A stretch of DNA of 64,000 nt, taken from contig NZ_CP018632.1 of assembly GCF_002215215.1 (NCBI RefSeq), positions 2,228,501 to 2,292,500 on the forward strand, in the 5' to 3' direction. Both the position numbers and the translations under genes were made by a program. This document shows, one piece after another, positions 1 to 64,000 of the stretch; position 1 is the stretch's first letter, and each line of letters opens with the position of its first letter. Below the pieces are notes generated by a model. That model saw only the letters and a program-made list of their open reading frames with translations, was not told where the DNA came from and searched no databases. The DNA is from Granulosicoccus antarcticus IMCC3135 (GTDB taxonomy: Bacteria > Pseudomonadota > Gammaproteobacteria > Granulosicoccales > Granulosicoccaceae).

Positions 1-978
1 GGCCAGGATGCCAATGGCGCGTTACGCACCTGTTTCATGGACCCTGCCAATATCATTGGCTACCCGGATCACTACGTACAATCGACAGAGCGGCATCCCA
101 TGGACTACCTGTCAGCCCGGCTGACTGACAAGGGTCTGGCCAAGGGGCGCATTGGCGTGGAGATGGATAACTACTGGTTTACGGCAGCCGCATTTGCTTC
201 CTTGAGCAAGCATCTGCCCAACGCGCAGTTGCTGGATGCGACAGCACTGGTCAATTGGCAGCGTGCCATCAAGTCGGACGCGGAGATTGGCTATATGCGT
301 CAGGCTGGCAAGATCGTAGAGAAGATGCATCAGAGAATTTTCGACAAGATCGAACCGGGTATTCGCAAGTGTGATCTGGTAGCTGATATTTATGATGCGG
401 CACTGCGCTTCGATGAAAAGGCGGGGTATGGCGGGGACTATCCGGCCATCGTTCCCCTGCTACCATCGGGGACGGATGCCAGCGCACCTCATCTGACCTG
501 GGACGACTTGCCCATGCAAACCGGGCAGGGCACGTTCTTCGAAATCGCAGGCGTGGTGCATCGATACCATTGCCCACTGTCTCGAACCGTGTTTCTGGGC
601 AAACCTACCAGCACATTTCTCGATGCTGAAAAGGCGGTGCTGGAAGGCATGGAAGCCGGTCTTGAGAAGGCACGTGTCGGCAATGCTTGTGAAGACATAG
701 CGCTGGCATTCTTCAGTGTGCTCAAGAAGCATGGCATAGAAAAAGACAATCGCACCGGTTACCCCATCGGGCTTTCGTATCCGCCTGACTGGGGGGAGCG
801 AACCATGTCTTTGCGTCCTGGAGACAAGACTGTGCTCCAGGAAAACATGACGTTCCATTTCATGACGGGGTTATGGATGGAGGACTGGGGGTTCGAAATA
901 ACCGAGAGTATCCGCATCGGATCCAATGGGCCTGAATGTCTTTCCGATGTTCCACGCAAGATGTTTGTGAAAGACTGA
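1..978 (+). CDS. doeA: Ectoine hydrolase (M24 peptidase-fold), 5' truncated by window edge
   Basis: The reading frame is open from base 1 (GQDANGALRTCFMDPANI...), so the N-terminus lies outside the window and the ATG at 37 is internal. The protein has the M24 metallopeptidase (creatinase/Xaa-Pro aminopeptidase) fold of DoeA. That cytoplasmic enzyme opens the ectoine ring to N-acetyl-L-2,4-diaminobutyrate, the first step of ectoine breakdown. The identification rests on family likeness plus context: doeB starts 2 bp after the stop and a matching class III aminotransferase follows. An alternative is a generic Xaa-Pro dipeptidase-like protein, but the neighbours make DoeA much more likely. The gene is probably co-transcribed with doeB. 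Confidence 0.88.
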   Translation, partial: GQDANGALRTCFMDPANIIGYPDHYVQSTERHPMDYLSARLTDKGLAKGRIGVEMDNYWFTAAAFASLSKHLPNAQLLDATALVNWQRAIKSDAEIGYMRQAGKIVEKMHQRIFDKIEPGIRKCDLVADIYDAALRFDEKAGYGGDYPAIVPLLPSGTDASAPHLTWDDLPMQTGQGTFFEIAGVVHRYHCPLSRTVFLGKPTSTFLDAEKAVLEGMEAGLEKARVGNACEDIALAFFSVLKKHGIEKDNRTGYPIGLSYPPDWGERTMSLRPGDKTVLQENMTFHFMTGLWMEDWGFEITESIRIGSNGPECLSDVPRKMFVKD

Positions 979-980
979 TC

Positions 981-1973
981 ATGACTACAAACCCGATAAG
1001 TCCGACCATCGCCCTGGATCAGGATGGCAAGCACCACGGATTTCTGAAACTGCCTTACAGCCGGGATGATAGTGCCTGGGGGGCCATTATGATGCCCATA
1101 ACGGTCATACAGAATGGCGAGGGTCCGACCGCACTGCTTACTGGTGGCAATCATGGGGATGAATACGAAGGTCCGGTGGCGCTGCAGGATCTGGCATTGA
1201 CGCTCGAGCCTGCGCAAGTTTCCGGGCGCATCATCATCCTGCCTGCACTGAACTATCCGGCCTTTCGTGCTGGTACGCGTACATCACCGATTGACAAAGG
1301 CAACATGAACCGATCGTTTCCGGGGCGGCCAGGTGGTACAGCGACACAAAAGATCGCGGATTATGTGCAACAGTGTCTGTTGCCACTGGCCGAGTTCGTT
1401 CTGGATTTTCATTCGGGCGGCAAGACGCTGGATTTCGTACCGTTTGCTGCCGCTCACATTCAAGATGATAAACGCAACGAGAACGCGTGTTTCGAGGCCA
1501 TGAAAGCCTTCAACGCGCCTTTTTCCGTACAACTGCTGGAAATAGACAATGTAGGCATGTATGACACTGCCGCCGAGGAAATGGGTAAGGTGTTTGTATC
1601 GACCGAACTAGGCGGTGGTGGCAGCTCCTCGGCCAGATCCAACGCCATTGCCAAGAAAGGCGCACGCAATTTCCTGATTCATGCCGGTATCATCAAAGGT
1701 GAGATGGAAGTCGCTGCAACGGTCAATCTGGACATGCCGGACGGCGACTGTTTCACGTTCTGTGATCGGGATGGCATGCACGAGCCCATGGTCGATATGG
1801 GGCAGAGAGTGAAAAAAGGGGATGTGGTGGCAAGAGTCTGGCCACTGGATCGCACCGGAGTAGCCCCTACGGAGTATCACGCCAACCGAAGCGGTCTGCT
1901 GATCAGCAGGCATTTCCCGGGTCTGATTCAGTCGGGGGACTGTATTGCAGTTGTGGCAGTAGAAGTGGATTGA
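981..1973 (+). CDS. doeB: N-alpha-acetyl-L-2,4-diaminobutyrate deacetylase
   Basis: This 330-aa protein belongs to the succinylglutamate desuccinylase/aspartoacylase zinc hydrolase family (M14-like). It removes the acetyl group from N-alpha-acetyl-diaminobutyrate, the product of DoeA. The zinc-site motif GGNHGDEYEGP (His58, Glu61) and the later LDFHSGG histidine are visible. I chose the ATG at 981 (MTTNPISPTIALDQDG), 2 bp after the doeA stop, over an in-frame start at 936 inside doeA. The tight spacing indicates translational coupling. The length is normal for the family and no damage is seen. Confidence 0.9.
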   Translation: MTTNPISPTIALDQDGKHHGFLKLPYSRDDSAWGAIMMPITVIQNGEGPTALLTGGNHGDEYEGPVALQDLALTLEPAQVSGRIIILPALNYPAFRAGTRTSPIDKGNMNRSFPGRPGGTATQKIADYVQQCLLPLAEFVLDFHSGGKTLDFVPFAAAHIQDDKRNENACFEAMKAFNAPFSVQLLEIDNVGMYDTAAEEMGKVFVSTELGGGGSSSARSNAIAKKGARNFLIHAGIIKGEMEVAATVNLDMPDGDCFTFCDRDGMHEPMVDMGQRVKKGDVVARVWPLDRTGVAPTEYHANRSGLLISRHFPGLIQSGDCIAVVAVEVD

Positions 1974-2126
1974 CAGCCTTGTCACAGGCTCGCATCAGAA
2001 AAGATTGCAGAACCTGATATTTCCGGCTGGGTATATTGAATAGCCCGATTTATCAATCAGAAAATAGCAGTAAACCTATCATTGATTTTCAACATGCTGA
2101 AATTTCGGCATTATTCAGGACATGAC

Positions 2127-3500
2127 ATGAGCACAAACGATTTTCTCGCCGAATGGGACCGAGACAATTTCTTTCACCCATCCACACATCTGGCGCAGCA
2201 CGCTCGCGGGGAAACCCCCACCAAAGTTATCAAGACTGCATCGGGTGTCTACATCGAGGATCGGGATGGCAATCGCCTGCTCGATGCCTTCGCAGGCTTG
2301 TATTGTGTCAATGCAGGCTACGGTCGAAAGGAAATTACTGATGCCATTGCCCAGCAGGCAGGCGAACTGGCCTACTATCATTCGTATGTTGGTCACGGCA
2401 CCGAAGCCTCCATCACACTGGCCAAAATGATTCTGGACAGAGCTCCTGCGAATATGTCCAAGGTGTATTTCGGGCTGGGTGGGTCTGATGCCAATGAAAC
2501 CAACGTCAAGCTGATCTGGTATTACAACAACATACTCGGACGTCCTACCAAGAAAAAGATCATCAGTCGATGGCGTGGATATCACGGCTCGGGTCTGGTA
2601 ACCGGTTCCCTGACCGGTCTGGAATTGTTCCACAAGAAATTTGACTTGCCAGTTGAGCAGGTCATTCATACGGAAGCTCCGTACTACTTTCGTCGTGAAA
2701 ACCTTGATCAGAGTGAATCAGAATTTGTAGCTCATTGCGTAGCAGAGCTGGAATCCTTGATCGAGCGGGAAGGGGCAGACAACATCGCCGCCTTCATCGG
2801 CGAGCCGGTATTGGGCACTGGCGGCATTGTCCCCCCACCCGAGGGTTATTGGGCTGCCATTCAGGCGGTTCTGAAAAAACACGATATCCTTCTGATTGCT
2901 GATGAAGTGGTGACAGGTTTTGGTCGACTCGGCACCATGTTCGGCAGCGAACACTACGGCTTCGAAGCTGATATCATTACGATCGCAAAGGGCCTGACAT
3001 CCGCCTATGCGCCGTTATCGGGTTCCATCGTTTCTGACAAGGTCTGGAAAGTCCTGGAGCAGGGTACCGATGAAAACGGCCCCATCGGTCATGGCTGGAC
3101 TTATTCGGCTCACCCGATCTGTGCCGCAGCCGGTGTGGCCAATCTGAAACTGATTGATGATCTGAACCTGATTGCCAACGCCGGTAGCGTGGGTGCTTAC
3201 CTGAATCAGTCCATGAAATCGGCGCTGGCGGATCATCCGCAGGTGGGTGATATTCGCGGTGAGGGCATGCTGTGCGCCGTTGAATTCGTCAAGGATCGTG
3301 ATAGCCGGACCTTCTACGATGCGGCGGACAAGATAGGTCCACAGGTGAGCGCGGCCTTGTTGTCACAGGACAAGGTGATTGCCCGGGCCATGCCACAGGG
3401 CGATATCATCGGCTTTGCTCCGCCGTTCTGTCTGAGTGAACAGGAAGCAGATAAGGTTGTTGCAGCGACTGTGCGTGCGGTAAAGACCGTACTGGGGTAA
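2127..3500 (+). CDS. doeD: Class III PLP aminotransferase, probable diaminobutyrate transaminase
   Basis: This 457-aa fold-type I aminotransferase has the ADEVVTGFGR motif (Asp259, which contacts the PLP pyridine nitrogen) and the Schiff-base lysine Lys288 in IAKGLTSAYAPLSG. In the ectoine pathway DoeD transaminates L-2,4-diaminobutyrate to aspartate semialdehyde. That role is inferred from position behind doeA-doeB; on sequence alone it could be another omega-amino acid aminotransferase. The ATG at 2127 (MSTNDFLAEWDRDNF) fits family N-termini better than the upstream start at 2082. About 150 bp separates it from doeB. No doeC (semialdehyde dehydrogenase) follows in the window. Confidence 0.87.
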   Translation: MSTNDFLAEWDRDNFFHPSTHLAQHARGETPTKVIKTASGVYIEDRDGNRLLDAFAGLYCVNAGYGRKEITDAIAQQAGELAYYHSYVGHGTEASITLAKMILDRAPANMSKVYFGLGGSDANETNVKLIWYYNNILGRPTKKKIISRWRGYHGSGLVTGSLTGLELFHKKFDLPVEQVIHTEAPYYFRRENLDQSESEFVAHCVAELESLIEREGADNIAAFIGEPVLGTGGIVPPPEGYWAAIQAVLKKHDILLIADEVVTGFGRLGTMFGSEHYGFEADIITIAKGLTSAYAPLSGSIVSDKVWKVLEQGTDENGPIGHGWTYSAHPICAAAGVANLKLIDDLNLIANAGSVGAYLNQSMKSALADHPQVGDIRGEGMLCAVEFVKDRDSRTFYDAADKIGPQVSAALLSQDKVIARAMPQGDIIGFAPPFCLSEQEADKVVAATVRAVKTVLG

Positions 3501-3509
3501 GTGGTCAGC

Positions 3510-3557
3510 GCGGTTTCAACAAAGGCAGTCAGTTTATGATCCGCCCGTTGAAACCGC
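3510..3557. terminator. Stem-loop after doeD, possible bidirectional terminator
   Basis: Perfect 11-bp inverted repeat GCGGTTTCAAC / GTTGAAACCGC at 3510-3520 and 3547-3557 with a 26-nt loop, starting 9 bp after the doeD stop. There is no clear U-tract, so termination is inferred from position. It overlaps the 3' end of the minus-strand HxlR-like remnant. Confidence 0.45.
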
Positions 3558-3720
3558 ACTGGTGTTCATGAATCCAGTCTGCATACGTCAGTAGAACGGG
3601 TTTCCAGGCCAAGCCTTTCTCGGTAAGCTCGTAGGCGTAGCGGCGAGAGGCGGCTTCCGAGTCTATCCGCTTTATCACGCCGTGCCGGGTCAGCAGTGAT
3701 TTTGGACTTCGCTTTATAGC
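3529..3720 (-). pseudogene. HxlR-family winged-helix regulator remnant (C-terminal part)
   Basis: Reading the minus strand from about 3720 gives SLLTRHGVIKRIDSEAASRR followed by YAYELTEKGLAWKPVLLTYA, ending at a stop at 3529. This is the second half of an HxlR-type winged helix, including the wing and the conserved Y-x-LTxKG segment. No start or recognition-helix half is found upstream, where the sequence becomes unrelated. I call it a decayed fragment rather than a working regulator. It lies just downstream of doeD, on the opposite strand. Confidence 0.6.
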
Positions 3721-3783
3721 TCTTCGATCTTGTCGTCCCAGGCGATTCCCGACCCAACGCCCTGCAACCGCTCGGAGTAAATG

Positions 3784-3996
3784 GGTCGTCAGTGTCCTGA
3801 CATGAAGGCGTCACTGATATTTGAAGCCGAGGAAATACGAGCGATCTATGCCATGAATCGAAAGCAAGTGCCGAAAGATACAGTGCCGACGATAAACGGA
3901 GTCGTTCGGTTAGTTGCCATGGCGGAAGGCTTTAACGGGCGCAAGAGTGACGGAGAGTCTGGTGCAAAACGTTGTGGCGTGGCCTCGAGAAAATAA
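3784..3996 (+). pseudogene. Tn5/IS4-family transposase C-terminal remnant
   Basis: The translation contains the C-terminal signature of IS50/IS4-group transposases: PTINGVVRLVAMAEGFNGRK followed by SDGESGAK. In intact proteins this reads roughly P-LNEVVR-IA-LGGFLxRKSDGEPG-KT. Only about 70 residues survive. The DDE catalytic domain is absent, so the element is dead. Confidence 0.6.
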
Positions 3997-4053
3997 TGAG
4001 CTTCGCTGACGGGCTGCGTTATGCAGGTGCCAACCCTGAGAGGGGATGACTTA

Positions 4054-4209
4054 GGGGTCGTGAAATAATTACCTAGACATTTCGGTTGGTCCTGCGCCTG
4101 CCCGGCAAGGCGTGAGGAGGGCGAATAGCCTGCTATTCAACCGACAAACAACGCAGAAGGGCAGGATGCAGGGGCGGCTGAAATGTATAAGTAATTATTT
4201 CACGACCCC
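4054..4209. mobile_element. MITE copy 1 (156 bp)
   Basis: Non-coding element with terminal inverted repeats of about 30 bp that begin GGGGTCGTGAAATAATTAC; the outermost 19 bp are identical at the two ends. It is flanked by TTA duplications at 4051-4053 and 4210-4212. A second diverged copy lies at 7052-7208. The centre contains further complementary segments and can fold on itself. It encodes nothing and would need a transposase acting in trans, which is not identifiable in this window. Confidence 0.85.
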
Positions 4210-4351
4210 TTATGTATTACGAGGTGATCTGAACATTAGCAGGCTAGGCATGCGGTGGATGCGATTTGAATCAGTCATATTCAAGTTTGAAATGAAGCCG
4301 GTATTCAGGTAACGATTACCTGCTCTAGCCAAGTCAAACTGTCTGCAATCA

Positions 4352-4822
4352 CTAAGTGCGGTTTGCCGCGACCAGCCTTATTAAAAGACGATCAAGTTGA
4401 TTGGCAAAATTACGCCGATCTGTCTGGTTGAGGGCGGGTGGTCCACCAGTTTCAACGCCACTGCCGCGCAAAGTGTCCATGAAGTCGCGCATGTTCAAAC
4501 GTTCTCGAATGTTGTCGGCTGTGTACAACTCTCCCCTGGGGTTGATCACCGCACAGCCTTTTTCCACCAGTTCTGCGGCCAGTGGAATGTCCGCTGTGAT
4601 GACAAGATCACCTGAATTAGCGTGTTGCACGATGTAGTTGTCGGCCACATCGAATCCACTACCGACCTGGACAGTTTTAATGAACAGAGATTTTGGCGCC
4701 GGTATTGGCTGATTTGCGACCAGTGTGACCGTCAATTCCAGCCGCTTCGCGGCCCGAAATAGAATGTCCTTGACCACGCGCGGGCAGGCGTCGGCATCTA
4801 CCCAGATTTTATTGTCAGACAT
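4352..4822 (-). CDS. yaiI: YaiI/YqxD family protein (UPF0178, DUF188)
   Basis: This 156-aa protein starts [20 protein letters not shown], the hallmark of the UPF0178/DUF188 family (NYN/PIN-like fold, probable metal-dependent nuclease of unknown role). Further conserved pieces are [27 protein letters not shown] and the INPRGELYT stretch. Length is typical. It stands alone on the minus strand between the MITE and a small unknown gene. The biochemical function of the family is not established. Confidence 0.9.
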
Positions 4823-4905
4823 GATGTTTCCGTTTGGCTGGTCGACGGGAATATTCGTTGATGATATAGGAGGCGAACACGATAGGCTGGATGCGTAGCA
4901 TTATC

Positions 4906-5286
4906 CTATTCGTTGAGCTGCAAGTTGTCCGTCAATAAGTGGAAGCGCTTATAACGCGACACCTTTTGGAACATGGCTGGTAACTCTTCACCATCAAATT
5001 CAACAGATACTTCAATGTCATCAGCTGTCATTTTCTGGCGCAGATCTTCAATGCTCGGAACCATATCATCAGGGGCGTATGGCGCAAGAATCAGTGAAAC
5101 TGCATCAGGGAGTTCAACGCCGATTTTTCCTATCCAACCTGGATTCCAGTTACCGCCGACGAAATCATTGGCTGCATCGAACCCGTGCGACCTGCATTCA
5201 ATATTGTGGGGGTGGGCCGCCCAGTTATTGATCGGGGGGCTAGTTGTTTGATTGAGTGGGCTGACGGTGCTTGGCAGAGGCGTCAT
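4906..5286 (-). CDS. Hypothetical protein (126 aa)
   Basis: I do not recognise this protein. The last 80 residues look like a folded acidic domain (GWIGKIGVELPDAVSLILAP, then IEDLRQKMTADDIEVSVEFD), while the first 30 residues are low-complexity and may not be translated. There is no signal peptide or membrane segment. It overlaps the end of the TerB-like remnant upstream on the same strand, so the real start may be internal. It could also be a fragment of a larger lost gene. Confidence 0.4.
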   Translation of the reverse strand: MTPLPSTVSPLNQTTSPPINNWAAHPHNIECRSHGFDAANDFVGGNWNPGWIGKIGVELPDAVSLILAPYAPDDMVPSIEDLRQKMTADDIEVSVEFDGEELPAMFQKVSRYKRFHLLTDNLQLNE

Positions 5287-5490
5287 CCACCATACTGTTC
5301 AAATCATCCGGAAATAGGTTTCCCGTCTGGCCAAAAGCCAGTCCTATCGCTGCACGCTCGGATAGTCTGTCTCGTGGTCGGAACGGGCAATTTCCACCAG
5401 CAGGATTGCACTGACACGCTCTATATCCAGAGCAGAGACGACCTCGGCAGCATGGGGTTCCCACGCTGCTGAGATCTTGTTTCGTCTCCA
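5240..5490 (-). pseudogene. Frameshifted TerB-like remnant
   Basis: Two minus-strand frames join into one plausible TerB-type helical sequence. The first reads AAEVVSALDIERVSAILLVE followed by IARSDHETDYPS. The second, after a frameshift near 5345, reads ERAAIGLAFGQTGNLFPDDL followed by NSMVDDA and a stop at 5240. The LLVEIARSDxE core followed by an E-R helix is the typical acidic metal-binding pattern of TerB/tellurite-resistance-like proteins. The frameshift implies a pseudogene or a sequence error. Confidence 0.4.
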
Positions 5491-5505
5491 GCCCTAAGCA
5501 GGGTA

Positions 5506-6849
5506 TCAGTGGGTATGACGGCGCCGTTCGCCTTCTAGTTGACGTCGGGTCGCGGCGTTTAGTTCAAGCGATTCAGCGCCTGAATTTTTCAAGGCAGCAA
5601 TCGTCGTAACGCCATCTCGGTTGCTACACCAGTCAAGTCCAACGGTCATGGGAACAGCCTCCCCCAGTTCGTTGGCAAAGAAACCGTCTATCAATGTATT
5701 TGGTCCATAGATACTTTCCGCTACCCAGCGTGCACGCGCCGCAACCAAAGTATCTGCCAGTCGATTCTTCACACCCCATCCGACAAGCAATTCGTCGCAA
5801 CGATATTGCGATTCGTCCACGGGTTTGTTAACAAACGCTGAATAATAGTCGATATTGAATTCACGTTTCATCATGCCTGCTGTAAATAAAGTCGCAAAAT
5901 CTTCGCGCAGAGTGTTATATCCGTAGAACTCAGCAGCCCCATCATTCGCCATCTCAGAGCCAACGAAAGTAGGTGTGAAACCTTGCTGCTCTTCCGTGGC
6001 TATCTCGCCTTGGAAACTAACCTGCCCCAAGTCGTAAAGCGTCTGAGAATACAATGGCAAATCCAGATTAAGCCGAGGCGACAGGAAGAGCTGACTGTTA
6101 TTGTCGAGCGCCCTTGCTGGCACAAGACTGCTATCAAGTGTAGCGATGCTTTCAGTTGGCAGGTAATCAACCGCATGCGATAGCTCGTGATACAGGAGCC
6201 TGTAAACCGGTATCTCTATGTCTTTGAGAGTGCGCTCTTCTCTATCGCTCAGATCGAAAAATTGAATGGCGGGAGCATCCCCTATGCGCATGGAAACAAA
6301 TTCCCAGAACTGCAGATCCTTGTCAAATTCGCTGCGATAGTCGTCGGCTATGGAGACATTCGCCTTTTCTTCCAGACTCAACCAGAGCGTCGCCGGGTCC
6401 AACTGAATTCCGCCGGTGCCGGCCCAGTAGTGAGATGGCCGCACGGTACTGCCAATAACTATTGAAGTCAGTGACCCAAAAAGCGGAATCATGCTATCGG
6501 GGGCATCCTCCAGCAATGTTTCAAAACGCTCCCCCATCCAGTCGTGAGTGACCAGGAGGCGGTTCATGATGTCCTCCTTCGTAAAATCAGGCGTTGCCTG
6601 AGCAATGAACGGCAGTGCTTCCAGCGTACACGCCTCATCAGCAGTTTCGACCAGTGCACATTCCTTGATCAGTGAGGCGTATGGACTGTCTGTGCGGTAA
6701 ACAGCAAGTTCATCGACATCCCGGATATCGTTCCTCGCCAATACGTCTGGGTCATCATTTTGTGGTTCGGGTGTATCACCACCTGAGCCGCCGCAACCCG
6801 TTAAAATCGCCGCGATAAGTAATACCCACATCCTTGTCTTTATCATCAT
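5506..6849 (-). CDS. Secreted lipoprotein with HExxH zinc-protease motif
   Basis: This 447-aa protein begins with a lipoprotein signal (MMIKTRMWVLLIAAILTGC, lipobox LTGC, lipidated Cys19) and a Gly/Ser/Asp-rich linker, so it should be anchored in the envelope. HELSHAVD at residues 221-228 is a zinc metalloprotease motif (His221, Glu222, His225). REDFATLF near residue 315 could supply a third acidic ligand as in gluzincins. I do not recognise a named family. The substrate is unknown. The gene stands alone, about 200 bp from the second MITE. An inactive metzincin-like or structural protein is possible, but the HExxH in a helical context argues for an enzyme. Confidence 0.75.
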   Translation of the reverse strand: MMIKTRMWVLLIAAILTGCGGSGGDTPEPQNDDPDVLARNDIRDVDELAVYRTDSPYASLIKECALVETADEACTLEALPFIAQATPDFTKEDIMNRLLVTHDWMGERFETLLEDAPDSMIPLFGSLTSIVIGSTVRPSHYWAGTGGIQLDPATLWLSLEEKANVSIADDYRSEFDKDLQFWEFVSMRIGDAPAIQFFDLSDREERTLKDIEIPVYRLLYHELSHAVDYLPTESIATLDSSLVPARALDNNSQLFLSPRLNLDLPLYSQTLYDLGQVSFQGEIATEEQQGFTPTFVGSEMANDGAAEFYGYNTLREDFATLFTAGMMKREFNIDYYSAFVNKPVDESQYRCDELLVGWGVKNRLADTLVAARARWVAESIYGPNTLIDGFFANELGEAVPMTVGLDWCSNRDGVTTIAALKNSGAESLELNAATRRQLEGERRRHTH

Positions 6850-7051
6850 TACTGCCTTTCAGGTTTGAACTTCGAGGCTGAACCTTACTTCAATTTAATC
6901 TCCTTGCCTTGATTCAATGCACGGCCGTTGGCCGTGTTGTTGCTGACGAGGCGTACTGAGCAAAGGTTACACATTAACATTCAAGTGTTTTCTTGCCGAC
7001 AATGGTGCCATACAGAAGTCGTCGACACTCAGGGCAGAGACGGAATGGTTA

Positions 7052-7208
7052 GGGATTGTGAAATAATTAAGTATCAATTTTCAGTTGGTCCTGCGCCTGT
7101 CCGGCAAGGCGTGAGAAGGGCGAATAGCTGGCTATTCAACCGCCGAACAACGCAGCAGGGCAGGATGCAGGGACGACTGAAAATGATAGTTAATTGTTTC
7201 ACGATCCC
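7052..7208. mobile_element. MITE copy 2 (157 bp)
   Basis: Diverged copy of the element at 4054, sharing the outer GTGAAATAATTA and the core GGTCCTGCGCCTG. It has inverted ends beginning GGGATYGTGAAA and TTA duplications at 7049-7051 and 7209-7211. The IS701-type element starts 4 bp beyond its right end, so the target site of that IS overlaps the MITE duplication. Confidence 0.82.
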
Positions 7209-7212
7209 TTAG

Positions 7213-8690
7213 TCCCACTGTGTTAAATTATTTTACGATGGTGCCGGTCGATTTGCACAGCAGGGACAGCGAACCAATGTTGCTGCAATGGCTTGCGCAA
7301 TATACCAACGCAGTGTGCTGATCGAATCATCGACATGACGTTGTGCTCGCTGGGGAACCGCGTGGGATGTAATCGTCGGGTAGGGCAGATTCTTTGCGTG
7401 GTTGGGTACTTTTTTTTTCCTCTCCCGGGTGCGTCAAACGCTCGGCAACCAAAAATGCGTAGGCCGCTATGCACAAGCTGGCATGGTGATGAAAACCACG
7501 CCAGTTACGTCCTTCATAGTGATTCAAACCCAGCTCGTCCTTGAGCTCCTGATAGTCTCTCTCAACTTGATAACGCATCTTGATGTTATAGACCAGTTCC
7601 TTGATTGGCGTGGATGCTGGAAGCGTGCCTAGCGAGTACTTGGTCGGTGCCTCCTCACCCTCTGGCCATTCCACCAAGAGCCATTGTGTGGCTCTGAGGG
7701 TGCTTGTCAGATGATCCCTGTGGGCTGCTCGCACGCGTAACGCGATAAACCAGGAGCTCAACGTCTCATTGGTCCCCTCACGCCATTCCACGAATTGCCA
7801 ATCCTGCTCGCTTACCGCCAATGCCACCTCTTCACAGCTTTGTGGTTCGTGACCTTCGGCAAAGCGATGTCGGGTTGGCGTCCTGCCTCGAGTGCCTGGT
7901 TCCTTGGACTTCGGTGGCAAGGGTTTTACACCAGGTGCCCAGATGCTGGTACTGGGATTGACGCCCACCATATACTTCAAACCCAATGCATCAAGCCCTT
8001 CGCGAAACGCCGTGTTGTTGCCATAGGCAGCATCGGCAAGCACCACGCCGGGTGTCACATCACGCTCAAGGGCCGCTTGTATTTGCTGCAAGGCGATCTC
8101 GGGCTTGGTCGCAAACTCTATCTCCTCGGGTATGCCTACTGTGTCCCGACGTTCGCTATCCTCACACCACAGCTCTGGCAGGTAGAGTCGATAATCCACT
8201 GGCAAACTCGCCTTTTGTGTGGCGATGGATAAGCTCACTGCCACCTGACAGTTGGCCTTTTTACCCAATTGCCCGCAGTATTGGCGAGCCACTCCGGCAG
8301 AGTGTTTACCCTTCTTTGGGATACCCGTATCGTCCACGATCCAGTACAGGGCTTCACCCGCGCCCATTCTTGCCACCACCCATGACCAGCACTTATTCAG
8401 TATTTTTCGATCAGACCAATTGGAATCGGCAACGAAGTGATGTAGCCCTTGATGCTGTGATCGCACGTTGTACGGATCCACGGCTGCCGCCATGGGCTCA
8501 ACGCTCTTTCGATCAAGCGTCAGCATCAATGCTGAGCAATAGTTGATCAGGTGCGGATGTCGAGTGGCATGACCCAGCCCTTCGCAGAGGTATTTCAAGT
8601 ACTCGTTCAATTTATCCACAGAAACCATGATCGCCTCAATTAAGTTTTGACACATGGTTTTATATAGACTATAAATTTAACACAGTGGGA
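7213..8690 (-). mobile_element. IS701-family insertion sequence (1478 bp), complete
   Basis: Perfect 17-bp terminal inverted repeats TCCCACTGTGTTAAATT are at 7213-7229 and, inverted, at 8674-8690. They are flanked by a 4-bp TTAG duplication (7209-7212 and 8691-8694). One transposase gene fills the element on the minus strand. The intact ORF, ends and duplication imply recent insertion. Confidence 0.92.
7327..8628 (-). CDS. IS701-family transposase
   Basis: This 433-aa DDE transposase of the IS701 family binds the 17-bp ends and moves the element. It has the early DDTGIPKKGKHS motif (first Asp), VVLADAAYGN (second Asp) and QELKDELGLNHYEGR (Glu region), with the usual GFHHHASLCIAAYAFL C-terminal helix. 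I placed the start at 8628 (MVSVDKLNEY) because a GAGG sits 5 bp upstream; an in-frame ATG at 8655 is possible. Confidence 0.9.
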   Translation of the reverse strand: MVSVDKLNEYLKYLCEGLGHATRHPHLINYCSALMLTLDRKSVEPMAAAVDPYNVRSQHQGLHHFVADSNWSDRKILNKCWSWVVARMGAGEALYWIVDDTGIPKKGKHSAGVARQYCGQLGKKANCQVAVSLSIATQKASLPVDYRLYLPELWCEDSERRDTVGIPEEIEFATKPEIALQQIQAALERDVTPGVVLADAAYGNNTAFREGLDALGLKYMVGVNPSTSIWAPGVKPLPPKSKEPGTRGRTPTRHRFAEGHEPQSCEEVALAVSEQDWQFVEWREGTNETLSSWFIALRVRAAHRDHLTSTLRATQWLLVEWPEGEEAPTKYSLGTLPASTPIKELVYNIKMRYQVERDYQELKDELGLNHYEGRNWRGFHHHASLCIAAYAFLVAERLTHPGEEKKSTQPRKESALPDDYIPRGSPASTTSCR

Positions 8691-8868
8691 TTAGGTATCG
8701 AACCTTCGTAAAGCTGGCCGCGAGTCAGTAATGATTATGCGTTGCCAGAAGCTCTATTTCGCACGACAAAATATCGACCCGATTCCCCTCACGAGGGATT
8801 CGATAGCTTGGAGCACGCGAGGCAATGCGTGCGCTCAATTTGTCCAGTGCAAGTGTCAACCAGATTGG

Positions 8869-9423
8869 CTACTTTTTTGGAATCCCCCATGGGTTTTCAG
8901 TCGTGCTAGGCAATCGTCTTGGTGATGCAGGCGAATTGCGGCTATCTCTGGCAGCTTCTTTGTTGTCTTGACTGCTGGAGCGCAGACTGATTTTATCAGC
9001 ATTACTATTCTTGCTATTTCTTGGGCCAGAATTCGAATCAAATTCAGCTGCTCTGATTTCACGCTCTTTGCTCAACCGTTCTGCACCTTCCAGGCTTAGC
9101 TCAGCTGGCTCGCTCACAGTTTGATCATCTGGAATAATGCGATCTCTAGGCGGTAGTTGAGACTGCTGGTATGAGGCCTTGGGCAGATTTTTAAAAGAAT
9201 ATAAATAAAACCCTTCTACTTTTTCTCGCGCCCAGTCTGTTTTTTTCAAAAACTTCACGCTGGATGCAAGGCTTGGATTGTTTCTGAAGCAATTGATATT
9301 CAAATAGGCCAAGAGAATATCAAAGCCATAATGGTCTATCAGCTCAGTCAGCATATGTTTCAAGCCAACACTATTTAGTGGGTTGTTTTTGTAGTTGATT
9401 TCGTCATTCATCGTAGGGTTCAT
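8869..9423 (-). CDS. VF530 (DUF2132) family DNA-binding-like protein with long C-terminal extension
   Basis: Residues about 12-75 (NNPLNSVGLKHMLTELIDHY, INCFRNNPSLASSVKFLKKT, WAREKVEGFYL) match the VF530/DUF2132 helical domain. That domain is usually a stand-alone protein of about 75 aa with a DNA-binding-like fold. Here it is followed by about 110 residues of Ser/Arg/Asn-rich, probably disordered sequence ending NPWGIPKK. The function of the family is unknown. The gene stands alone between the IS701 element and the ssb fragment. Confidence 0.72.
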   Translation of the reverse strand: MNPTMNDEINYKNNPLNSVGLKHMLTELIDHYGFDILLAYLNINCFRNNPSLASSVKFLKKTDWAREKVEGFYLYSFKNLPKASYQQSQLPPRDRIIPDDQTVSEPAELSLEGAERLSKEREIRAAEFDSNSGPRNSKNSNADKISLRSSSQDNKEAARDSRNSPASPRRLPSTTENPWGIPKK

Positions 9424-9835
9424 TAAATGTGGTTTAGTTTTCTGTATGGACGCAACAAAGGGGATTGAGTGATTTCGACGAATAAAGCGAAATCAACACC
9501 TCCGCCTACTTTATTACTGACGTTAGCAGCGAGAGTAAGCGGGAAGTATACGAGTCATTAGATGTTATGGCCAAACTGGCAGCGCTGGTGCGGAGACTGT
9601 CTAATGCTTCCTGTACTCTTGCAAGCGAGTGATCAGATCGGCTCGGGACTTAGCAATAGAACCTGAATGTGAGTTTATGGTCACAAGGCTTTTTCCTCAG
9701 GTAAGGTTACCCCCAGATATCGCTGTAAGCAAGACCAGTCAAAACCGGAAAAGATACAATTCCACAGGCATCGCTACGGTACAATTCGCCCACCGCCAAA
9801 CGGACAGGGCGGCTATTCAAACTTAGGAGAAAAAC
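9424..9835. other. Intergenic stretch including ssb leader
   Basis: No convincing gene. The last 60 bases resemble a normal ssb leader ending in TTAGGAGAAAAAC before the ATG. Around 9512-9605 a frame reads SLDVMAKLAALVRRL, faintly like an IS91-type transposase, but it is too short to call. Confidence 0.4.
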
Positions 9836-9880
9836 ATGGCACGTGGTGTAAATAAAGTCATTTTTTATCATACGCAATAA
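9836..9880 (+). pseudogene. ssb: 5' stump of single-strand DNA-binding protein gene
   Basis: The ATG is preceded by a strong AGGAG site, and the first nine codons read MARGVNKVI, the universal SSB start (usually MARGVNKVILVGNLG). From codon 10 the sequence is unrelated (FYHTQ stop). Only the 5' end of ssb is present, so an insertion or deletion breakpoint lies near 9862. A full ssb must exist elsewhere because the gene is essential. Confidence 0.7.
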
Positions 9881-10174
9881 ACTATACGTTAAATCTATAG
9901 TTTCATTGATTTGTTCATATCACAGTTTGTACAGGTAAATCTGATTGCGGTCTATTCCATCTACAGATAAGGTTCTGGGTCGAAGATTGAACACACTGAA
10001 TAAAGCAGGCTGAAGAACTATCAGAGCCTCCAGAGTCGTCTAAGTAGTGTTTCGCTTTATTGGTGAATTCCAATCAGGCACAATTGGAGATATTTCAATT
10101 GGCATTGACAGTAATACGTCGATCAAGACAGGCCTAGCAATTCGCACTGGCGTGTGAAGGAGAGCAATTCCTCT
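9881..10174. other. Non-coding stretch right of the ssb breakpoint
   Basis: AT-rich DNA with no credible ORF and no recognised RNA. It links the ssb stump to the IS3 remnant. Confidence 0.5.
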
Positions 10175-10487
10175 TTACTCACTAACTTCTTCCTCTGGGC
10201 CCGTGAACCCGTTCGAGCCCTCTTGCTAAAAATTCACCTCCATGGTCAGTTCTCCGACCTAGGCACATAATTCGAGTACGGTTTTCTAGTTGTCTTCGGC
10301 GACCTTGTCTCCCTTGTCAAAAAGTATCCCCGGCACTGGCCAACAACTGTTTCTTCCATTGGGTAACCTGAGGGGTTTGAACATCGAATTTTTTGACCAT
10401 TTCCGCCATGGTCAATTCACCTTTGATTGCGGTTAGAGCAACCTTGGCTTTGAGTTCAGGTTTGTGCAATCTTCCTGTCTTTCTCAT
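10175..10487 (-). pseudogene. IS3-family OrfA remnant
   Basis: From an ATG at 10487 the minus strand reads MRKTGRLHKPELKAKVALTA, then the helix-turn-helix IKGELTMAEMVKKFDVQTPQ. After a frameshift it resumes with KGDKVAEDN, GELTMEVNF and GSNGFTGPEEEVSE, the C-terminal leucine-zipper end of IS3-group OrfA. At least three stops and one frameshift make it dead. The element's end, bearing TCATTGGACAGTTCAAGG, lies at about 10530-10565 and interrupts the integrase-like remnant. Confidence 0.75.
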
Positions 10488-10569
10488 CTGACTCTCACTC
10501 CAGAATAATGGAAGAGAGCGCTCAGGTTATCCTTGAACTGTCCAATGACTCGGGTCCACTACTATTTAC

Positions 10570-10970
10570 TGTGCGATTCGCGGAAATCCAAACTGTGGAT
10601 TGCGTCGTTTCAACTCAACAACTGTATCTATGATTTCATTTGAGGGGCCTTTCGGGCCAGGTTTGGTTTTTCTAGCAGACGCTTAAAGCAGTCAATATTT
10701 GCGCTGTTTGAGAAATTTATGAAGTTTCAACAAAGTGGACGGCCTGATGATCACTGTCGCTTGTTGAATTCTGCGGTGAATGAGGACAAGCGACCAGAAT
10801 CCCAGCAGGAATCGATCCAGTGGCGTAAGTCTCGGTGCACGCTTGCGATGGCGTTTGATGATCAGGAGCTGCTGTTTCATCAGCAGGCTGTCGGCAATAA
10901 TGGCTAGTGCGCCGCCAGGCCCCAGAAGTTTGGCAATCGTGGTCAACAGATGTGCAATGGGTATCAGCAA
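10570..10970 (-). pseudogene. Integrase-core (rve) transposase remnant, interrupted by IS3 end
   Basis: The minus frame from 10970 reads IAKLLGPGGALAIIADSLLM, then LDRFLLGFWSLVL and TLLKLHKFLKQRKY. This is the N-terminus of a family of rve-domain transposases that normally continue into a KPGPKGP segment. That segment is present in another frame (RKTKPGPKGPSNEIIDTVVE, KRRNPQFGFPRIAQ) and then stops where the IS3 end begins near 10568. A nonsense/frameshift near 10692 and the insertion make it non-functional. Confidence 0.65.
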
Positions 10971-11104
10971 GTCCTTAGTGATAGAGCAGAATAGTGAAAG
11001 TTTCTGACAAGATCAAGACTATTCAAATGACCGAATTCACGTCATTATTTGTAGTTCGCTATGTACAGCTCCTCATAAACCTGTATATTCCGATTGCGCG
11101 TAAT

Positions 11105-12568
11105 TTAGAGGGCGGGTCGCATGATGACGTCATGTGCGAGTCCGCTCGACGAGCCCGGACGCGGTGCCGGTCTTGCGTATGCCACCAACCATGCCAGCCG
11201 ACGCCCCGACGGTGCGCGGCCAAGCATTGGGCAAAGCGCGTAAGCAAAACCGCGCGCTCCGATTTGAGAGGAGCGCAAAGTGAAGCGAGCTTTGGCAAAG
11301 TATGTATGGCCCTCGCCGGGTTGCCGACCTTCTTGAAGCGGCAGATGCTGCAAAGCGTCACCGTCCACCGCGAAGGGCAAAAAGTTTTCCGGCGGCGCTT
11401 TTCGAATAGCCAGTACGGGCTCGTCGGATTCGTCAAATTTGGGACGTGGCCGCCACTCCGTCCCGCGACCTGCGCTGTCGCGGACGGTGGTTTCCTCCAG
11501 CCACGCAAGATTGTCTGTAGGATCGGTGCGGAAAATCGCCTGTTCAAACGGCGCACCCTGCATCAATGGTGCAGTAGCAAGTAATGGCATCGCACCATTG
11601 TTATCACACCAACCGCGCAACGCATCGCTTTGGCCATTCTCGACAGTTGTAATGCGTCCGAATGTATCGGTCACCCGAACGGTGCCTATCGTCACTAGTG
11701 TATTGGTTGGCGTTTCGATATCACAGCGCCACATGAGCTGCCCCTGCTCGGCGAAGGACGCAGCGATCAATAGCTGGCCCAAATCTGAAGGGCCGGCAGG
11801 TACGGCGGTCCAGTCTAGTTGCGTATCTTCGAAACGCCACCACCTGTCAGGTTGAGCACCCGGAACAGAGAGACGTGAAAGCGGCTTCTTGAACACCGTC
11901 AGGGGCGCATCTCCTGCAGAACCGGTGAAATCAAACCAGCGCAGTTGGGGCCCCGTCGCTGCCTCAGCCTGCAAATTGGCACCATTCTTACCCGTTAACG
12001 TTGTTGCATGGCGACGGTGATCGTGATCAAAACTGTCATTAGAATCCATCTGTAAAACGGCCCATTCACGCACAAGATCTAGCAGATCGGCTGGCAAATC
12101 CAGATCATCGCTCGACCAAAGATTAATTACAGCGAGCCCGTCGATACGCCTGTTTTCCTCCATGCGGTTCAGTATCGGATGATTGTCTTGCAAGGTGACC
12201 TGATGCAACAGCGCCTGCGCAAGAGTGTCCGCTTTTGCGTGACGTTCAGCATGGGCGAGCAGGCTGTGACCCAGACGCAACCGATCACGCCAGTGGAAAT
12301 TGGCCCAAGTAGAGAGTGCGGCAGACGGAATCAAGTCAGGGGAGGCCAAACCGAGTGCGCGCACCGATGACAACGGTTCTGCACCGACTTGGACATCGGC
12401 TTGCAAGGGTGTCCCACCGTCAAAAAAGTCCATCTCGCCCACCCACCACTGGCGACCCAATAGCCACAGCGGATCACCCAGAGGCACCTGCGCACCGCTG
12501 ACAGGGCTGATATTGCGTGGGTCAGGCTCAATGCGTCCGACGCGGCGCCATGGACGTTCTTTGGTCAT
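11105..12568 (-). CDS. Operon gene 5: unknown conserved-looking protein (487 aa)
   Basis: Last gene of the five-gene operon. I chose the ATG at 12568 (MTKERPWRRVGRIEPDPRN), which has AAGGAG upstream and lies 14 bp after the gene 4 stop; an in-frame start at 12613 overlaps gene 4. The protein is soluble, Trp-rich and lacks a signal peptide. The segment DPLWLLGRQWWVGEMDFFDG near residue 35 is a very distinctive motif. I recall similar R-DPLW-L-RQWQ-GE sequences in unnamed proteins of other bacteria, but cannot verify that here. No catalytic motif is obvious. Its place in the operon suggests a part in one assembly with genes 1-4. Confidence 0.8.
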   Translation of the reverse strand: MTKERPWRRVGRIEPDPRNISPVSGAQVPLGDPLWLLGRQWWVGEMDFFDGGTPLQADVQVGAEPLSSVRALGLASPDLIPSAALSTWANFHWRDRLRLGHSLLAHAERHAKADTLAQALLHQVTLQDNHPILNRMEENRRIDGLAVINLWSSDDLDLPADLLDLVREWAVLQMDSNDSFDHDHRRHATTLTGKNGANLQAEAATGPQLRWFDFTGSAGDAPLTVFKKPLSRLSVPGAQPDRWWRFEDTQLDWTAVPAGPSDLGQLLIAASFAEQGQLMWRCDIETPTNTLVTIGTVRVTDTFGRITTVENGQSDALRGWCDNNGAMPLLATAPLMQGAPFEQAIFRTDPTDNLAWLEETTVRDSAGRGTEWRPRPKFDESDEPVLAIRKAPPENFLPFAVDGDALQHLPLQEGRQPGEGHTYFAKARFTLRSSQIGARGFAYALCPMLGRAPSGRRLAWLVAYARPAPRPGSSSGLAHDVIMRPAL

Positions 12569-12582
12569 GAGACGTTTCTCCT

Positions 12583-15500
12583 TTACATGTCGGATTCGTT
12601 GCGTTTCACACAATAACCAGCGGCCAGCGCTGCAATGTCATGCTCGACCATCAGCATCGGAAGCGTAGCGCCAAGATTGCGAATCAACGGCTCTATTTGG
12701 ATTTCGTCAGACCAATCGGTCGGGCCAAGCAGTCGGGCTTGTGCGCGATCAACGACTTGGTGAACAAGCCAGGCCACATTTGTCGGGTTCCATTGCTCGG
12801 AAGGGGTGGTACGAACACCAAGGATTGCCACCTGTGGTGCGCGGGCAGAGGGTGCATCAATATCAATCACGATGCCGGTTTCGCCCGTCAGTGGCGGTAT
12901 GGTTTCAGGCCACCCGTCTAGATACAGACCGGCAATTTGTCTCGAACGGGTGCTGATATCACCAACAACGACGCAGGATGCAGTAGCGGGATATACGTCG
13001 TCTTTCGTGCGGGGGCCACCGATCCAATCTGTTTCAGGGCCGTTAGGCACGGCGCCATCCTCGTTCCATTGCATTGCTGTAGCGGGCATGTCACCGTTGC
13101 GCGCACTCATCAAATCGGCCAGCGGTTCGAGAGTGTCCTGCACTGTCGCGCTGTCCTCCATCCAGTGCAGCAATGCACTTGGTCCAGCATGTTTCAGGCG
13201 CTTGCCCTGATCAAATACAGATGAATCAGCAAGCCGGAAAGGTAGGACAATCGGCAAATCGCCAAGCAGCGCCTTGAGCGCATCTTCGGGTGTTCCAGCG
13301 GCATCGGCATCGGTCAGACGTTGACCGAGAATGTTGCCGATTTCCATCAGTCCGCGCGGCCCGGTGGATACGTTCAGATTCCCCAAAATGCGGTCAAGTA
13401 TTGGGTGCGGGGTGATGAATGTATCCGCCAGGGTGATGCTATCTGTGCGAATCAAATTGCCTGGCAGAATCGGCAGCGTGATCGGGTCTCGGACGACTCG
13501 TTCGCCGATGCGCCTGAACTGTGCGCGCCATTTCTGAACTGTGCTGCGCGTCCGTGCCATCGCCTGGGTGATTGCATCCTCTCTCCAGCCCTCTTGTACT
13601 ACCACGCCAAGGTGTTGCGGCATTAGGGGCCCATGGTTGGCAAGCGCGAGAAAAAGCCTGCCTGCCAACCACAAAGTATCGTCGGCGGCACGGTCGAATG
13701 CGAAAGTTTGATGTGGCTCCAGGTTAAGACGGGTGCGCGCCTGCGACATCAATAAGGCGCGTCCGTCACGGCCCGGCGCCATGATATACGCCAGTTCCAG
13801 AGCCGAACTGACCATAGCGGACAACAGCAATGTTCTACCGTCCCTGGTGTTAACTTGTCCAGCGATCGGGCCCAGTAACAGGTTTGCAATTTGTGCAAGT
13901 TCCGGTGCAAGGATCGCTCGCAAATCTGTGCCGGATGCGCCGCTGTCCAGCCAGTCGGTTGCCAGAGCCACGTGAAGCGCGACGGTTTCACCGGCCATTC
14001 GCGCATGCGATACGCTTATATCATCTGGCGGAGCCGCGCCTGAACCGAGCCCCGCCAACGCCGCCTGAGCAGCTTCCGGGCGGCCTTCTGACAACGCTGA
14101 TGCACCTTCTGCTACAAGGACCTGTCGCAAGGCCGCCGCAGCAGCAGTCAAAGCACCGTGGGCATCGCTTACAGCAACTGGCACGTTCGACCACCTTTGC
14201 AACGAGGTATCGTCCAGAAATGCCAGGCCATCGAACAGTGCGGTGGCGGGCGTCGCATTTTGCGCAGGGTAAACGCCCGCAATGTCGGCCTCCAGCCCCG
14301 CTGCGCCCACCCGCTGCAAATGGTCGATGACCAAAACGGCAAGACTGTCCGATAGATCATCGCCTCGGCGCAGGGCCGCCAGAAGTGGCTGTGCGGTAGA
14401 CATGGTTTCGCGCGAAAGGTCGGCAGGCAGCAGTGCTTCAGAACCGGGATCATGCCACGCCAGACCTTTGCGCGCACGCCACAGGATTGCCAGCGTTGTC
14501 GCCAGTCTGGCAGACGGCGCGGTGATGTATTGCGCGGGCGCCTGCTGTGTAATTGGGACAGGCAGGGGGCCTTCGATAACACCGTACGCCCCAACACAAA
14601 GCGTGCGGTCGGCATTGCTGCGCTGAAGGTCCAGAATATCTTTCGCGGCAAGCTCTTCCCACACGTCCGCACGGTGGGACACTGTATCGAGAAGGCCAGC
14701 CATCACGCGATGGGTGATCCGGGGCGGTGTTTTCGCCAGCTGTTCGAGCTGGTCGGGCAGAACCATGAGAATCTCGAGCGCGTGGCGCGGAGTGCTCTGG
14801 GAACCTGCGGCATTCTCAGCCAAATCACGCAAAGGCCCCCCATTCAGGCGCAGAATCGCGGCGACAGCCAGACGCAGGCGTTCAGGCCCCTCTTTGGGAA
14901 TTTTCCAATGTCCGTGACCAAGAAGTTCAGAGCGCTCCTTAGAATTAGATGTTCGGTGCGCAGCCTCTATCTCGGCCAGAGCGCGCACGAATAGGTGTTC
15001 TGCAAAGACCGCCAGAAGCGATAAGGGACCATGCTCTATTTGCTCTTTAAGTTTGGGATCAAGCCGCTGCTGCAAGCGGCTCAATAACGGGCCTACTGCC
15101 AGAAGGTTTTCCAGATTTGGATCATTAAGTTCCAAAGTAGTGCTGTCCTCTGCCCCCGGCGCGACAAGCGACCCACACAGTTGTGCTGCAAAGTCGGAAA
15201 ACTGCGCACCATCACTGGTTGCGTGAGGGCCGGCGACACCATGGGCTGCGACCAACAGACCCGCACGGTCTGTGATGTTTGCAAAGGCCCGCTCTGCCGC
15301 CAGACGGCGATCCGGATCTGGCAAGTTGGTGAGGATATCCAGCACAAGTTCCGGAGGCAGAAAATCTCTTGCCCTCCAAATTTGGCCTCTATCGTGGCGG
15401 GCTAAAGTGGTGATTGTGGGTTCGTAGCCGGGCAAGGCCGCTTCGGACCTTCTAACATCACGGGATTCTTGCGCCAGCATCGCGCGCGATTCAATGATGG

Positions 15501-16845
15501 CACGCAGCGGGTCCATGCCGTTTCTTGGTGTCGCATCGAGTGCCGCGATGGTAAGTGCCACCGGATCCTCGCCGACACGTAAAATCGGCAACACACCGTC
15601 AGGGCGCAGTGCAAGAAAGCGTTTCTTGAAATTGTCGATCTGTTGTGACGTTTCTCCACTGCTCAGAGCAGGATCGGAATCAAACAAAAATTCGGCCGCC
15701 GGACGAACTGCCGCTTCAAAAATCAGATCTGCCAGAACGGTGCGCACCTGTTCGATATCGGGCGCATCCTGAGACAGAGGTACGGCATCAAGACCAAGGG
15801 CACCGGCAAGCCGCGCGCCGCCTGCGCGTGTGCGCTTGGTCGTAGGCGAAATCACCCCGCCTCCCTTGGTTGGCTGGCCGGGTTCCGGCAAGGTTACCCC
15901 ATTGGCGCGCTGGTTATGACTGTGCATAAGCGCCTCCAAGGCGGACTGGTCCTGCCTTGCATCCTCGCCAACGCCAAAAACGACGAGCCGGTCAAAACTG
16001 TCGCGGTCCGGCAGCGTCATTTCAAGTGCCATCCCGATCGCCAGCGCTGCGTCGAAATCCGACAACCAGCTAAGGGCAGCCGCACCAAGAAAGTCGGTAT
16101 CTCCGGGTGCCGGACCCACTGGCACCTCGCGTGGGATTTCGAGCCCCCGCGCGGCCGCGATGACCCGACCACGTCGAAATGCAGCACCAAACAGCCTGTG
16201 AGGCAGACACCGCGCGACCGGACGGGCGGTTGCCAGCGGTTCGTCAGCACGTTTGGTCGACCCAACCCGGATCTGTTCCAGAACAAAGCTGGCACGGGCG
16301 CTACCCAGCGCAGTGTCGATCGCAGGTCGCAATAGTGCGGCGGGCTGACCCGCCGCCACCGCAACAAGATACTGACGCGCGAGCAGCTCTTCGCTCGCGC
16401 TGATCCGACTCTCATCGGATGCAATATGTAGGCTATCAGGAAATGCGCGTAATCGCAGTTGCAAGCCTTCAAAGGCCGTCTCGATGCGCAATGGCAAAAG
16501 CAAGGTCGGCCCACCGGCAATCGTTCCGTCGAATGACAGATCAGACAATTTCAGAATCGGTTGTCCAGGCTGGTCGGGCCGCGCGCTCTGAACTGTGCCG
16601 CCAAGTACGGGCAGAATCTCAAGTAGCGCAAAGGTCATACCTACCTGCGCGCCTTCCGGGGCTGTCTGCGCGGCATTGCCCCCGACCAGAAGCCGCGTCA
16701 CGCTAGTGCGCGTTTCGCCTGCGGATGTGCTTACGCTCACCGAATCACCAACAGCTGCAGCGCCCCCTTTCAGCGTCCCCGTTACGACCCTGGTGCGGGC
16801 CCCCGCAAATCTAAAGATATCCTCTATGACTAGCGTAAAGCTCAT
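12583..16845 (-). CDS. Operon gene 4: giant protein with EF-Tu-domain-2-like N-terminus (1420 aa)
   Basis: A 1420-aa cytoplasmic-looking protein. Residues 1-80 (FTLVIEDIFRFAGARTRVVT, GTLKGGAAAVGDSVSV, then EGAQVGMTFALLEI) resemble the beta-barrel domain 2 of translational GTPases, but no GTPase domain precedes it. The remainder is a long Ala/Leu-rich, mostly helical sequence with short conserved-looking blocks such as RLPHRLFGAAFRRGR and PHQTFAFDRAADDTLWLAG. No signal peptide, membrane helix or catalytic motif is recognisable. The start overlaps the gene 3 stop by ATGA. A scaffold or repeat-like assembly protein is possible, but this is inference. Confidence 0.82.
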   Translation of the reverse strand: MSFTLVIEDIFRFAGARTRVVTGTLKGGAAAVGDSVSVSTSAGETRTSVTRLLVGGNAAQTAPEGAQVGMTFALLEILPVLGGTVQSARPDQPGQPILKLSDLSFDGTIAGGPTLLLPLRIETAFEGLQLRLRAFPDSLHIASDESRISASEELLARQYLVAVAAGQPAALLRPAIDTALGSARASFVLEQIRVGSTKRADEPLATARPVARCLPHRLFGAAFRRGRVIAAARGLEIPREVPVGPAPGDTDFLGAAALSWLSDFDAALAIGMALEMTLPDRDSFDRLVVFGVGEDARQDQSALEALMHSHNQRANGVTLPEPGQPTKGGGVISPTTKRTRAGGARLAGALGLDAVPLSQDAPDIEQVRTVLADLIFEAAVRPAAEFLFDSDPALSSGETSQQIDNFKKRFLALRPDGVLPILRVGEDPVALTIAALDATPRNGMDPLRAIIESRAMLAQESRDVRRSEAALPGYEPTITTLARHDRGQIWRARDFLPPELVLDILTNLPDPDRRLAAERAFANITDRAGLLVAAHGVAGPHATSDGAQFSDFAAQLCGSLVAPGAEDSTTLELNDPNLENLLAVGPLLSRLQQRLDPKLKEQIEHGPLSLLAVFAEHLFVRALAEIEAAHRTSNSKERSELLGHGHWKIPKEGPERLRLAVAAILRLNGGPLRDLAENAAGSQSTPRHALEILMVLPDQLEQLAKTPPRITHRVMAGLLDTVSHRADVWEELAAKDILDLQRSNADRTLCVGAYGVIEGPLPVPITQQAPAQYITAPSARLATTLAILWRARKGLAWHDPGSEALLPADLSRETMSTAQPLLAALRRGDDLSDSLAVLVIDHLQRVGAAGLEADIAGVYPAQNATPATALFDGLAFLDDTSLQRWSNVPVAVSDAHGALTAAAAALRQVLVAEGASALSEGRPEAAQAALAGLGSGAAPPDDISVSHARMAGETVALHVALATDWLDSGASGTDLRAILAPELAQIANLLLGPIAGQVNTRDGRTLLLSAMVSSALELAYIMAPGRDGRALLMSQARTRLNLEPHQTFAFDRAADDTLWLAGRLFLALANHGPLMPQHLGVVVQEGWREDAITQAMARTRSTVQKWRAQFRRIGERVVRDPITLPILPGNLIRTDSITLADTFITPHPILDRILGNLNVSTGPRGLMEIGNILGQRLTDADAAGTPEDALKALLGDLPIVLPFRLADSSVFDQGKRLKHAGPSALLHWMEDSATVQDTLEPLADLMSARNGDMPATAMQWNEDGAVPNGPETDWIGGPRTKDDVYPATASCVVVGDISTRSRQIAGLYLDGWPETIPPLTGETGIVIDIDAPSARAPQVAILGVRTTPSEQWNPTNVAWLVHQVVDRAQARLLGPTDWSDEIQIEPLIRNLGATLPMLMVEHDIAALAAGYCVKRNESDM

Positions 16846-19439
16846 GACCGTGGCCCCAATAAATCAGACCCGTGAAGCGCGACCATCGGGGGTCTTTCCA
16901 GTAATATTCCCGCCATAGCAGCAGCAGAAGCCCCCCACTCAAGGCCATCGAGCCTTATCCCAGCGAAATCAGCACTCGTCAAGAGGTTTGCATCTAGATC
17001 ATCCCAGTCAAGCGACTGCCAGCCACCTTCCGCCTTGATCTGTGCGGGGCTGCGTTTCGCCGCACCATTGCGCCCCCCCAGCCCAAAACTAAGTCCGTCC
17101 TGGGGCACCTCGAACACCAAAAATTGCCCTGCCGAACCGGCGGATGTGAGCTCGCCGCGCATGTTATCCGCGGATGCCTCAAACCCCAGATAAATCATGT
17201 CCAGGCCGATCTGGCCCATCGCAACTGGGTAAGACAAGTTTCTGTTAGGGTCTATTTCCCGTCGATCGTTCGACCATTTAGCAGCACACAGATAACATAA
17301 AGTATCTGGGTGCTTAAAGAATATCTCCGAACGGATGATCGCCATAAATCCAACTTTCCCGCCCCAATGCGTACCCAGTGGTGTCGAACCGCCCCACATG
17401 CTTACCGGTTCAAGATCAAAACTGGCAGGTCCGCCGGTATCCAGCACGGGAAAAGCGCGCCGCACGGGGCTTGGGTGTTTCGTCACCGGCAACCCACGCC
17501 AAACCAGCTCGCGCAGGAGTTCATGGTTCGCACCGACTGTGACCGCCTCTAACGCAGCACCGTCCAGTATCAATCCGACAACACTGTCTGCCGGAACGTC
17601 AGACAACCCGGGCGCCAGGGCGTTCGGGTCCAGATCAAAAAGTAGTTCTACGATGGGTTCAGGCCAGACCGGATCATGCAGAAGGCGACGCGGCAACGGT
17701 GTGCGTCCCATCTCAGGTGCCCCCTTTATTCGAGCGCGCAGACGCGGGGGAATGCTAACTGCCGGGTTGAGCGCGCCACGGATTTCGCGCACTGCCGCGC
17801 TTGAAATTGACGCAGTCAGCGGTTGAGGACCGGCAGGGTGCAATTGCGTTTCGGTGACGTCCACTATTGTAGTATCGATCACGCCGTCGCGGATTGTGTC
17901 GGCCTGCGCGCGCAGACTTTCCGGGCCTTCGAAGCGCATATGGCTGATCAAGGCCGCGGGATCGAGCCGTTTATCGTCCTGGATATAGATACGATCAGTG
18001 CGCCTTATGATGCGCTGCCAACCGCGCAAACCACCTGTTCCTGCAACATCATGCGCTTTGCGCGTCTCTTGACTGACGTTCACGATGGCATCAGCGAGCG
18101 TCCCGCCTGATCCTTTCCCCATCAGGCCACGGCTGACCCTGCGACGCAGCGCGGGATGACCAGCTGCCTCATATGCCGTGCCGCGGATGATCTTGGCACC
18201 CGAGCCGTCAACGGTCTTGATACGTGCCAGCGCCGGAGCGGCGAACCGGAGAAGCGCCTCGTCGGAGAGCTTTGCCATTCCGGCATAAAGAGCAGCCGCA
18301 AGGCGTTGTGACAGATGTCCGCGAGACAAGAGCGCGTTGGCGTCATCGATGGCACCCGCTTCATCGCGCAGAAAACCGATGATATTGTCCTGATGGCGCC
18401 GCACGACCTCTGCACCCAGCGATGCCATGATGCGATAGCTTGGCGTGCGATTAAGTTCGGCAAACCATTGCAGCTCAGTGTCCGGCAGGTCCGGACCTGC
18501 ATCGTTGACCTTATCGTTGACCTTTTTTGCGTAAAGGCGTCCGTAGCTTGGCAACGGCATGCGAAGCTGTCCTCGATCATCATGCGGCGACAAAGCATTG
18601 AGCAGAGCGGCGAGGGGTGAGAAGTCGGGCAAATCATTGACTAAAAGCGGGGCGCGGCGAGTTGTGGTGTCAGGCGGCAGGTTCAAGAGTTGAGTGGATT
18701 CTGCTGAAAGGGGCAGGGTTTCGGGATTGGCTTTCAACTCGATCCTTCGCAGGTCGCGCAGCATGTCTTCGGCACCTCTGGATGTGCCGGTACCAAAACG
18801 CCACCAGTGCAGGGCCGGCACTGTCAATGCCGCAGTGCCCGTATCCCACGCCGGGCCGCCACTCCCCTCGATGTTGGGATCCGGAACATCACCGAGGGCG
18901 GCAATCCGGCCTTTAACGGTCAGCGGAACAAGGGCCGCCAGATATCGGGTATTGGGATTAAGTTCCTGAGGGCAGAGCAACCGCGCGAAGGCGGCTCCGT
19001 CGCCGTTGTGAACATGTGCCATTAGATCGAACGCGACGATCGGTGGTAAACGCGCGCCGCCTCCCTTAATCGTAACCACAGGGTTGGGCACCCGTGTTGG
19101 ACTAAATTGTATTTCATCGTCATCAGGCATACACAGCAAACCAAGTGTCGGCTTGCCGGTAAACGAAAAGCTCCACGGTAGATTTGGATCGCGCAGTTCG
19201 AGATAGGCCAGCGCACCAGCGCGGTGATCGCCTGCGCCGTGCGCTGGTACCATCTTGCGGACGGCCCCTTGGTGCAACCCGACCATCTGGCCCGGACCGG
19301 CAAGCGGCAGCGTTACAGAAACAGTATCTGCCCCCTGATCGGTGGCCAGCTTGACCCCGAAACTGACGGTGCCGGCCGATGTAACCTGAGAGCGCAAGCC
19401 AGTCAGACGCCAGCTGTCAAAAGTGATGAATTGGCTCAT
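16842..19439 (-). CDS. Operon gene 3: unknown 865-aa protein
   Basis: An 865-aa protein with no signal peptide. The N-terminal third is beta-rich (FDSWRLTGLRSQVTSAGTVS, FGVKLATDQGADTVSVTLPL). About residues 155-230 hold CPQELNPNTRYLAALVPLTV, PAWDTGTAALTVPALHWWRF and GTG. That N-T-x-Y-x-A-x-LVP plus W-x-F-x-TG pattern recalls, from memory, unnamed proteins encoded beside DUF6603 genes in other bacteria. The middle is helical, and the C-terminus returns to beta (FMAIIRSEIFFKHPDTLCYL, then DMIYLGFEASADNM). It overlaps its neighbours by ATGA at both ends, so the subunits are probably made in fixed ratio. Confidence 0.82.
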   Translation of the reverse strand: MSQFITFDSWRLTGLRSQVTSAGTVSFGVKLATDQGADTVSVTLPLAGPGQMVGLHQGAVRKMVPAHGAGDHRAGALAYLELRDPNLPWSFSFTGKPTLGLLCMPDDDEIQFSPTRVPNPVVTIKGGGARLPPIVAFDLMAHVHNGDGAAFARLLCPQELNPNTRYLAALVPLTVKGRIAALGDVPDPNIEGSGGPAWDTGTAALTVPALHWWRFGTGTSRGAEDMLRDLRRIELKANPETLPLSAESTQLLNLPPDTTTRRAPLLVNDLPDFSPLAALLNALSPHDDRGQLRMPLPSYGRLYAKKVNDKVNDAGPDLPDTELQWFAELNRTPSYRIMASLGAEVVRRHQDNIIGFLRDEAGAIDDANALLSRGHLSQRLAAALYAGMAKLSDEALLRFAAPALARIKTVDGSGAKIIRGTAYEAAGHPALRRRVSRGLMGKGSGGTLADAIVNVSQETRKAHDVAGTGGLRGWQRIIRRTDRIYIQDDKRLDPAALISHMRFEGPESLRAQADTIRDGVIDTTIVDVTETQLHPAGPQPLTASISSAAVREIRGALNPAVSIPPRLRARIKGAPEMGRTPLPRRLLHDPVWPEPIVELLFDLDPNALAPGLSDVPADSVVGLILDGAALEAVTVGANHELLRELVWRGLPVTKHPSPVRRAFPVLDTGGPASFDLEPVSMWGGSTPLGTHWGGKVGFMAIIRSEIFFKHPDTLCYLCAAKWSNDRREIDPNRNLSYPVAMGQIGLDMIYLGFEASADNMRGELTSAGSAGQFLVFEVPQDGLSFGLGGRNGAAKRSPAQIKAEGGWQSLDWDDLDANLLTSADFAGIRLDGLEWGASAAAMAGILLERPPMVALHGSDLLGPRS

Positions 19440-22400
19440 GCGGCAACCTCCGTCGTACGGGCGACAGTAGAATTTTCGGAAGCTGCAGACGCACTGGCTT
19501 CGGTATGGCTGGTGGCTGGCCCGCCTGCGTTCAGATCGTTATCGGCATGGGTCCATGTTTCGGACTCGATGCTGATACGGCCCTGCGCCGTGGGGGCGGT
19601 TGGCATCCGGCTGGCGTCAGGCGCGCGCGGGGTAGCAATGGATAGCCGAACGCGGCGCGACTCGCCCGTGGTCTCATCTGCGGGCTGTACGATAAAACAG
19701 GCACGGCCCGCGTCAACGCGGGCTGTCGAGCCGGTATTGTCGGAATTCCCTTGCCCGAAACGCGCTCCTGACGGCAGGGCCTCGTAACTTGGACCCGACA
19801 GTTTTTGCGCGTCCGACACGGCTAGGAACTGTGCCCGTGCAAATGGTGCGCGCAGGGTTTCGGCCACCTCCAGACGGGACTGCCCAAGCTGCAATCCTGT
19901 GATGCCGAAGCGGTGCGGTCCTTCGATGGGGTTGGCACCGACGGTTGCCAGATCAAGATCCAGCGGGATCAGTTTTTGATCCACCGACAGTTGCGCACCA
20001 GGCGGCACCAGACCGTCGGCGTGATCCATGATGGCATCACCCTGATCGGATTCCCCCGACCAATTGCGGGGGTCGCCTAACGCAGCATAGAGGATTTCGC
20101 GCGCGCGCACAGTTGAAAGTGGCGTTGATTGCTCTTGTCCGATGGTCTTGGAAAACTTGGCAGTAATGTCGAAAAACAGAATCTCAATCGTGGCCTCACC
20201 ATTGACGATCCAGGGCCCCGGCCCGCGCAGCCGTCCCCGGACAGACACTGAACACAGGTTGGTACTGCCGCGCCTGATTGAGGCGGAGGCATAAATTTCC
20301 AGATCGAGGCCGAATGGCTCGAAGATCACCAATGCGTCGAAACCCAGTTCGCCTGTAAGCGTGAAACCGGCTGCACCAGCTTTTAACATGGCCCGCGCGC
20401 CAAGCTGAATCGAGTTAGAGGTTATCGCAAAATAGCCCTCCAACAGCAGCGTCATTCCCTTGGTAGACAGATCGACTCCAAGGCGCGGCACATCAGGAAA
20501 ACCAGCGGGGCGTTCAAAGGCTGGGTGCAGCCCACCAACGGAAAAGGCGAGCGTCGGCATCCCGCCCCAGCGAGTCAGCACGGCAAAGCCACCTTTGACA
20601 GGCAGCCCCTGAACCTGACTGTCGAACAACGCGCCTTCGGCTTCGAGGGTTCGGGCGGTAAAATCAATGACGCCAAAGACGTTCATGTTAAGCTTAACTA
20701 GTGCTATTTTTGGGTCCGGCACGGCCACCGCGACCTTCCCAATTAGCACCAGCCGCAGCGGATCGGGCAAGGTCAGGGCAAGTGCCAGATCGAGCGAAAC
20801 GAGTTCTTTCGGTTGCCCCCATCCCAATTTGACCGACGGGCCGAACACATGCTGGCCGCGCGTAATCGGGAACATCCCGCTTGCCAGTTTGGCGATCCTC
20901 GGTGCATCTCCAATCGGATCCTTGGGTGACAGGATATCGCCCGCCGTGCCTGCGCGCACGGCCTGTTTCAAGACATCGATGTTGACATCGCGGTGCAATC
21001 CCAACAGCCCACCCACGCTGCTCAGCGTAAATCCGAAGCCCAGCGGAACCGGCGAAAACCGGCCCGCGACAGTTACAAGTAACGAATAGCCATCAGCGCC
21101 ATCCAGCATTTTTGTGTCGAGCATACCGAATGCGGACAAGCCGAGTTCGGCCACATTGAGCGACAGGGTGCCGACATACTGCCCCGTATCTGCGTTGAAC
21201 GCGATGTAGCCACCACCTTTCACCGGCCCGGCCTCCAGCGTCAGGCCAAGGCCGCTAGGTTGCTTGAACTTGACCACAAGGGCGCTGACATCTGCCAGTG
21301 AGGTCGGCAATCCGCCCTCCAAATTGACGCCGATGCCCTCGATCGTCACACCCAGCGGGCCGAGCTTTGCCTTTCCCGACAAAACCAGCGCAAGGGTTTG
21401 CCTTGCCGCTTCAGTGCCTTCAGCTGCATCTAGCGCCATGCCCACCGACAAGATCGTCACAATCGTCCCAATGCTGAGACCTGCGGGGATTTCGACGCCC
21501 AACCCGCCACCGCGTTGCAAATAGAAACCTGTTTTAACGTCATAACCCAAGGTCAGCGAAATTTGGGTCTCAAGCGGTTTGGGCACCAATTTGCCGATAA
21601 ACCCATCGGGGTCAGTTGGCGCAATAATGACCTTAGCATCCTCAAGCGTCGCCTCAATCGAAAGGCTTTGGGTTTTGCCTGTCTGGAAAATCGAGCGAAA
21701 AACTGGCCGCGCGGCGTTGATCGCCAATGGGCCAAGCGCGATACGCTCCTTGTATTGGGGGGGGGACTGCTTGATCGTGATACTGGCTTTTGCGGCGACA
21801 GCGTCCGAGGCGGCGGTTGCCTCAAAGCTCAGCCCTCCCGGCCTGGCAATCAGACCAAAAGGCAGGTTGCCAGAGAAATCGCTAGAAAATTCGGCTTGCC
21901 ATCCCGCATCAAGATCGAGCACTTTGCCGGCGTCGCCTTGCATCCGTAAAAGGGCCAGGATGCCGGGCTTGGTCGGACCATCTGCGGCAAGTTCGGCGAT
22001 AACAGCGGTAAGACTCAGTTCGACAGTGTCACCCAAAGCATCGTCAGGCAGAGGAAGCTCTGCCGTCAACGCAGCGAGGTCGGCGTCGGGGGGGATGGCC
22101 GCAAAACTGTGTTGTGGGCTTTCGATCATCCGTGTTGTCAGTCCAAATTCGGCGGCCAGTCCCTCGAGATGGGCAAAAAGCAACTCTGCATCCAGCCCTG
22201 TATTCCATGAAATTGTCTGTGCAAGAGCGGTTTGAGGGCTACTTATCGCAGGCCAGATTTTTGCGGCATCGAATTGACCGCGATTTTGCTTACGCACCGC
22301 GTCTTCATTGCCGATGCCCAGAAGACAGCAACCATGCCAGATCGCGGGCGCACGGTCGCGCAAATAGCGCACGGTAAGATGCTCAAGAAGTGCCGCCGCG

Positions 22401-22786
22401 ATTTCATTCGGCGGTGGCAACCCCCCAACGCTGCCGATACCGTCGGTGACGCTCGTAAGGGCGCTGCGAATGGCGGTAAGGCCTCTTTGCAGATCAGGCG
22501 ATTGACCTTTGTTCAGTGCATCCAGAACGGTCCAAAGCGCCTGACCGGCGGCGACTAAATCCGCAGTGGCACTTGTGATGTCGTCAAGATGCTCCCGTAA
22601 TTCGAGGCCTGTCGCCACCAGCAACGACGTCATTTCTGCTGCGGGGTCGTGGGGCATGTCCTCCATCATTTCGGTCGTGACATTGAACCAGCGCAATGGC
22701 TTGTCAGGACGTTGCGTAACGATAGCTACCGGCGCGAAAAACTGCACCAATTCGCGAAGGATATCGTTCTCGCCAATGTCACTCAT
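19436..22786 (-). CDS. Operon gene 2: DUF6603-domain protein (1116 aa)
   Basis: The central half (about residues 400-900) matches the DUF6603 pattern: GGGYIAFNADTGQYVGTLSL, then SLLVTVAGRFSPVPLGFGFT, LSSVGGLLGLHRDVNID, ITRGQHVFGPSVKLGWGQPK, then GGFAVLTRWGGMPTLAFSVG and GLHPAFERPAGFPDVPRLG. The region is made of many short amphipathic beta strands rich in Gly and resembles a long beta-sheet or lipid-groove-like structure. The first 300 residues are helical. No signal peptide is seen, so it is probably cytoplasmic unless exported by a non-Sec route. The function of DUF6603 is unknown. The start overlaps the gene 1 stop by ATGA. Confidence 0.82.
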   Translation of the reverse strand: MSDIGENDILRELVQFFAPVAIVTQRPDKPLRWFNVTTEMMEDMPHDPAAEMTSLLVATGLELREHLDDITSATADLVAAGQALWTVLDALNKGQSPDLQRGLTAIRSALTSVTDGIGSVGGLPPPNEIAAALLEHLTVRYLRDRAPAIWHGCCLLGIGNEDAVRKQNRGQFDAAKIWPAISSPQTALAQTISWNTGLDAELLFAHLEGLAAEFGLTTRMIESPQHSFAAIPPDADLAALTAELPLPDDALGDTVELSLTAVIAELAADGPTKPGILALLRMQGDAGKVLDLDAGWQAEFSSDFSGNLPFGLIARPGGLSFEATAASDAVAAKASITIKQSPPQYKERIALGPLAINAARPVFRSIFQTGKTQSLSIEATLEDAKVIIAPTDPDGFIGKLVPKPLETQISLTLGYDVKTGFYLQRGGGLGVEIPAGLSIGTIVTILSVGMALDAAEGTEAARQTLALVLSGKAKLGPLGVTIEGIGVNLEGGLPTSLADVSALVVKFKQPSGLGLTLEAGPVKGGGYIAFNADTGQYVGTLSLNVAELGLSAFGMLDTKMLDGADGYSLLVTVAGRFSPVPLGFGFTLSSVGGLLGLHRDVNIDVLKQAVRAGTAGDILSPKDPIGDAPRIAKLASGMFPITRGQHVFGPSVKLGWGQPKELVSLDLALALTLPDPLRLVLIGKVAVAVPDPKIALVKLNMNVFGVIDFTARTLEAEGALFDSQVQGLPVKGGFAVLTRWGGMPTLAFSVGGLHPAFERPAGFPDVPRLGVDLSTKGMTLLLEGYFAITSNSIQLGARAMLKAGAAGFTLTGELGFDALVIFEPFGLDLEIYASASIRRGSTNLCSVSVRGRLRGPGPWIVNGEATIEILFFDITAKFSKTIGQEQSTPLSTVRAREILYAALGDPRNWSGESDQGDAIMDHADGLVPPGAQLSVDQKLIPLDLDLATVGANPIEGPHRFGITGLQLGQSRLEVAETLRAPFARAQFLAVSDAQKLSGPSYEALPSGARFGQGNSDNTGSTARVDAGRACFIVQPADETTGESRRVRLSIATPRAPDASRMPTAPTAQGRISIESETWTHADNDLNAGGPATSHTEASASAASENSTVARTTEVAA

Positions 22787-24597
22787 GGCACTTCCGCGTA
22801 TTCGATAGTTCGGGTGCCGTGTTTATAGGTGAGGACCAATTTAAAGAACTGGCCCTTAACATTCTCATAATCACTCGCGAGAAGATTGATTATCCCTGTG
22901 CGGAACGCCGCCTCGTCAAATCCCTTAACTTTCTCGTCGACAATATTATTCAAGCCATCGCCTATAAAACTCATCGACAACTCCATCTCCTTTGGCAGAG
23001 CAGGAGCAGCATGCGTGAGAGAGATGCTAAGTGCTTGTGAGCCCGTAGGCGTGGCTTTGAAGCCAACAGAAGTTTGCAACGAATAGAGACGCTCGATCAT
23101 GGTGTCGGTATTTATGGCGCCAGGCTTGCCAAAGTCATAGGCGACGTGGCCCGGTTTTTCTTTCGTGGAATCTCTGAAACGCCTACCAAATGCACAACGT
23201 TCCGCGAATATTAGCAGTTGGTGATCCTTTGTGAAGTTCACCAGATAGAGACCGAGAAGCGTCAGCCCAAGAATAATGCCGGTCGCCAGTGAAATGATGA
23301 GACCCGCCGGACCAGCGGCTGCTGACGCGACACAAAATGAAAGATAGAGCGAAAACGCGACTCCGACCACAGAGGACAGTCCCAGAACCGCTGCCCCAAA
23401 AGCGACCGACAGATCACCGTTGTGTTCAGCCGAAGAGAACTTTGCGTGGGCGTCAGCTACCTCAAATGCGAGCATCGGAACGGCCAAGACAGAGCAAAGC
23501 TTACCGGCAACTTTTTTAATTCCATCGCCTCCTAACGTTGTAGCGGCAGTGCCGATCAGCTTGATTGCCTCACCCAGTGTCTTGCCGGCTTTTTTTATAT
23601 CAATCTTGCCTTTTGGTGACGTGCTGAGCTCTAGCAGCCCGGTCGTGGTTTTGAGAAATCCAGTGATCAGGCTGATTGGAATACTTACCGCTTTCAGTCC
23701 CGCCATCAGTTTGGTCGCGACGGTGGGATTTAATCCCTTCAATCCAGCATTAGAGACAATCTCACTCATTAGCTTCACCTTTTCAGCAGGGTTTGCCGCT
23801 TTACTAATTTCCTCAATGTCATTAAGACCAAATAGTAACTTGGAATAGTAATTGAACATCAATTCGCTCTGACTGGTCTGTTGCGGTTCCAGATGCGTGA
23901 TGATTGTCAGGATTGCACCAAGCCGCGCTTTCGCCGTGAGGACCCACTTCAGAATTACCTCGACCTTCATCTCACCCAAAAAACTCGCTTGCTCCAATAC
24001 CGATTTGTCGTTCAGCTTGAACTCCGGCTTGTTGTTGTCCGGATTTAACTGATCAGGTAGATTGTTAAGCAAGACTTCGAAATTGATAGGCTTGAAGATT
24101 GACTCACGGCCTTCGCTAGCATCCAGTATGAAACGGTCAGATTCGGAGCTGGAGTTCCCAGTAGTCGTTATGCGAGGATCGTAAAGATCGATCAAATGAA
24201 TGACGTCCGTCAGACGGTCAACCACATCAAGCTGCCTGAAAACATTCACTTTGCCCCAAGCATTGATAAATGCCGGTGAACGAAAGCAAACGATGACTTT
24301 GGACGCTAAGATCTCTAAATCTTTGCGCGACTTGGTGCGCTGCCATTCGATGTGCTGCACTAATTTAGGCAAAAGCGGTTCTTTAAATTCAACACTGGTA
24401 GGCGTTGCTGTCGCGCTAAGCGATGCTTGAGTGTCACGGATCGCATAGGACAGCCTAAAGGCGTCGTCCATAGTCATTGTGCGCAAATCACCGGGGATGC
24501 CAAAGGAAGTTTCTTTATTCAGGCGTTCCTGAAAATATTCAACAGATCCCTTGAAGCGCCTAATTGCTTCCAATGCGTTTCTAATTTCATCGCTCAT
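22783..24597 (-). CDS. Operon gene 1: helical protein with C-terminal hydrophobic hairpin, membrane-active candidate (604 aa)
   Basis: First gene of the operon, with GAGGGG upstream of the ATG at 24597. Residues 1-360 are largely helical and charged. Residues about 364-380, 396-424 and 428-455 are strongly hydrophobic, Gly/Ala-rich helices (AAVLGLSSVVGVAFSLYLSF, AGLIISLATGIILGLTLLGL). A soluble C-terminal domain of about 140 aa follows. There is no signal peptide. A hydrophobic hairpin inside a helical soluble protein is seen in alpha-helical pore-forming toxins, but also in ordinary membrane proteins. I recognise no family. It appears less GC-rich than genes 2-5, which may mean a separate origin. 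Confidence 0.8.
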   Translation of the reverse strand: MSDEIRNALEAIRRFKGSVEYFQERLNKETSFGIPGDLRTMTMDDAFRLSYAIRDTQASLSATATPTSVEFKEPLLPKLVQHIEWQRTKSRKDLEILASKVIVCFRSPAFINAWGKVNVFRQLDVVDRLTDVIHLIDLYDPRITTTGNSSSESDRFILDASEGRESIFKPINFEVLLNNLPDQLNPDNNKPEFKLNDKSVLEQASFLGEMKVEVILKWVLTAKARLGAILTIITHLEPQQTSQSELMFNYYSKLLFGLNDIEEISKAANPAEKVKLMSEIVSNAGLKGLNPTVATKLMAGLKAVSIPISLITGFLKTTTGLLELSTSPKGKIDIKKAGKTLGEAIKLIGTAATTLGGDGIKKVAGKLCSVLAVPMLAFEVADAHAKFSSAEHNGDLSVAFGAAVLGLSSVVGVAFSLYLSFCVASAAAGPAGLIISLATGIILGLTLLGLYLVNFTKDHQLLIFAERCAFGRRFRDSTKEKPGHVAYDFGKPGAINTDTMIERLYSLQTSVGFKATPTGSQALSISLTHAAPALPKEMELSMSFIGDGLNNIVDEKVKGFDEAAFRTGIINLLASDYENVKGQFFKLVLTYKHGTRTIEYAEVP

Positions 24598-24784
24598 ACT
24601 CGTACCCCTCTTTGCGAAGAATACACGTCACAAAAATTAACGCAAGTTTAAACTGAATTATAAAGCAGCCGGTCAGTGTAAGATTTCATCTGACATGTTC
24701 GCTTGGACTTTATAAACGGTCTGTGGTGGGGGCGACGGAAATATTGAGGTACGTTGCGATGTAATTCGTTTCTTGGAATATTAA
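24598..24784. promoter_or_regulatory. Probable promoter region of the five-gene operon
   Basis: About 187 bp of AT-rich DNA upstream of gene 1, ending at the IS5 insertion. It must hold the operon promoter unless the IS supplies it. I cannot point to a convincing -35/-10 pair or operator. Confidence 0.35.
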
Positions 24785-26059
24785 GGGGACCTCTATCAAT
24801 CACGAATTTCGGTGATTTTCTAACTCAGGCTCATGATTTACCAATTTGACTGGAAAATTATTCACTCCGTATCCGTGAGTTATTGAGCGGCAACTTCATC
24901 AATTGCGTGTAATAGACGAATAACCAGTCGATTATTCAGTCTTTAGCGGTTTTTTTTTCCTCTTCATCAAGCCAGCTGCCCTTGCAACCAGGAAAATCGC
25001 TTCAAGTTGTATGTCAGATTCATCAGCCCAATTTTCACCCCGGCCCGAGCCTTGCCAATAGTTCGAACGAGCATCCCGCCCATCGCCTCCTGCGTGCCGA
25101 AGACATGCTCGACTCGACATCGCACTTTGGAACGGTTGTAATTGGCCTGCTGGGCCCTGTTCGACAGCGGCTTGTTGCGCCTGCCTTTGGTATTGATATG
25201 ACTACGATAGCCGTTAGCATTCAGTGATTGTTCTTGCTCTGTAGAGCGGTAGGCGGAGTCAGCCCAGACGTTGGCATTAGTGTTGTCAGGATCGAGTAAA
25301 ACATCGAATACCTGGCTATCGTGCACCGAGGCGGTAGTGACCTCGTAGCGACGAATCAGCTTGTTCTCATTATCGACGCTGACATGGTTTTTGTAACCGT
25401 AGTAATTGACGAAATTCTTCTTGGTCCAGCGCGCATCCACGTCCTTTTGCCTGAGAACTGTGTCCGACTTGTCCTCCCAACCCTCAGGGGTCTGACCCTT
25501 CTTGATTGCCGCGTTCTCATCGCGTGAATTTCGCTGGCGAGGTGCTGTGACAAAGCTGGCGTCCACAATCTGACCCTTACGAGCGATGAAACCTGCGTCA
25601 TTGATCTGCTGCATCAGCAGATCGAACAATTGCTCCACTAACTCTTTCTCCTTGAGTCGCTCACGGAAGAGCCATACCGTGCGGGCGTCAGGTACCTGTC
25701 CCTCGGGGCTCAAGTCAAGAAAACGGCAGAACGAATAACGATCACGTATCTGATATTCAATTTGCTCGTCAGAAAGATTGTAAAGATGCTGCAGTACCAG
25801 GATCTTGAACATCAGAACCACGTCGTAAGGCTTTCTACCGGCATTGCTCTTGCGCTTTTTCTCGTGAACGACGTTCAACAACGTCCTGAATGCTTCCCAA
25901 TCGACGCTGCGCTGAAGCTTTGGCAACGGATCACCCAGCTTTTCAAGCAGCTGTAGGCGATTGTCAAGATCAAAAAAGCCTGGTTGCATAGTCAATCTCT
26001 CAATAAAGGGCCTTGTGTTGTATTATAGCGCTAAATTTGATGGATTTTTAGAAGCCCCC
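24785..26059 (-). mobile_element. IS5-family insertion sequence (1275 bp), complete
   Basis: Imperfect terminal inverted repeats begin GGGGACCTCTATCAAT on the left and GGGGGCTTCTAAAAAT on the right (read inward), flanked by a TTAA duplication (24781-24784 and 26060-26063). TTAA fits the YTAR target of the IS5 group. The transposase reads on the minus strand. The element sits just upstream of the five-gene operon. Confidence 0.85.
24967..25989 (-). CDS. IS5-family transposase
   Basis: A 340-aa DDE transposase. Visible landmarks are the N-terminal RKPYDVVLMFKILVLQHLYN helix, QIVDASFVTAPRQRN (first Asp), NANVWADSAYRS (second Asp) and the RCRVEHVFGTQEAMGG (Glu) block. I chose the ATG at 25989 (MQPGFFDLDNRL) over an in-frame TTG at 25995. 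The protein is full length and appears functional. Confidence 0.92.
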   Translation of the reverse strand: MQPGFFDLDNRLQLLEKLGDPLPKLQRSVDWEAFRTLLNVVHEKKRKSNAGRKPYDVVLMFKILVLQHLYNLSDEQIEYQIRDRYSFCRFLDLSPEGQVPDARTVWLFRERLKEKELVEQLFDLLMQQINDAGFIARKGQIVDASFVTAPRQRNSRDENAAIKKGQTPEGWEDKSDTVLRQKDVDARWTKKNFVNYYGYKNHVSVDNENKLIRRYEVTTASVHDSQVFDVLLDPDNTNANVWADSAYRSTEQEQSLNANGYRSHINTKGRRNKPLSNRAQQANYNRSKVRCRVEHVFGTQEAMGGMLVRTIGKARAGVKIGLMNLTYNLKRFSWLQGQLA

Positions 26060-26169
26060 TTAACTGTATGTTGATAGATGCGCGTAGGCGTTTTGGCTAC
26101 GAAATAGACGCTGACCATGATTCGACTATTTACTAGTGCTACACGAGGTATTTATCACTGCCGGACCAC

Positions 26170-26373
26170 AATGGGGTAAAACGCAAAGAGATGGCGCGCT
26201 GGATCGTCGAAACACACCCAATCAGCATCCGCCTTGCCTGTGGGTCAATGGGTATCAGTGAAAGCTGCTACCGATACACACCTAAGTTATCTACAGATAA
26301 TGAGATTATCGTGCAATGGCTTTTAACGCTGACTGACACCCATAAGCACTGGGGGGTTGGTCTTTGTTATTGT
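26170..26373 (+). pseudogene. IS3-family OrfB N-terminal fragment
   Basis: The frame reads KRKEMARWIVETHPISIRLA, then CGSMGISESCYRYTPKLSTD and TDTHKHWGVGLCY, the start of an IS3-group integrase. It is cut at 26373 by the left end of the ISL3 element. The catalytic core is missing on the other side, so the IS3 lost its interior. Confidence 0.7.
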
Positions 26374-27681
26374 GGGTCTTCCGGTTTCCGTGTGGGTAAG
26401 TTAGCCTTGATGGCATGAATGATAAAGACCTGTACCAGCAAATTCTGGGGATTCCGAAGCCATGGAGCGTCACTGACGTCGGTTTGAAGTTGGACGGTGG
26501 CAAGATTGAAGTGCGTGTCAGTGCTCCGTCCTCAGCTGACATGCACTGTCCGGTGTGCCAGAAGGTATGCCCACGCCATGACAAGCGAGAGCGTCGATGG
26601 CGTCACTTGGATACGTGCCAGTACCAGACAGTCCTGGTTGCGCAGGTGCCGCGCGTGAAGTGCGACGAGCATGGAATCAAGCAGATCGATGTCCCTTGGG
26701 CAGAGGAGCGTTCTCGATTCACGGCTTTGTTCGAGATACTGGTTATCGACTGGCTTAAGGAGGCTTCTGTCAGTGCTGTTGCCAGGCAACTGGAAATACG
26801 GTGGGATGCCATTGACGGGATCATGCAAAGAGCCGTTGCACGCGGCCTCAAGCGTCGTGATGATACGGGACTGTATCCGGATCTGGATGTCGACGAAACG
26901 GCTTTTCGTAAACGCCACGACTATGTCACTGTTGTCAGCGATCCTGGTACTGGCGCGGTGATACATTTGTGCGACGATCGCAAGAAGCAAAGCCTGAAAG
27001 ACTTCTATAGCAGTCTGAGCGAAGAGCAACGTATCGGAATCAGAACGATATCGATGGACATGTGGCCTGCGTTCATCAGTGCCACACTGGAGGGGCTTCC
27101 CGGTGCCGATAGCAAGATTTGCTTTGATCGATTTCACGTGGCTCAGCATCTCGGTAAAGCCGTCGATAAGGTCCGCCGGGACGAGCACAAGAAGCTTAAG
27201 GCAGAAAACAATGCTGTCCTCACGGGGACCAAGCATGACTGGCTGCGAGCCGAACAGAACGTACCGAAGAAACGACTCGGCGCTTTCAGGAAGCTGTGCA
27301 ATAGCACGTTGAAAACGGCCCGCGCCTGGGCGTGGAAAGAGGCAGCAGCGTACCTGTGGCAGTACCGATCTCGCACTTGGGCTATCAAGGCGTGGAACCG
27401 TTGGTATTCAGGAGCAATTAGAAGCCGCTTGGAGCCTGTCAAAAAGGCTGCCCGAATGATCAAGAAGCATCTCTGGGGAATCGTCAATGCTATCGTTACT
27501 GGCACAACCAACGCCGGTGCCGAGAGTATCAATAGTCGCATCAAGATGGTGAAGGTCGGATCACGCGGTTTCAGAAACAAGAACCGATTCAAGGCAGCGA
27601 TCTATTTTCATTTGGGCGATCTCGACCTGTATCCAGAAACGGCTACAGAATGAGACTACCCACACGAATGTCGGAAGACCC
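26374..27681 (+). mobile_element. ISL3-family insertion sequence (1308 bp)
   Basis: Terminal inverted repeats start GGGTCTTCCG and contain CGTGTGGGTA at both ends (26374 rightward; 27681 leftward). No 8-bp direct repeat is present (GTTATTGT on the left, AAAAAAGG on the right), so flanking DNA was lost or rearranged after insertion. It encodes one full-length transposase. Confidence 0.85.
26415..27653 (+). CDS. ISL3-family transposase
   Basis: A 412-aa protein with an N-terminal zinc-finger region (CPVCQKVCPRHDKRERRWRH), the helix-turn-helix SAVARQLEIRWDAIDGI, then DDE catalytic blocks (DLDVDETAFRKRHDYVTVV, ISMDMWPAFISA, DRFHVAQHL and the late TTNAGAESINSRIKMV with its Glu). Full length for the family. 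It ends about 28 bp before the right inverted repeat. Confidence 0.92.
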   Translation: MNDKDLYQQILGIPKPWSVTDVGLKLDGGKIEVRVSAPSSADMHCPVCQKVCPRHDKRERRWRHLDTCQYQTVLVAQVPRVKCDEHGIKQIDVPWAEERSRFTALFEILVIDWLKEASVSAVARQLEIRWDAIDGIMQRAVARGLKRRDDTGLYPDLDVDETAFRKRHDYVTVVSDPGTGAVIHLCDDRKKQSLKDFYSSLSEEQRIGIRTISMDMWPAFISATLEGLPGADSKICFDRFHVAQHLGKAVDKVRRDEHKKLKAENNAVLTGTKHDWLRAEQNVPKKRLGAFRKLCNSTLKTARAWAWKEAAAYLWQYRSRTWAIKAWNRWYSGAIRSRLEPVKKAARMIKKHLWGIVNAIVTGTTNAGAESINSRIKMVKVGSRGFRNKNRFKAAIYFHLGDLDLYPETATE

Positions 27682-27742
27682 AAAAAAGGAATCCACATTG
27701 ATGCAACAGCAGTGGATCCTAATCATTGGACAGTTCAAGGGA
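27682..27742. repeat. IS3-type terminal sequence remnant
   Basis: Contains TCATTGGACAGTTCAAGG, also present on the opposite strand at about 10530-10550 at the end of the other IS3 remnant. It is the leftover end of an IS3-family copy, just outside the ISL3 element. Confidence 0.55.
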
Positions 27743-27823
27743 GTTCAGATCAGGACTGTTGTCTGACACTGCCGGCCGTAAATGTTTAGTTAACTTTCAG
27801 CTAGGTCCGCTGTGTGCTTAAAC
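27743..27823 (+). repeat. Island-edge inverted repeat, left copy (81 bp)
   Basis: The reverse complement of this stretch is nearly identical (about 76 of 81 positions) to 59298-59378. It contains GTTAACTTTCAGCTAGGTCC and ends TGTGTGCTTAAAC. No gene is encoded. The two copies face each other across about 31.5 kb of accessory DNA. Confidence 0.8.
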
Positions 27824-28170
27824 TAGACCTTGCTATACTTGAGATTGAACGGATACTAGTCAGCTAAAAGCAGTCATAGGAAAGAAATACGCCTTACGGT
27901 TAACTCCTAATTTTACGGAAATCTATCTTGGCTTATATGGCCTAAGCTACTGGGGTGTCGGTATATTTTGAGGAAACTCAGAAATCACAACAAATGTATC
28001 TACCGGGTAGGTGCATAAGAAGTATTAAGCAGGTTTTACACTTAAAACATTCTGTTATGTACAGAAGTTCCCCGTTTCCAGCGGTAATTCAAAGCATGAA
28101 AAGCGCTAGAAACACTGATAATCAGTATTAAATTAAACTAGCTCCTAAATAACAAGGTAGAAAATAGTAA
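27824..28170. other. AT-rich upstream region of the pentapeptide gene
   Basis: No ORF or RNA recognised. It presumably carries the promoter of the gene at 28171, for which AACAAGGTAG (about 20 bp upstream) gives only a weak ribosome binding site. Confidence 0.4.
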
Positions 28171-29082
28171 ATGGAAGAGATTGTCAGTTATATATCAACC
28201 AGTGAATCATCGGTTCTAATTGAAAATATCAGAAACATTGCACTCGTTGTAGCGACAGTAATAGGTCTATGGTTGTTATGGGTGCGTTCGAGAGCACTGG
28301 AGAAACAAGCTGAAATAGCACAGAACGGTTATAACCATGATCGTTTTACGGGATTTCTCGAGCTACTTAATTCAAGTAACAATAATATAAGAATTTCTGC
28401 AGTTGAATCACTCAAACTTCTCATACAGGAGGACACTAGATATTTTTGGCCGGTAATTAAAGTGTTTGCAATATACGCAAACCATAACCTGCCTTTAAAA
28501 AGCGAACAAAATGAAACCAAAGAAAAAAGTGATTTAGAAGCAAATAAAATAACTACAATTGATCGTATAGTAGTGCAAGAAATGATTAATGCACTTGGAG
28601 ATGAAGAAATTGGCTGGTTGCCATACTATGCAAATCATGCAAAAGGAATGGAATTGCCATGGAACATTGCTAGAGGTCTAGTGCTCTTCTTGACCGGACA
28701 AGGACAATACCGTCGGTACGTAGATATCGGGCTGCAAGCACAGAAAAATAAATACACCATAGTATTTAAAAGAACTGACTTGTCACGAATGAATATGGTT
28801 GGTCTTTTTCTTTCGGTCGCTGAATTTCACCTTTGTCAGTTAAATAGACTGTACTGTACACATACCAGTTTTGAGAATTCTAAATTCGTAGAATCCAAAT
28901 TGAATGATGCCAAATTTATTAAGTGCAACCTAGTTAATGCAGTTTTTAATGGATGCGACATGAAGAATGTTAGTTTTTTAGATTCGGATATTAACGGAGC
29001 AAAATTTATTGACTGTGACTTAATTGATGTCGATTTATCTAAGGCGAAAAACTATAAACTAGCAAAAATATCAAACAACTAA
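28171..29082 (+). CDS. Membrane-anchored pentapeptide-repeat protein (303 aa)
   Basis: One N-terminal transmembrane helix (about residues 22-38, NIALVVATVIGLWLLWV) is followed by a charged helical cytoplasmic segment. The C-terminal domain (about 199-290) is of pentapeptide repeats (DLSRMNMVGL, TSFENSKFVESKLNDAKFIK, CNLVNAVFNGCDMKNVSFLD, INGAKFIDCDLIDVDLSKA), which form a right-handed beta helix. Such TM-plus-pentapeptide proteins are common in accessory genomes. The fold can mediate protein-protein contacts or mimic DNA, but no role is shown here. AT-rich compared with the upstream operon. Stand-alone gene. Confidence 0.8.
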   Translation: MEEIVSYISTSESSVLIENIRNIALVVATVIGLWLLWVRSRALEKQAEIAQNGYNHDRFTGFLELLNSSNNNIRISAVESLKLLIQEDTRYFWPVIKVFAIYANHNLPLKSEQNETKEKSDLEANKITTIDRIVVQEMINALGDEEIGWLPYYANHAKGMELPWNIARGLVLFLTGQGQYRRYVDIGLQAQKNKYTIVFKRTDLSRMNMVGLFLSVAEFHLCQLNRLYCTHTSFENSKFVESKLNDAKFIKCNLVNAVFNGCDMKNVSFLDSDINGAKFIDCDLIDVDLSKAKNYKLAKISNN

Positions 29083-29421
29083 AAGAGAACATAACAAGTC
29101 GCGGCAGGACCGACAGTGTACGCGGTGGCAGTGAGCGTGGCGTTATGAACTTCCGCTTTGGGTTGAGTGCAGAAGCAGATCAAAGTGGAGTTCTGGCACA
29201 AGCGAACGTCTGCTGTGAGGACAATTCAGACCTGCCGGTAAAAAGCTCACACCTGGAAGTTATGCCTGCTTTGTCCTCATTGCTGACACTGATTATATCG
29301 GTGACTTGCTGAATATCTAGGAAATATCAGTGGCTCTAATTATCCAAAGCAGACATTGAATATTCAGAATAACGCACGCGTAATAGGTGCGATCTTACAG
29401 GCGCCCTAGTTGCCGCGTTTG
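29083..29421. other. Intergenic region with dispersed inverted-repeat copy
   Basis: No gene. It contains ATAACAAG soon after the upstream stop and GCGTTATG about 55 bp later, weakly like an integron attC frame, and the repeat at 29211-29280. Confidence 0.45.
29211..29280 (+). repeat. Dispersed inverted repeat, copy 1 (about 70 bp)
   Basis: The reverse complement matches 49502-49571 at about 85% by eye. Both copies are bounded by GAGGAC and GTCCTC arms, so each can fold into a long hairpin. Non-coding. Confidence 0.7.
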
Positions 29422-30540
29422 TTAGAAGTTAATTTTCCGGATATTGTCGATATTCCAACCAGAAAAATTTACCCCATCATCAATTAGTAAGCCTTTAGGA
29501 TCAAACTTAAAGGGATTTACTCCTGACATTATAAGGCTTTCTATTTTTTTCTTTTGTGCGTCAGGTAACCCATCCCACCACTCTGGTGATATAAAACTAT
29601 TCTCAGCCAGACCGAAGAATAAACGAATTAGAGCACCAAATATCCCTGCCTTATCTATAGCTATAAGAGTATTAACAAAGCCTAAAATTATAGCCGATTT
29701 TGTTAGCCAACTAAATACTACATAGCCTTTACCGTCACTAGAAAACGAATTGAAAACAATCTGCTCAGCGACAACATTAAGATCGCCCAAATCTTGAATT
29801 ATCGTCCCATTAAAATCAGATACTGGAGATACAATTGATGAAACCGCTACAGGCATTGATCTAGAAGATTCGAATATCAAGTGGCTCAAGTTGTTTGTAA
29901 AATTCCCAAGCAGCTGACCATCTAACTGGTCTTTAAAGTCAGATAGTTCACGTAGCGCAGCTTTTATACCTAATTGATTATCGGCAGCAAATTTCTGAAT
30001 AGACAATTGATCAGCTAATTGCTTGCCTTTGTCTCCACTTTTAATTACCTCTGAAGATAAAAGGCTACCTTCTTTTGCATACAACTCTTTTGCAACTGAG
30101 CGAAACATTAAAGCAAGGCATTGCTCTTCTGTCGCATTAAATGGATGATCCTCGATACATGAGAATAGTTGTTTGTCGTGTTTAGAGCAGAAACCTTTGA
30201 ATGTAGATGCTTGATTCACGCCAATTTTTTCTGGCACCAGCTTGCCCTTATTCTTAAATATATTTGCCAAGTTAATTTTCAACCCATATACATGGTTTGT
30301 TGAGTCAGCAATTTCAATTAAACTTCCACTTTTAGAAACTGTGTGAGCATTAACTATCCTTCTGTCACATTCATGCTGAAGTGCTTTAGGTACATAACAA
30401 CACTTCCTTGATCTGATATTTTTTGACTGCCCGATTAACTCTCCTTTTGTAATTGCCTGTTCACTCTCTCGACCATAATGACAGTGCTTAAATTTCTTCC
30501 CTGAATTACACCAACACTTTTCATTGCGTCCAATTTTCAT
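29422..30540 (-). CDS. SEC-C zinc-binding protein with HNH-like Cys/His region (372 aa)
   Basis: The start at 30540 (MKIGRNEKCWCNSGKKFKHC) has GCAGGAA upstream and places a SEC-C zinc motif (C-x-C-x8-C-H) at the very N-terminus; a longer start at 30591 is less likely. A second Cys/His cluster follows (KCCYVPKALQHECDRRIVNA, HTVSKSGSLIEIAD, then FCSKHDKQLF), arranged like a divergent HNH/treble-clef nuclease. The middle is helical. A hydrophobic segment near residues 275-300 (WLTKSAIILGFVNTLIAID) may be a buried or membrane helix. I do not recognise a named family. A role in nucleic-acid cleavage or defence is inference from motif and neighbourhood. Confidence 0.65.
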   Translation of the reverse strand: MKIGRNEKCWCNSGKKFKHCHYGRESEQAITKGELIGQSKNIRSRKCCYVPKALQHECDRRIVNAHTVSKSGSLIEIADSTNHVYGLKINLANIFKNKGKLVPEKIGVNQASTFKGFCSKHDKQLFSCIEDHPFNATEEQCLALMFRSVAKELYAKEGSLLSSEVIKSGDKGKQLADQLSIQKFAADNQLGIKAALRELSDFKDQLDGQLLGNFTNNLSHLIFESSRSMPVAVSSIVSPVSDFNGTIIQDLGDLNVVAEQIVFNSFSSDGKGYVVFSWLTKSAIILGFVNTLIAIDKAGIFGALIRLFFGLAENSFISPEWWDGLPDAQKKKIESLIMSGVNPFKFDPKGLLIDDGVNFSGWNIDNIRKINF

Positions 30541-30786
30541 TACATTCCTGCTCGATTTCACGTTTCTATCGGGAGGTAAAATCCCTGGCACGATTTCTAA
30601 CGCCTAGCACAGCGTCAACTTGACAGTGTGGCAGGTTCTGGCTCATTGCGGACCTTGACGAACATCCGCGATAACCGACGTTTGCAGCCGCTGCGCGTTC
30701 TGAGGCACTCAAGGTTGCGTGACGGCTGCAAACGATAGGGTTCATCGTTTGAAATGACTCAGGGCAAGTAGAGCCAATTAAAAAAC

Positions 30787-31590
30787 CTATGCGACTGGAG
30801 GCCATTTCGCGTTAATTCCATCGAAAAGCGCCATCAGAAATGTCTTTATCGAATTGAAGTATTGAGTGAATTTCTCTTGGTCCATGTGCATCACCTTCCC
30901 TTCCCATTTTGCCAATGAAGGAAACGCCTCAACGTCGCTTGACTCAATCTTGCCATAGCGGTGCAGGAGAATGTTTCTTACACAATTCGCCTCGGCCAGA
31001 ATGGCAGCATCACTATCGCGCACCTCTACATCAAGTCCGAGAAAGTAAAACATCTTTGCATAGCGAGCAGAGACATCCGTGCGCTTGACAGATACGTCTT
31101 TCATCGCTAGACGCTCAATCCGCTTTGCCACGGCTAAACTTGAAGCACGACTCCACGGTCGAGCATCAGGGCTCACTTGTTTAGGCATAAATAAATCGAT
31201 AACTTTCTCGGCTATATCATCGTCGCGCTCTACATACGTGGCAATAATATTTTCTATTCCAGCCTCAAAAGATGACCATATGCCGATGAATGCGTGAACA
31301 TGAAGATCATGGAAACCTTCGTCTTTCATTGTTACTGCCCACGAACTTAGCTCCACGGCTTGCTTCTTCAGAAGATCAGCTTTCTTTTGGTTCTCACTGC
31401 CTGTAGTGGTACGACTGTCTATAAACTTACTGAAGGCCTCCCCGTGCCTCACGGCCAGACCGATACTACTCTTGTAGTTCAACGTGTCAAAGTACTCTCG
31501 TAGCAAATGCGAGGTCATCATTTGGTGGTCATAGTAGGGCCACCCAGTATCTTTGGGTGTTCCTAAGATAGGCTCGTTGAGTGTGGTCAT
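30787..31590 (-). CDS. HEPN-motif protein (267 aa)
   Basis: An all-helical soluble protein with RNILLH at residues 205-210, the R-x4-H signature of HEPN RNase active sites, preceded by a helix with conserved-looking Glu/Asn (AILAEANCV). The N-terminal region (residues 20-110) is also helical, with WSSFEAGIENIIATYVER typical of four-helix HEPN or apoptosis-type families. No partner nucleotidyltransferase or antitoxin is adjacent. HEPN proteins often act as RNases in toxin-antitoxin and defence systems; activity here is inference. Confidence 0.6.
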   Translation of the reverse strand: MTTLNEPILGTPKDTGWPYYDHQMMTSHLLREYFDTLNYKSSIGLAVRHGEAFSKFIDSRTTTGSENQKKADLLKKQAVELSSWAVTMKDEGFHDLHVHAFIGIWSSFEAGIENIIATYVERDDDIAEKVIDLFMPKQVSPDARPWSRASSLAVAKRIERLAMKDVSVKRTDVSARYAKMFYFLGLDVEVRDSDAAILAEANCVRNILLHRYGKIESSDVEAFPSLAKWEGKVMHMDQEKFTQYFNSIKTFLMALFDGINAKWPPVA

Positions 31591-31735
31591 CAGACAATTG
31601 TGTTGATCAAACTAGGAAGGTAACTATCTTGGACTCGCTGAGAGGTCTGCGAGAAAAGCTAATAAGTATTGAAACAGATATGAACTTGATGTCTTGATTC
31701 TACCTTATTCAATACGTCATACATTAATCATATCG

Positions 31736-33120
31736 GAGCTATAGTCAATAGTGGTGTCCAGACAGTTGAATCAAGCGACTTTCTGATTGATCTCCTGCAC
31801 TTCAACGCCGTCGTTGAATTTGATTCCGGTGATAACCTTGGCCAAGTAGTCAAAGCCCCTGAGTCTGCGCCAGCGCTTCTCGGCGCATAGTCCAAGCTTG
31901 AACATCATGTGCAGCATCGTGTCTCGTGACAGACAGCCTTTGGAGCGCTTGGTCCGATGCCGGATGGTGGCAAAGGTTGACTCGATCGGGTTGGTCGTAC
32001 GGATGCTCTGCCAATGTTTTGCTGGGAAATCATAGAACGTCAGAAGCTCCAGCTGATCCTTGAGTAGACACTGTGCCACTTTCGGGTACTTGTCCGCGTA
32101 CGTTTCGATGAATAAATCGAAGGCTTTCACAGCGTCGGCCTTGGTCTCCGCCATCCAGATATCTTGCAATCGCTTCTTGGCTTTTGGCTGTGACGACTTG
32201 GGCAGCTTGTTGAGCACGTTGGCTGTCTTGTGCACCCAGCAACGTTGTTGCCGTGTGTCAGGATAGATCTGGTCGACGGCTGCCCAGAAGCCCAAAGCAC
32301 CGTCTCCGATAGCGAGATTGGGAGAGTTCATGCCGCGAGCCTTGAGCTGAGCAAGACCTCACGCCAACTCTGCGTCGATTCCCGGGTGCTGTCCTCGATA
32401 GCCAGAATCTGCTTCTTTCCTTGCTCATTTACGCCGATAACCGTTAGTGCACACAGTTTGCTGTCGTCACTGCGAAGACCTGAGTGGATACCGTCAACCC
32501 AGACGTATACCCATTGATCTTTATCCAGTGGGGCCTGGCACCAAGCCTCGTACTCCTCGCCCCATACCTGCTTGAGTCGTGAGATTGTGCTGGCTGATAA
32601 GCCCTTGGCTTCCGGGCCGACCAGCACTTCCAGAGCGCTCTGCATCTCGCCGCTGGAGATGCCTTTGAGGTACAGCCAGGGCAAGGCAGCTTCGATTGAT
32701 TTCGTTCTGCGAACATAGGGTGGCACCAGCGCTGAGCGAAAGGTGACCGGCTCTCCATCACGTGCTCGCACCTTCGGTACTTTCACTGTGACGGGGCCGA
32801 TTCCGGTCTGGATCTCACGCTCCGGCTGGTGGCCATTGCGCACGACTGCCGCACGTCCATTGGCCAAGGTTCTGTCCTGGAACTGCGACAGAAAATCACT
32901 GACTTCTGCTTCGATGGCTTGGGCTAGCAACTGCCGTGCTCCTGTCTGCAATAGCTGAGTCAAGAGATCTGTATTTTCGTCTCGACCTTCGAACTGAACA
33001 ACGTTATCCTTCTTCATGGCGGTGTTTCTCTGTTGGTGGATTGAACGTGTGGTAACGCCAATCAACCAGAAACGCCGCTTTTTTTCAACCTTGCTCAGAC
33101 ACCAGAATCAACCATACCTC
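31736..33120 (-). mobile_element. IS256-family insertion sequence (1385 bp), frameshifted
   Basis: Imperfect inverted ends read inward from GAGCTATAGTCAAT (left) and GAGGTATGGTTGAT (right), both continuing into TGGTGTC. A perfect 9-bp duplication ATCATATCG flanks it at 31727-31735 and 33121-33129, as expected for IS256-type transposition. The transposase gene is broken by one frameshift. Confidence 0.9.
31771..33017 (-). pseudogene. IS256-family transposase with one frameshift
   Basis: The N-terminal part from ATG 33017 (MKKDNVVQFEGRDENTD) runs to SWREVLLSSRLAA and a stop at 32328. The C-terminal part resumes in another frame at the normal sequence KARGMNSPNLAIGDGALGFW and ends at 31771. Removing one frameshift near 32350 would restore a typical mutator-type transposase of about 415 aa, with the C-terminal RTTNPIESTFATIRHRTKRS block intact. 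It could be a recent mutation or a sequencing error. Confidence 0.85.
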
Positions 33121-33370
33121 ATCATATCGATGTCAACAGGCCTACGTGTGCCCGTGGAAGTACAGAGTCTGATATAGAAGGCTGAAAATCAAGCCCAAAC
33201 CTTCAGAAAGTACAGCACAATCCCGCTGGCTTCAAATCCATAGCCGTCACAGATTTACCAACTTAGGCCTCACGCACAGTTAGATTTGCAACAAATCTAC
33301 ACACTAACAAAGTCCGCTTCAAGGTAAGCGTCCGAGCTGAACCGCATTGACCATTCGGGCAACGCAGTAG

Positions 33371-33590
33371 TTATCCGACGACAGCCTCTTCCAGTGTGAC
33401 ATTCCATGGCAGGAACTCGTCAACACGGTTTACCGGATGATCAGCGATCTTGCTCAGGACATGACGCAAATAGGCTTCAGGATCCAGGCCGTTTAACTTG
33501 GCCGAGTTGAGCAACCCATACAGCATCGCTGCCGCATGACCACCCGCATCTGAACCCGCGAACAAGTAATTTTTTCGCTTATGGAAAATA
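33371..33590 (-). pseudogene. IS66 TnpC C-terminal fragment (left half)
   Basis: The minus frame reads [20 protein letters not shown], then [20 protein letters not shown] and [14 protein letters not shown], with a stop at 33371. This is the C-terminal end of an IS66 transposase. It begins inside the palindrome, so everything N-terminal to KRKN is missing. Confidence 0.75.
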
Positions 33591-33607
33591 TTCCATAAGC
33601 GAAAAAA
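33570..33607. repeat. Perfect 17-bp palindrome at the fusion point
   Basis: TTTTTTCGCTTATGGAA, a 4-nt AATA spacer and its exact complement form a 38-bp hairpin. In both directions it encodes the same peptide FHKRKN leading into LFA of TnpC. It is also reminiscent of paired tyrosine-recombinase arms, though the spacer is short. Confidence 0.85.
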
Positions 33608-33830
33608 CTTTCTCTTCGCCGATACACCCGCTGGCGCCGAGGCCAGCGCGATAATTTGTAGTCTGTTGAAAACTGCGAAAATCAGCGGACAACATCCACA
33701 GAGATATCTTGGTGTTCTACTGAGCGAACTACCCAATGTGCAGAGGGTCGAGGACGTCGAGGCACTGTTGCCGTGGAACATCACACCTGACGAGATCAAT
33801 CGTCGGTATGCAACGTATCCAGTCCCCTAG
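33591..33830 (+). pseudogene. IS66 TnpC C-terminal fragment (right half)
   Basis: The plus frame reads [20 protein letters not shown], then [40 protein letters not shown] and [19 protein letters not shown] with a stop at 33830. This is a TnpC tail from a different IS66 relative than the left half. No start is present. Confidence 0.75.
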
Positions 33831-33892
33831 CGCTACCACACTGCGACAGCAAATTGTTTGAGCCTCATGGATGTGAGCGGTGCGTCGCTTAC

Positions 33893-34196
33893 CTGCAGCT
33901 GGCATTGTCTCCGACCGGTTGCAAGGCAGGCCGCTGGCCTGGGCACCGCTTTACCTAATTCTGCGAACTCACGAAACTTGGGTCAGATATATCGCTTACG
34001 CGTTACACCTTAGAGGTTAATTGTTGTTTAGCAAAGTTCGTCGTCCCAAAGTCAAACGGCGGTATTAGTACCGTATGACTCTATTTGATAGAAAAAGGGT
34101 TCCACGAAAGCGACCATTTACATTGTGAAATGGCACAATGTTAAAAGTGACTTAATCGACACATGATTTTTTTGGTGCATTTTGTTGGGGAAGAAT
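33893..34196. promoter_or_regulatory. Upstream region of the SIR2-STAND gene
   Basis: About 300 bp without a gene; it should hold the promoter of the defence-type gene. GGGGAAG at 34187 is a good ribosome binding site for the ATG at 34197. No operator or -35/-10 pair can be named with confidence. Confidence 0.4.
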
Positions 34197-36662
34197 ATGC
34201 CGACCGATCTGAATGAAGTAGCGAGACGGATAAACCCAGAGGAGACCATTTTGTTTCTCGGTGCTGGAGCGTCAGTACCATCAGGTGCACCGAAAGCCCA
34301 AGAACTGTCTCAAGCAATTGCTGCCCAGTTCAGTTTTGAATTATCTGACTATTCTCTCTCCGAAGTAGCAAGTATTGCCGAAGAAAAGGTTGGAAGAAGA
34401 AGCTTAGTTGAATTTGTCAACTCTAAAATTGGCAAGCTACGCCCAACCCGAGGTCTTCGTAACATTCCACTTTTCGACTGGCGACGAATCTATACCACTA
34501 ACTACGATGATCTCATTGAGAGTGCATATCGAGATTCGGATACTGTACTGCAGGTAGTCAGCTCTAACTATGAGATCACGAATGCCTCACGGGAAAGTGC
34601 CACTACGCTTTACAAAATTCATGGAACCGTAGGGAGTGACACTTCGACTGGACAAACCTCGAAGCTCATACTTACTGAGCAAGACTATGACGACACACAA
34701 ACTTACAGAGAAGCTCTCTATTCGCAACTCGAGAGAGATCTCGTACAAGGTAGCTGTGTAATTATTGGGTATTCGTTATCCGATGCGTACATGAAAGAAC
34801 AGATCAATTTTGCGTTGAAGGTGCGAAGCAAGAGTGACATTCCGGGACAAATATACCTAATCACATATGCGAGTGACGCCGGGCGGGCGATGTTGTATGA
34901 AAAGCGTGGTTTCGTTGTCGCCAATGGATCTATCGATGATTTCATTGCTGCTATGGCAAATGAAACAGATATGCGATCTATAGTTTACTCAGCGGGAGGA
35001 GATCCTCTTAATCGAGCGCCACGACTTAGGGTATCGACTGTAGTAGTGGAGCACGAGTTAGCGCAGAACAAGCAATCGTTACCTTCGATGTTTGCTGGTT
35101 GGCCCGCAAATTATTCAGACATTGAGGCTGGGCACACGTTTGAACGGGACGCAATTTCGGAACTTGCTAACGAGCTAATCGAAAAAAAGTGTGCTGTGAT
35201 TGTAGGTGCAAGTGGTACAGGAAAAACTACCGCTGCCAGACAAGTTTTGTACAAATTGGAGAAAGAATCATTTGTTTGTTGGGAGCACTTCAGTTCGCAT
35301 CAGTTGCCTGTAGATGATTGGATTGAAGTCTCGCAAGCTCTCGTTTCAGAAGATCGTAGAGGCGTACTTTTTGTAGATGATGCACATGAACATCTACGTG
35401 AGCTGAATAGGCTGGCGGATCGCCTGTCTACCAATGAAACATCTGGCCTTATGCTGGTGGTTGCCGCTCCGGCAAATCTATGGAATCCAAGAGTCAAATC
35501 CACTTGGCTAACACGGAATGCTGCCAGAAAAACTTTTTCAAGGTTGACTTCGAATGAAATTGACAAGCTCATATCTCTTGCGGAAAATCTACCCGATTTG
35601 AGGCCACTTCTTGAAAGTTCTTTTGCTGGTTTTTCCAGAGAAGACAGAAAGCGTCGGTTGCAACACAAGTGCGAGTCCGAAACGTTCGTGTGTCTGCGTA
35701 ATATTTTCAGTAGCGATAGCTTTGACAATATAGTACTCAGGGAGTACGCGTCACTGCCAGAAGATTTGCAAGAATTGTATAAAACATTGAGTGCGTTGCA
35801 AGCTTCGGGTGTTAGTGTACATAGGCAATTGCTTATTCGTATGTTGGGCATAGACTCATCGTCTATTTTGGCCATTCTGGCCCGTCTTGATGGAATCGTC
35901 GAGGAGTACACTGTGTCCGCAAAAGACGGGACATATGGCTGGCGGGGAAGGCACGATGAAATCACTCGCATAATTTACCAATACAAGTTTCAGTCACCTG
36001 TAGAACGAGAGGAGCTTGTTGAGAAGGTCGTAGATAACTTGGTGGCTACAGACGCGTTTGAGCGAAAGACTGTGAGTCGGCTCTGTTCATTCGAAGCGGG
36101 GATACAGCAAATTTCGTCCAAAAGTAAACGAGACCGGTTACTTCGCAAGCTTATTTCGAAAGTGCCCAGCGAAAGACTGCCGAGACATCGATTGATACGC
36201 AGTTTGATGGATCAAGGTAAATTCGATGAAACGGAAGCCGAGATACGCGTGTACAAGTCGGAACTGCATCGAGATACTACGATACAGAGGTACGAAATTA
36301 TGTTAGGCATAAGACGCGCAATGAACTCTACTGGCATTATGCAAGAAGATAGGCGCGCAATCGCACTGACCGCTTATGAAGCTTCAGTGAGACTCTCCGA
36401 AGCGCAACCGCTGAACAAGAATGTCTTAAAAACTCGCTACGATGCTGCTTCCGCTTTAGTAGAATTCGGCGGTTCCACTGACGTACTACATGACGCGATG
36501 GTGGCTTTAAGGAAAGCGGAAAGAGAGACTGGAGATCCTGATGTCATCAACTTAATTTTCAGGCTTGAAAAGGAAGTGCTGGCGATATCTGAAAACGATG
36601 TCGAAGTATCAGAAGTAATGCCTGAATCGGAAGCCATGTCTCAGGAAATCGTGAGTAATTGA
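34197..36662 (+). CDS. SIR2-STAND NTPase, probable NAD-depleting anti-phage defence protein
   Basis: An 821-aa protein. Residues about 15-250 form a SIR2-like domain: FLGAGASVPSG (GAGAS at 22-26), YTTNYDDLIE (100-109), KIHGTV (140-145) and IIGYSLSD. A P-loop NTPase follows: Walker A GASGTGKTT at 337-345 and Walker B GVLFVDDAHEHL around 389-400, then a helical winged/sensor region. The C-terminal 200 residues look helical and repeat-like. SIR2-STAND proteins of the Avs/DSR type sense phage components and hydrolyse NAD+ to stop infection; the exact subclass cannot be assigned here. I chose the ATG at 34197 over an in-frame TTG at 34182. It is a single gene with no partner. Confidence 0.82.
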   Translation: MPTDLNEVARRINPEETILFLGAGASVPSGAPKAQELSQAIAAQFSFELSDYSLSEVASIAEEKVGRRSLVEFVNSKIGKLRPTRGLRNIPLFDWRRIYTTNYDDLIESAYRDSDTVLQVVSSNYEITNASRESATTLYKIHGTVGSDTSTGQTSKLILTEQDYDDTQTYREALYSQLERDLVQGSCVIIGYSLSDAYMKEQINFALKVRSKSDIPGQIYLITYASDAGRAMLYEKRGFVVANGSIDDFIAAMANETDMRSIVYSAGGDPLNRAPRLRVSTVVVEHELAQNKQSLPSMFAGWPANYSDIEAGHTFERDAISELANELIEKKCAVIVGASGTGKTTAARQVLYKLEKESFVCWEHFSSHQLPVDDWIEVSQALVSEDRRGVLFVDDAHEHLRELNRLADRLSTNETSGLMLVVAAPANLWNPRVKSTWLTRNAARKTFSRLTSNEIDKLISLAENLPDLRPLLESSFAGFSREDRKRRLQHKCESETFVCLRNIFSSDSFDNIVLREYASLPEDLQELYKTLSALQASGVSVHRQLLIRMLGIDSSSILAILARLDGIVEEYTVSAKDGTYGWRGRHDEITRIIYQYKFQSPVEREELVEKVVDNLVATDAFERKTVSRLCSFEAGIQQISSKSKRDRLLRKLISKVPSERLPRHRLIRSLMDQGKFDETEAEIRVYKSELHRDTTIQRYEIMLGIRRAMNSTGIMQEDRRAIALTAYEASVRLSEAQPLNKNVLKTRYDAASALVEFGGSTDVLHDAMVALRKAERETGDPDVINLIFRLEKEVLAISENDVEVSEVMPESEAMSQEIVSN

Positions 36663-37223
36663 CTTACGCGTAATCATTGGGATGATAAAAATTTTGATCA
36701 GGCGGCTCATGGTGTACGGTACAAGTTGAGGGATTTTTACGAAGAGTGCTTCCTCTGTGTAGTTTCTCGACATCATAAAGAGAGCGTCGTAAGCGGTGCA
36801 CTTGGGACAGTTTGTGCCGTCAATGCATTTTCTGTAGACGAATTTTCAGTGGTGAATGGCAGCCTTTGCCAACGCTAAAAGGAATTCCATACGTTTGTGG
36901 CGACGGTGCGGAGCGCAGTTAGCGATACGTGACCAGTGTTAGTGCCGGTGGCAATTCCGTCAAAAGCACCGAAAGGTATTGGTATTGGTATGGGTTGTGT
37001 TTGTTAGCACAGTGCGTTAGGCCCTGATATCCCGTCTCGGGGATCCAAGCCGAGCGCAAACGTTAAGCTGATACACAGAGATATCAAACCGAATGATCGA
37101 ATACTTGCAACGCCGAAACTTGGCGGGCTTTATTATGACTATCAATTTATGGCAACATAACCATTATTTGAATATTCTCGGATCACAGGAAGCACAGAGC
37201 TTGACTATGACCTGTGATTTCAT
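36663..37223. other. 561-bp intergenic stretch
   Basis: No credible ORF. It includes a short GGTATT triplet repeat near 36975 and GTGCGTTAGGCC near 37011. Both are noted only; no function can be supported. It should include the promoter for the gene at 37224. Confidence 0.4.
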
Positions 37224-38123
37224 GTGAAGAACAAAGACATGCATACACCGACGACTTGGCGATTAAAGACAAAGCCTGCTTCTCTGGAACAAGAAGTGCG
37301 AGCCCGGTACATCAAAGCGATGCTAGACGACGGATTTATCGGTACTGGCTGGCCATTAAATTCCTCACCACGCGACTTGGATGATTGTTTGAATCTTCTT
37401 GCAGAAAAATATCCGCGTAAAGATGCTACCGCCGTCCGTTTCGTTCGTGACACCGCGATCGGTGACCTGGTCTGGATTGCGGATACGGCTCGCGGTTGCT
37501 TCCATCTTTGTAGGATCTGTAGTGAATACTATTACCTAAAAACCGCTGAGCCCTACGGCGGAGAGGCAGCACATCGTTTTGACGTCGACTGGCTTGCTCG
37601 TGACCTTTCACCCGAACACGTTCCCGGTGGCGTTAAGAATGCGCTACGTATCGGAACGACTTACTGCAGAATACATTGCCACGCGACGTGCCGATACAGC
37701 GAACGACTTGCAGGACTCGAAGTGGAGTCGGCTACAAGCAATGACTTTCTTGAACTTTTGGACGATCAAGCACTTGAGGATCTCGTTGGGCTGTATCTGC
37801 AGATGGAGCTCAAAGGAGCGCTCATTCCTTCCACGTGTAAGTCAGATACAGCGGCTTACGAGTATGTTGTGAAGTCATGGGACGGGAAACGTAGTGCTAT
37901 CGCGCAAGTTAAGTCAGGTAAACAGCCTATTACCAATTCTCTTGCTAGCGATGATCGTGAGCGTTATCTTTTCGCTGTGTCTGGAATATATCCTGTCGAG
38001 CTACACGGCGCCATAAAGATCGAAAAGTGCTCATTAATCGATTTCGCCGATAGTTTTAAAGACCTGTTACCGAAGACGGTGACCTGCTGGATGTCTACAG
38101 CAGTCTCGAAAGTGGTGACTTGA
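37224..38123 (+). CDS. Putative modification-dependent nuclease: EVE/PUA-like domain plus PD-(D/E)xK-like domain
   Basis: A 299-aa protein. Residues about 30-120 (MLDDGFIGTGWPL, then VRFVRDTAIGDLVWIADTAR, GCFHLCRI) resemble EVE/PUA-like domains that read modified bases. Residues about 180-235 (LEDLVGLYLQMELKGALIPS, SDTAAYEYVVKSWDGKRSAI, AQVKSG) resemble the Mrr-type PD-(D/E)xK core, with Asp208, Glu213 and the Q-x-K at 228-230. This pairing is seen in type IV restriction enzymes that cut modified DNA. It starts with GTG at 37224; ATG 37239 is an alternative. It directly abuts IS66 debris, but the ORF looks whole. Confidence 0.6.
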   Translation: MKNKDMHTPTTWRLKTKPASLEQEVRARYIKAMLDDGFIGTGWPLNSSPRDLDDCLNLLAEKYPRKDATAVRFVRDTAIGDLVWIADTARGCFHLCRICSEYYYLKTAEPYGGEAAHRFDVDWLARDLSPEHVPGGVKNALRIGTTYCRIHCHATCRYSERLAGLEVESATSNDFLELLDDQALEDLVGLYLQMELKGALIPSTCKSDTAAYEYVVKSWDGKRSAIAQVKSGKQPITNSLASDDRERYLFAVSGIYPVELHGAIKIEKCSLIDFADSFKDLLPKTVTCWMSTAVSKVVT

Positions 38124-38128
38124 GGGTG

Positions 38129-38335
38129 GCTTAAAGGATATCAGTGAACAGCTGGATATCATTCCAGCCTAGGCCCAAGTGATTGAGTATATGCGCAAAA
38201 AGGTACTCCTGCAAACACTGCGAGGAGCACGTAAAGCTAGCACCTCGACCGCGCCGGTATTACTGCCAAGGTCGATCGCGTCGTGCAATACCATGGCGTT
38301 CATCATCACCTTGAAGTACACTGATGGAAATCAGC
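38129..38335 (+). pseudogene. IS66 TnpC internal fragment
   Basis: The frame reads DISEQLDIIPA, stop, AQVIEYMRKKV, then APVLLPRSIASCNTMAFIIT and LKYTDG, an internal piece of an IS66 transposase with a nonsense codon. It runs directly into a second, different TnpC pseudogene. Confidence 0.7.
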
Positions 38336-39574
38336 CTGAGCGACGAGGAGCGCAAATGCGCACTGAAAACCTTTTTCGTCAAAGTCAAAGAAGAGCTCGA
38401 CATTATTCCTGCCCAGGTTCAGGTCATCGAGAACATGCAGGAAAAGGCTGTGTTCCTTGACGAATGCGGTGAACGCAGCCTGATGGCTGCTGAGCGTGTG
38501 CCACACCCCATTGGACGAAGCGTTGCATCCACAAATCTGCTGGCTTGGGTTGGTACAGCCAAATACGCTGATGCCTTGCCACTCTATCGGCTAGAGAAAA
38601 TTCTAGTCCGATACGGCGGAGAGATCACTCGAACAACGCTGGCCAACTGGATCATCCGGTTGTCTGTGACGTTAGACCCTTTGCTGAAGCGACTCTTTGA
38701 ACAGTTGATGAAGGCCGATTACATTCAGGGTGATGAGACTCGGCTGCAGGTTCTCAATGAGCCGGGAATGGCAGCAACCGGTGACAAGTGGATTTGGGTT
38801 TTGAGGGGCGGCCCGCCCGGAAAAACGGTAGTGAGTTTCAACTATGACAAAACACGCGCCGGGAAAGTCGTGGAACGGTTGCTGGAGAGCTATGAAGGGC
38901 GCTTTTTTCAAAGCGATGGCTACAGCGCCTATCACAAACCGTGCGCGGCGAAAAATGTTGCGCATCTAGGTTGCTGGGATCATGCCAGAAGAAAAGTGGC
39001 GGAAGCTATCAAGACACAGCCAAAACCGGGCAAAGGAAAACCGAGTGTGGCCATGGTTATGCTCTCGCACATAAATGCACTGTATCGTCTGGAGCGCGAA
39101 TGGGCAGAGCTTGATGATGATGAGCGCAAAGAGAGACGCCAGCAAAAAGCTATTCCAAAGTTAAAGAAGTTCAAAATCTGGCTAGAACGCAAACAACCAA
39201 CAGTACCCAAAGATACGTTGACCCGAACGGCAATCAACTACACGCTCAATCAGTGGGAACACCTGGTGCGCTATTGCGAGCATGGGCAATGCACATCAGC
39301 AACGTGCTGGCGGAGAATGCTATCAGACCCTTTGTGGTAGGTAGAAAAGGATGGATGTTTAGCACCAGCCCCGAAGGTGCTCACGCATCGGCTGCTATGT
39401 TCACCTTGGTCGAAACGGCAAAGGCCAATGGCATAGAACCGTACGCCTACCTGTAATACGTCATCGAACGAATTGCGACTGCTGACACGGATGAGGCAAT
39501 AGATGCGCTCATGCCGTGGAACATGAAATAGGGGCAGGTTGAAACGTGGGGTGCCCGGTAACTTTGGCGCTTAC
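38325..39574 (+). pseudogene. IS66 TnpC pseudogene with right terminus
   Basis: The long frame from about 38325 (SLSDEERKCALKTFFVKVKE) covers most of TnpC, including YIQGDETRLQVLNEPG and WIWVLRGGPPGKTVV. A frameshift near 39290 moves it to HISNVLAENAIRPFVVGRKG. A stop follows at PYAYL (39454), then YVIERIATAD and MPWNMK, ending at 39531. The IS66 end (GGCGCTTAC) is at 39574. The N-terminus is missing. Confidence 0.82.
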
Positions 39575-39776
39575 CAGCATTCGGGTCCTGATCATTGCTG
39601 AGGATCGGGATTTTGGACGCAGAATTTTTTCGTGACCAGTTATAAAAGCTACCGGCTTTGAGTTTGTGCTTCTCACAATAGGCCGCCTTGCTCAACCCGC
39701 TGTACTTCCAGCGTTGAACATGATCGAGCCAGAACTGGCGGTCGCGGCGTGGTTCTCGTGATACGGTATTGGACAT
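39575..39776 (-). pseudogene. IS66 TnpA N-terminal fragment
   Basis: From 39776 the minus frame reads MSNTVSREPRRDRQFWLDHV, then QRWKYSGLSKAAYCEKHKLK and AGSFYNWSRK, the HTH-bearing TnpA of IS66 elements. It is cut at 39574 by the adjacent IS66 end, so at least two IS66 copies collided here. Confidence 0.75.
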
Positions 39777-40349
39777 GCGGATTCTTCAGTGGCGATCGGG
39801 GTACTCAGATTGCCACTGACGACATAAGAGGGAAATACTGTCTTTGGCCGCAGGCTTACTTTCGTGCCAGCTTCAACATCACCATGCGACATCCAGACTG
39901 CGACATCACTGAAAAAGGACTGGAGCCAGTCCTCAAGGTCTATCGCAACTTGCCTGCTGACCTCTCCCGATCAGCTCATAAAGATTTGAGTCATCTCACT
40001 GTCCAATAACTTAGCTAAAAGTATCGTGCATTTTAGTAATACTGCAACGCGTAATGTTTTAAATTAAACAATAACGGCACTGTCCGTCGCGATTGATTGT
40101 AGTCATGGCTCTGACCGCAGTATAGCGAAATATCCTGTCATTAGATTGACAGAAAATTATTTGATTGGTCGCTAAAGACAGTGTCTGAACTGCCATGTTT
40201 AATCAGATACTTACGGTGGAGTGCCTCGGTAATATGCCAAATGCAAACTTGAGACATCGTATTTATATTAGCTATCGTTCGTCCGACATCGCTATTGCCA
40301 TGTATGCGGTCCTCCAGTGTAAAATTGATATAAGAAGAGAGTATATATT
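39777..40349. promoter_or_regulatory. Upstream region of the six-gene envelope operon
   Basis: About 570 bp with no supported gene, becoming AT-rich towards 40349. ATAAGAAGAGAG just upstream of the ATG at 40350 gives a ribosome binding site. TTGCCA (about 40295) and TAAAAT (about 40320) are possible promoter hexamers, but with a long 19-bp spacer. Confidence 0.35.
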
Positions 40350-40811
40350 ATGGTGGTAAATAAAAATAAATCTCTAGCATCAACAAAAAAGCGTGCATCT
40401 AAGAAAAAAGTAGCAACTAAAGCATCATCAAAGAAAAAAAACACGAACAAGACGCTGAAATGGGACGTCCCAGGATATGCGAAGGCGACGTTGTTTTTCA
40501 AAAGCCCAAGAACGAAAGTATATGTTGAACTTTCACCAACTTTTGACGGGAGCCATTCAGTCGATGCACTGATCGGTGATGAAGTGACAGAGGACGATAT
40601 TCTCGATATTGAAGGCTTCGACTCAGTATTGTTGTCAACAGACCCCAAACAAAGATTTGTTAATGTATTGCTGGTGAACTGGTCTGGTCAAGACGTAGAT
40701 GTAGATCTTGCATTTATGTTTGTCGGGACAAACACCGAATCTGGAGCGAAGTATACATTTAGTATTAGTAGCAACGATTCATTTTCAACATCTATTCCAG
40801 TGGCTATTTAG
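40350..40811 (+). CDS. Envelope operon gene A: Lys-rich N-terminus plus beta domain (153 aa)
   Basis: I do not recognise this protein. Residues 1-37 are very basic (repeated KKxxSKKK), as in nucleic-acid- or lipid-binding tails. Residues 38-153 are acidic and beta-rich (LFFKSPRTKVYVELSPTFDG, then FVNVLLVNWSGQDVDVDLAF, MFVGTNTESGAKYTFSISS). No signal peptide is seen. It is the first gene of the operon, 14 bp before gene B. The charge asymmetry between the halves is unusual. Confidence 0.65.
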   Translation: MVVNKNKSLASTKKRASKKKVATKASSKKKNTNKTLKWDVPGYAKATLFFKSPRTKVYVELSPTFDGSHSVDALIGDEVTEDDILDIEGFDSVLLSTDPKQRFVNVLLVNWSGQDVDVDLAFMFVGTNTESGAKYTFSISSNDSFSTSIPVAI

Positions 40812-40825
40812 AAGGTGAAAAGATT

Positions 40826-42082
40826 ATGAGATTTTTCGTATGGAGTAAGATGAAGGCAGTTATTTTCCTGGCAGTATGGATGTCTGTTACAAGCAGTGTT
40901 TCTTTTTCTGCCGAAGAACTAGATGAATGTATTGCTATGTCTGATGGCAATTGTCTAAGTAGTTCTGACATACAAAGTAATTTCGATTTAGCTACTCCAG
41001 AAAACCCACTGTTTGCGTTGATGAATGCATCACCAGAGACAGTTATCCGACCAAAAGTAGGAGACAAACTGATGGTTTCGTATTTGCCATTAGTCGCGGA
41101 CACATTCGGAAAGGACAGTTACTCAATTGGTCTTGAATTGAATCCTGGACAGTTGTACCAACCACAAATTTTCACCGCTGGCGAGCTTATGGGTGTCGAA
41201 AGTGGATGGGATGGCACAACAGAAAGAATAAAAAGGTTGCGGCGCTCGAAAACATTGTCGCGTTTCCTAATTTCAGCTGCCGCTAGTGAAAGTTTGGCAG
41301 ACACCATTAGTTTGAATAGGTTTGGGTTTGGTCTAGCGTACACGCTAGATACGGGCTCCAACTGGGAAACCACAGAAGAATATGGGAGTTGTATTAGGGA
41401 AAAAGGAGCACTAGATGTCGGCCGGGCTATTGCGAAATTGCAAAAAGACGAGCTTCAGAACAATGCTAATAAATACGCGAATAGCGCAGATAAAGCTGGT
41501 GATGCATTAAAAGAGATCAAGAATAGCGATATTTATAAAGAAACAGTCTCTAAGCAAATAGCAAGCATCACACACATGTGTGCCAAAGGAGTGTCTCCAT
41601 GGAATCGAAATGTCTTTGGCATCGGCCTCGCGGCGTATCATGGGCAATCTACAGATGCTGAAGACAATAAAGAGAGTGAGAGCGGGTATGGGCTCTGGAT
41701 AACGCTGGTGAAGAAAGTTGGGCGGAATGGTCAGTTGTCTCTAGGAGCAAGAATTAATGATGGATATTTACAGCCTCTAGATGATGCTGTGGTTGAGGTT
41801 GATGATGGTGTGAGATTTGGAGTTCGCTATGCGCACCAGATGCTGGGAATTTCTGACGCAGATAGAGCATTCCGTGGATTTATCGAAATTGGCAGTGTAT
41901 CTGAGAAAATCGATAACATGGATGACGAATACACTCAAGCATCACTAGGATTTGAAGTCCAAGTTAGTCGGGATCTCTATTTCCAAGCTGCTATCGGCGA
42001 TACATTTGAAAGTGAGGCTGATCGCGAACGTCATCTGAGCGGAAAATTTAAGTGGTCGTTTACTTCCAAAACAGTCAAATAG
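40826..42082 (+). CDS. Envelope operon gene B: secreted, probable outer-membrane beta-barrel (418 aa)
   Basis: A Sec signal peptide (hydrophobic stretch AVIFLAVWMSVTSSVSFSA) precedes a mature protein starting near EELDEC. The first third has paired cysteines (DECIAMSDGNC) and a Lys/Ala/Asn-rich helical insert around residues 190-250. The last 160 residues alternate as amphipathic strands (NVFGIGLAAYHGQ, SGYGLWITLVKKVG, NGQLSLGARIND, GVRFGVRYAHQM, ASLGFEVQVSRDLYFQAAIG, GKFKWSFTSK), the pattern of an outer-membrane barrel. No family recognised. Confidence 0.68.
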   Translation: MRFFVWSKMKAVIFLAVWMSVTSSVSFSAEELDECIAMSDGNCLSSSDIQSNFDLATPENPLFALMNASPETVIRPKVGDKLMVSYLPLVADTFGKDSYSIGLELNPGQLYQPQIFTAGELMGVESGWDGTTERIKRLRRSKTLSRFLISAAASESLADTISLNRFGFGLAYTLDTGSNWETTEEYGSCIREKGALDVGRAIAKLQKDELQNNANKYANSADKAGDALKEIKNSDIYKETVSKQIASITHMCAKGVSPWNRNVFGIGLAAYHGQSTDAEDNKESESGYGLWITLVKKVGRNGQLSLGARINDGYLQPLDDAVVEVDDGVRFGVRYAHQMLGISDADRAFRGFIEIGSVSEKIDNMDDEYTQASLGFEVQVSRDLYFQAAIGDTFESEADRERHLSGKFKWSFTSKTVK

Positions 42083-42141
42083 TTTTATCTGAGAATGAAA
42101 ATACCGAAATACACTGTCGTTCGGATTAGGACTACGTACAA

Positions 42142-45100
42142 GTGCAATTAACGCAACTCATACTAATACTTACAATCATCTGCATTGGAACAAGTGTTTT
42201 CGCAGCGGATAAAGAGAAGTCGACGCGAAAAAGCCTGAGCTATTGGTTTGAGTTTCGGAAGTTGGCCTCACACCATTTTCAAGATTGGATTGTAGCTGGG
42301 GATGGGCCAACCTTTACTCTCATATACTCCGAACCGCCTCCAGCGTATAATCCATCTGAATACGAGAAACTTTTTCAAGATACATTCCGCGGGTTGGTGA
42401 GCTTTCAAACCAAGTCTGAACAATTAGGTTTCAACGGTTCGTTCACCGATATCGTCGCGCACCTTGACTACAGCTTTGCCGACGAAGATGCACTTCGGGA
42501 ATTTGAAATTGACCTCCGTGCATTAAGTCACGAAATCTATGGGACCAGCTACGGCGCTCGTGCTCTGAGACTGCGCGATCTTTCCAACGACCCTCCGGAT
42601 ACGGATGCTGGTGCTCCCGTTCAGATCAATGCTTCGGATTTGGCAAGTTGGCTCTTCGACGACGACCTAATATTTGGTTCGCCCGAAACTGGGTTAAGCG
42701 GGAATATTGAGGCACTTGGGAACAATCGATTAGGTCGTTACATCTCAACAGACGGCACACTCGTCACCCTGATTTTTGATAGGACACGCAAAGTTGAATT
42801 TTCTGACATCAAACACATTCGTCACTTCGTTCTCGATAGTGATTTGATTCTAGGTGGTGTGGTTGATGACAAACGAGATCTCATATTTTTGGTAGGACGC
42901 GCCAGGCAAAAGGATTTGAAGGATTTTCCGCCACTTCGGGTAGAAGACGTTCTGAACCTAATTGAGCAGGAAAATGGATCGCTTGCACAAAGCTACGATC
43001 GCACAACACCGGGAGCCGGCCGGGTCACTTACGAAGGGAAAGACCAAGACTGGGCGCCTAGTTACTTGTCGGCCGAGCTTCTCGATACAGAATTTGGCTC
43101 TCTGTTAAACGAGGCAGACGCTATTCTGAAGTCTCAGTCCTTAGCGAATTCCACATCGTATGCGGGTTTTGAAATTGCCCCGATTCCTGGGCCGCCGTTC
43201 GAAAAAGGTGTATGGGTCGAATTGAATAAGGTTACGCCGCTGACATCCTTGATCTTCAATTTCAATACACTTGGTTCAGGCCATTGGCTGAAGGTAGATT
43301 CGAACACCAAGATATATGCTTCCAATCGCACCGGTAGTTATTCTGTAACCTACTCACCCTTCGCATCAGGTGAGGCTTCTTTGTCCGACGAGGCGTCCCA
43401 AATAGCCGATGCGGAAAAACAATATGGAACTTGGTTCAATGAGTCCCAAAATTTAGCACTAACACGTACTGTCCAATACACATCGTTGTTTCAAATCTTC
43501 AAAGAGCCGAGCCAGGTTGCTTTTTCGGGTTATCCAGATAGAAGTAGTCGTTTTGATAACGTTGGGTTGGCCTTAAAAAATTCAATAATTCGCGGCTTCC
43601 AAGCTTGTTTGCCTGAAAGTGACAGTGGTAGTGCTAACTTCGGGGCCTTGAAGGAGGCTTTCGTGAGGGTAACTTCTGAGCGAATCCGAAACGACTACGC
43701 AAACGTGACTGACGCTTTTGTGGCGGAAGCTTCTGAGCAAATCCGTAACGACTTTCCAAAAGACAAACAAGAGCTGCTTGAGCTACTTAGCGGAGTTGCC
43801 ACGAAGCTTCGGTATGATGGCAACCTGTTCGGTTCCCAAAACCGAGAGCTCATGGACCAGTACAACGCTCTCTTGCGCCAAGAAGAGGCGGTTTTACCAA
43901 AAGCAAGAGCGGCACAAGAAAATTACGTTGTTCATACGGAATACCTCAAGCAACAGTATCGCGTCGATGAACAGGTTGTGCGCGGATCTTTACAAGAAGA
44001 TGGCAGAGATACCGTGGAGGTAGTACTCCTTCGAGGCTCCAGAGAGTGGAATCCTCAACAAGGCAAAGATGGTGAAGATAGGTCGAAGTGGGCCGAACTG
44101 CTTTCGATAAACAATCGAGAGGTGGGTTACTATAATAGTCTGTTGTACAAGCGATCTCAAATAGATTCGACACTCGATAAACTAGAGTCGGAGTGGGGCA
44201 ACAAAAAAGAAATCGCCGACTTCGTTGCGTCCAGATGTGATGTTATCGAAGGAACTAATGATACGATCTTCGACACTTACCAGAATTGGACATTCGAAGA
44301 CGGCGCTGGAAAGGAAGCCGATTCGAATTTTCTTCGTACACCTACAATCGTTCTCTCAAGAAATAAATTGGATCCGGAATTCCTTGGGGGGCACAACGTT
44401 AAGCGTCAGGGTCTAGAAATAGAGTTTTCATCTAGTGTAGGTGTAGATGGATTTACCTTTCAGGGAAACACACTAGAGTTACACCCTCAGCACGGCGGAA
44501 GATTGGCCGATTTGTCTGAGGCAATGGCTAAGGTTAAGAATGCTGATCCAGCGGCACAAAAATCTGCTTTCGAGACTGGGACCAGTTCGAACGCAAGCGG
44601 TGGCGGCACTCGGGAAAGCATTCTTAAAATCTCGAGGAATGATCGGACCGGCACCATTCTCGACGGATTGGCGATCCACGAGGCTAGTGAGGCTGCAGCC
44701 GCCCCTCTCCCGAACAGCGTTCGGCTTGGTTGGGGTGAGCGCGGTCTTTACCTAGATCAAACCATAGATGGCAAGGTGCGTCGTTCTAATCTCTTTGGCG
44801 CAAGTTATGGATTGCCGCAACTGCTTGAGAGCCGCCTAGCCTTTCACCGTACCGCCGTGGTTGAGTTCGACAGATCCATTGATGCCGCTACACGCAACGA
44901 ATTGATCTCAGACTTTATTAGAGAAAGGCCTTCAACTGCGGCTGGAGGCGGCGGGAGAGGTGGAGACGGAAACGGACGCTGGCGAATCTCAGGAACCAGT
45001 CCAGACGGGCCGGGACGTGGCCCACGGCTGATCATTTTCACAGACATGCAGACTGGAAGACAGAGGGTTGTAGCCGAAACGACTCGAGGTCGAATAGAGA

Positions 45101-45564
45101 TTTTATTTGACAGATCAGTAAAAAGCGAGGCTTTGTTGAGAGCCCTGTCAAAGCCGATTGAAAGAGGGGCGTCACTTGAGCTGCAGACAAAGATAGCCGC
45201 TGATGGGTTGGGTGCAAGAGTTGTCATCGCAGATTTCAAGGTACAGCATACTTCCGAATTCAGTGGGTCAATTGCTGGTTTCATCCACTACGCGATTAAA
45301 GCCACCAATGCTCGGATCATAGAGGCGTTCACAAGCGCTCTTAAGGGAGCGTTTTTACGCGTGGCGCGATCCGAGCCTGAAAAGAGTACGCACGCTGACG
45401 TTCTTATTGAGATGAGAGAGTCAGCTATGGCAACTGGCTACTTTCGGAATGTCGTAGGTGGAGTTGTGATCGACAAACTTGGGTTGCGCTTCATCCTGTT
45501 CCACGGTGCTGCACCTGAAACAGGTCACGAACTTCAGGTCGAAGTTTACTCCTCAGAAATATGA
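42142..45564 (+). CDS. Envelope operon gene C: large secreted periplasmic or surface protein (1140 aa)
   Basis: GTG start at 42142; the signal peptide MQLTQLILILTIICIGTSVF ends in a likely cleavage site VFA-A. I do not recognise the mature protein. The N-terminal half is mixed alpha/beta. A helical region around residues 490-690 has a short internal repeat (SERIRNDYANVTDAFVAEAS, then SEQIRNDF). Near residue 935 a Gly-rich linker (GGGGRGGDGNGRW) separates a C-terminal domain. The stop overlaps gene D by ATGA, so C and D are translationally coupled although C is exported and D has no signal. C may be a partner or substrate of the D protease candidate; this is inference. Confidence 0.72.
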   Translation: MQLTQLILILTIICIGTSVFAADKEKSTRKSLSYWFEFRKLASHHFQDWIVAGDGPTFTLIYSEPPPAYNPSEYEKLFQDTFRGLVSFQTKSEQLGFNGSFTDIVAHLDYSFADEDALREFEIDLRALSHEIYGTSYGARALRLRDLSNDPPDTDAGAPVQINASDLASWLFDDDLIFGSPETGLSGNIEALGNNRLGRYISTDGTLVTLIFDRTRKVEFSDIKHIRHFVLDSDLILGGVVDDKRDLIFLVGRARQKDLKDFPPLRVEDVLNLIEQENGSLAQSYDRTTPGAGRVTYEGKDQDWAPSYLSAELLDTEFGSLLNEADAILKSQSLANSTSYAGFEIAPIPGPPFEKGVWVELNKVTPLTSLIFNFNTLGSGHWLKVDSNTKIYASNRTGSYSVTYSPFASGEASLSDEASQIADAEKQYGTWFNESQNLALTRTVQYTSLFQIFKEPSQVAFSGYPDRSSRFDNVGLALKNSIIRGFQACLPESDSGSANFGALKEAFVRVTSERIRNDYANVTDAFVAEASEQIRNDFPKDKQELLELLSGVATKLRYDGNLFGSQNRELMDQYNALLRQEEAVLPKARAAQENYVVHTEYLKQQYRVDEQVVRGSLQEDGRDTVEVVLLRGSREWNPQQGKDGEDRSKWAELLSINNREVGYYNSLLYKRSQIDSTLDKLESEWGNKKEIADFVASRCDVIEGTNDTIFDTYQNWTFEDGAGKEADSNFLRTPTIVLSRNKLDPEFLGGHNVKRQGLEIEFSSSVGVDGFTFQGNTLELHPQHGGRLADLSEAMAKVKNADPAAQKSAFETGTSSNASGGGTRESILKISRNDRTGTILDGLAIHEASEAAAAPLPNSVRLGWGERGLYLDQTIDGKVRRSNLFGASYGLPQLLESRLAFHRTAVVEFDRSIDAATRNELISDFIRERPSTAAGGGGRGGDGNGRWRISGTSPDGPGRGPRLIIFTDMQTGRQRVVAETTRGRIEILFDRSVKSEALLRALSKPIERGASLELQTKIAADGLGARVVIADFKVQHTSEFSGSIAGFIHYAIKATNARIIEAFTSALKGAFLRVARSEPEKSTHADVLIEMRESAMATGYFRNVVGGVVIDKLGLRFILFHGAAPETGHELQVEVYSSEI

Positions 45565-46397
45565 TTAACGGCGTTGCGATATTGTCAGCCTTGCCCGAGT
45601 CACTGGACGAGATCCGTGCTGGAGCTGCGGACCAGACTAAAGACTACATACGAACCCAGCTTCTTGTGCGACTTCATACACCTGAAAGTGCTTGGGATAT
45701 TATGAATCCAGTACTAGGCGACATGGCACGAGACTCATTCGCTTGGTGTCGGGCGCAGGGAGTCACAGTCAGACAGAAAGCAGGTTTAGCCGAGTTACGT
45801 GACTCGTTGGCAACCCACGACCTGGTTATAGTTTTAGCGCATTGGAAGGGGCCACTTGTTCATTGGATGGATTTACCAGATTCAATAGATGAACTTAAAC
45901 AGATTCAGACAAGTCTGGACGACGTAGTTTGCGCTCAAGAAGGGGTAACTGCCTCAACGCTGAAGAAATCATTGAAATCTTCTCTTAACAAGAAAATTGA
46001 ATCATGGTTGAATTGGTTGGATCTTTCGTCACTAGGTAGGGACGATGTAGTTATTGGTGAGTACTACGGGCAGTGCCTCGCTCGCGAACGTCTTGATGCA
46101 TGGCTCGGGCGCTTAATCGTTCCAGGCGCACGGCTTGAGTTAAGCGACGGGCTTTGGTCGGCACAGGAGGTAGCCGCTTGCTTTCCTTTTGAGTGGGATG
46201 GTATCTGTGACTTCTCTTGCTGCCGCTCGTTATACTTGTCTGACATAGTAAAGGCCAAGACACGGCGAGGACTTATTCGAGCCGATGCGCGTTACTTGAA
46301 ACCAAAAAAAGTATTTGAGGCCCTAAACCACAATGTTGGGGCAGTTGTATCTGGCACGTCGTACTTGGATGCGGCGCATGCTTTTGACAAACTTTGA
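45561..46397 (+). CDS. Envelope operon gene D: CHAT/caspase-like protease candidate (278 aa)
   Basis: The layout resembles a CHAT (caspase-like) fold. A strand ending in histidine, HDLVIVLAHWKGPLVH (His94), is followed about 125 residues later by a strand ending in cysteine, WDGICDFSCCRSLYLSDIVK (Cys220/221). In CHAT proteases, His follows beta-strand 3 and Cys beta-strand 4. No signal peptide, so cytosolic. The family assignment is mine from spacing and local pattern and is not certain; an unrelated alpha/beta protein is the alternative. It starts inside the last codons of gene C. Confidence 0.5.
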   Translation: MINGVAILSALPESLDEIRAGAADQTKDYIRTQLLVRLHTPESAWDIMNPVLGDMARDSFAWCRAQGVTVRQKAGLAELRDSLATHDLVIVLAHWKGPLVHWMDLPDSIDELKQIQTSLDDVVCAQEGVTASTLKKSLKSSLNKKIESWLNWLDLSSLGRDDVVIGEYYGQCLARERLDAWLGRLIVPGARLELSDGLWSAQEVAACFPFEWDGICDFSCCRSLYLSDIVKAKTRRGLIRADARYLKPKKVFEALNHNVGAVVSGTSYLDAAHAFDKL

Positions 46398-46409
46398 GGA
46401 GAAAGATAA

Positions 46410-46829
46410 ATGATAGTCTCTACAAAATCCTTATTGGATGTGTATAGATCCGAAATCGGTGATCTAGGAGGAGATGACGAAACGTCAGGTACCAGTCTGC
46501 GGTTTGATCGCTTCGTTATGATCCTGATCATAGCCTTTAGTCTTGCGATTTCGGCCATGGGCGTGATGGGTATGTATAAGTTCCTATCATCCGAAAACTT
46601 TGGATTATCGATTCTGTCGCTGTTTTTCGTTGTTGTCGGCGTGTATAGCGCGTTAGGAGTTTATCGCGAGTTTGTGAGTATGGATATGATTTCAAAAATG
46701 CTGCCAAGTATACCCGGTGAATCGCAGATGGAGGTCATCAGGGTTCTCTTGGATAAAGACCGGAATTTAACGTTGATCGATCGGCTTTTGAGTATGATTG
46801 AGAATATATTTCCGACAAAACAAAAGTAA
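46410..46829 (+). CDS. Envelope operon gene E: two-TM inner-membrane protein (139 aa)
   Basis: AGGAG lies about 8 bp before the ATG, 12 bp after gene D. The soluble N-terminus of about 30 aa is followed by two transmembrane helices (about 34-55 VMILIIAFSLAISAMGVMG and 64-82 LSILSLFFVVVGVYSALGV), then a cytosolic helical tail of about 55 aa. Family not recognised. It resembles small signalling or scaffold membrane subunits in defence and secretion operons. Confidence 0.68.
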   Translation: MIVSTKSLLDVYRSEIGDLGGDDETSGTSLRFDRFVMILIIAFSLAISAMGVMGMYKFLSSENFGLSILSLFFVVVGVYSALGVYREFVSMDMISKMLPSIPGESQMEVIRVLLDKDRNLTLIDRLLSMIENIFPTKQK

Positions 46830-46953
46830 TAAGAACAGAAATCAGCAGGAACTCATGGATTGGGAATTTTTTCGATGTCAAATAGTGTGTTTTTTCTGGT
46901 GATTGAGGGTGGCAGAGCTGGGAAGGTTTGTCTGATTTTAAGAGGGAAAAAGA

Positions 46954-47577
46954 TTGAACCAAGAAGACAGCAAAGAAGATGAAGTAAATTTCGTTCTTGT
47001 CGGAGGTGTTGCCGATAAAAAGAGGTCACATATGAAATTTTTACCTATGATTGCCTTAGTGGTGGCTTTGGTTGCGCTTGTGCACACATTCTGGTTAGCA
47101 AATCGAATTGCTGCTAGGTTGTCTTCTACTGAGGCCGACAACGCCACGTTTGAAAGGGACTCGGAGGCTGCATCAGCGGAACTAGAGCGCCTAGCCGAAG
47201 ACAACACTTCTGAAATCAAAGCTGTGAGAGAAAAGGCTGCTTCTGGAGTTGAGAACCTCGAGCTGCGCCTGAACGAATTAGAAATAGAGCTGCGAGACGA
47301 AGTATCATCAAAATTAACCCAAGAATTGGTGGAAGAGGCTACATCAATGGCTATTGAGAAGGTAGTCAGTAGCCACTTACCGAAGAGCAGTGACTTTTTG
47401 TTGGACTTGGCTGGTGTGCTAGCCAAGAATTTCCATAAGGAGCTTCAAGGAGTACCAGGCGAAAAAGTCGACCCCGAATTACTCGCAACGTTCTTAGCGC
47501 GCGACCAGAGCTTTCTTGACGCCCTGCAATTCAAGACTCTGACAGAATTCGATTCGAGTGACACCGATGAGCGCTAA
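46954..47577 (+). CDS. Envelope operon gene F: single-TM coiled-coil protein (207 aa)
   Basis: TTG start at 46954 with GAGGG upstream; ATG 47032 with AGAGG is an equally plausible start giving 181 aa. One TM helix (FLPMIALVVALVALVHTFWL) is followed by about 90 residues of heptad-like coiled coil (SAELERLAEDNTSEIKAVRE, LELRLNELEIELRDEVSS) and a small C-terminal domain. It probably spans the inner membrane with a periplasmic coiled coil. It lies 124 bp after gene E; whether it shares the transcript is not certain. Confidence 0.65.
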   Translation: MNQEDSKEDEVNFVLVGGVADKKRSHMKFLPMIALVVALVALVHTFWLANRIAARLSSTEADNATFERDSEAASAELERLAEDNTSEIKAVREKAASGVENLELRLNELEIELRDEVSSKLTQELVEEATSMAIEKVVSSHLPKSSDFLLDLAGVLAKNFHKELQGVPGEKVDPELLATFLARDQSFLDALQFKTLTEFDSSDTDER

Positions 47578-48071
47578 AAACAAATTTGATTTAACGTAGG
47601 GGGCGGGGCCCATCTTGGGCTCGCCAAAGAATGTCCGAAACCAAGATCAATTGAAACACCGGATCAAGGATACGTAGTTGCGTTTCCCCACGTTGGTGGG
47701 TTACATCACGAGTATCGGCGCGCCGCATGATTTCGGGATTCGGTAACACAATGCGCATTGCGATGATGGCGCGAAAGTTTGGGATAGAGTTTTTGGGGCT
47801 CCTCAAAAAAATCTGTGGGTATGTTTTGGCTCTGGAAGATCTCCCATCGCGTGATATAGCGCTATTTCTATGCCTTTGAAGGTACGGAATCCATAGGATT
47901 TTCTCATCGTCAGTTTTGCCTTGTTGTTCAGCAATTCCCGGCCAGCTAGATCCTGAGTTGCATTATATTCGAGAGCATGCTGTCAGTTTCCTGCAGGCGC
48001 AGTATGGCCTGCCAGAAAGTGACAAAACTAGCCAGGATGTCGAGGGAGGTGCGGTGGTGGGCCAATGTTGA
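47578..48071. other. Decayed stretch after the envelope operon
   Basis: Apart from the transposase tail at 47803-47940 no gene is supported. At 47951-48070 a plus frame reads PELHYIREHAVSFLQAQYGL, which looks coding but is not recognised and has no start. Confidence 0.4.
47803..47940 (-). pseudogene. Transposase C-terminal tail (ISL3-like)
   Basis: The minus frame reads ELLNNKAKLTMRKSYGFRTF, then KGIEIALYHAMGDLPEPKHT and HRFF with a stop at 47803. This is the conserved NNKxKxxxRKxYGFR tail of ISL3-like transposases. Only 45 residues remain. Confidence 0.5.
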
Positions 48072-48415
48072 GTGAATGGGAGCTATTGTCAATTCTGGTG
48101 TTTGAAAGGTTGAATCAAGCGGCGACCTGATCGGCGATTTTTACTTCGATTCCATCCTTGAATTTCACTCCTTGGATCACCTTCGCCAAGTGATCAAAAC
48201 ATCGTAATCTGTGCCAGCGTTTCTGTGTACACTGACCGAGCTTAAACATCATGTGCAGCATACTCGTGCTGGACAAACACCCTTTGGATCGTTTGGTGCG
48301 ATGGCGGATAGTGGCAAACGTTGATTCGATCGGGTTGGTCGTGCGTATGCTCTTCCAGTGGGCGGCTGGAAAATCATAGAACGTCAACAACTCATGCTGG
48401 TCCTTGAGCAATGGC
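48072..48415 (-). pseudogene. IS256 remnant: terminus plus transposase C-terminus
   Basis: The IS256-type end (GAGCTATTGTCAAT followed by TCTGGTGTTTG) lies at about 48077. The frame up to 48411 encodes only the last 98 residues (LLKDQHELLTFYDFPAAHWK, then RTTNPIESTFATIRHRTKRS). It is a second, more diverged copy of the element at 31736, in the same orientation, truncated near 48415. Confidence 0.82.
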
Positions 48416-48509
48416 TACACCACGCATCAGCCTCGAGCGTCTCTGTTGGTGATGTTAGGCAGCAGTGCAAAGTTAAATATAAGATTGAGGAATTGTGGGA
48501 TAATTTATT

Positions 48510-49397
48510 ATGGGTTACGAACTTTGGACTTCACCAGTTACTGGAATACGCCGGCGTGGCTCAAAGCTTGTAGAGTTGAGACGGCATTTTGAAGATGCGA
48601 TAACCGTAGAAGCTATCTATGAGCCAATCCAAGCTTGCGAAGTGGACATGCCCACTAAAGCGCTTTCTGAGATACTTGAAAAAAGAGGATTCGATATCTG
48701 CGGTGTGCGATACCCAGGCTCAGACGAGATACATAACTATGTTACCGCTGAATCTCTGACTTCAGCAACCCACGTTTCAGATTGCATTCAGATTATCGCA
48801 TCTAATACTGTTATTTCTGAAACTACTGCTATTGCTGATTGCCTGCATTTTCTCGCTGATATGCAGTGGAAATTTGTTCTAGTCGGTACTTCTATTGCTG
48901 GGATCGTTACCCAATGGGATCTAAACAAACCACCTTCGCGGGTATATTTTTTTGGAATTCTTTCATTATTCGAGCAGCACCTGAATCTGTGGATTAGACG
49001 TTACTACACAGACGAAGAAATGAGGGCCGTCGTAGGCACCAATAAACATCGTAGCGCTGAAACACTTCAACAAAGGAAAAAGCTACGTGGCATTCCAACT
49101 GCATTGATAGAAAATTTTAATATTCCAGAAAAAAGACTCTTGCTTTTTTCGAATGAATATTTATTAGCGGCACTAAATATCGACGCTGAAGATGAAATAA
49201 AAATAGAGAATATTGCCACATTCAGAAACGCATTGATGCACTCTGCAAATAGTGTCCTAGATAGCCTAACATGGCAAGAAGTTGCAACAATGATACTTTT
49301 TATTGAAAAAACGCTGGAACTTTCAGACAAGCTTATCGAGGATGACGCGCTACGCACGAAAGAACCAGATAGTGAACATCTATTTGCTTCTGCCTAA
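48510..49397 (+). CDS. CBS-like domain fused to HEPN-motif domain (295 aa)
   Basis: Residues about 1-140 look like a CBS pair: DAITVEAIYEPIQACEVDMP, then ALSEILEKRGFDICGV, VTAESL and the second-module ending FVLVGTSIAGIVTQWDLNKP. CBS modules bind adenine nucleotides. Residues 145-275 are helical and carry RNALMH at 239-244, a HEPN R-x4-H motif, in the setting NIATFRNALMHSANS. A nucleotide-sensing domain joined to an RNase-type domain would make a one-protein switch. The start ATG 48510 has only a weak upstream site. It sits just after the IS256 remnant. Confidence 0.62.
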   Translation: MGYELWTSPVTGIRRRGSKLVELRRHFEDAITVEAIYEPIQACEVDMPTKALSEILEKRGFDICGVRYPGSDEIHNYVTAESLTSATHVSDCIQIIASNTVISETTAIADCLHFLADMQWKFVLVGTSIAGIVTQWDLNKPPSRVYFFGILSLFEQHLNLWIRRYYTDEEMRAVVGTNKHRSAETLQQRKKLRGIPTALIENFNIPEKRLLLFSNEYLLAALNIDAEDEIKIENIATFRNALMHSANSVLDSLTWQEVATMILFIEKTLELSDKLIEDDALRTKEPDSEHLFASA

Positions 49398-49662
49398 CGC
49401 AGCAATCATTAATATTTGACTCTGCCACAGTTTCTGGCTAAGTCATAATCTGAGTCATCCTCGAATATCTTGATGGCAAATGCTATCCGAAAACTTCCGC
49501 TATGAGGACGAAGCAGGCATAACTTACAGGTATGAGCTTTCTACCCGTAGGTCTGAATTGTCCTCAAAGCGGACATCATCATTGACGCTGTGCAGCGTAT
49601 CGGTAACACTAATTTCGCAGCTACTTCCACTAGTTGTCTACTGTATAAACTTTAAACATATT
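49398..49662. other. Intergenic region with dispersed repeat copy 2
   Basis: No gene supported. Begins GCCTAACGCAGC right at the upstream stop (weakly integron-like) and contains the repeat at 49502-49571. Confidence 0.45.
49502..49571 (-). repeat. Dispersed inverted repeat, copy 2 (about 70 bp)
   Basis: Inverted counterpart of 29211-29280, bounded by ATGAGGACGAAG and TTGTCCTCAAAG, and able to fold as a hairpin. The shared AACTTCCGCT lies just outside the repeat in the same orientation at both loci. Confidence 0.7.
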
Positions 49663-50463
49663 TCAGGTTCGCTTCCATACACTCTTTACATCTGGATGCT
49701 TATAAGAAAGGAAGTCACAATACTCAAACGAAATATGCATCGCACTCCAAAGCGGATCACCGTGTAAGTTCACCATCGCCATTGGATTTACAAAATCTAA
49801 CATGTATGAAAAAGGGGTATCGTATCCGCCTTCTTGAATATACTTAAACTCAAGTTTTAAACGATTCCAATCTGGAATAGCCCTGACAATCAGATTTTTT
49901 TCGACAGCATTGAACAATAGTTCCTTTAATTCATCTCTAAGTACGTGCCATTTCCTAACATGTCCCATGAACACATCGTTCTCGTGGAGAAATATGGAGT
50001 CATCCTTAAGCTCCGACTGCACCCTGATATAGAATTCCAAGTAGAAATTTGTAAATTCTTTCCAACCGCTGACAAAGGCAACTATTGCTGCAACATCTAC
50101 GTTTTCTTCATTGGAATCAATCACAGAAACCAATGCCCAATCCATCTCGCCACGAACACGCATCTCGTGTTGCGACTTTAGAATGTAGAGCCTTTCAATA
50201 GGATAGCCGATAGGATCTTTATCAATAGTTGTATGGCATGTTGGGCACAATAAAATCAAGTTGAAATACGAATTTCTTTCTGCATCAACAAGAATGCTGC
50301 AGCCTCTAGGGCCTTTTTTATTCCCAGCTACAATATGTGCGGCTTCACCAACAACTACTGCCTTACCTTCCAAGGACACACCTTCTAGCTTATGTCGACA
50401 CATGCTACATGTCGATGCAGCCCGTCCCCACAATTGTTTCACATCTGCAGCTGGGATTGTCAT
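49663..50463 (-). CDS. HNH endonuclease-domain protein (266 aa)
   Basis: The N-terminal HNH nuclease domain shows C-x2-C (TCSMCRHKL), the catalytic GEAAHIVAGNKKGPRG, the asparagine in SYFNLILLCPTCHTTIDKDP and the second zinc pair CPTC. The C-terminal 150 residues are helical and unrecognised (FTNFYLEFYIRVQSELKDDS, LEFKYIQEGGYDTPF) and may recognise the target or a partner. HNH proteins of this architecture occur in restriction and defence loci. Single gene on the minus strand, 126 bp downstream of the next gene. Confidence 0.85.
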   Translation of the reverse strand: MTIPAADVKQLWGRAASTCSMCRHKLEGVSLEGKAVVVGEAAHIVAGNKKGPRGCSILVDAERNSYFNLILLCPTCHTTIDKDPIGYPIERLYILKSQHEMRVRGEMDWALVSVIDSNEENVDVAAIVAFVSGWKEFTNFYLEFYIRVQSELKDDSIFLHENDVFMGHVRKWHVLRDELKELLFNAVEKNLIVRAIPDWNRLKLEFKYIQEGGYDTPFSYMLDFVNPMAMVNLHGDPLWSAMHISFEYCDFLSYKHPDVKSVWKRT

Positions 50464-50588
50464 ACATTACATATCCATATTTTTGTTATCACGAACACTG
50501 CCGGCTGACGCACCATCTTGCGTAGTCAAGTTGTGTGGCCGGGCCCAGTGCTTGCTGCATGGCTCAATTAGCCCTAGGACACTAAGGC

Positions 50589-51188
50589 TTATGACCCTAC
50601 ATGTTTTTTCGCAGCATCTGAAAGCTTACTGATGTAGTGAACGGCATCGGGCAGCAACCTTGTATATGTATTATTCAATGCACGCAATAGATCGCCTTCT
50701 ACATACCCACTAAGTCTCGATAGTTCTTTACTGACCTTTGAATCAGTATGCTTTATTGAATTGTTAATGAGTCTCAGCTCTGTTAAGGAGCTTGTCTCCG
50801 CCACCTCTGGCAATAGCGGTAGCACATCACTATTTATATATCGCATGTCAGAGAGTTTTTTTTCTTTCAGATCAGAGAACACACATTTAACGATTTTTTT
50901 CCTTGCTACTTCCACTCGACTGTACAGCGTAACTATTGCCATAGAATATGCTATGTCTACGGCACCACCTGCATCATCGTACATTCCTTCTATATGCCAC
51001 CGATATTCATCTTTCTCCTCTTCTGTAAGTGATGGATCATCAGCAATTTCTTTCAAAGTTATATCCATTTCATCATTTTTCGCCTTTTCGAAATTTCGGG
51101 CCATTCCAAGATAGGTATCTATATCGTCAACTCGAAGCTCACCTGCGTATTTCAGCAGCCACAGCTTTACCCTTTCAGTCATATTCAT
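50589..51188 (-). CDS. Helical protein with R-x-x-N-N-x-x-K-H motif (199 aa)
   Basis: An all-helical, acidic protein without signal or TM segment. LTELRLINNSIKHTDSKVS near residues 135-153 matches the R-x2-N-N-x2-K-H pattern of several HEPN/AbiV-like families, where these residues line the RNase or dimer site. The rest is unrecognised. It lies downstream of the ART-like gene on the same strand (170 bp), so it may be its partner or antitoxin, but the spacing is long. Confidence 0.5.
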   Translation of the reverse strand: MNMTERVKLWLLKYAGELRVDDIDTYLGMARNFEKAKNDEMDITLKEIADDPSLTEEEKDEYRWHIEGMYDDAGGAVDIAYSMAIVTLYSRVEVARKKIVKCVFSDLKEKKLSDMRYINSDVLPLLPEVAETSSLTELRLINNSIKHTDSKVSKELSRLSGYVEGDLLRALNNTYTRLLPDAVHYISKLSDAAKKHVGS

Positions 51189-51357
51189 TTCATAAATGTG
51201 ATATCGAAATAATTGTATATTTGGGAGATTCAGAATTAACGGAACGCGAGATAAGTTCGAAAATAACTCAGATATTTTCTAGCCACTGCCGCTCCGTGGG
51301 GCTGAGTTAGGCTTAGGGTGTAATAACTAAAGTAGAAGTGTGGGTCCAGCTGGTTTG

Positions 51358-51990
51358 CTATTTTACGTCATAAAGTTTTGCAGTATTTACGGTTACTTCA
51401 TTTTCGTGATGGTCTAACCTAGCAAAATATACATCAGCTTTCAGGATTTTTGCTTCTATAACTATTCGTGTGACCGATTCAAACCAAGGTTGACTTGAAT
51501 AATGAACGTAGGCGAATTCGTGTGCAACGGATTTGTTTAAACTCCATGATTGTCCAAAAGAATGCTGATTTAGCTCGTGCTCATCGCATCCTCTATAAAC
51601 CCGCAGAACAGCGGGATGCCCCGACAGGTCTGCAGTATCTATATGTTGGGTCAATACAATTTTGGGATACCAGTCTTGATTCTCTTGATAAATAAAAAGA
51701 TCTTCAATGCTGTATTCTGAGAATGAAGTAAATGCATGCCGAAGAGAGCACAGGACATTTTTAGACTCCGTGGATTTCATGGCGCTCTTGCGACGTATAT
51801 GCTGGGCTGAAACATAATCACAATTCTGTTTCTTTGTTAATCTCTGCGCATAATAGTCAGTTACATCATTGAGAAAGGTAATTATAGAATCCATTGAAAG
51901 TACAACATCAGTAGAACCTAGTTTTAGTTGAAGGTTGTTGAGATCGATGCTCATCGTATTCGACAGGTACATCTTTGTACTCTTCTTCAC
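51358..51990 (-). CDS. ADP-ribosyltransferase-like protein (210 aa)
   Basis: The order of motifs fits the R-S-E class of ADP-ribosyltransferases: VLRVYRGCDEHEL (Arg133), QSWSLNKSVAHEFA (Ser148/Ser150 followed by the A-x-x-FA helix) and ARLDHHENEVTVNTAK (ExE, Glu196 and Glu198). The N-terminal 100 residues are helical. No signal peptide, so it would act in the cell, for example as a toxin or a defence effector that modifies a host target. Starts with GTG at 51990; ATG 51972 is an alternative. The assignment is mine from the motif pattern. Confidence 0.58.
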   Translation of the reverse strand: MKKSTKMYLSNTMSIDLNNLQLKLGSTDVVLSMDSIITFLNDVTDYYAQRLTKKQNCDYVSAQHIRRKSAMKSTESKNVLCSLRHAFTSFSEYSIEDLFIYQENQDWYPKIVLTQHIDTADLSGHPAVLRVYRGCDEHELNQHSFGQSWSLNKSVAHEFAYVHYSSQPWFESVTRIVIEAKILKADVYFARLDHHENEVTVNTAKLYDVK

Positions 51991-52083
51991 CTGATATTTT
52001 TTCCAAAATAGTTACTTATTAGCCCTTGCTAGCCTCAGTAGGCTGCAAGACACCGTTAGATATTTCATGCAGAGGCTTTCCCA

Positions 52084-52424
52084 CTAGTTCAATTTTGGAT
52101 TCCAGTAAGACCCTTCTGCATATACACTAAATGGACTCTCACCTTTGTCTCGATAGTCTCGGCAAACACCATTCAATATATTTTTTACCACTTTTGTGAT
52201 GAATGCTGTTGGATAGATCAACTCCCATGTCGAGTGCCATTGCAGCGTCGGAGGATATTGCAGCGCAGTCAGCGTCTGCATTTTGTGATAATAAGGATTC
52301 AACTCACGCCTAAACGGAGACTCTGACCCTTGCCCTGGTTTGCTAAATTCGTGAACGACACAATTTCTGTAAAGCCATAACATATTCTCATGGGATAAAA
52401 GCTCTGGAGTGAAGCCATTACATT
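52084..52424 (-). pseudogene. C-terminal half of a HEPN-motif gene split by IS66
   Basis: The frame ending at 52084 reads, from the IS66 junction, CNGFTPELLSHENMLWLYRN, then CVVHEFSKPGQGSES. RNCVVH is a HEPN R-x4-H motif. It joins in frame with the N-terminal half at 54937-55331 when IS66 and one 8-bp duplication are removed (GAFIQ-CN-GFTPELL). The motif half is now separated from its start and probably silent. Confidence 0.75.
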
Positions 52425-52506
52425 GTAAGCGGTTCCAAATCGACGTAATTGAGTGAGTCGATGGTTCGCGCGAAGATGTGCTCACTGTTACAGCGAGCAA
52501 CACGCC

Positions 52507-52830
52507 ATGTCATCGATCAAGTCATCAGTCAGTCGCCGAGCGATCTGGGAAAGCCACGTCCTTACTTGGCAAGGCAGCGGATTGAGCAAAGCGAAGTATT
52601 GCCGGGAGAACAAGCTGAGATACCACCAATTCATTTATTGGATTTCCAAGGGTGAACAGAGAGTTCAGCCGAAGACCGTCACAGCGCAGACACCCAAGCT
52701 ATTGCCGGTGGTGATCAAACAATCAGCTGTCTCACCAGAACTGCAGATCAAGCTTCCCAACGGCATCATCATCAGCGGCATCACAGTGGATTCAGTGGAG
52801 GTGCTTGGTGCTTTGATGGATCAGCTATGA
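52507..52830 (+). CDS. tnpA: IS66 accessory protein TnpA
   Basis: A 107-aa protein starting MSSIKSSVSRRAIWESHVLT. It has the HTH-like WQGSGLSKAKYCRENKLRYH, then QFIYWISK segment of IS66 TnpA and a C-terminal PNGIIISGITVDSVEVLGAL. I preferred the ATG at 52507 over 52453. The stop overlaps the tnpB start by ATGA. It is needed for IS66 transposition together with TnpB and TnpC. Confidence 0.88.
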   Translation: MSSIKSSVSRRAIWESHVLTWQGSGLSKAKYCRENKLRYHQFIYWISKGEQRVQPKTVTAQTPKLLPVVIKQSAVSPELQIKLPNGIIISGITVDSVEVLGALMDQL

Positions 52831-53195
52831 AGAGCTACACGTTGCGTCCGGGTACCCATCTCACACAGATCTATGTCTACCGTGACCCAGTTGATTTCAG
52901 GAAGGGACATAGGGGGCTATCAACGTTGATCGAACATGAATTAGGACATAATCCATTCAGTGGCACACTTTACGTGTTCGGCAATCGCCAGCGTTCCAGA
53001 ATAAAATGCCTGTTCTGGGAGGACAATGGATTTGTGCTGTATTACAAGGCGCTGGCAGAGGAGAAGTTCCATTGGCCACATGCCGATGATGAACTGATTA
53101 CACTCACAGGTGAGCAATTGAACTGGCTGTTGGATGGTTATAACGTGGGACTGATGACACCGCATCGTCCGCTTCAGTATGAGTCTGTCGGGTAG
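52827..53195 (+). CDS. tnpB: IS66 accessory protein TnpB
   Basis: A 122-aa IS66 Orf2 protein: QIYVYRDPVDFRKGHRGLST, then LYVFGNRQRSRIKCLFWEDN and GFVLYYKALAEEKFHWP are the family signature. Coupled to tnpA by a 4-bp overlap. Not related to the RNA-guided TnpB of IS200/IS605 elements despite the name. Confidence 0.92.
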   Translation: MKSYTLRPGTHLTQIYVYRDPVDFRKGHRGLSTLIEHELGHNPFSGTLYVFGNRQRSRIKCLFWEDNGFVLYYKALAEEKFHWPHADDELITLTGEQLNWLLDGYNVGLMTPHRPLQYESVG

Positions 53196-53264
53196 CGATA
53201 TTTGTGTGCCGGTTGACTCTGCCTGCAGGTCGGTTCACGCGGCAGTTGTGCTAGTCTTATTGCC

Positions 53265-54896
53265 ATGCAGGCGACCAACAAAAGCGTTGATGATGTGTCA
53301 GTCACCCAGGCTGATATGCCAAGTGGTGATGCACTGCCTGCCGCTTTTCTTGAGCTGAAGAAACAACTCGACGAACAGTTCGATCTGGTCAGCAAGAAGA
53401 GCGATGTAATAAGCCAGCAGAAGGCACGCATCGCTGTCCTTGAAGAGCTACTGCGATCAAACAGAGCCGAGCGCTTTGGCGCCAGTAGCGAGTCGGATCC
53501 CCTGCAGACCAACTTCTTCAATGAAGCTGAGCTTTTGGGCGATGATGCCGACAGCAATGAGGACGAACAGCCAAGCCACGATGATGCCAACGGTGATCAA
53601 AGCAAGCCTGCGAAGAAACGGGGTCAGCGCAAGGCGCTGAACCCGGACATCCCTCGCGTGCAAGAACGCTTGCTATTGAGCGATGAACAGCGTGAAAACG
53701 CTATTGATACATTTTTCGTCACGGTCAAGGAAGAACTCGACATCACACCGGCACAGGTACAAGTGATCGAGTACTTGCAAGAAAAGGCGGTTTATCTGGA
53801 CGATAACGGTCAGCGCAAGATAGTGACCGCTGAACGTCCTGTACACCCGCTAGGCAAGAGCATTGCCAGTTATTCGCTTCTGGCCTACATCATCATTGCT
53901 AAATATTGCGACGGTCTTCCACTGTATCGTCTGGAAGGCATTTTGAAGCGCTACGGCGGTTCAATCAACCGCTCGACAATGGCCAACTGGCTGATCAGAT
54001 TGTCATTGCAGTTCCAACCTGTCGTGAACCTGATGCGTGAGGTTCAGCTCACCGCTGATTATCTACAAGGTGATGAAACGCGACTGCAGGTACTCAAGGA
54101 GCCTGGCATGGATCCGACGGGTCATAAGTGGATATGGGTGCTTCGAGGTGGCCCACCGGACAAGCCGGTGGTGTTGTTCCACTATGACAAGTCACGCGCA
54201 GGTTCAGTTGCGGGTGAGCTACTCGATGGCTTTGAGGGGCGCTATTACCAATGCGATGGCTACTCGGGTCAGATTGCTGCTGTGGATGGCAAAAAGGTCA
54301 CCGTCATTGGCTGTATGGATCATGCGCGACGCAAGTTCGTGAAAGCCGAAAAAGCGCTGACCAAGAAGGCCAAAAGTGGGGCACCTGCCAAATGCACAGT
54401 CGGCCGAGCCAAGCTGGATGCGCTGTACCGCCTCGAGCGTGAAATGAACAAGCTTGATCTGACGGACGATCAGCGCAAAGCCTACCGCCAAGAGCATGCC
54501 AAGCCCAAGCTGGACGAACTGCACCAATGGCTCACCAGGAACTCTACAAAAGTTGCCAAAGACACGTTGACCTACAAGGCCATTAAATACACATTGAATC
54601 AGTGGGAAAGACTCATTGCTTATTGTGATCACGGTCAACTACACATCAGCAACGTGCTGGCCGAAAATGCAATCAGACCCTTTGTAATCGGCCGCAAGGC
54701 TTGGATGTTTTCAGATACTCCGAAAGGCGCTACGGCCAGCGCGATGTACTACACCCTCATTGAATCGGCCAAGGCAAACGGGATCGATCCGTTCAAATAC
54801 ATGCTGCACTTGTGCAAACATATCGCCAAGGCGGAAACGCTTGAAGATATCGAAGCACTGCTGCCCTGGAACGTGAAAGATCAGCTGGCACGATAG
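53265..54896 (+). CDS. tnpC: IS66 transposase TnpC
   Basis: A 543-aa DDE transposase. It has an N-terminal coiled coil with the RFGASSESDP zinc/leucine region, then YLQGDETRLQVLKEPGMDPT, WIWVLRGGPPDKPVVLFHYD, CDGYSG, GCMDHARRKFVKAEK and the C-terminal HISNVLAENAIRPFVIGRKA with WMFSDTPKGATASA. Ends 32 bp before the right terminus. Full length and apparently active. Confidence 0.94.
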   Translation: MQATNKSVDDVSVTQADMPSGDALPAAFLELKKQLDEQFDLVSKKSDVISQQKARIAVLEELLRSNRAERFGASSESDPLQTNFFNEAELLGDDADSNEDEQPSHDDANGDQSKPAKKRGQRKALNPDIPRVQERLLLSDEQRENAIDTFFVTVKEELDITPAQVQVIEYLQEKAVYLDDNGQRKIVTAERPVHPLGKSIASYSLLAYIIIAKYCDGLPLYRLEGILKRYGGSINRSTMANWLIRLSLQFQPVVNLMREVQLTADYLQGDETRLQVLKEPGMDPTGHKWIWVLRGGPPDKPVVLFHYDKSRAGSVAGELLDGFEGRYYQCDGYSGQIAAVDGKKVTVIGCMDHARRKFVKAEKALTKKAKSGAPAKCTVGRAKLDALYRLEREMNKLDLTDDQRKAYRQEHAKPKLDELHQWLTRNSTKVAKDTLTYKAIKYTLNQWERLIAYCDHGQLHISNVLAENAIRPFVIGRKAWMFSDTPKGATASAMYYTLIESAKANGIDPFKYMLHLCKHIAKAETLEDIEALLPWNVKDQLAR

Positions 54897-54936
54897 AAGT
54901 CAACAGACGCTGATTTGGGAGCGCTTACATTACATT

Positions 54937-55331
54937 GAATAAAAGCTCCATTGCTGTTTCGTGGCCAATGCAATTCAACTTCACTCAAATGCGGGTCATG
55001 GTCGAGAAATGTTTGACTTTGGCCGTCAGGCAAAATCAAGCCCAACTTCGTGGAGGCCCACTGCTTAATATGTGCAAATTCAATTGACGAAGGAGCTGTG
55101 TCCAATACCCTAGCCAAGTGCAAGATACTCACTCGACTACTGTCCGACCATTCCGAGTATTCATTGACTACATGTTTGAACCTATTGCCAATTCCTTCTA
55201 TATTTTTGGCACCGGCTTTTGCAATTCTATCAAGAATGCAACATAGCAAAACACTGCTATGTATTGCGTTGTACCGTCGGTGTCTTTGCTGGATCAAAAG
55301 CGCGGCTATTTGCCGGAGAGTTTTTCAATAA
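54937..55331 (-). pseudogene. N-terminal half of the HEPN-motif gene split by IS66
   Basis: The minus frame reads TLRQIAALLIQQRHRRYNAI, then FKHVVNEYSEWSDSSRVSIL and HLARVLDTAPSSIEFAHIKQ up to GAFIQCN at the IS66 edge. No ATG starts it; the first usable start is a TTG at 55297, and an in-frame stop lies just upstream. The true 5' end may have been lost at the IS21-like element beginning near 55335. All helical, as expected for a HEPN protein. Confidence 0.7.
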
Positions 55332-55389
55332 ATGAGACTGCCTGACACTGGACCCCGCAGGATCCAGATGCTAGAAAAGCATGTCTTTG

Positions 55390-55899
55390 TTAGAAGTCCT
55401 CGTCGTCCCAGTTGGGCATTGACGATCGGGACAGGCCACGCTTCCACGGGGGGTGAAGTTCTTGATGTCTTTGTTCGCCCATGCGCCTTATCGGATCCTT
55501 GTAGAGTTCTTCGCAGGCGTGCAATAGCGCACGGAGCAAATTATGCATTTCACCGATATCCTCGTCACTCAGTGAGGACAGAGCGTCGATTGATGGCAGT
55601 GCGTCCCATAGTTTGGTTTTGTCGTTCATCACACCCGGCTCTTGTGAGGTTCTACCGGACTGGTTACATGAGGTCGATTCCTGTTTATCATCCCCTGCCA
55701 TTCGGTCTATTTCATCGTCAAAACAAAGATGCCGCTGGCGTGGATCACATTGCTCATCAAGCTCCGGCGTGCGGCACTCTATGATGTCCTCGCTGTAGAG
55801 CTCCCAAACCGTATCGCGCAAACGGTCAAGATAATCAACAATGGCGGCAGCTTCCTCTGGCGTCCAGTAGAAGGCCACATCAACACAACGTGAGTTCAT
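55390..55899 (-). CDS. IS21-like element accessory protein (169 aa)
   Basis: An acidic protein of unknown function, coupled to istB by an ATGA overlap. The N-terminus (FYWTPEEAAAIVDYLDRLRD, then TVWELYSEDI) looks helical and the middle is low complexity. Being last in a tightly overlapped four-gene unit with istA and istB, it is probably cargo or an accessory factor of this IS21 subgroup. No motif points to a function. Confidence 0.65.
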   Translation of the reverse strand: MNSRCVDVAFYWTPEEAAAIVDYLDRLRDTVWELYSEDIIECRTPELDEQCDPRQRHLCFDDEIDRMAGDDKQESTSCNQSGRTSQEPGVMNDKTKLWDALPSIDALSSLSDEDIGEMHNLLRALLHACEELYKDPIRRMGEQRHQELHPPWKRGLSRSSMPNWDDEDF

Positions 55900-56687
55900 G
55901 AGTCTTTGCCTTTTGGTTTGGGCGTTCTTGTCACTTTGGCTCGGGTCCCTTTCTTTGAAGCTGCTCTTTTTTTGGCCTCATGGACTCGATACGATTCACC
56001 CTTGATCACCAGTATTTCTGAATGATGCACCAGTCGATCAACAATGGAGACCACACTGCCGTTGTTGGGGAACATGGATGCCCATTCGCTAAACGGTTTG
56101 TTGGTAGTAACAATGATCGGCTTCTTCTCGTAGCGACGGTTGACGATCTCAAATAGAAGATCCGCATGTCGATCGCCATAGGACAGATAGCCCAACTCAT
56201 CAATGACCAGCAATGAGGGGTGAGCGTAATATCTGAGCCGGCGTCGCAACGCGTTATCACCATCCTGTGATGCCAGATCTCCAAGCATTTCGGCAGCATT
56301 GACATACAACGCGGTATGACCTTGCATCACCGCTTCATGCGTGATGTTTTGAGCCACAGTGGATTTGCCCAAGCCATTTGAACCGATCAGTATGATATTG
56401 CTTGTCTCGTGAATAAACTCCAGATTCATCAGCTCCGAGATGGCGCCTTTGTCGCATTGTTCAGGCCATTGCCAGTCGAAGTCTGCCAGTGGCTTGAAGC
56501 GCCCAATGTGAGCGCTGCTTAGACGTCGTTCAAGGCCGCGCTGTGTTCGTTCTACCTCTTCCCACTGCAGCAAAGAGGGGATCCAGGCAATCTGATCCTT
56601 TGAGAGTTCATCCCAATGTGCTAGAAGGCCATGAAGTTTCAAGGCCAGGGCGCGTTGTTGTAATTCACTATTTAATGGAGTCGTCAT
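55896..56687 (-). CDS. istB: IstB helper ATPase of IS21
   Basis: A 263-aa AAA+ ATPase of the DnaC/IstB type. Walker A is IGSNGLGKSTVAQN, Walker B is LLVIDELGYLSY, and arginine/sensor regions follow (DLLFEIVNRRYEKKPIIVTT, NKPFSEW). It assists IstA in target selection. The basic C-terminal tail (KKRAASKKGTRAKVTRTPKP) probably binds DNA. Overlaps istA by 20 bp. Confidence 0.94.
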   Translation of the reverse strand: MTTPLNSELQQRALALKLHGLLAHWDELSKDQIAWIPSLLQWEEVERTQRGLERRLSSAHIGRFKPLADFDWQWPEQCDKGAISELMNLEFIHETSNIILIGSNGLGKSTVAQNITHEAVMQGHTALYVNAAEMLGDLASQDGDNALRRRLRYYAHPSLLVIDELGYLSYGDRHADLLFEIVNRRYEKKPIIVTTNKPFSEWASMFPNNGSVVSIVDRLVHHSEILVIKGESYRVHEAKKRAASKKGTRAKVTRTPKPKGKDS

Positions 56688-58209
56688 CTGTCTCTCCCGG
56701 CACGCTATTGTCGTTGTCGTTGTCGTTGTCGTTGTCGCTCAACTGGTCATAGCAATCCAATGAGCCCGGGCGCACGACAATGTGATTAGCGCGTGCGTTA
56801 GCTGGCAAGGGTACGATCAGTGGTGGTGGACGGTTGTGCTCATCACGCCGTCGTTCAAGCACAATGCGCACAGCATTGGGATGTGGAACCTGTTGTCTCA
56901 ATGCCTCTGCAATGGCGTGTTCAAGCTCCTGTGCCCCGTAGCTGTCCAGCAGGTTCAGTAGCTGGGCAACCACCTGGCTAGGCCGGTAGCCACGCTTGGC
57001 GCCTTGTGTCAGTAGTGCAGTACTGCTCGGTGCAGACTGCGAAAGCCGATCCTGGCCGCGGTGTGCACGCCCCCGACGCTTGTAGTTAACGAGTGCCTGC
57101 AGATGCGCAGGATCTTCAATCTGTTCGCCTTTACCATAACTGCGAACATGGCTGGCAATCACCTTGGCACCATCAGTGATTCGCACCGTGCCCATCGAGG
57201 CAAGTACTGTCAGCACGCGACGCACATGAGTGTGTGGCAAGCTATAATCGTTGAGATCGTAGCGTGCGTACGGTGTTTTTCCGATGGACACACTGACCCG
57301 ATCATCGGCTGGATACGGATTGTCCGGTAATGCAATCAGGTGCTCCTTCTCCTTTTCAAACGCTTCACCGACCGTGATTGATGTATCCGCCTGGCAAGGG
57401 CGTTGGGTACTGTGCTCAGTGCACCATTGGTCGGCCTGTCTATTCAGATCATCCAGATCACGGAAGTCACGGGCCGCAAAGAAATTCTCGCGTATAAAAC
57501 GAACTCCTCTTTCAACTCGGCCCTTCTCATTCCCCCTGTACGGTGCGCAGGGGCGCGGTTCGAAACGATAGTGTGCCGAGAGTTTTAGCAGTTCGGGATT
57601 GAATGTGATCGCATCACCGTGGCGTTGAATGACAGCCGATTTCAGGTTGTCGTACAATACAACTCGAGCAACGCCGAGATGCTCGAAGGCAGCAACATGT
57701 CCCCGCAGAAAACTCTCCATGCGTGCGTTAAGATAGAAGCGTACGAAGATCATGCGGCTCCAGGAAAGCACCATCACAAAGGCCATCAACGGACGCTTGG
57801 CCCGGCCGATTTGCAGATGACCGAATGAGCCCCAGTCACATTGCATTTGTTCTCCTGGAAAAGTCTTGAGACGCTGGAAGGCCTCCGGATTTTTCCGGGG
57901 ACGCAGCTCCGCCACGCGAGCACGAAAGTGACTGGAACACCCGTTATACCCGCGATTACATGCCATCACATATAGGCGAGTAGCGGTCAGATCGGGGAAC
58001 TTGTCCAGCGTGGCTACGATGAAGTCGTTGTAGGGATCGCGTATCGATCGTGACTCGGTTCGCTCAGATTGTGGCACACCAACCTGGCTCAGTACACGTT
58101 CAACCACGCTGTGATGAATATGCAGCTGGCGGGCGATGGTATTGACACCCCAGTGCTCGACAAAGTGAAGCCGTAGAATCTGGCTATGCAACTCAGCATG
58201 AATCGTCAT
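56668..58209 (-). CDS. istA: IstA transposase of IS21
   Basis: A 513-aa transposase with an N-terminal HTH (LHFVEHWGVNTIARQLHIHH), then an integrase core: MQCDWGSFGHLQIG (first Asp), VVLYDNLKSAV (second Asp) and PYRGNEKGRVERGVRFIREN (Glu). The C-terminus carries a run of Asp-Asn repeats encoded by a GTCGTT-type hexamer tandem at 56708-56737, just before the istB overlap. Full length. Confidence 0.94.
   Translation of the reverse strand: MTIHAELHSQILRLHFVEHWGVNTIARQLHIHHSVVERVLSQVGVPQSERTESRSIRDPYNDFIVATLDKFPDLTATRLYVMACNRGYNGCSSHFRARVAELRPRKNPEAFQRLKTFPGEQMQCDWGSFGHLQIGRAKRPLMAFVMVLSWSRMIFVRFYLNARMESFLRGHVAAFEHLGVARVVLYDNLKSAVIQRHGDAITFNPELLKLSAHYRFEPRPCAPYRGNEKGRVERGVRFIRENFFAARDFRDLDDLNRQADQWCTEHSTQRPCQADTSITVGEAFEKEKEHLIALPDNPYPADDRVSVSIGKTPYARYDLNDYSLPHTHVRRVLTVLASMGTVRITDGAKVIASHVRSYGKGEQIEDPAHLQALVNYKRRGRAHRGQDRLSQSAPSSTALLTQGAKRGYRPSQVVAQLLNLLDSYGAQELEHAIAEALRQQVPHPNAVRIVLERRRDEHNRPPPLIVPLPANARANHIVVRPGSLDCYDQLSDNDNDNDNDNSVPGETDDDSIK
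56708..56737. repeat. Hexanucleotide tandem repeat inside istA
   Basis: Five copies of TTGTCG, encoding alternating Asp-Asn in IstA. Unit length 6 keeps frame when copy number changes. Confidence 0.9.
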
Positions 58210-58712
58210 GGTGGTGTCCCTTTGTAATTCCGATGTCGAGAGTGATGTCGTGTTGTTCGCAGGAAATCGATTCTCATAGCCTCATTGCAGGCACGTTGAC
58301 ACCCGTTGCAGTAAACAAAACGAGACTGTGTTGGCCTGGATATCAGTGGAGCACTGCCGGACTCCTCGACGGAACCCCGGTGCGTTACTATGGGTGAATC
58401 GCAGGGTGTTGCACTCGGTTCTGAGTCAGGTGGCTTTAGCGTGAGCGGGGGTTGTTTGCTCGACTCGAGATCCGATTCAAGCATTGCTTTACGCAACCGG
58501 TTACGACGTTGACGGGCGGCAGTGCTACGCCTGCCTTTAGGACTGCGTCGGTAGCGTTTTGCGTTTCGTTTGCAGCGTTCTTTATTTGCAGCCTGGGCGC
58601 ATCCATCGAAGCAGTAGATATTGCCTCGATCACAGTGGCGGCAGATAATGACCGGTTGGTGGCAACGAGCGCAGTGGTAGCGCCGTGCAGTGTCCAGGTC
58701 GTCCATCGGCAA
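58206..58712 (-). CDS. Zinc-ribbon protein of the IS21-like element (168 aa)
   Basis: The N-terminus has closely spaced Cys pairs (HCARCHQPVIICRHCDRGNI, YCFDGCAQAANKERCKRN), followed by a very basic helix (RYRRSPKGRRSTAARQRRNR) and a disordered stretch, with a final Cys pair (FVYCNGCQRAC). Probably a zinc-dependent DNA-binding accessory factor. It is the first gene of the unit and overlaps istA by ATGA. The family is not named to my knowledge. Confidence 0.72.
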   Translation of the reverse strand: MPMDDLDTARRYHCARCHQPVIICRHCDRGNIYCFDGCAQAANKERCKRNAKRYRRSPKGRRSTAARQRRNRLRKAMLESDLESSKQPPLTLKPPDSEPSATPCDSPIVTHRGSVEESGSAPLISRPTQSRFVYCNGCQRACNEAMRIDFLRTTRHHSRHRNYKGTPP

Positions 58713-59629
58713 TCCCTGCCGGGTAGCTCTGGATTGAAACCTAATGAAGTGCGATACTTCACTTGGCTGTGTGAAAACACGGTTGGGGATGCGGCGTCAG
58801 ATCGGACCGTCAAATCAGGACTGGCGTCGCGTCTTTCTACACGGCCATTCCTTCCTATCAGTTGATTGAGTCTGTGTCACGCGAATCAGAGGATCGGTAA
58901 CAAACTAACCTGGAACCCTGAACAGAAGTGATGAGCAGGGTTGTTTTATAATGCACTAGCTCCCCGGCAACTATGCGCGGGTATTGAGCGTCGTATACAG
59001 TCGGTTGCTTTTGGACAATGCATGAGCAATTAAAACTCGATGATACTGTTGGTATCGATCAATTTTTTCTGAGACTGACTCACTCATAAAAGCAAACCGT
59101 TTAAGCAAACATTAGACACTGCCGGCAGTTTGACGTAGTGCCAGACTTCGTATTGGAACACATCATCGGAAAGCACCCTGCTGAATGACCGGTTTAAGCA
59201 CATACCGGACGATATCAAAGTCTGATTCAAGTGACTCAGGTAAAACTACCGCTTGTGACCGATAGGCGAACTCTGGCCAATCAGATGTGACCGTCCGGTT
59301 TAAGCACACAGCGGACCTAGCTGAAAGTTAACTATACATTTACGGCCGGCATTGTTCGACAACAGTCCTGATCTGAACTTCGAGAAAGTGAGTATACCGA
59401 CAACCGGGCTAAACACTCCGGAGAACGTCGCCAACCATGCGCTGCAAAGCAGCAAACGTTTTGAACTGTATAGTGACGAACGAATCGGGATCTAGAATTC
59501 CGACGACAATCGGCAATCTGTAAAGCCTCAGATGTTAGACGCGACTCTTCGCATATCCAGAACGATCACGGCAGTGCCTCACTTTCGATCGCCTTCGAGG
59601 CAACTTAATTATTTGCTGGACAACTTACC
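58713..59629. other. 917-bp non-coding region with repeated motifs
   Basis: No gene supported. Contains GTTTAAGCA-type motifs near 59099, 59192 and 59298 and the right copy of the 81-bp repeat. It probably includes the unseen right end of the IS21-like unit. Confidence 0.5.
59298..59378 (-). repeat. Island-edge inverted repeat, right copy (81 bp)
   Basis: Starts GTTTAAGCACACAGCGGACC and matches the reverse complement of 27743-27823 with about five differences. Confidence 0.8.
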
Positions 59630-60906
59630 TGGAGTTCACCCGTTTTAGTGGACACCGGGGTTATGCCACTTCAGCAGAAACAGATTGACTATTTTTTCTG
59701 AACTGGGCGGGACTAGTGTAACCGAGTTGTGAGTGTTTCCGGACCCGGTTATAGAACACTTCTATGTACTCGAATATAGCTGCTGCAGCTTCCCGTCTAG
59801 TCGTGAAAGTGAACCGGTGGATCAGCTCCTTCTTGATGGTTGCGAAGAAGCTTTCCGAGACTGCGTTGTCCCAGCAGTTGCCCTTGCGGCTCATGCTGCA
59901 CTGTATGCCTCGATCTGACAGCGCCTTGCGGTAATCCTTGGCTGTGTTAGTTGCTGCCCCTGTCAGAGTGGTGGATGAGCCCTTCAGGTGGATTACGAAA
60001 CTCCAGAGCCATGTCCAAGGCGTTCAATGTCAGTGTCGTATCATTGCTATCTCCCATCGCCCAACCAACCACTTCGCGGTTATACAGATCGATCATTGAG
60101 GCCAGATAGAGCTAGCCCTCCTCGGTGGGTACGAAGGTGACGTCTGTTACCCATTTTTCGTTCACACGCGTTGCCGTGAAATCCCTATCTAGCTCATTAG
60201 TCGCTACAGCATTGAGCTGATCAGCCTTGGTCGTGATGCATCGCCAGGTACGCACAGAGCCCACTACAATGCCGTTCTCGCGCATGATGCGGGCGACTCG
60301 CTTCTCAGAGATCTTGTGTCCTAGCTCCTTGAGTGTTGCGTGGATACGTGGGCTGCCGTAGGTCTCGCTGCTGGACTTGAAGATTGATTAGATCAGGTCC
60401 AGCCAACTCTCGTCTTCCACCTGCCGCTGGCTCTTCTCGCGCTTGCTCCGGGCATAGTAACCAGAGGTGGAAACCTCCAGAGCATTGCACAGTTCGGTGA
60501 CTGGGAAATGGGTCTTCTGCGCCGCGACAAACTCGAATTTCACAGAGTTTCCTTGGCGAAGAAGGCCGTTTTTTTAATATATCGCGCTCCGACTTCAATC
60601 GTTTGTTCTCGGCACGCAACCGTTCCAGCTCCTGCTGATCGGTCTCGGACAAGCTATTCTGTGTCATCGTTCCATTGCTGGCTTGGTCTGCTTTGATCCA
60701 CCTACGAACCGTTGATGCAGTCAGATCAAGGTCTCGGCAGATCTGCGATACGGGTTGATCTCCGGCACGAACCAATTCGAGTACTTGCTGCTTGTACTCG
60801 TCGTTGAAAGTTCGACGTTCTCTACGAGTCTTACGTTTGGCCATGTGATACCTCTGAGAGCATTATCGCTCAGAATTGAGGTGTCCACAAAATCGGGGGT
60901 ATTCCA
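59630..60906 (-). mobile_element. Degenerate IS3-family element (1277 bp)
   Basis: Ends read inward as TGGAGTTCACCCG and TGGAATACCCCCG, both continuing to TGGACACC, so the termini are recognisable. No direct repeat flanks it. Coding content is broken into fragments. Confidence 0.75.
59661..60844 (-). pseudogene. IS3-family OrfA/OrfB pseudogene
   Basis: OrfA starts at 60844 (MAKRKTRRERRTFNDEYKQQ) with the HTH PVSQICRDLDLTASTVRRWI. OrfB sequence follows in shifting frames: KFEFVAAQKTHFPVTELCNA, VTDVTFVPTEEG and GLIHHSDRG, with several stops. The last part, MSRKGNCWDNAVSESFFATI, ends at 59661. The catalytic DDE core was present but is now interrupted, so it is inactive. Confidence 0.82.
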
Positions 60907-60950
60907 CTGTCATGTAGGTGGCTTAGAAGAAATGAGGCTGAGCCCGTTAC

Positions 60951-61060
60951 TGCTAGGGAGGAGTCTATTTAAGACAATAATCTACTTCAATCTTGACTGT
61001 CTAGACCTTTGGCCAGAAACGGCACCAGAATGTACTACCTACACGATTGCCGAAAGACCC
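60951..61060 (+). pseudogene. ISL3 3' end remnant
   Basis: Reads IIYFNLDCLDLWPETAPE, homologous to the last residues of the transposase at 26415 (IYFHLGDLDLYPETATE), followed by the terminus ending CGAAAGACCC at 61060. Only the 3' tip of an ISL3 copy remains. Confidence 0.65.
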
Positions 61061-61188
61061 ATCAGTTAATTATTTGGCTTAGGCAGGAGGCTGGCATAGC
61101 GCGCCTCCGATACGTAAAGTCAAGTCCGTACTGCAATCGAAGGTAGGTGTAGATGGCTGCTCACATGTCCGCTACAAGAACCATAGGC

Positions 61189-61443
61189 TCACTTTGCAGA
61201 CGACATATCCATTATTAGCTTCCATGGCTTTATGCCTAAGGCGTTAGACACTGAATAAAGAGTGCTAAGCGATGGTTGCCTCTTTCCACGCTCCAGTAGC
61301 GAGATATAGGTCCGATCTAGGCCGCTAGAAAACGCCAATGCATCCTGAGACAAGCCTACTGCCTTCCTCTGAGCCTTAAGGGCCATCCCAAATTCTGTTG
61401 CCAACCTTGAATCCATTGACATAGGATTGGCGATATGAGACAT
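61189..61443 (-). CDS. XRE-family regulator resembling restriction-modification controller (C) proteins
   Basis: An 84-aa (or 77/75-aa from internal ATGs at 61422/61416) single-domain Cro/CI HTH protein: EFGMALKAQRKAVGLSQDAL, then AFSSGLDRTYISLLERGKRQ and PSLSTLYSVSNALGIKP. The GLDRTYIS-x-ERGKRxPSL stretch is very close to C proteins that time restriction-modification genes. A C-box-like site lies at its 5' end, suggesting autoregulation, possibly from a leaderless transcript starting at the internal ATG. No methylase or nuclease is adjacent; the divergent gene at 61475 may be its target. Confidence 0.82.
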   Translation of the reverse strand: MSHIANPMSMDSRLATEFGMALKAQRKAVGLSQDALAFSSGLDRTYISLLERGKRQPSLSTLYSVSNALGIKPWKLIMDMSSAK

Positions 61444-61464
61444 ATAGTCGACGGACTATAGTCG
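61442..61464. promoter_or_regulatory. C-box-like operator between regulator and divergent gene
   Basis: Contains the palindrome GACTATAGTC and a second half-site TATAGTC separated by CGACG. This resembles the GACT-N3-AGTC boxes bound by C.AhdI/C.Esp1396I-type controllers. It sits between the two divergent starts. Confidence 0.6.
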
Positions 61465-61474
61465 GAATATATCA

Positions 61475-61909
61475 ATGTTCAATACAGATGAAAGTGGAAG
61501 ATCGTTTATGCCATTCGGCCTTTACGACGAAGGCGAATATAGCTGGGACCACGTAACCCTGGGCATTTTTGTACCTTGGTGGCTGGTCTCGATCGAAGTG
61601 GATTTGGATGGTGACGGCACATGGAGACAAACACAGATGCTCAAACACGTTCAGCAAATTGTTTCACTTGAATCTGAATCCAACGTTACATTGAGGCGCG
61701 TGCAGCAGATAAGCCCTCACTTCGAAAACAATCATGGGTGGGAGATGATCGATGTAAAAAAAATAGTACTTTGCAATAACGGAAACAACATAGCCAAAGA
61801 GCCAGTTGAATTTATTCAGTATGAGCTTACGAATGGCGAAATAATTACTATTCCTGAAGACATCACGAGTATCGAAAATGTGATAAAAATTATATATTCT
61901 TTCGAGTAA
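61475..61909 (+). CDS. Hypothetical protein controlled by XRE regulator (144 aa)
   Basis: I do not recognise this protein. It is soluble and Trp-rich at the N-terminus (SFMPFGLYDEGEYSWDHVTL, then GIFVPWWLVSIEVDLDGDGT), with mixed alpha/beta character and a helical middle (QTQMLKHVQQIVSLESESNV). There is no signal peptide. ATG 61475 lies 11 bp from the operator. Divergence from a controller-type regulator suggests that its dose is tightly timed, as for toxins or nucleases, but no catalytic motif is visible. Confidence 0.6.
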   Translation: MFNTDESGRSFMPFGLYDEGEYSWDHVTLGIFVPWWLVSIEVDLDGDGTWRQTQMLKHVQQIVSLESESNVTLRRVQQISPHFENNHGWEMIDVKKIVLCNNGNNIAKEPVEFIQYELTNGEIITIPEDITSIENVIKIIYSFE

Positions 61910-62184
61910 ACATATCGGCTGGTGCTAGGCTATGATTGTTAATAGGGTGTTTTTAGCGAAATCGAAAATCACGCGGCCATCGGTGTTTGAAAAAGACCGT
62001 TGTAGTGTAATTGCCACGAATACTGACTGAATTGAGCACATTGATGTTCGACATAACCGCTGACAAACACCGTTGACTGTCCATCGAGCGCTTGATGAGC
62101 TCAGTGCTAGTTGTAGTATCGGCGAGACATATTTTTCCCTCGATAATAGCCTAACAACATCAAAACTGTGCGGCACTTAGTTTT
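61910..62184. other. Non-coding stretch
   Basis: No supported gene, RNA or repeat. Confidence 0.4.
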
Positions 62185-62425
62185 GTGCGCGCCTCACTGG
62201 CTTTGGGTCAAATGAAACGGTCGCTTTCAGAGCGCTAGATATACTGATTAGTGCCATCACCACTGAGCCAGAGAACCAGATCAAACCTCCGCGGCAAAGA
62301 CAAGACACCTCCGTTCAGCGGCTTCTTGTCCATTGAAGTTTTCACCAGTGCTGACATCCCTTGCACATGTTGGTGACACCCGCAGCTAACCAGATGGGCG
62401 CTCCTGCTGGCGGTTTAATCATTGG
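62185..62425 (-). pseudogene. IS66 TnpB remnant
   Basis: The minus frame reads IKPPAGAPIWLAAGVTNMCK, stop, then LNGGVLSLPRRFDLVLWLSG, DGTNQYI, stop and RSESDRFI. This matches the IWLAAGVTDMRKG start and the R-DL-K-LW-DG core of IS66 TnpB. Several stops; dead. Confidence 0.55.
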
Positions 62426-62552
62426 AGCGCTTCGTTCAGATTTGTCGCTGCTAATGGATCCTAGGCATGGGAAAAATCTGATTGCTGGCCGTTGATGCTT
62501 AGCTCCATAACTACCGCGCCAGTCACATGATTTGATAGGCCTATTGACTTAG

Positions 62553-62829
62553 TAGATGGCCACGAACGACAGTGGGGGTAAAACGCCTGCAGAAAAATTG
62601 CAGCAGGCCTTGGAGAAAGCAGTTACTGCGACCAGTTGAGGACAAGTGCGATCTGGGGCGTATTGCTCGATGGGTGGATTCTTCGTTACTGAATCTTCCG
62701 CGGTGGGAGGGCTATAGGTTTCCGCTATCGCTATTGCTGGTGTTCATTCATAGGGTCAAGCTACTAGAAGCCGCCTCACATTTGTTGCGCCACAATGGCA
62801 TTCTAAAATTTAATTTGACATTCTCGTGA
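62553..62829 (+). pseudogene. Possible decayed small gene
   Basis: An ATG at 62553 opens MATNDSGGKTPAEKLQQALE and stops after 27 codons; another frame continues with PVEDKCDLGRIARWVDSSLL, then NLPRWEGYRFPLSLLLVFIH to 62829. It could be one frameshifted gene or chance. Not recognised. Confidence 0.25.
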
Positions 62830-64000
62830 AAAACAAGTTCTAATGGAGACAGTGTTCAGATTTTGCATGATGTAAAATCTCCGAGTGCGAATTGCTATCG
62901 TGATGTCTCAAGAGTTTAGATGAATTTGTATATGAACTCTGCATAGCAGGAGCCTTTTGGCTCGGCGTCTAGTATTAGATCCTCGGGACTGAGTTCCTCG
63001 GAGTATCTTTTATAACGGATATTTAATTTTTTGGAAGTATCAACTATGTTGAGCTTCTTGATTATTTATCAAGCAACTGTACCTGACGATTTACGTCAAA
63101 CCTACTTATGCATTTCTGTCAGCTCTACGCTAGATATCACTGTTTATGCTAGTGATTTAGCTTGCGCGGCTCAAGTGTAAATATTGGTGAAACTTTCGAA
63201 CAATATTAAGGTGGACGCTTTTGCTTTGCGTTGCATAATTACAGTGAAGGACCACTTAATCGTAATTATAAAGGCTTATAATTTAAGCTGACAATTGCCT
63301 ACTCCCTCCGTATCGAACATTCGCATGCCAGTACCGAGTCTTATTTAGATCGGTTTGAAATCAGACTTAATATACGACATGCCCTCGATGGGTGTTTCGC
63401 AGATAGTTTTTAGGAAAATATTCGTATCCATAAAAAACTGAACTTTTAGATGTATATATTTTAAATATATATTGCCAGATATCCAATAACCGGAAAGTTC
63501 AATCTGCATCTTCGTAATGCCAGCGCGATCTGTAAACACTACTCCTATTCTCACCAATATATGAGATATGGAAATTTAGAGTTAAAAGCAGATTGCTATT
63601 GTCTGAAATCAGCGCATATAGGCATTTTGCAGTTTTATCTCAGGCTAAGGAAGAGACGGATTATATCGGCATACCCTTCTTTTGGAATGTTGGCCAAGTG
63701 GCCGCTGTTCTCTAATATCTTGAAAAACTTCGTGAACTGATATTTAGGTCTACGGAGAAGATATCTCCTAACTTCGCAGTCCAGAACGCCGCACTAGTGA
63801 TGATCCTCTAGACGATAACTGCAATTTCGAGTTGCCCTCGGCAAAGACCTACGCGACTGCGAATAATAATATATGACCCGCTCGATGATAGTAAATATCC
63901 TACCAATTTTCCCGAAGGTATTAAACTGCAGTATTGCATCATCAGTAGAAGCTAGCGTAATGGGTGCCTAGAGCAGTGTTTCCTATATGGCAGAGAATAC
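62830..64000. other. AT-rich right edge with little coding content
   Basis: About 1.2 kb of AT-rich DNA with many stops. Apart from the C-terminal fragment at 63635-63800 I see no supported gene. Confidence 0.4.
63635..63800 (-). pseudogene. Unrecognised C-terminal gene fragment
   Basis: The minus frame reads CGVLDCEVRRYLLRRPKYQF, then TKFFKILENSGHLANIPKEG and YADIIRLFLSLR with a stop at 63635; upstream an in-frame TAG separates it from SYRLEDHH. The composition looks genuinely coding, so I call it a broken gene of unknown family. Confidence 0.3.

Follow-up and report, generated by a model that had tools for sequence, protein, structure and literature searches.

A conserved four-gene core with an exchangeable upstream gene, built around a DUF6603 protein, in bacteria and haloarchaea

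Across many bacteria and salt-loving archaea, four very large uncharacterised genes (g2 to g5) are found together in a constant order behind a gene that differs by species, an arrangement that points to an undescribed molecular machine that carries or controls interchangeable effectors. We put at about one in two the probability that g2-g5 encode the constant component of a multiprotein assembly, so far undescribed, that carries, keeps inactive or presents one such effector. The core is widespread in bacteria and haloarchaea, yet three of its four proteins in the window score above cut-off with no Pfam or NCBIfam family and match none at all in PHROGs or PADLOC; the fourth, g2, matches only a domain without assigned function. 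Should the core indeed be a carrier, it would represent a new type of weapon or delivery machine, whose variable slot would directly supply a catalogue of natural payloads.

The operon and its proteins

The window, i.e., the whole 64,000-nucleotide stretch of Granulosicoccus antarcticus IMCC3135 that was analysed, holds the five coupled minus-strand ORFs of a preliminary description, all with the lengths given there, and the sequence directly shows ATGA overlaps at three junctions and a 14-bp gap between g4 and g5. The features are:

22783..24597, minus strand: g1, 604 aa ORF, occupant of the variable slot
23230..23415, minus strand: hydrophobic hairpin of g1, residues 395-456 (KD19 maximum 2.24)
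22783..22786, minus strand: ATGA overlap of g1 and g2
19436..22786, minus strand: g2, 1116 aa ORF, with an N-terminal helical bundle, the DUF6603 beta-meander and then a C-terminal part
19808..21475, minus strand: DUF6603 domain (PF20248) of g2, residues 438-993 (E 3.2e-108)
19436..19439, minus strand: ATGA overlap of g2 and g3
16842..19439, minus strand: g3, 865 aa ORF, core protein
16842..16845, minus strand: ATGA overlap of g3 and g4
12583..16845, minus strand: g4, 1420 aa ORF, core protein
16588..16842, minus strand: EF-Tu-domain-2-like barrel, g4 residues 2-86 (Pfam E 0.082, below cut-off)
12569..12582, minus strand: 14-bp gap between g4 and g5, with an AGGAG ribosome-binding-like sequence
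11105..12568, minus strand: g5, 487 aa from its ATG, core protein
12434..12475, minus strand: DPLWLLGRQWWVGE motif of g5, residues 32-45 (alignment of 25 g5 proteins)

An in-frame TTG at 12613 is an alternative start for g5 and would give 502 aa. The fixed stoichiometry that had been read from the overlaps is not implied by them. The core totals 3,888 residues, and the GC of its genes is 0.58-0.59 vs 0.485 for g1. As had been proposed, none of the five proteins appears to have a signal peptide, there being no hydrophobic stretch above KD19 1.6 within the first 45 residues (hydropathy only). The window core proteins have no known enzyme domain and no solved relative by sequence comparison, and a Pfam scan of all five window proteins returned DUF6603 and sub-threshold matches only.

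The DUF6603 core that had been recognised in g2 scores 362.9 bits against PF20248, for which the curated cut-off is 27. In the predicted structure (model m376587ec0e67) this domain forms a long antiparallel beta-meander, for which the structural matches have rmsd values of about 11-15 Å over 216-340 residues and are alike in topology only. DUF6603 is wider than the four-gene core, as it also occurs in giant proteins of another context, and 12 of 25 DUF6603-bearing Streptomyces genomes gave no g5 match (the g5 scoring covered seven candidates in each genome). No mention of DUF6603 or PF20248 was found in the literature searched. The confident model of g3 (m69d64696ce3a, pLDDT 84.7, pTM 0.71) is predicted to have a beta N-domain, a helical middle and a mixed C-domain, with no convincing match among solved structures. 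The EF-Tu-domain-2-like start claimed for g4 lies below the Pfam cut-off in the window but above it in the homologue from Roseobacter MH60115 (locus L026; 32.4 bits vs 30.3); the Marivivens g4 has such a stretch in the alignment without a Pfam match, and the start is absent from two more distant aligned g4 proteins (L031 and L048). At two loci (L144 and L145) g4 and g5 are fused in one ORF. Seven residues of the DPLWLLGRQWWVGE motif of g5 (D32, W35, L37, R39, Q40, G44 and E45) are invariant in the 25 aligned proteins. Extracellular-type modules were found in only two of the five core homologues scanned, namely LTD in a haloarchaeal g5 and FG-GAP in a Streptomyces g3.

A fixed core and a swappable slot

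One peptide pattern, run once against 84,980 species genomes, gave 395 confirmed stretches encoding a g2 relative. Our locus set of 83 (76 from one genome scan plus seven plasmids) covers nine named bacterial phyla and haloarchaea, and carriers include nitrite-oxidisers, ammonia-oxidisers, streptomycetes, Acidobacteriota and Bacteroidota. The order g2-g5 is fixed across loci: g3 was found in 77 of the 78 loci with room for it, g4 in all 71 with room for it, and g5 in all 50 core-bearing genomes searched. In the reverse direction, starting from g5, 98 Nitrospiraceae genomes contained g5 in 28, DUF6603 in 28 and both in 27, the two discordant genomes having fragments only, and DUF6603 was present in 13/13 Streptomyces genomes with a full-length g5 and on 9/9 plasmids. 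The operon is more than a chance arrangement, as dozens of loci repeat this gene order and the dN/dS of core genes is 0.05-0.40 (five pairs of loci; the g2 values of the Nitrospira pairs may mix paralogues). The preliminary description had envisaged five families that co-occur in one order as a single conserved, uncharacterised system. This holds for g2-g5 but fails as a five-gene machine: the HMM of gene 1 matches just 2 of 91 mapped loci (with one partial match in Halobellus), and the single-system claim is therefore limited to four genes. Nothing was observed in favour of the storage body also suggested there. No recurring gene family follows g5, the largest BLASTP group having five members (ORFs of at least 90 aa in 40 downstream stretches).

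The first gene of the window operon, g1, is thus outside the conserved core and is a local filler of a swappable slot. A coupled upstream gene, abutting or overlapping g2, was found at 55 of 82 loci; the other 27 have none by the criterion used, with L081 and L096 having one just outside it. Among 60 adjacent upstream ORFs scanned for type, four of which are probably not slot genes, there were 11 PhoD, nine PLD, seven M64, two tyrosinase and two BTH_I2691-like proteins, as well as single cases of M14, subtilase and beta-lactamase2. Catalytic motifs are intact in the largest enzyme groups, with HKD in 9/9 PLD proteins (at least twice in eight), HExxH in 7/7 M64 proteins and GDSG in 6/7 trypsin-like proteins. 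Slot occupants have been swapped against the tree of the core: a quick g2 tree with 51 rows requires at least 22 changes of slot type (least possible 10; shuffled mean 34.7), and fully supported sister cores carry different slots, PhoD vs M64 in one case and PLD vs a beta-lactamase-like protein in another. Shuffled labels are more scattered over the tree than the actual slot types, so swapping must be infrequent. At the sequence level, no docking domain common to the nine slot families was detected by hhalign (36 pairs; c6-c8 reached a probability of 27.7 and the other 35 pairs stayed under 1).

Judged from its sequence, g1 is a probable pore-former resembling VasX. Its residues 259-473 match positions 640-837 of the 858 in NCBIfam NF041559 (E 2.2e-8), and its hydrophobic segments (297-456) lie inside the matched stretch. 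The hydrophobic helical hairpin described earlier was recovered, with segments 395-429 and 423-456 above a KD19 mean of 1.6. The score of 33.1 bits does not reach that for BTH_I2691/VasX membership (family cut-off 150), the N-terminal part of the profile is unmatched, and no MIX family came up in the general Pfam scan.

Proposed mechanism and its alternatives

How might such a system function? We propose that the g2-g5 assembly would carry, keep inactive or present one interchangeable effector, which would be the product of the gene that opens the unit. In the Granulosicoccus window the effector would be g1, probably as a VasX-like pore-former, and elsewhere it would be phospholipase D, a PhoD-like phosphatase, a metallo- or serine peptidase, tyrosinase or another protein. 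The four core proteins would bind one another and the effector, with the beta-meander of g2 perhaps forming a membrane-facing, lipid-facing or enclosing part. Because neither core nor effector has a Sec-like start, the particle would be freed by lysis or leave through an unknown export pathway, and would act beyond the cell that made it: by hydropathy a signal-like N-terminus was lacking in 76/76 g3, 54/54 g4, 20/20 g5, 85/86 g2 and 59/60 slot proteins (the scan used longest frames, in which a later true start could hide a signal), and export machinery was not observed. Tyrosinase would be an atypical toxin, and its presence counts against the effector-carrier reading. We tentatively raise the possibility that the system represents a new class of effector-delivery particle in bacteria and haloarchaea, with one swappable payload per locus, enzymatic or pore-forming, and a four-protein carrier without known solved relative, and that it has no relation to contractile injection systems, Tc/RHS cocoons or the T6SS.

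Could the effector instead be freed inside the producing cell? An intracellular, abortive-infection-like conflict system, whose core would sense a phage or other invader and release the slot effector, seems to us unlikely. Peptidases, PLD and pore-formers that can be swapped and have no evident immunity gene would fit suicide effectors, some loci are on plasmids or in transposase-rich surroundings, and the window also encodes a SIR2-STAND protein and a PDC-S02-like protein; against this, PADLOC has no match for any of the five proteins, the window core has neither an NTPase nor a nucleotide-signalling domain by Pfam, and two core homologues carry the LTD and FG-GAP modules. Tyrosinase, M64 and M14 would also be unusual in such a role. 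Those same modules, and slot occupants that include hydrolases and tyrosinase, would suit a surface or extracellular scaffold for matrix or nutrient processing, in which the core anchors an exported hydrolase and is not a weapon. We regard this as more doubtful still, given that nearly all core and slot proteins lack a signal-like start by hydropathy of longest frames and that the VasX-like pore region of g1 does not fit.

Links of the core to eCIS and the T6SS were tested through CIS_tube, TssC/VipB and matched controls and were not supported. That core and slot are eCIS cargo is very improbable: CIS_tube occurs in 24/51 core-bearing genomes, one of which (G534) has a copy ~7 kb downstream of g5, but at the same threshold it is found in 9/13 Streptomyces carriers vs 119/199 genomes overall and in 3/27 Nitrospiraceae carriers vs 8/98 overall, i.e., without enrichment among carriers in these two clades, and it is absent from the genome of the window itself. 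We give as little credence to g1 being an ordinary T6SS effector that by chance precedes an unrelated four-gene operon, for despite its NF041559 match g1 leaves the N-terminal part of that profile unmatched, its homologues hold the same position upstream of g2 at two further loci (L026 and L027), and TssC/VipB (PF05943) is absent from the window's genome and both genomes with g1 homologues (G489 and G490) and present in just 1/51 core-bearing genomes.

Comparison with known systems

The g2 protein carries DUF6603 (E 3e-108), a Pfam entry without function whose domain is also found outside this operon. The predicted meander resembles the large up-and-down beta sheets of ApoB100, PapC/FimD ushers, LptD and porins, although at an rmsd of about 11-15 Å the likeness is topological only, and unlike the outer-membrane barrels (porin, usher, LptD) g2 has, by hydropathy, no signal-like start for outer-membrane export. 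The BTH_I2691/VasX family of T6SS pore-forming effectors includes Tke5 (PMC12909789). Both g1 and a slot protein of Halalkalicoccus align with the late part of the family profile, but g1 is far below the family cut-off, lacks the N-terminal match and has a host without TssC/VipB.

The eCIS and Tc toxin complexes are large multi-gene assemblies that have no signal peptides and a variable payload. The system of the window would likewise be large, multi-gene and variable in payload, with no signal-like start by hydropathy, but its five proteins have no tube, sheath or baseplate match, the TcA, TcB (SpvB) and TcC (RHS) domains are absent from their Pfam scan, and core carriers show no eCIS enrichment in the two clades compared. 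In polymorphic toxin systems, interchangeable effectors occupy a fixed place beside conserved genes. The present system differs from these in that its effectors are separate genes with no common domain detected, no immunity gene is seen between slot and core or, among ORFs of at least 90 aa, conserved after g5, and the window core has no RHS, CDI or T6SS domain by Pfam; what it shares with them is a set of swappable effectors at a fixed locus.

The operon and its setting

The five coupled minus-strand genes, g1 to g5, lie exactly where the preliminary description had placed them, as a reading of the window's ORFs shows, and the three ATGA overlaps and the 14-bp gap said to join them are all present in the sequence:

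22783-22786, minus strand: ATGA overlap of g1 and g2
19436-19439, minus strand: ATGA overlap of g2 and g3
16842-16845, minus strand: ATGA overlap of g3 and g4
Before g5, minus strand: 14-bp gap between g4 and g5, containing AGGAG

The assignment of DUF6603 (PF20248) to g2 is likewise certain from a Pfam scan, and g3, g4 and g5 had no Pfam or NCBIfam family above cut-off and matched no PADLOC or PHROGs family. The GC content of the operon is 0.574 versus 0.478 in the remainder of the window; within it, g1 has 0.485 versus 0.578-0.591 for g2-g5. Transposase genes flank the operon:

7327-8655: transposase gene
24967-25995: transposase gene
26415-27653: transposase gene
31771-33065: putative transposase gene, read as two ORFs that by eye resemble a frame-broken transposase

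The 7.78-Mb, single-contig genome has one DUF6603 gene; the domain was found in none of the 26 same-genus genomes in our sample and in 3 of 95 sampled genomes, this one included. Elsewhere in the window, a defence-type gene near the operon (34182-36662, plus strand) encodes an 826-aa protein with a SIR2-like domain and an nSTAND NTPase (top PADLOC match ThsA), and 37224-38123 (plus strand) encodes a 299-aa protein with a match to the PADLOC candidate family PDC-S02 (E 4e-49). Consecutive peptidase-like, deacylase-like and class-III aminotransferase genes (37-3500, plus strand; only the aminotransferase was scanned) form what we take to be an ectoine-degradation type set.

The g2-g5 core and its distribution

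A tblastn search of 72,556 plasmids with g5 matched 9 records, all among the 15 matched by g2, and haloarchaea, streptomycetes, Rhizobium and Paraburkholderia together contribute seven plasmid loci in the order g2-g3-g4-g5, with g3 and g4 each in two pieces in the Rhizobium locus. When 84,980 species genomes were scanned with an operon-type g2 alignment and a single peptide pattern, 395 stretches were confirmed, and the best 76 loci were retained. Iterative searches of these loci with HMMs for the genes of the window recovered g3 in 77 of the 78 loci whose sequence continues for at least 900 nt downstream beyond g2; where it continues for at least 7 kb, g4 was recovered in all 71. The sole g3 failure was a locus of Leptolyngbya PCC 7375 (G537), L100, with the gene order g4-g5-g2; a second g5 in that genome sits in an ordinary g2-g3-g4-g5 unit (L149). 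g5 was present in 50 of 50 genomes, reached via 50 of the 76 loci. Spacing within the core is tight (medians -1, +2 and +2), and g4 and g5 form one ORF in two Streptomyces loci, chosen because g5 fell in a frame of ~2,000 aa. Seven Nitrospira-type loci (L051, L053, L060, L062, L069, L073 and L097) have two g2 copies, a median of ~2.4 kb apart. By record names, 83 loci span nine named bacterial phyla and the haloarchaea, a count that includes seven plasmid loci without a phylum label and one bacterium without a phylum.

Loci per phylum
Actinomycetota: 22
Pseudomonadota: 16
Bacteroidota: 14
Nitrospirota: 10
Acidobacteriota: 6
Methanobacteriota (haloarchaea): 3
Myxococcota, Ignavibacteriota, Chloroflexota, Cyanobacteriota: 1 each

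The reverse counts indicate that g5 predicts DUF6603 and not vice versa. Among 98 Nitrospiraceae genomes, g5 occurs in 28, DUF6603 in 28 and both in 27, the two discordant genomes carrying fragments only. Among 199 Streptomyces genomes, g5 occurs in 15 (13 full length), DUF6603 in 25 and both in 13; 12 have DUF6603 without a g5 match, and the two with g5 and no DUF6603 have short g5 pieces. DUF6603 also occurs beyond the core operon, including in giant proteins of ~3,250-3,390 aa. Eight loci (L018-L025, in G056, G059, G352, G183, G326, G368, G162 and G337) represent other DUF6603 contexts, six of them with giant ORFs of this size. In L022-L024 the giant ORF is followed by ORFs of ~680-710, 320-345 and 1,020-1,280 aa, the third of which lies on the opposite strand in L023, a neighbourhood that looks like a second, distinct conserved operon.

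The variable slot upstream of g2

The position directly upstream of g2, occupied by g1 in the window, holds a coupled ORF (same strand, at least 230 aa, -45 to +110 nt from g2) in 55 of the 82 loci with room, 23 of the 55 overlapping g2; by this measure the other 27 have none or a doubtful one only. In a wider count (up to 350 nt), 63 ORFs together with g1 fall into 23 BLASTP groups. Pfam and NCBIfam scans, which covered 60 of the 63 and gave match positions for 20, identified PhoD (11), PLD (9), M64 (7), tyrosinase (2), BTH_I2691-like (2), M14, subtilase and beta-lactamase2 (1 each), plus others. The HKD motif is kept in 9 of 9 PLD proteins, HExxH in 7 of 7 M64 proteins, and GDSG in 6 of 7 members of a group tentatively labelled trypsin-like from this motif and a NAL1 match (bearer not listed); by eye only, three more groups look like cysteine peptidases. 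No docking domain common to nine slot families was found by sequence (hhalign).

A quick g2 tree built on 51 rows, the window plus 50 loci, requires at least 22 changes of slot type, against a possible minimum of 10; slot types still cluster more than they do when the labels are shuffled (mean 34.7). Unlike effectors accompany sister cores that have full support, namely PhoD in Variovorax versus M64 in Methylocaldum, and PLD versus a beta-lactamase-like protein in two copies within one Pyrinomonadaceae MAG. The window's g2 clusters with those of Roseobacter and Marivivens (support 100), both of which carry g1 homologues.

g1 itself matches positions 640-837 of the 858 in the NCBIfam profile BTH_I2691/VasX, a family described in PMC12909789 as T6SS pore-forming toxins bearing an N-terminal MIX motif. 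We do not class g1 as a T6SS effector: its score is far under cut-off, nothing in it matches the N-terminal part of the profile, and the genome has no TssC/VipB. In the archaeon Halalkalicoccus the slot protein shows the same weak likeness (E 2.7e-10), and a slot protein of Halobellus partially matches the g1 HMM. On this basis g1 probably acts like a pore-former.

A putative particle and known systems

Our strongest inference, drawn from anatomy, is that the four proteins of g2-g5 would form a constant assembly, with a single exchangeable effector coupled to it. Such a particle might be assembled in the cytosol and act elsewhere, perhaps being released by lysis, because hydrolases or a pore-former make up most of the effectors, because some core homologues contain extracellular-type modules, because by hydropathy hardly any core or slot member has a signal-like start, and because no recurrent gene family lies downstream of g5. 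The modules occurred in two of five scanned core homologues: a g5 from haloarchaea has LTD and a g3 from Streptomyces has FG-GAP. Annotations of three haloarchaeal g5 proteins name lamin tail domains.

The main rival to a particle acting elsewhere is an abortive-infection machine. Links to eCIS and to T6SS were tested and are unsupported. A Flavihumibacter MAG (L136, G534:C48:56300-64300) has a CIS_tube gene ~7 kb downstream of g5, which is anecdotal given the controls. No mention of DUF6603 or PF20248 was found in the open-access PMC papers searched, and we know of no description of the system.
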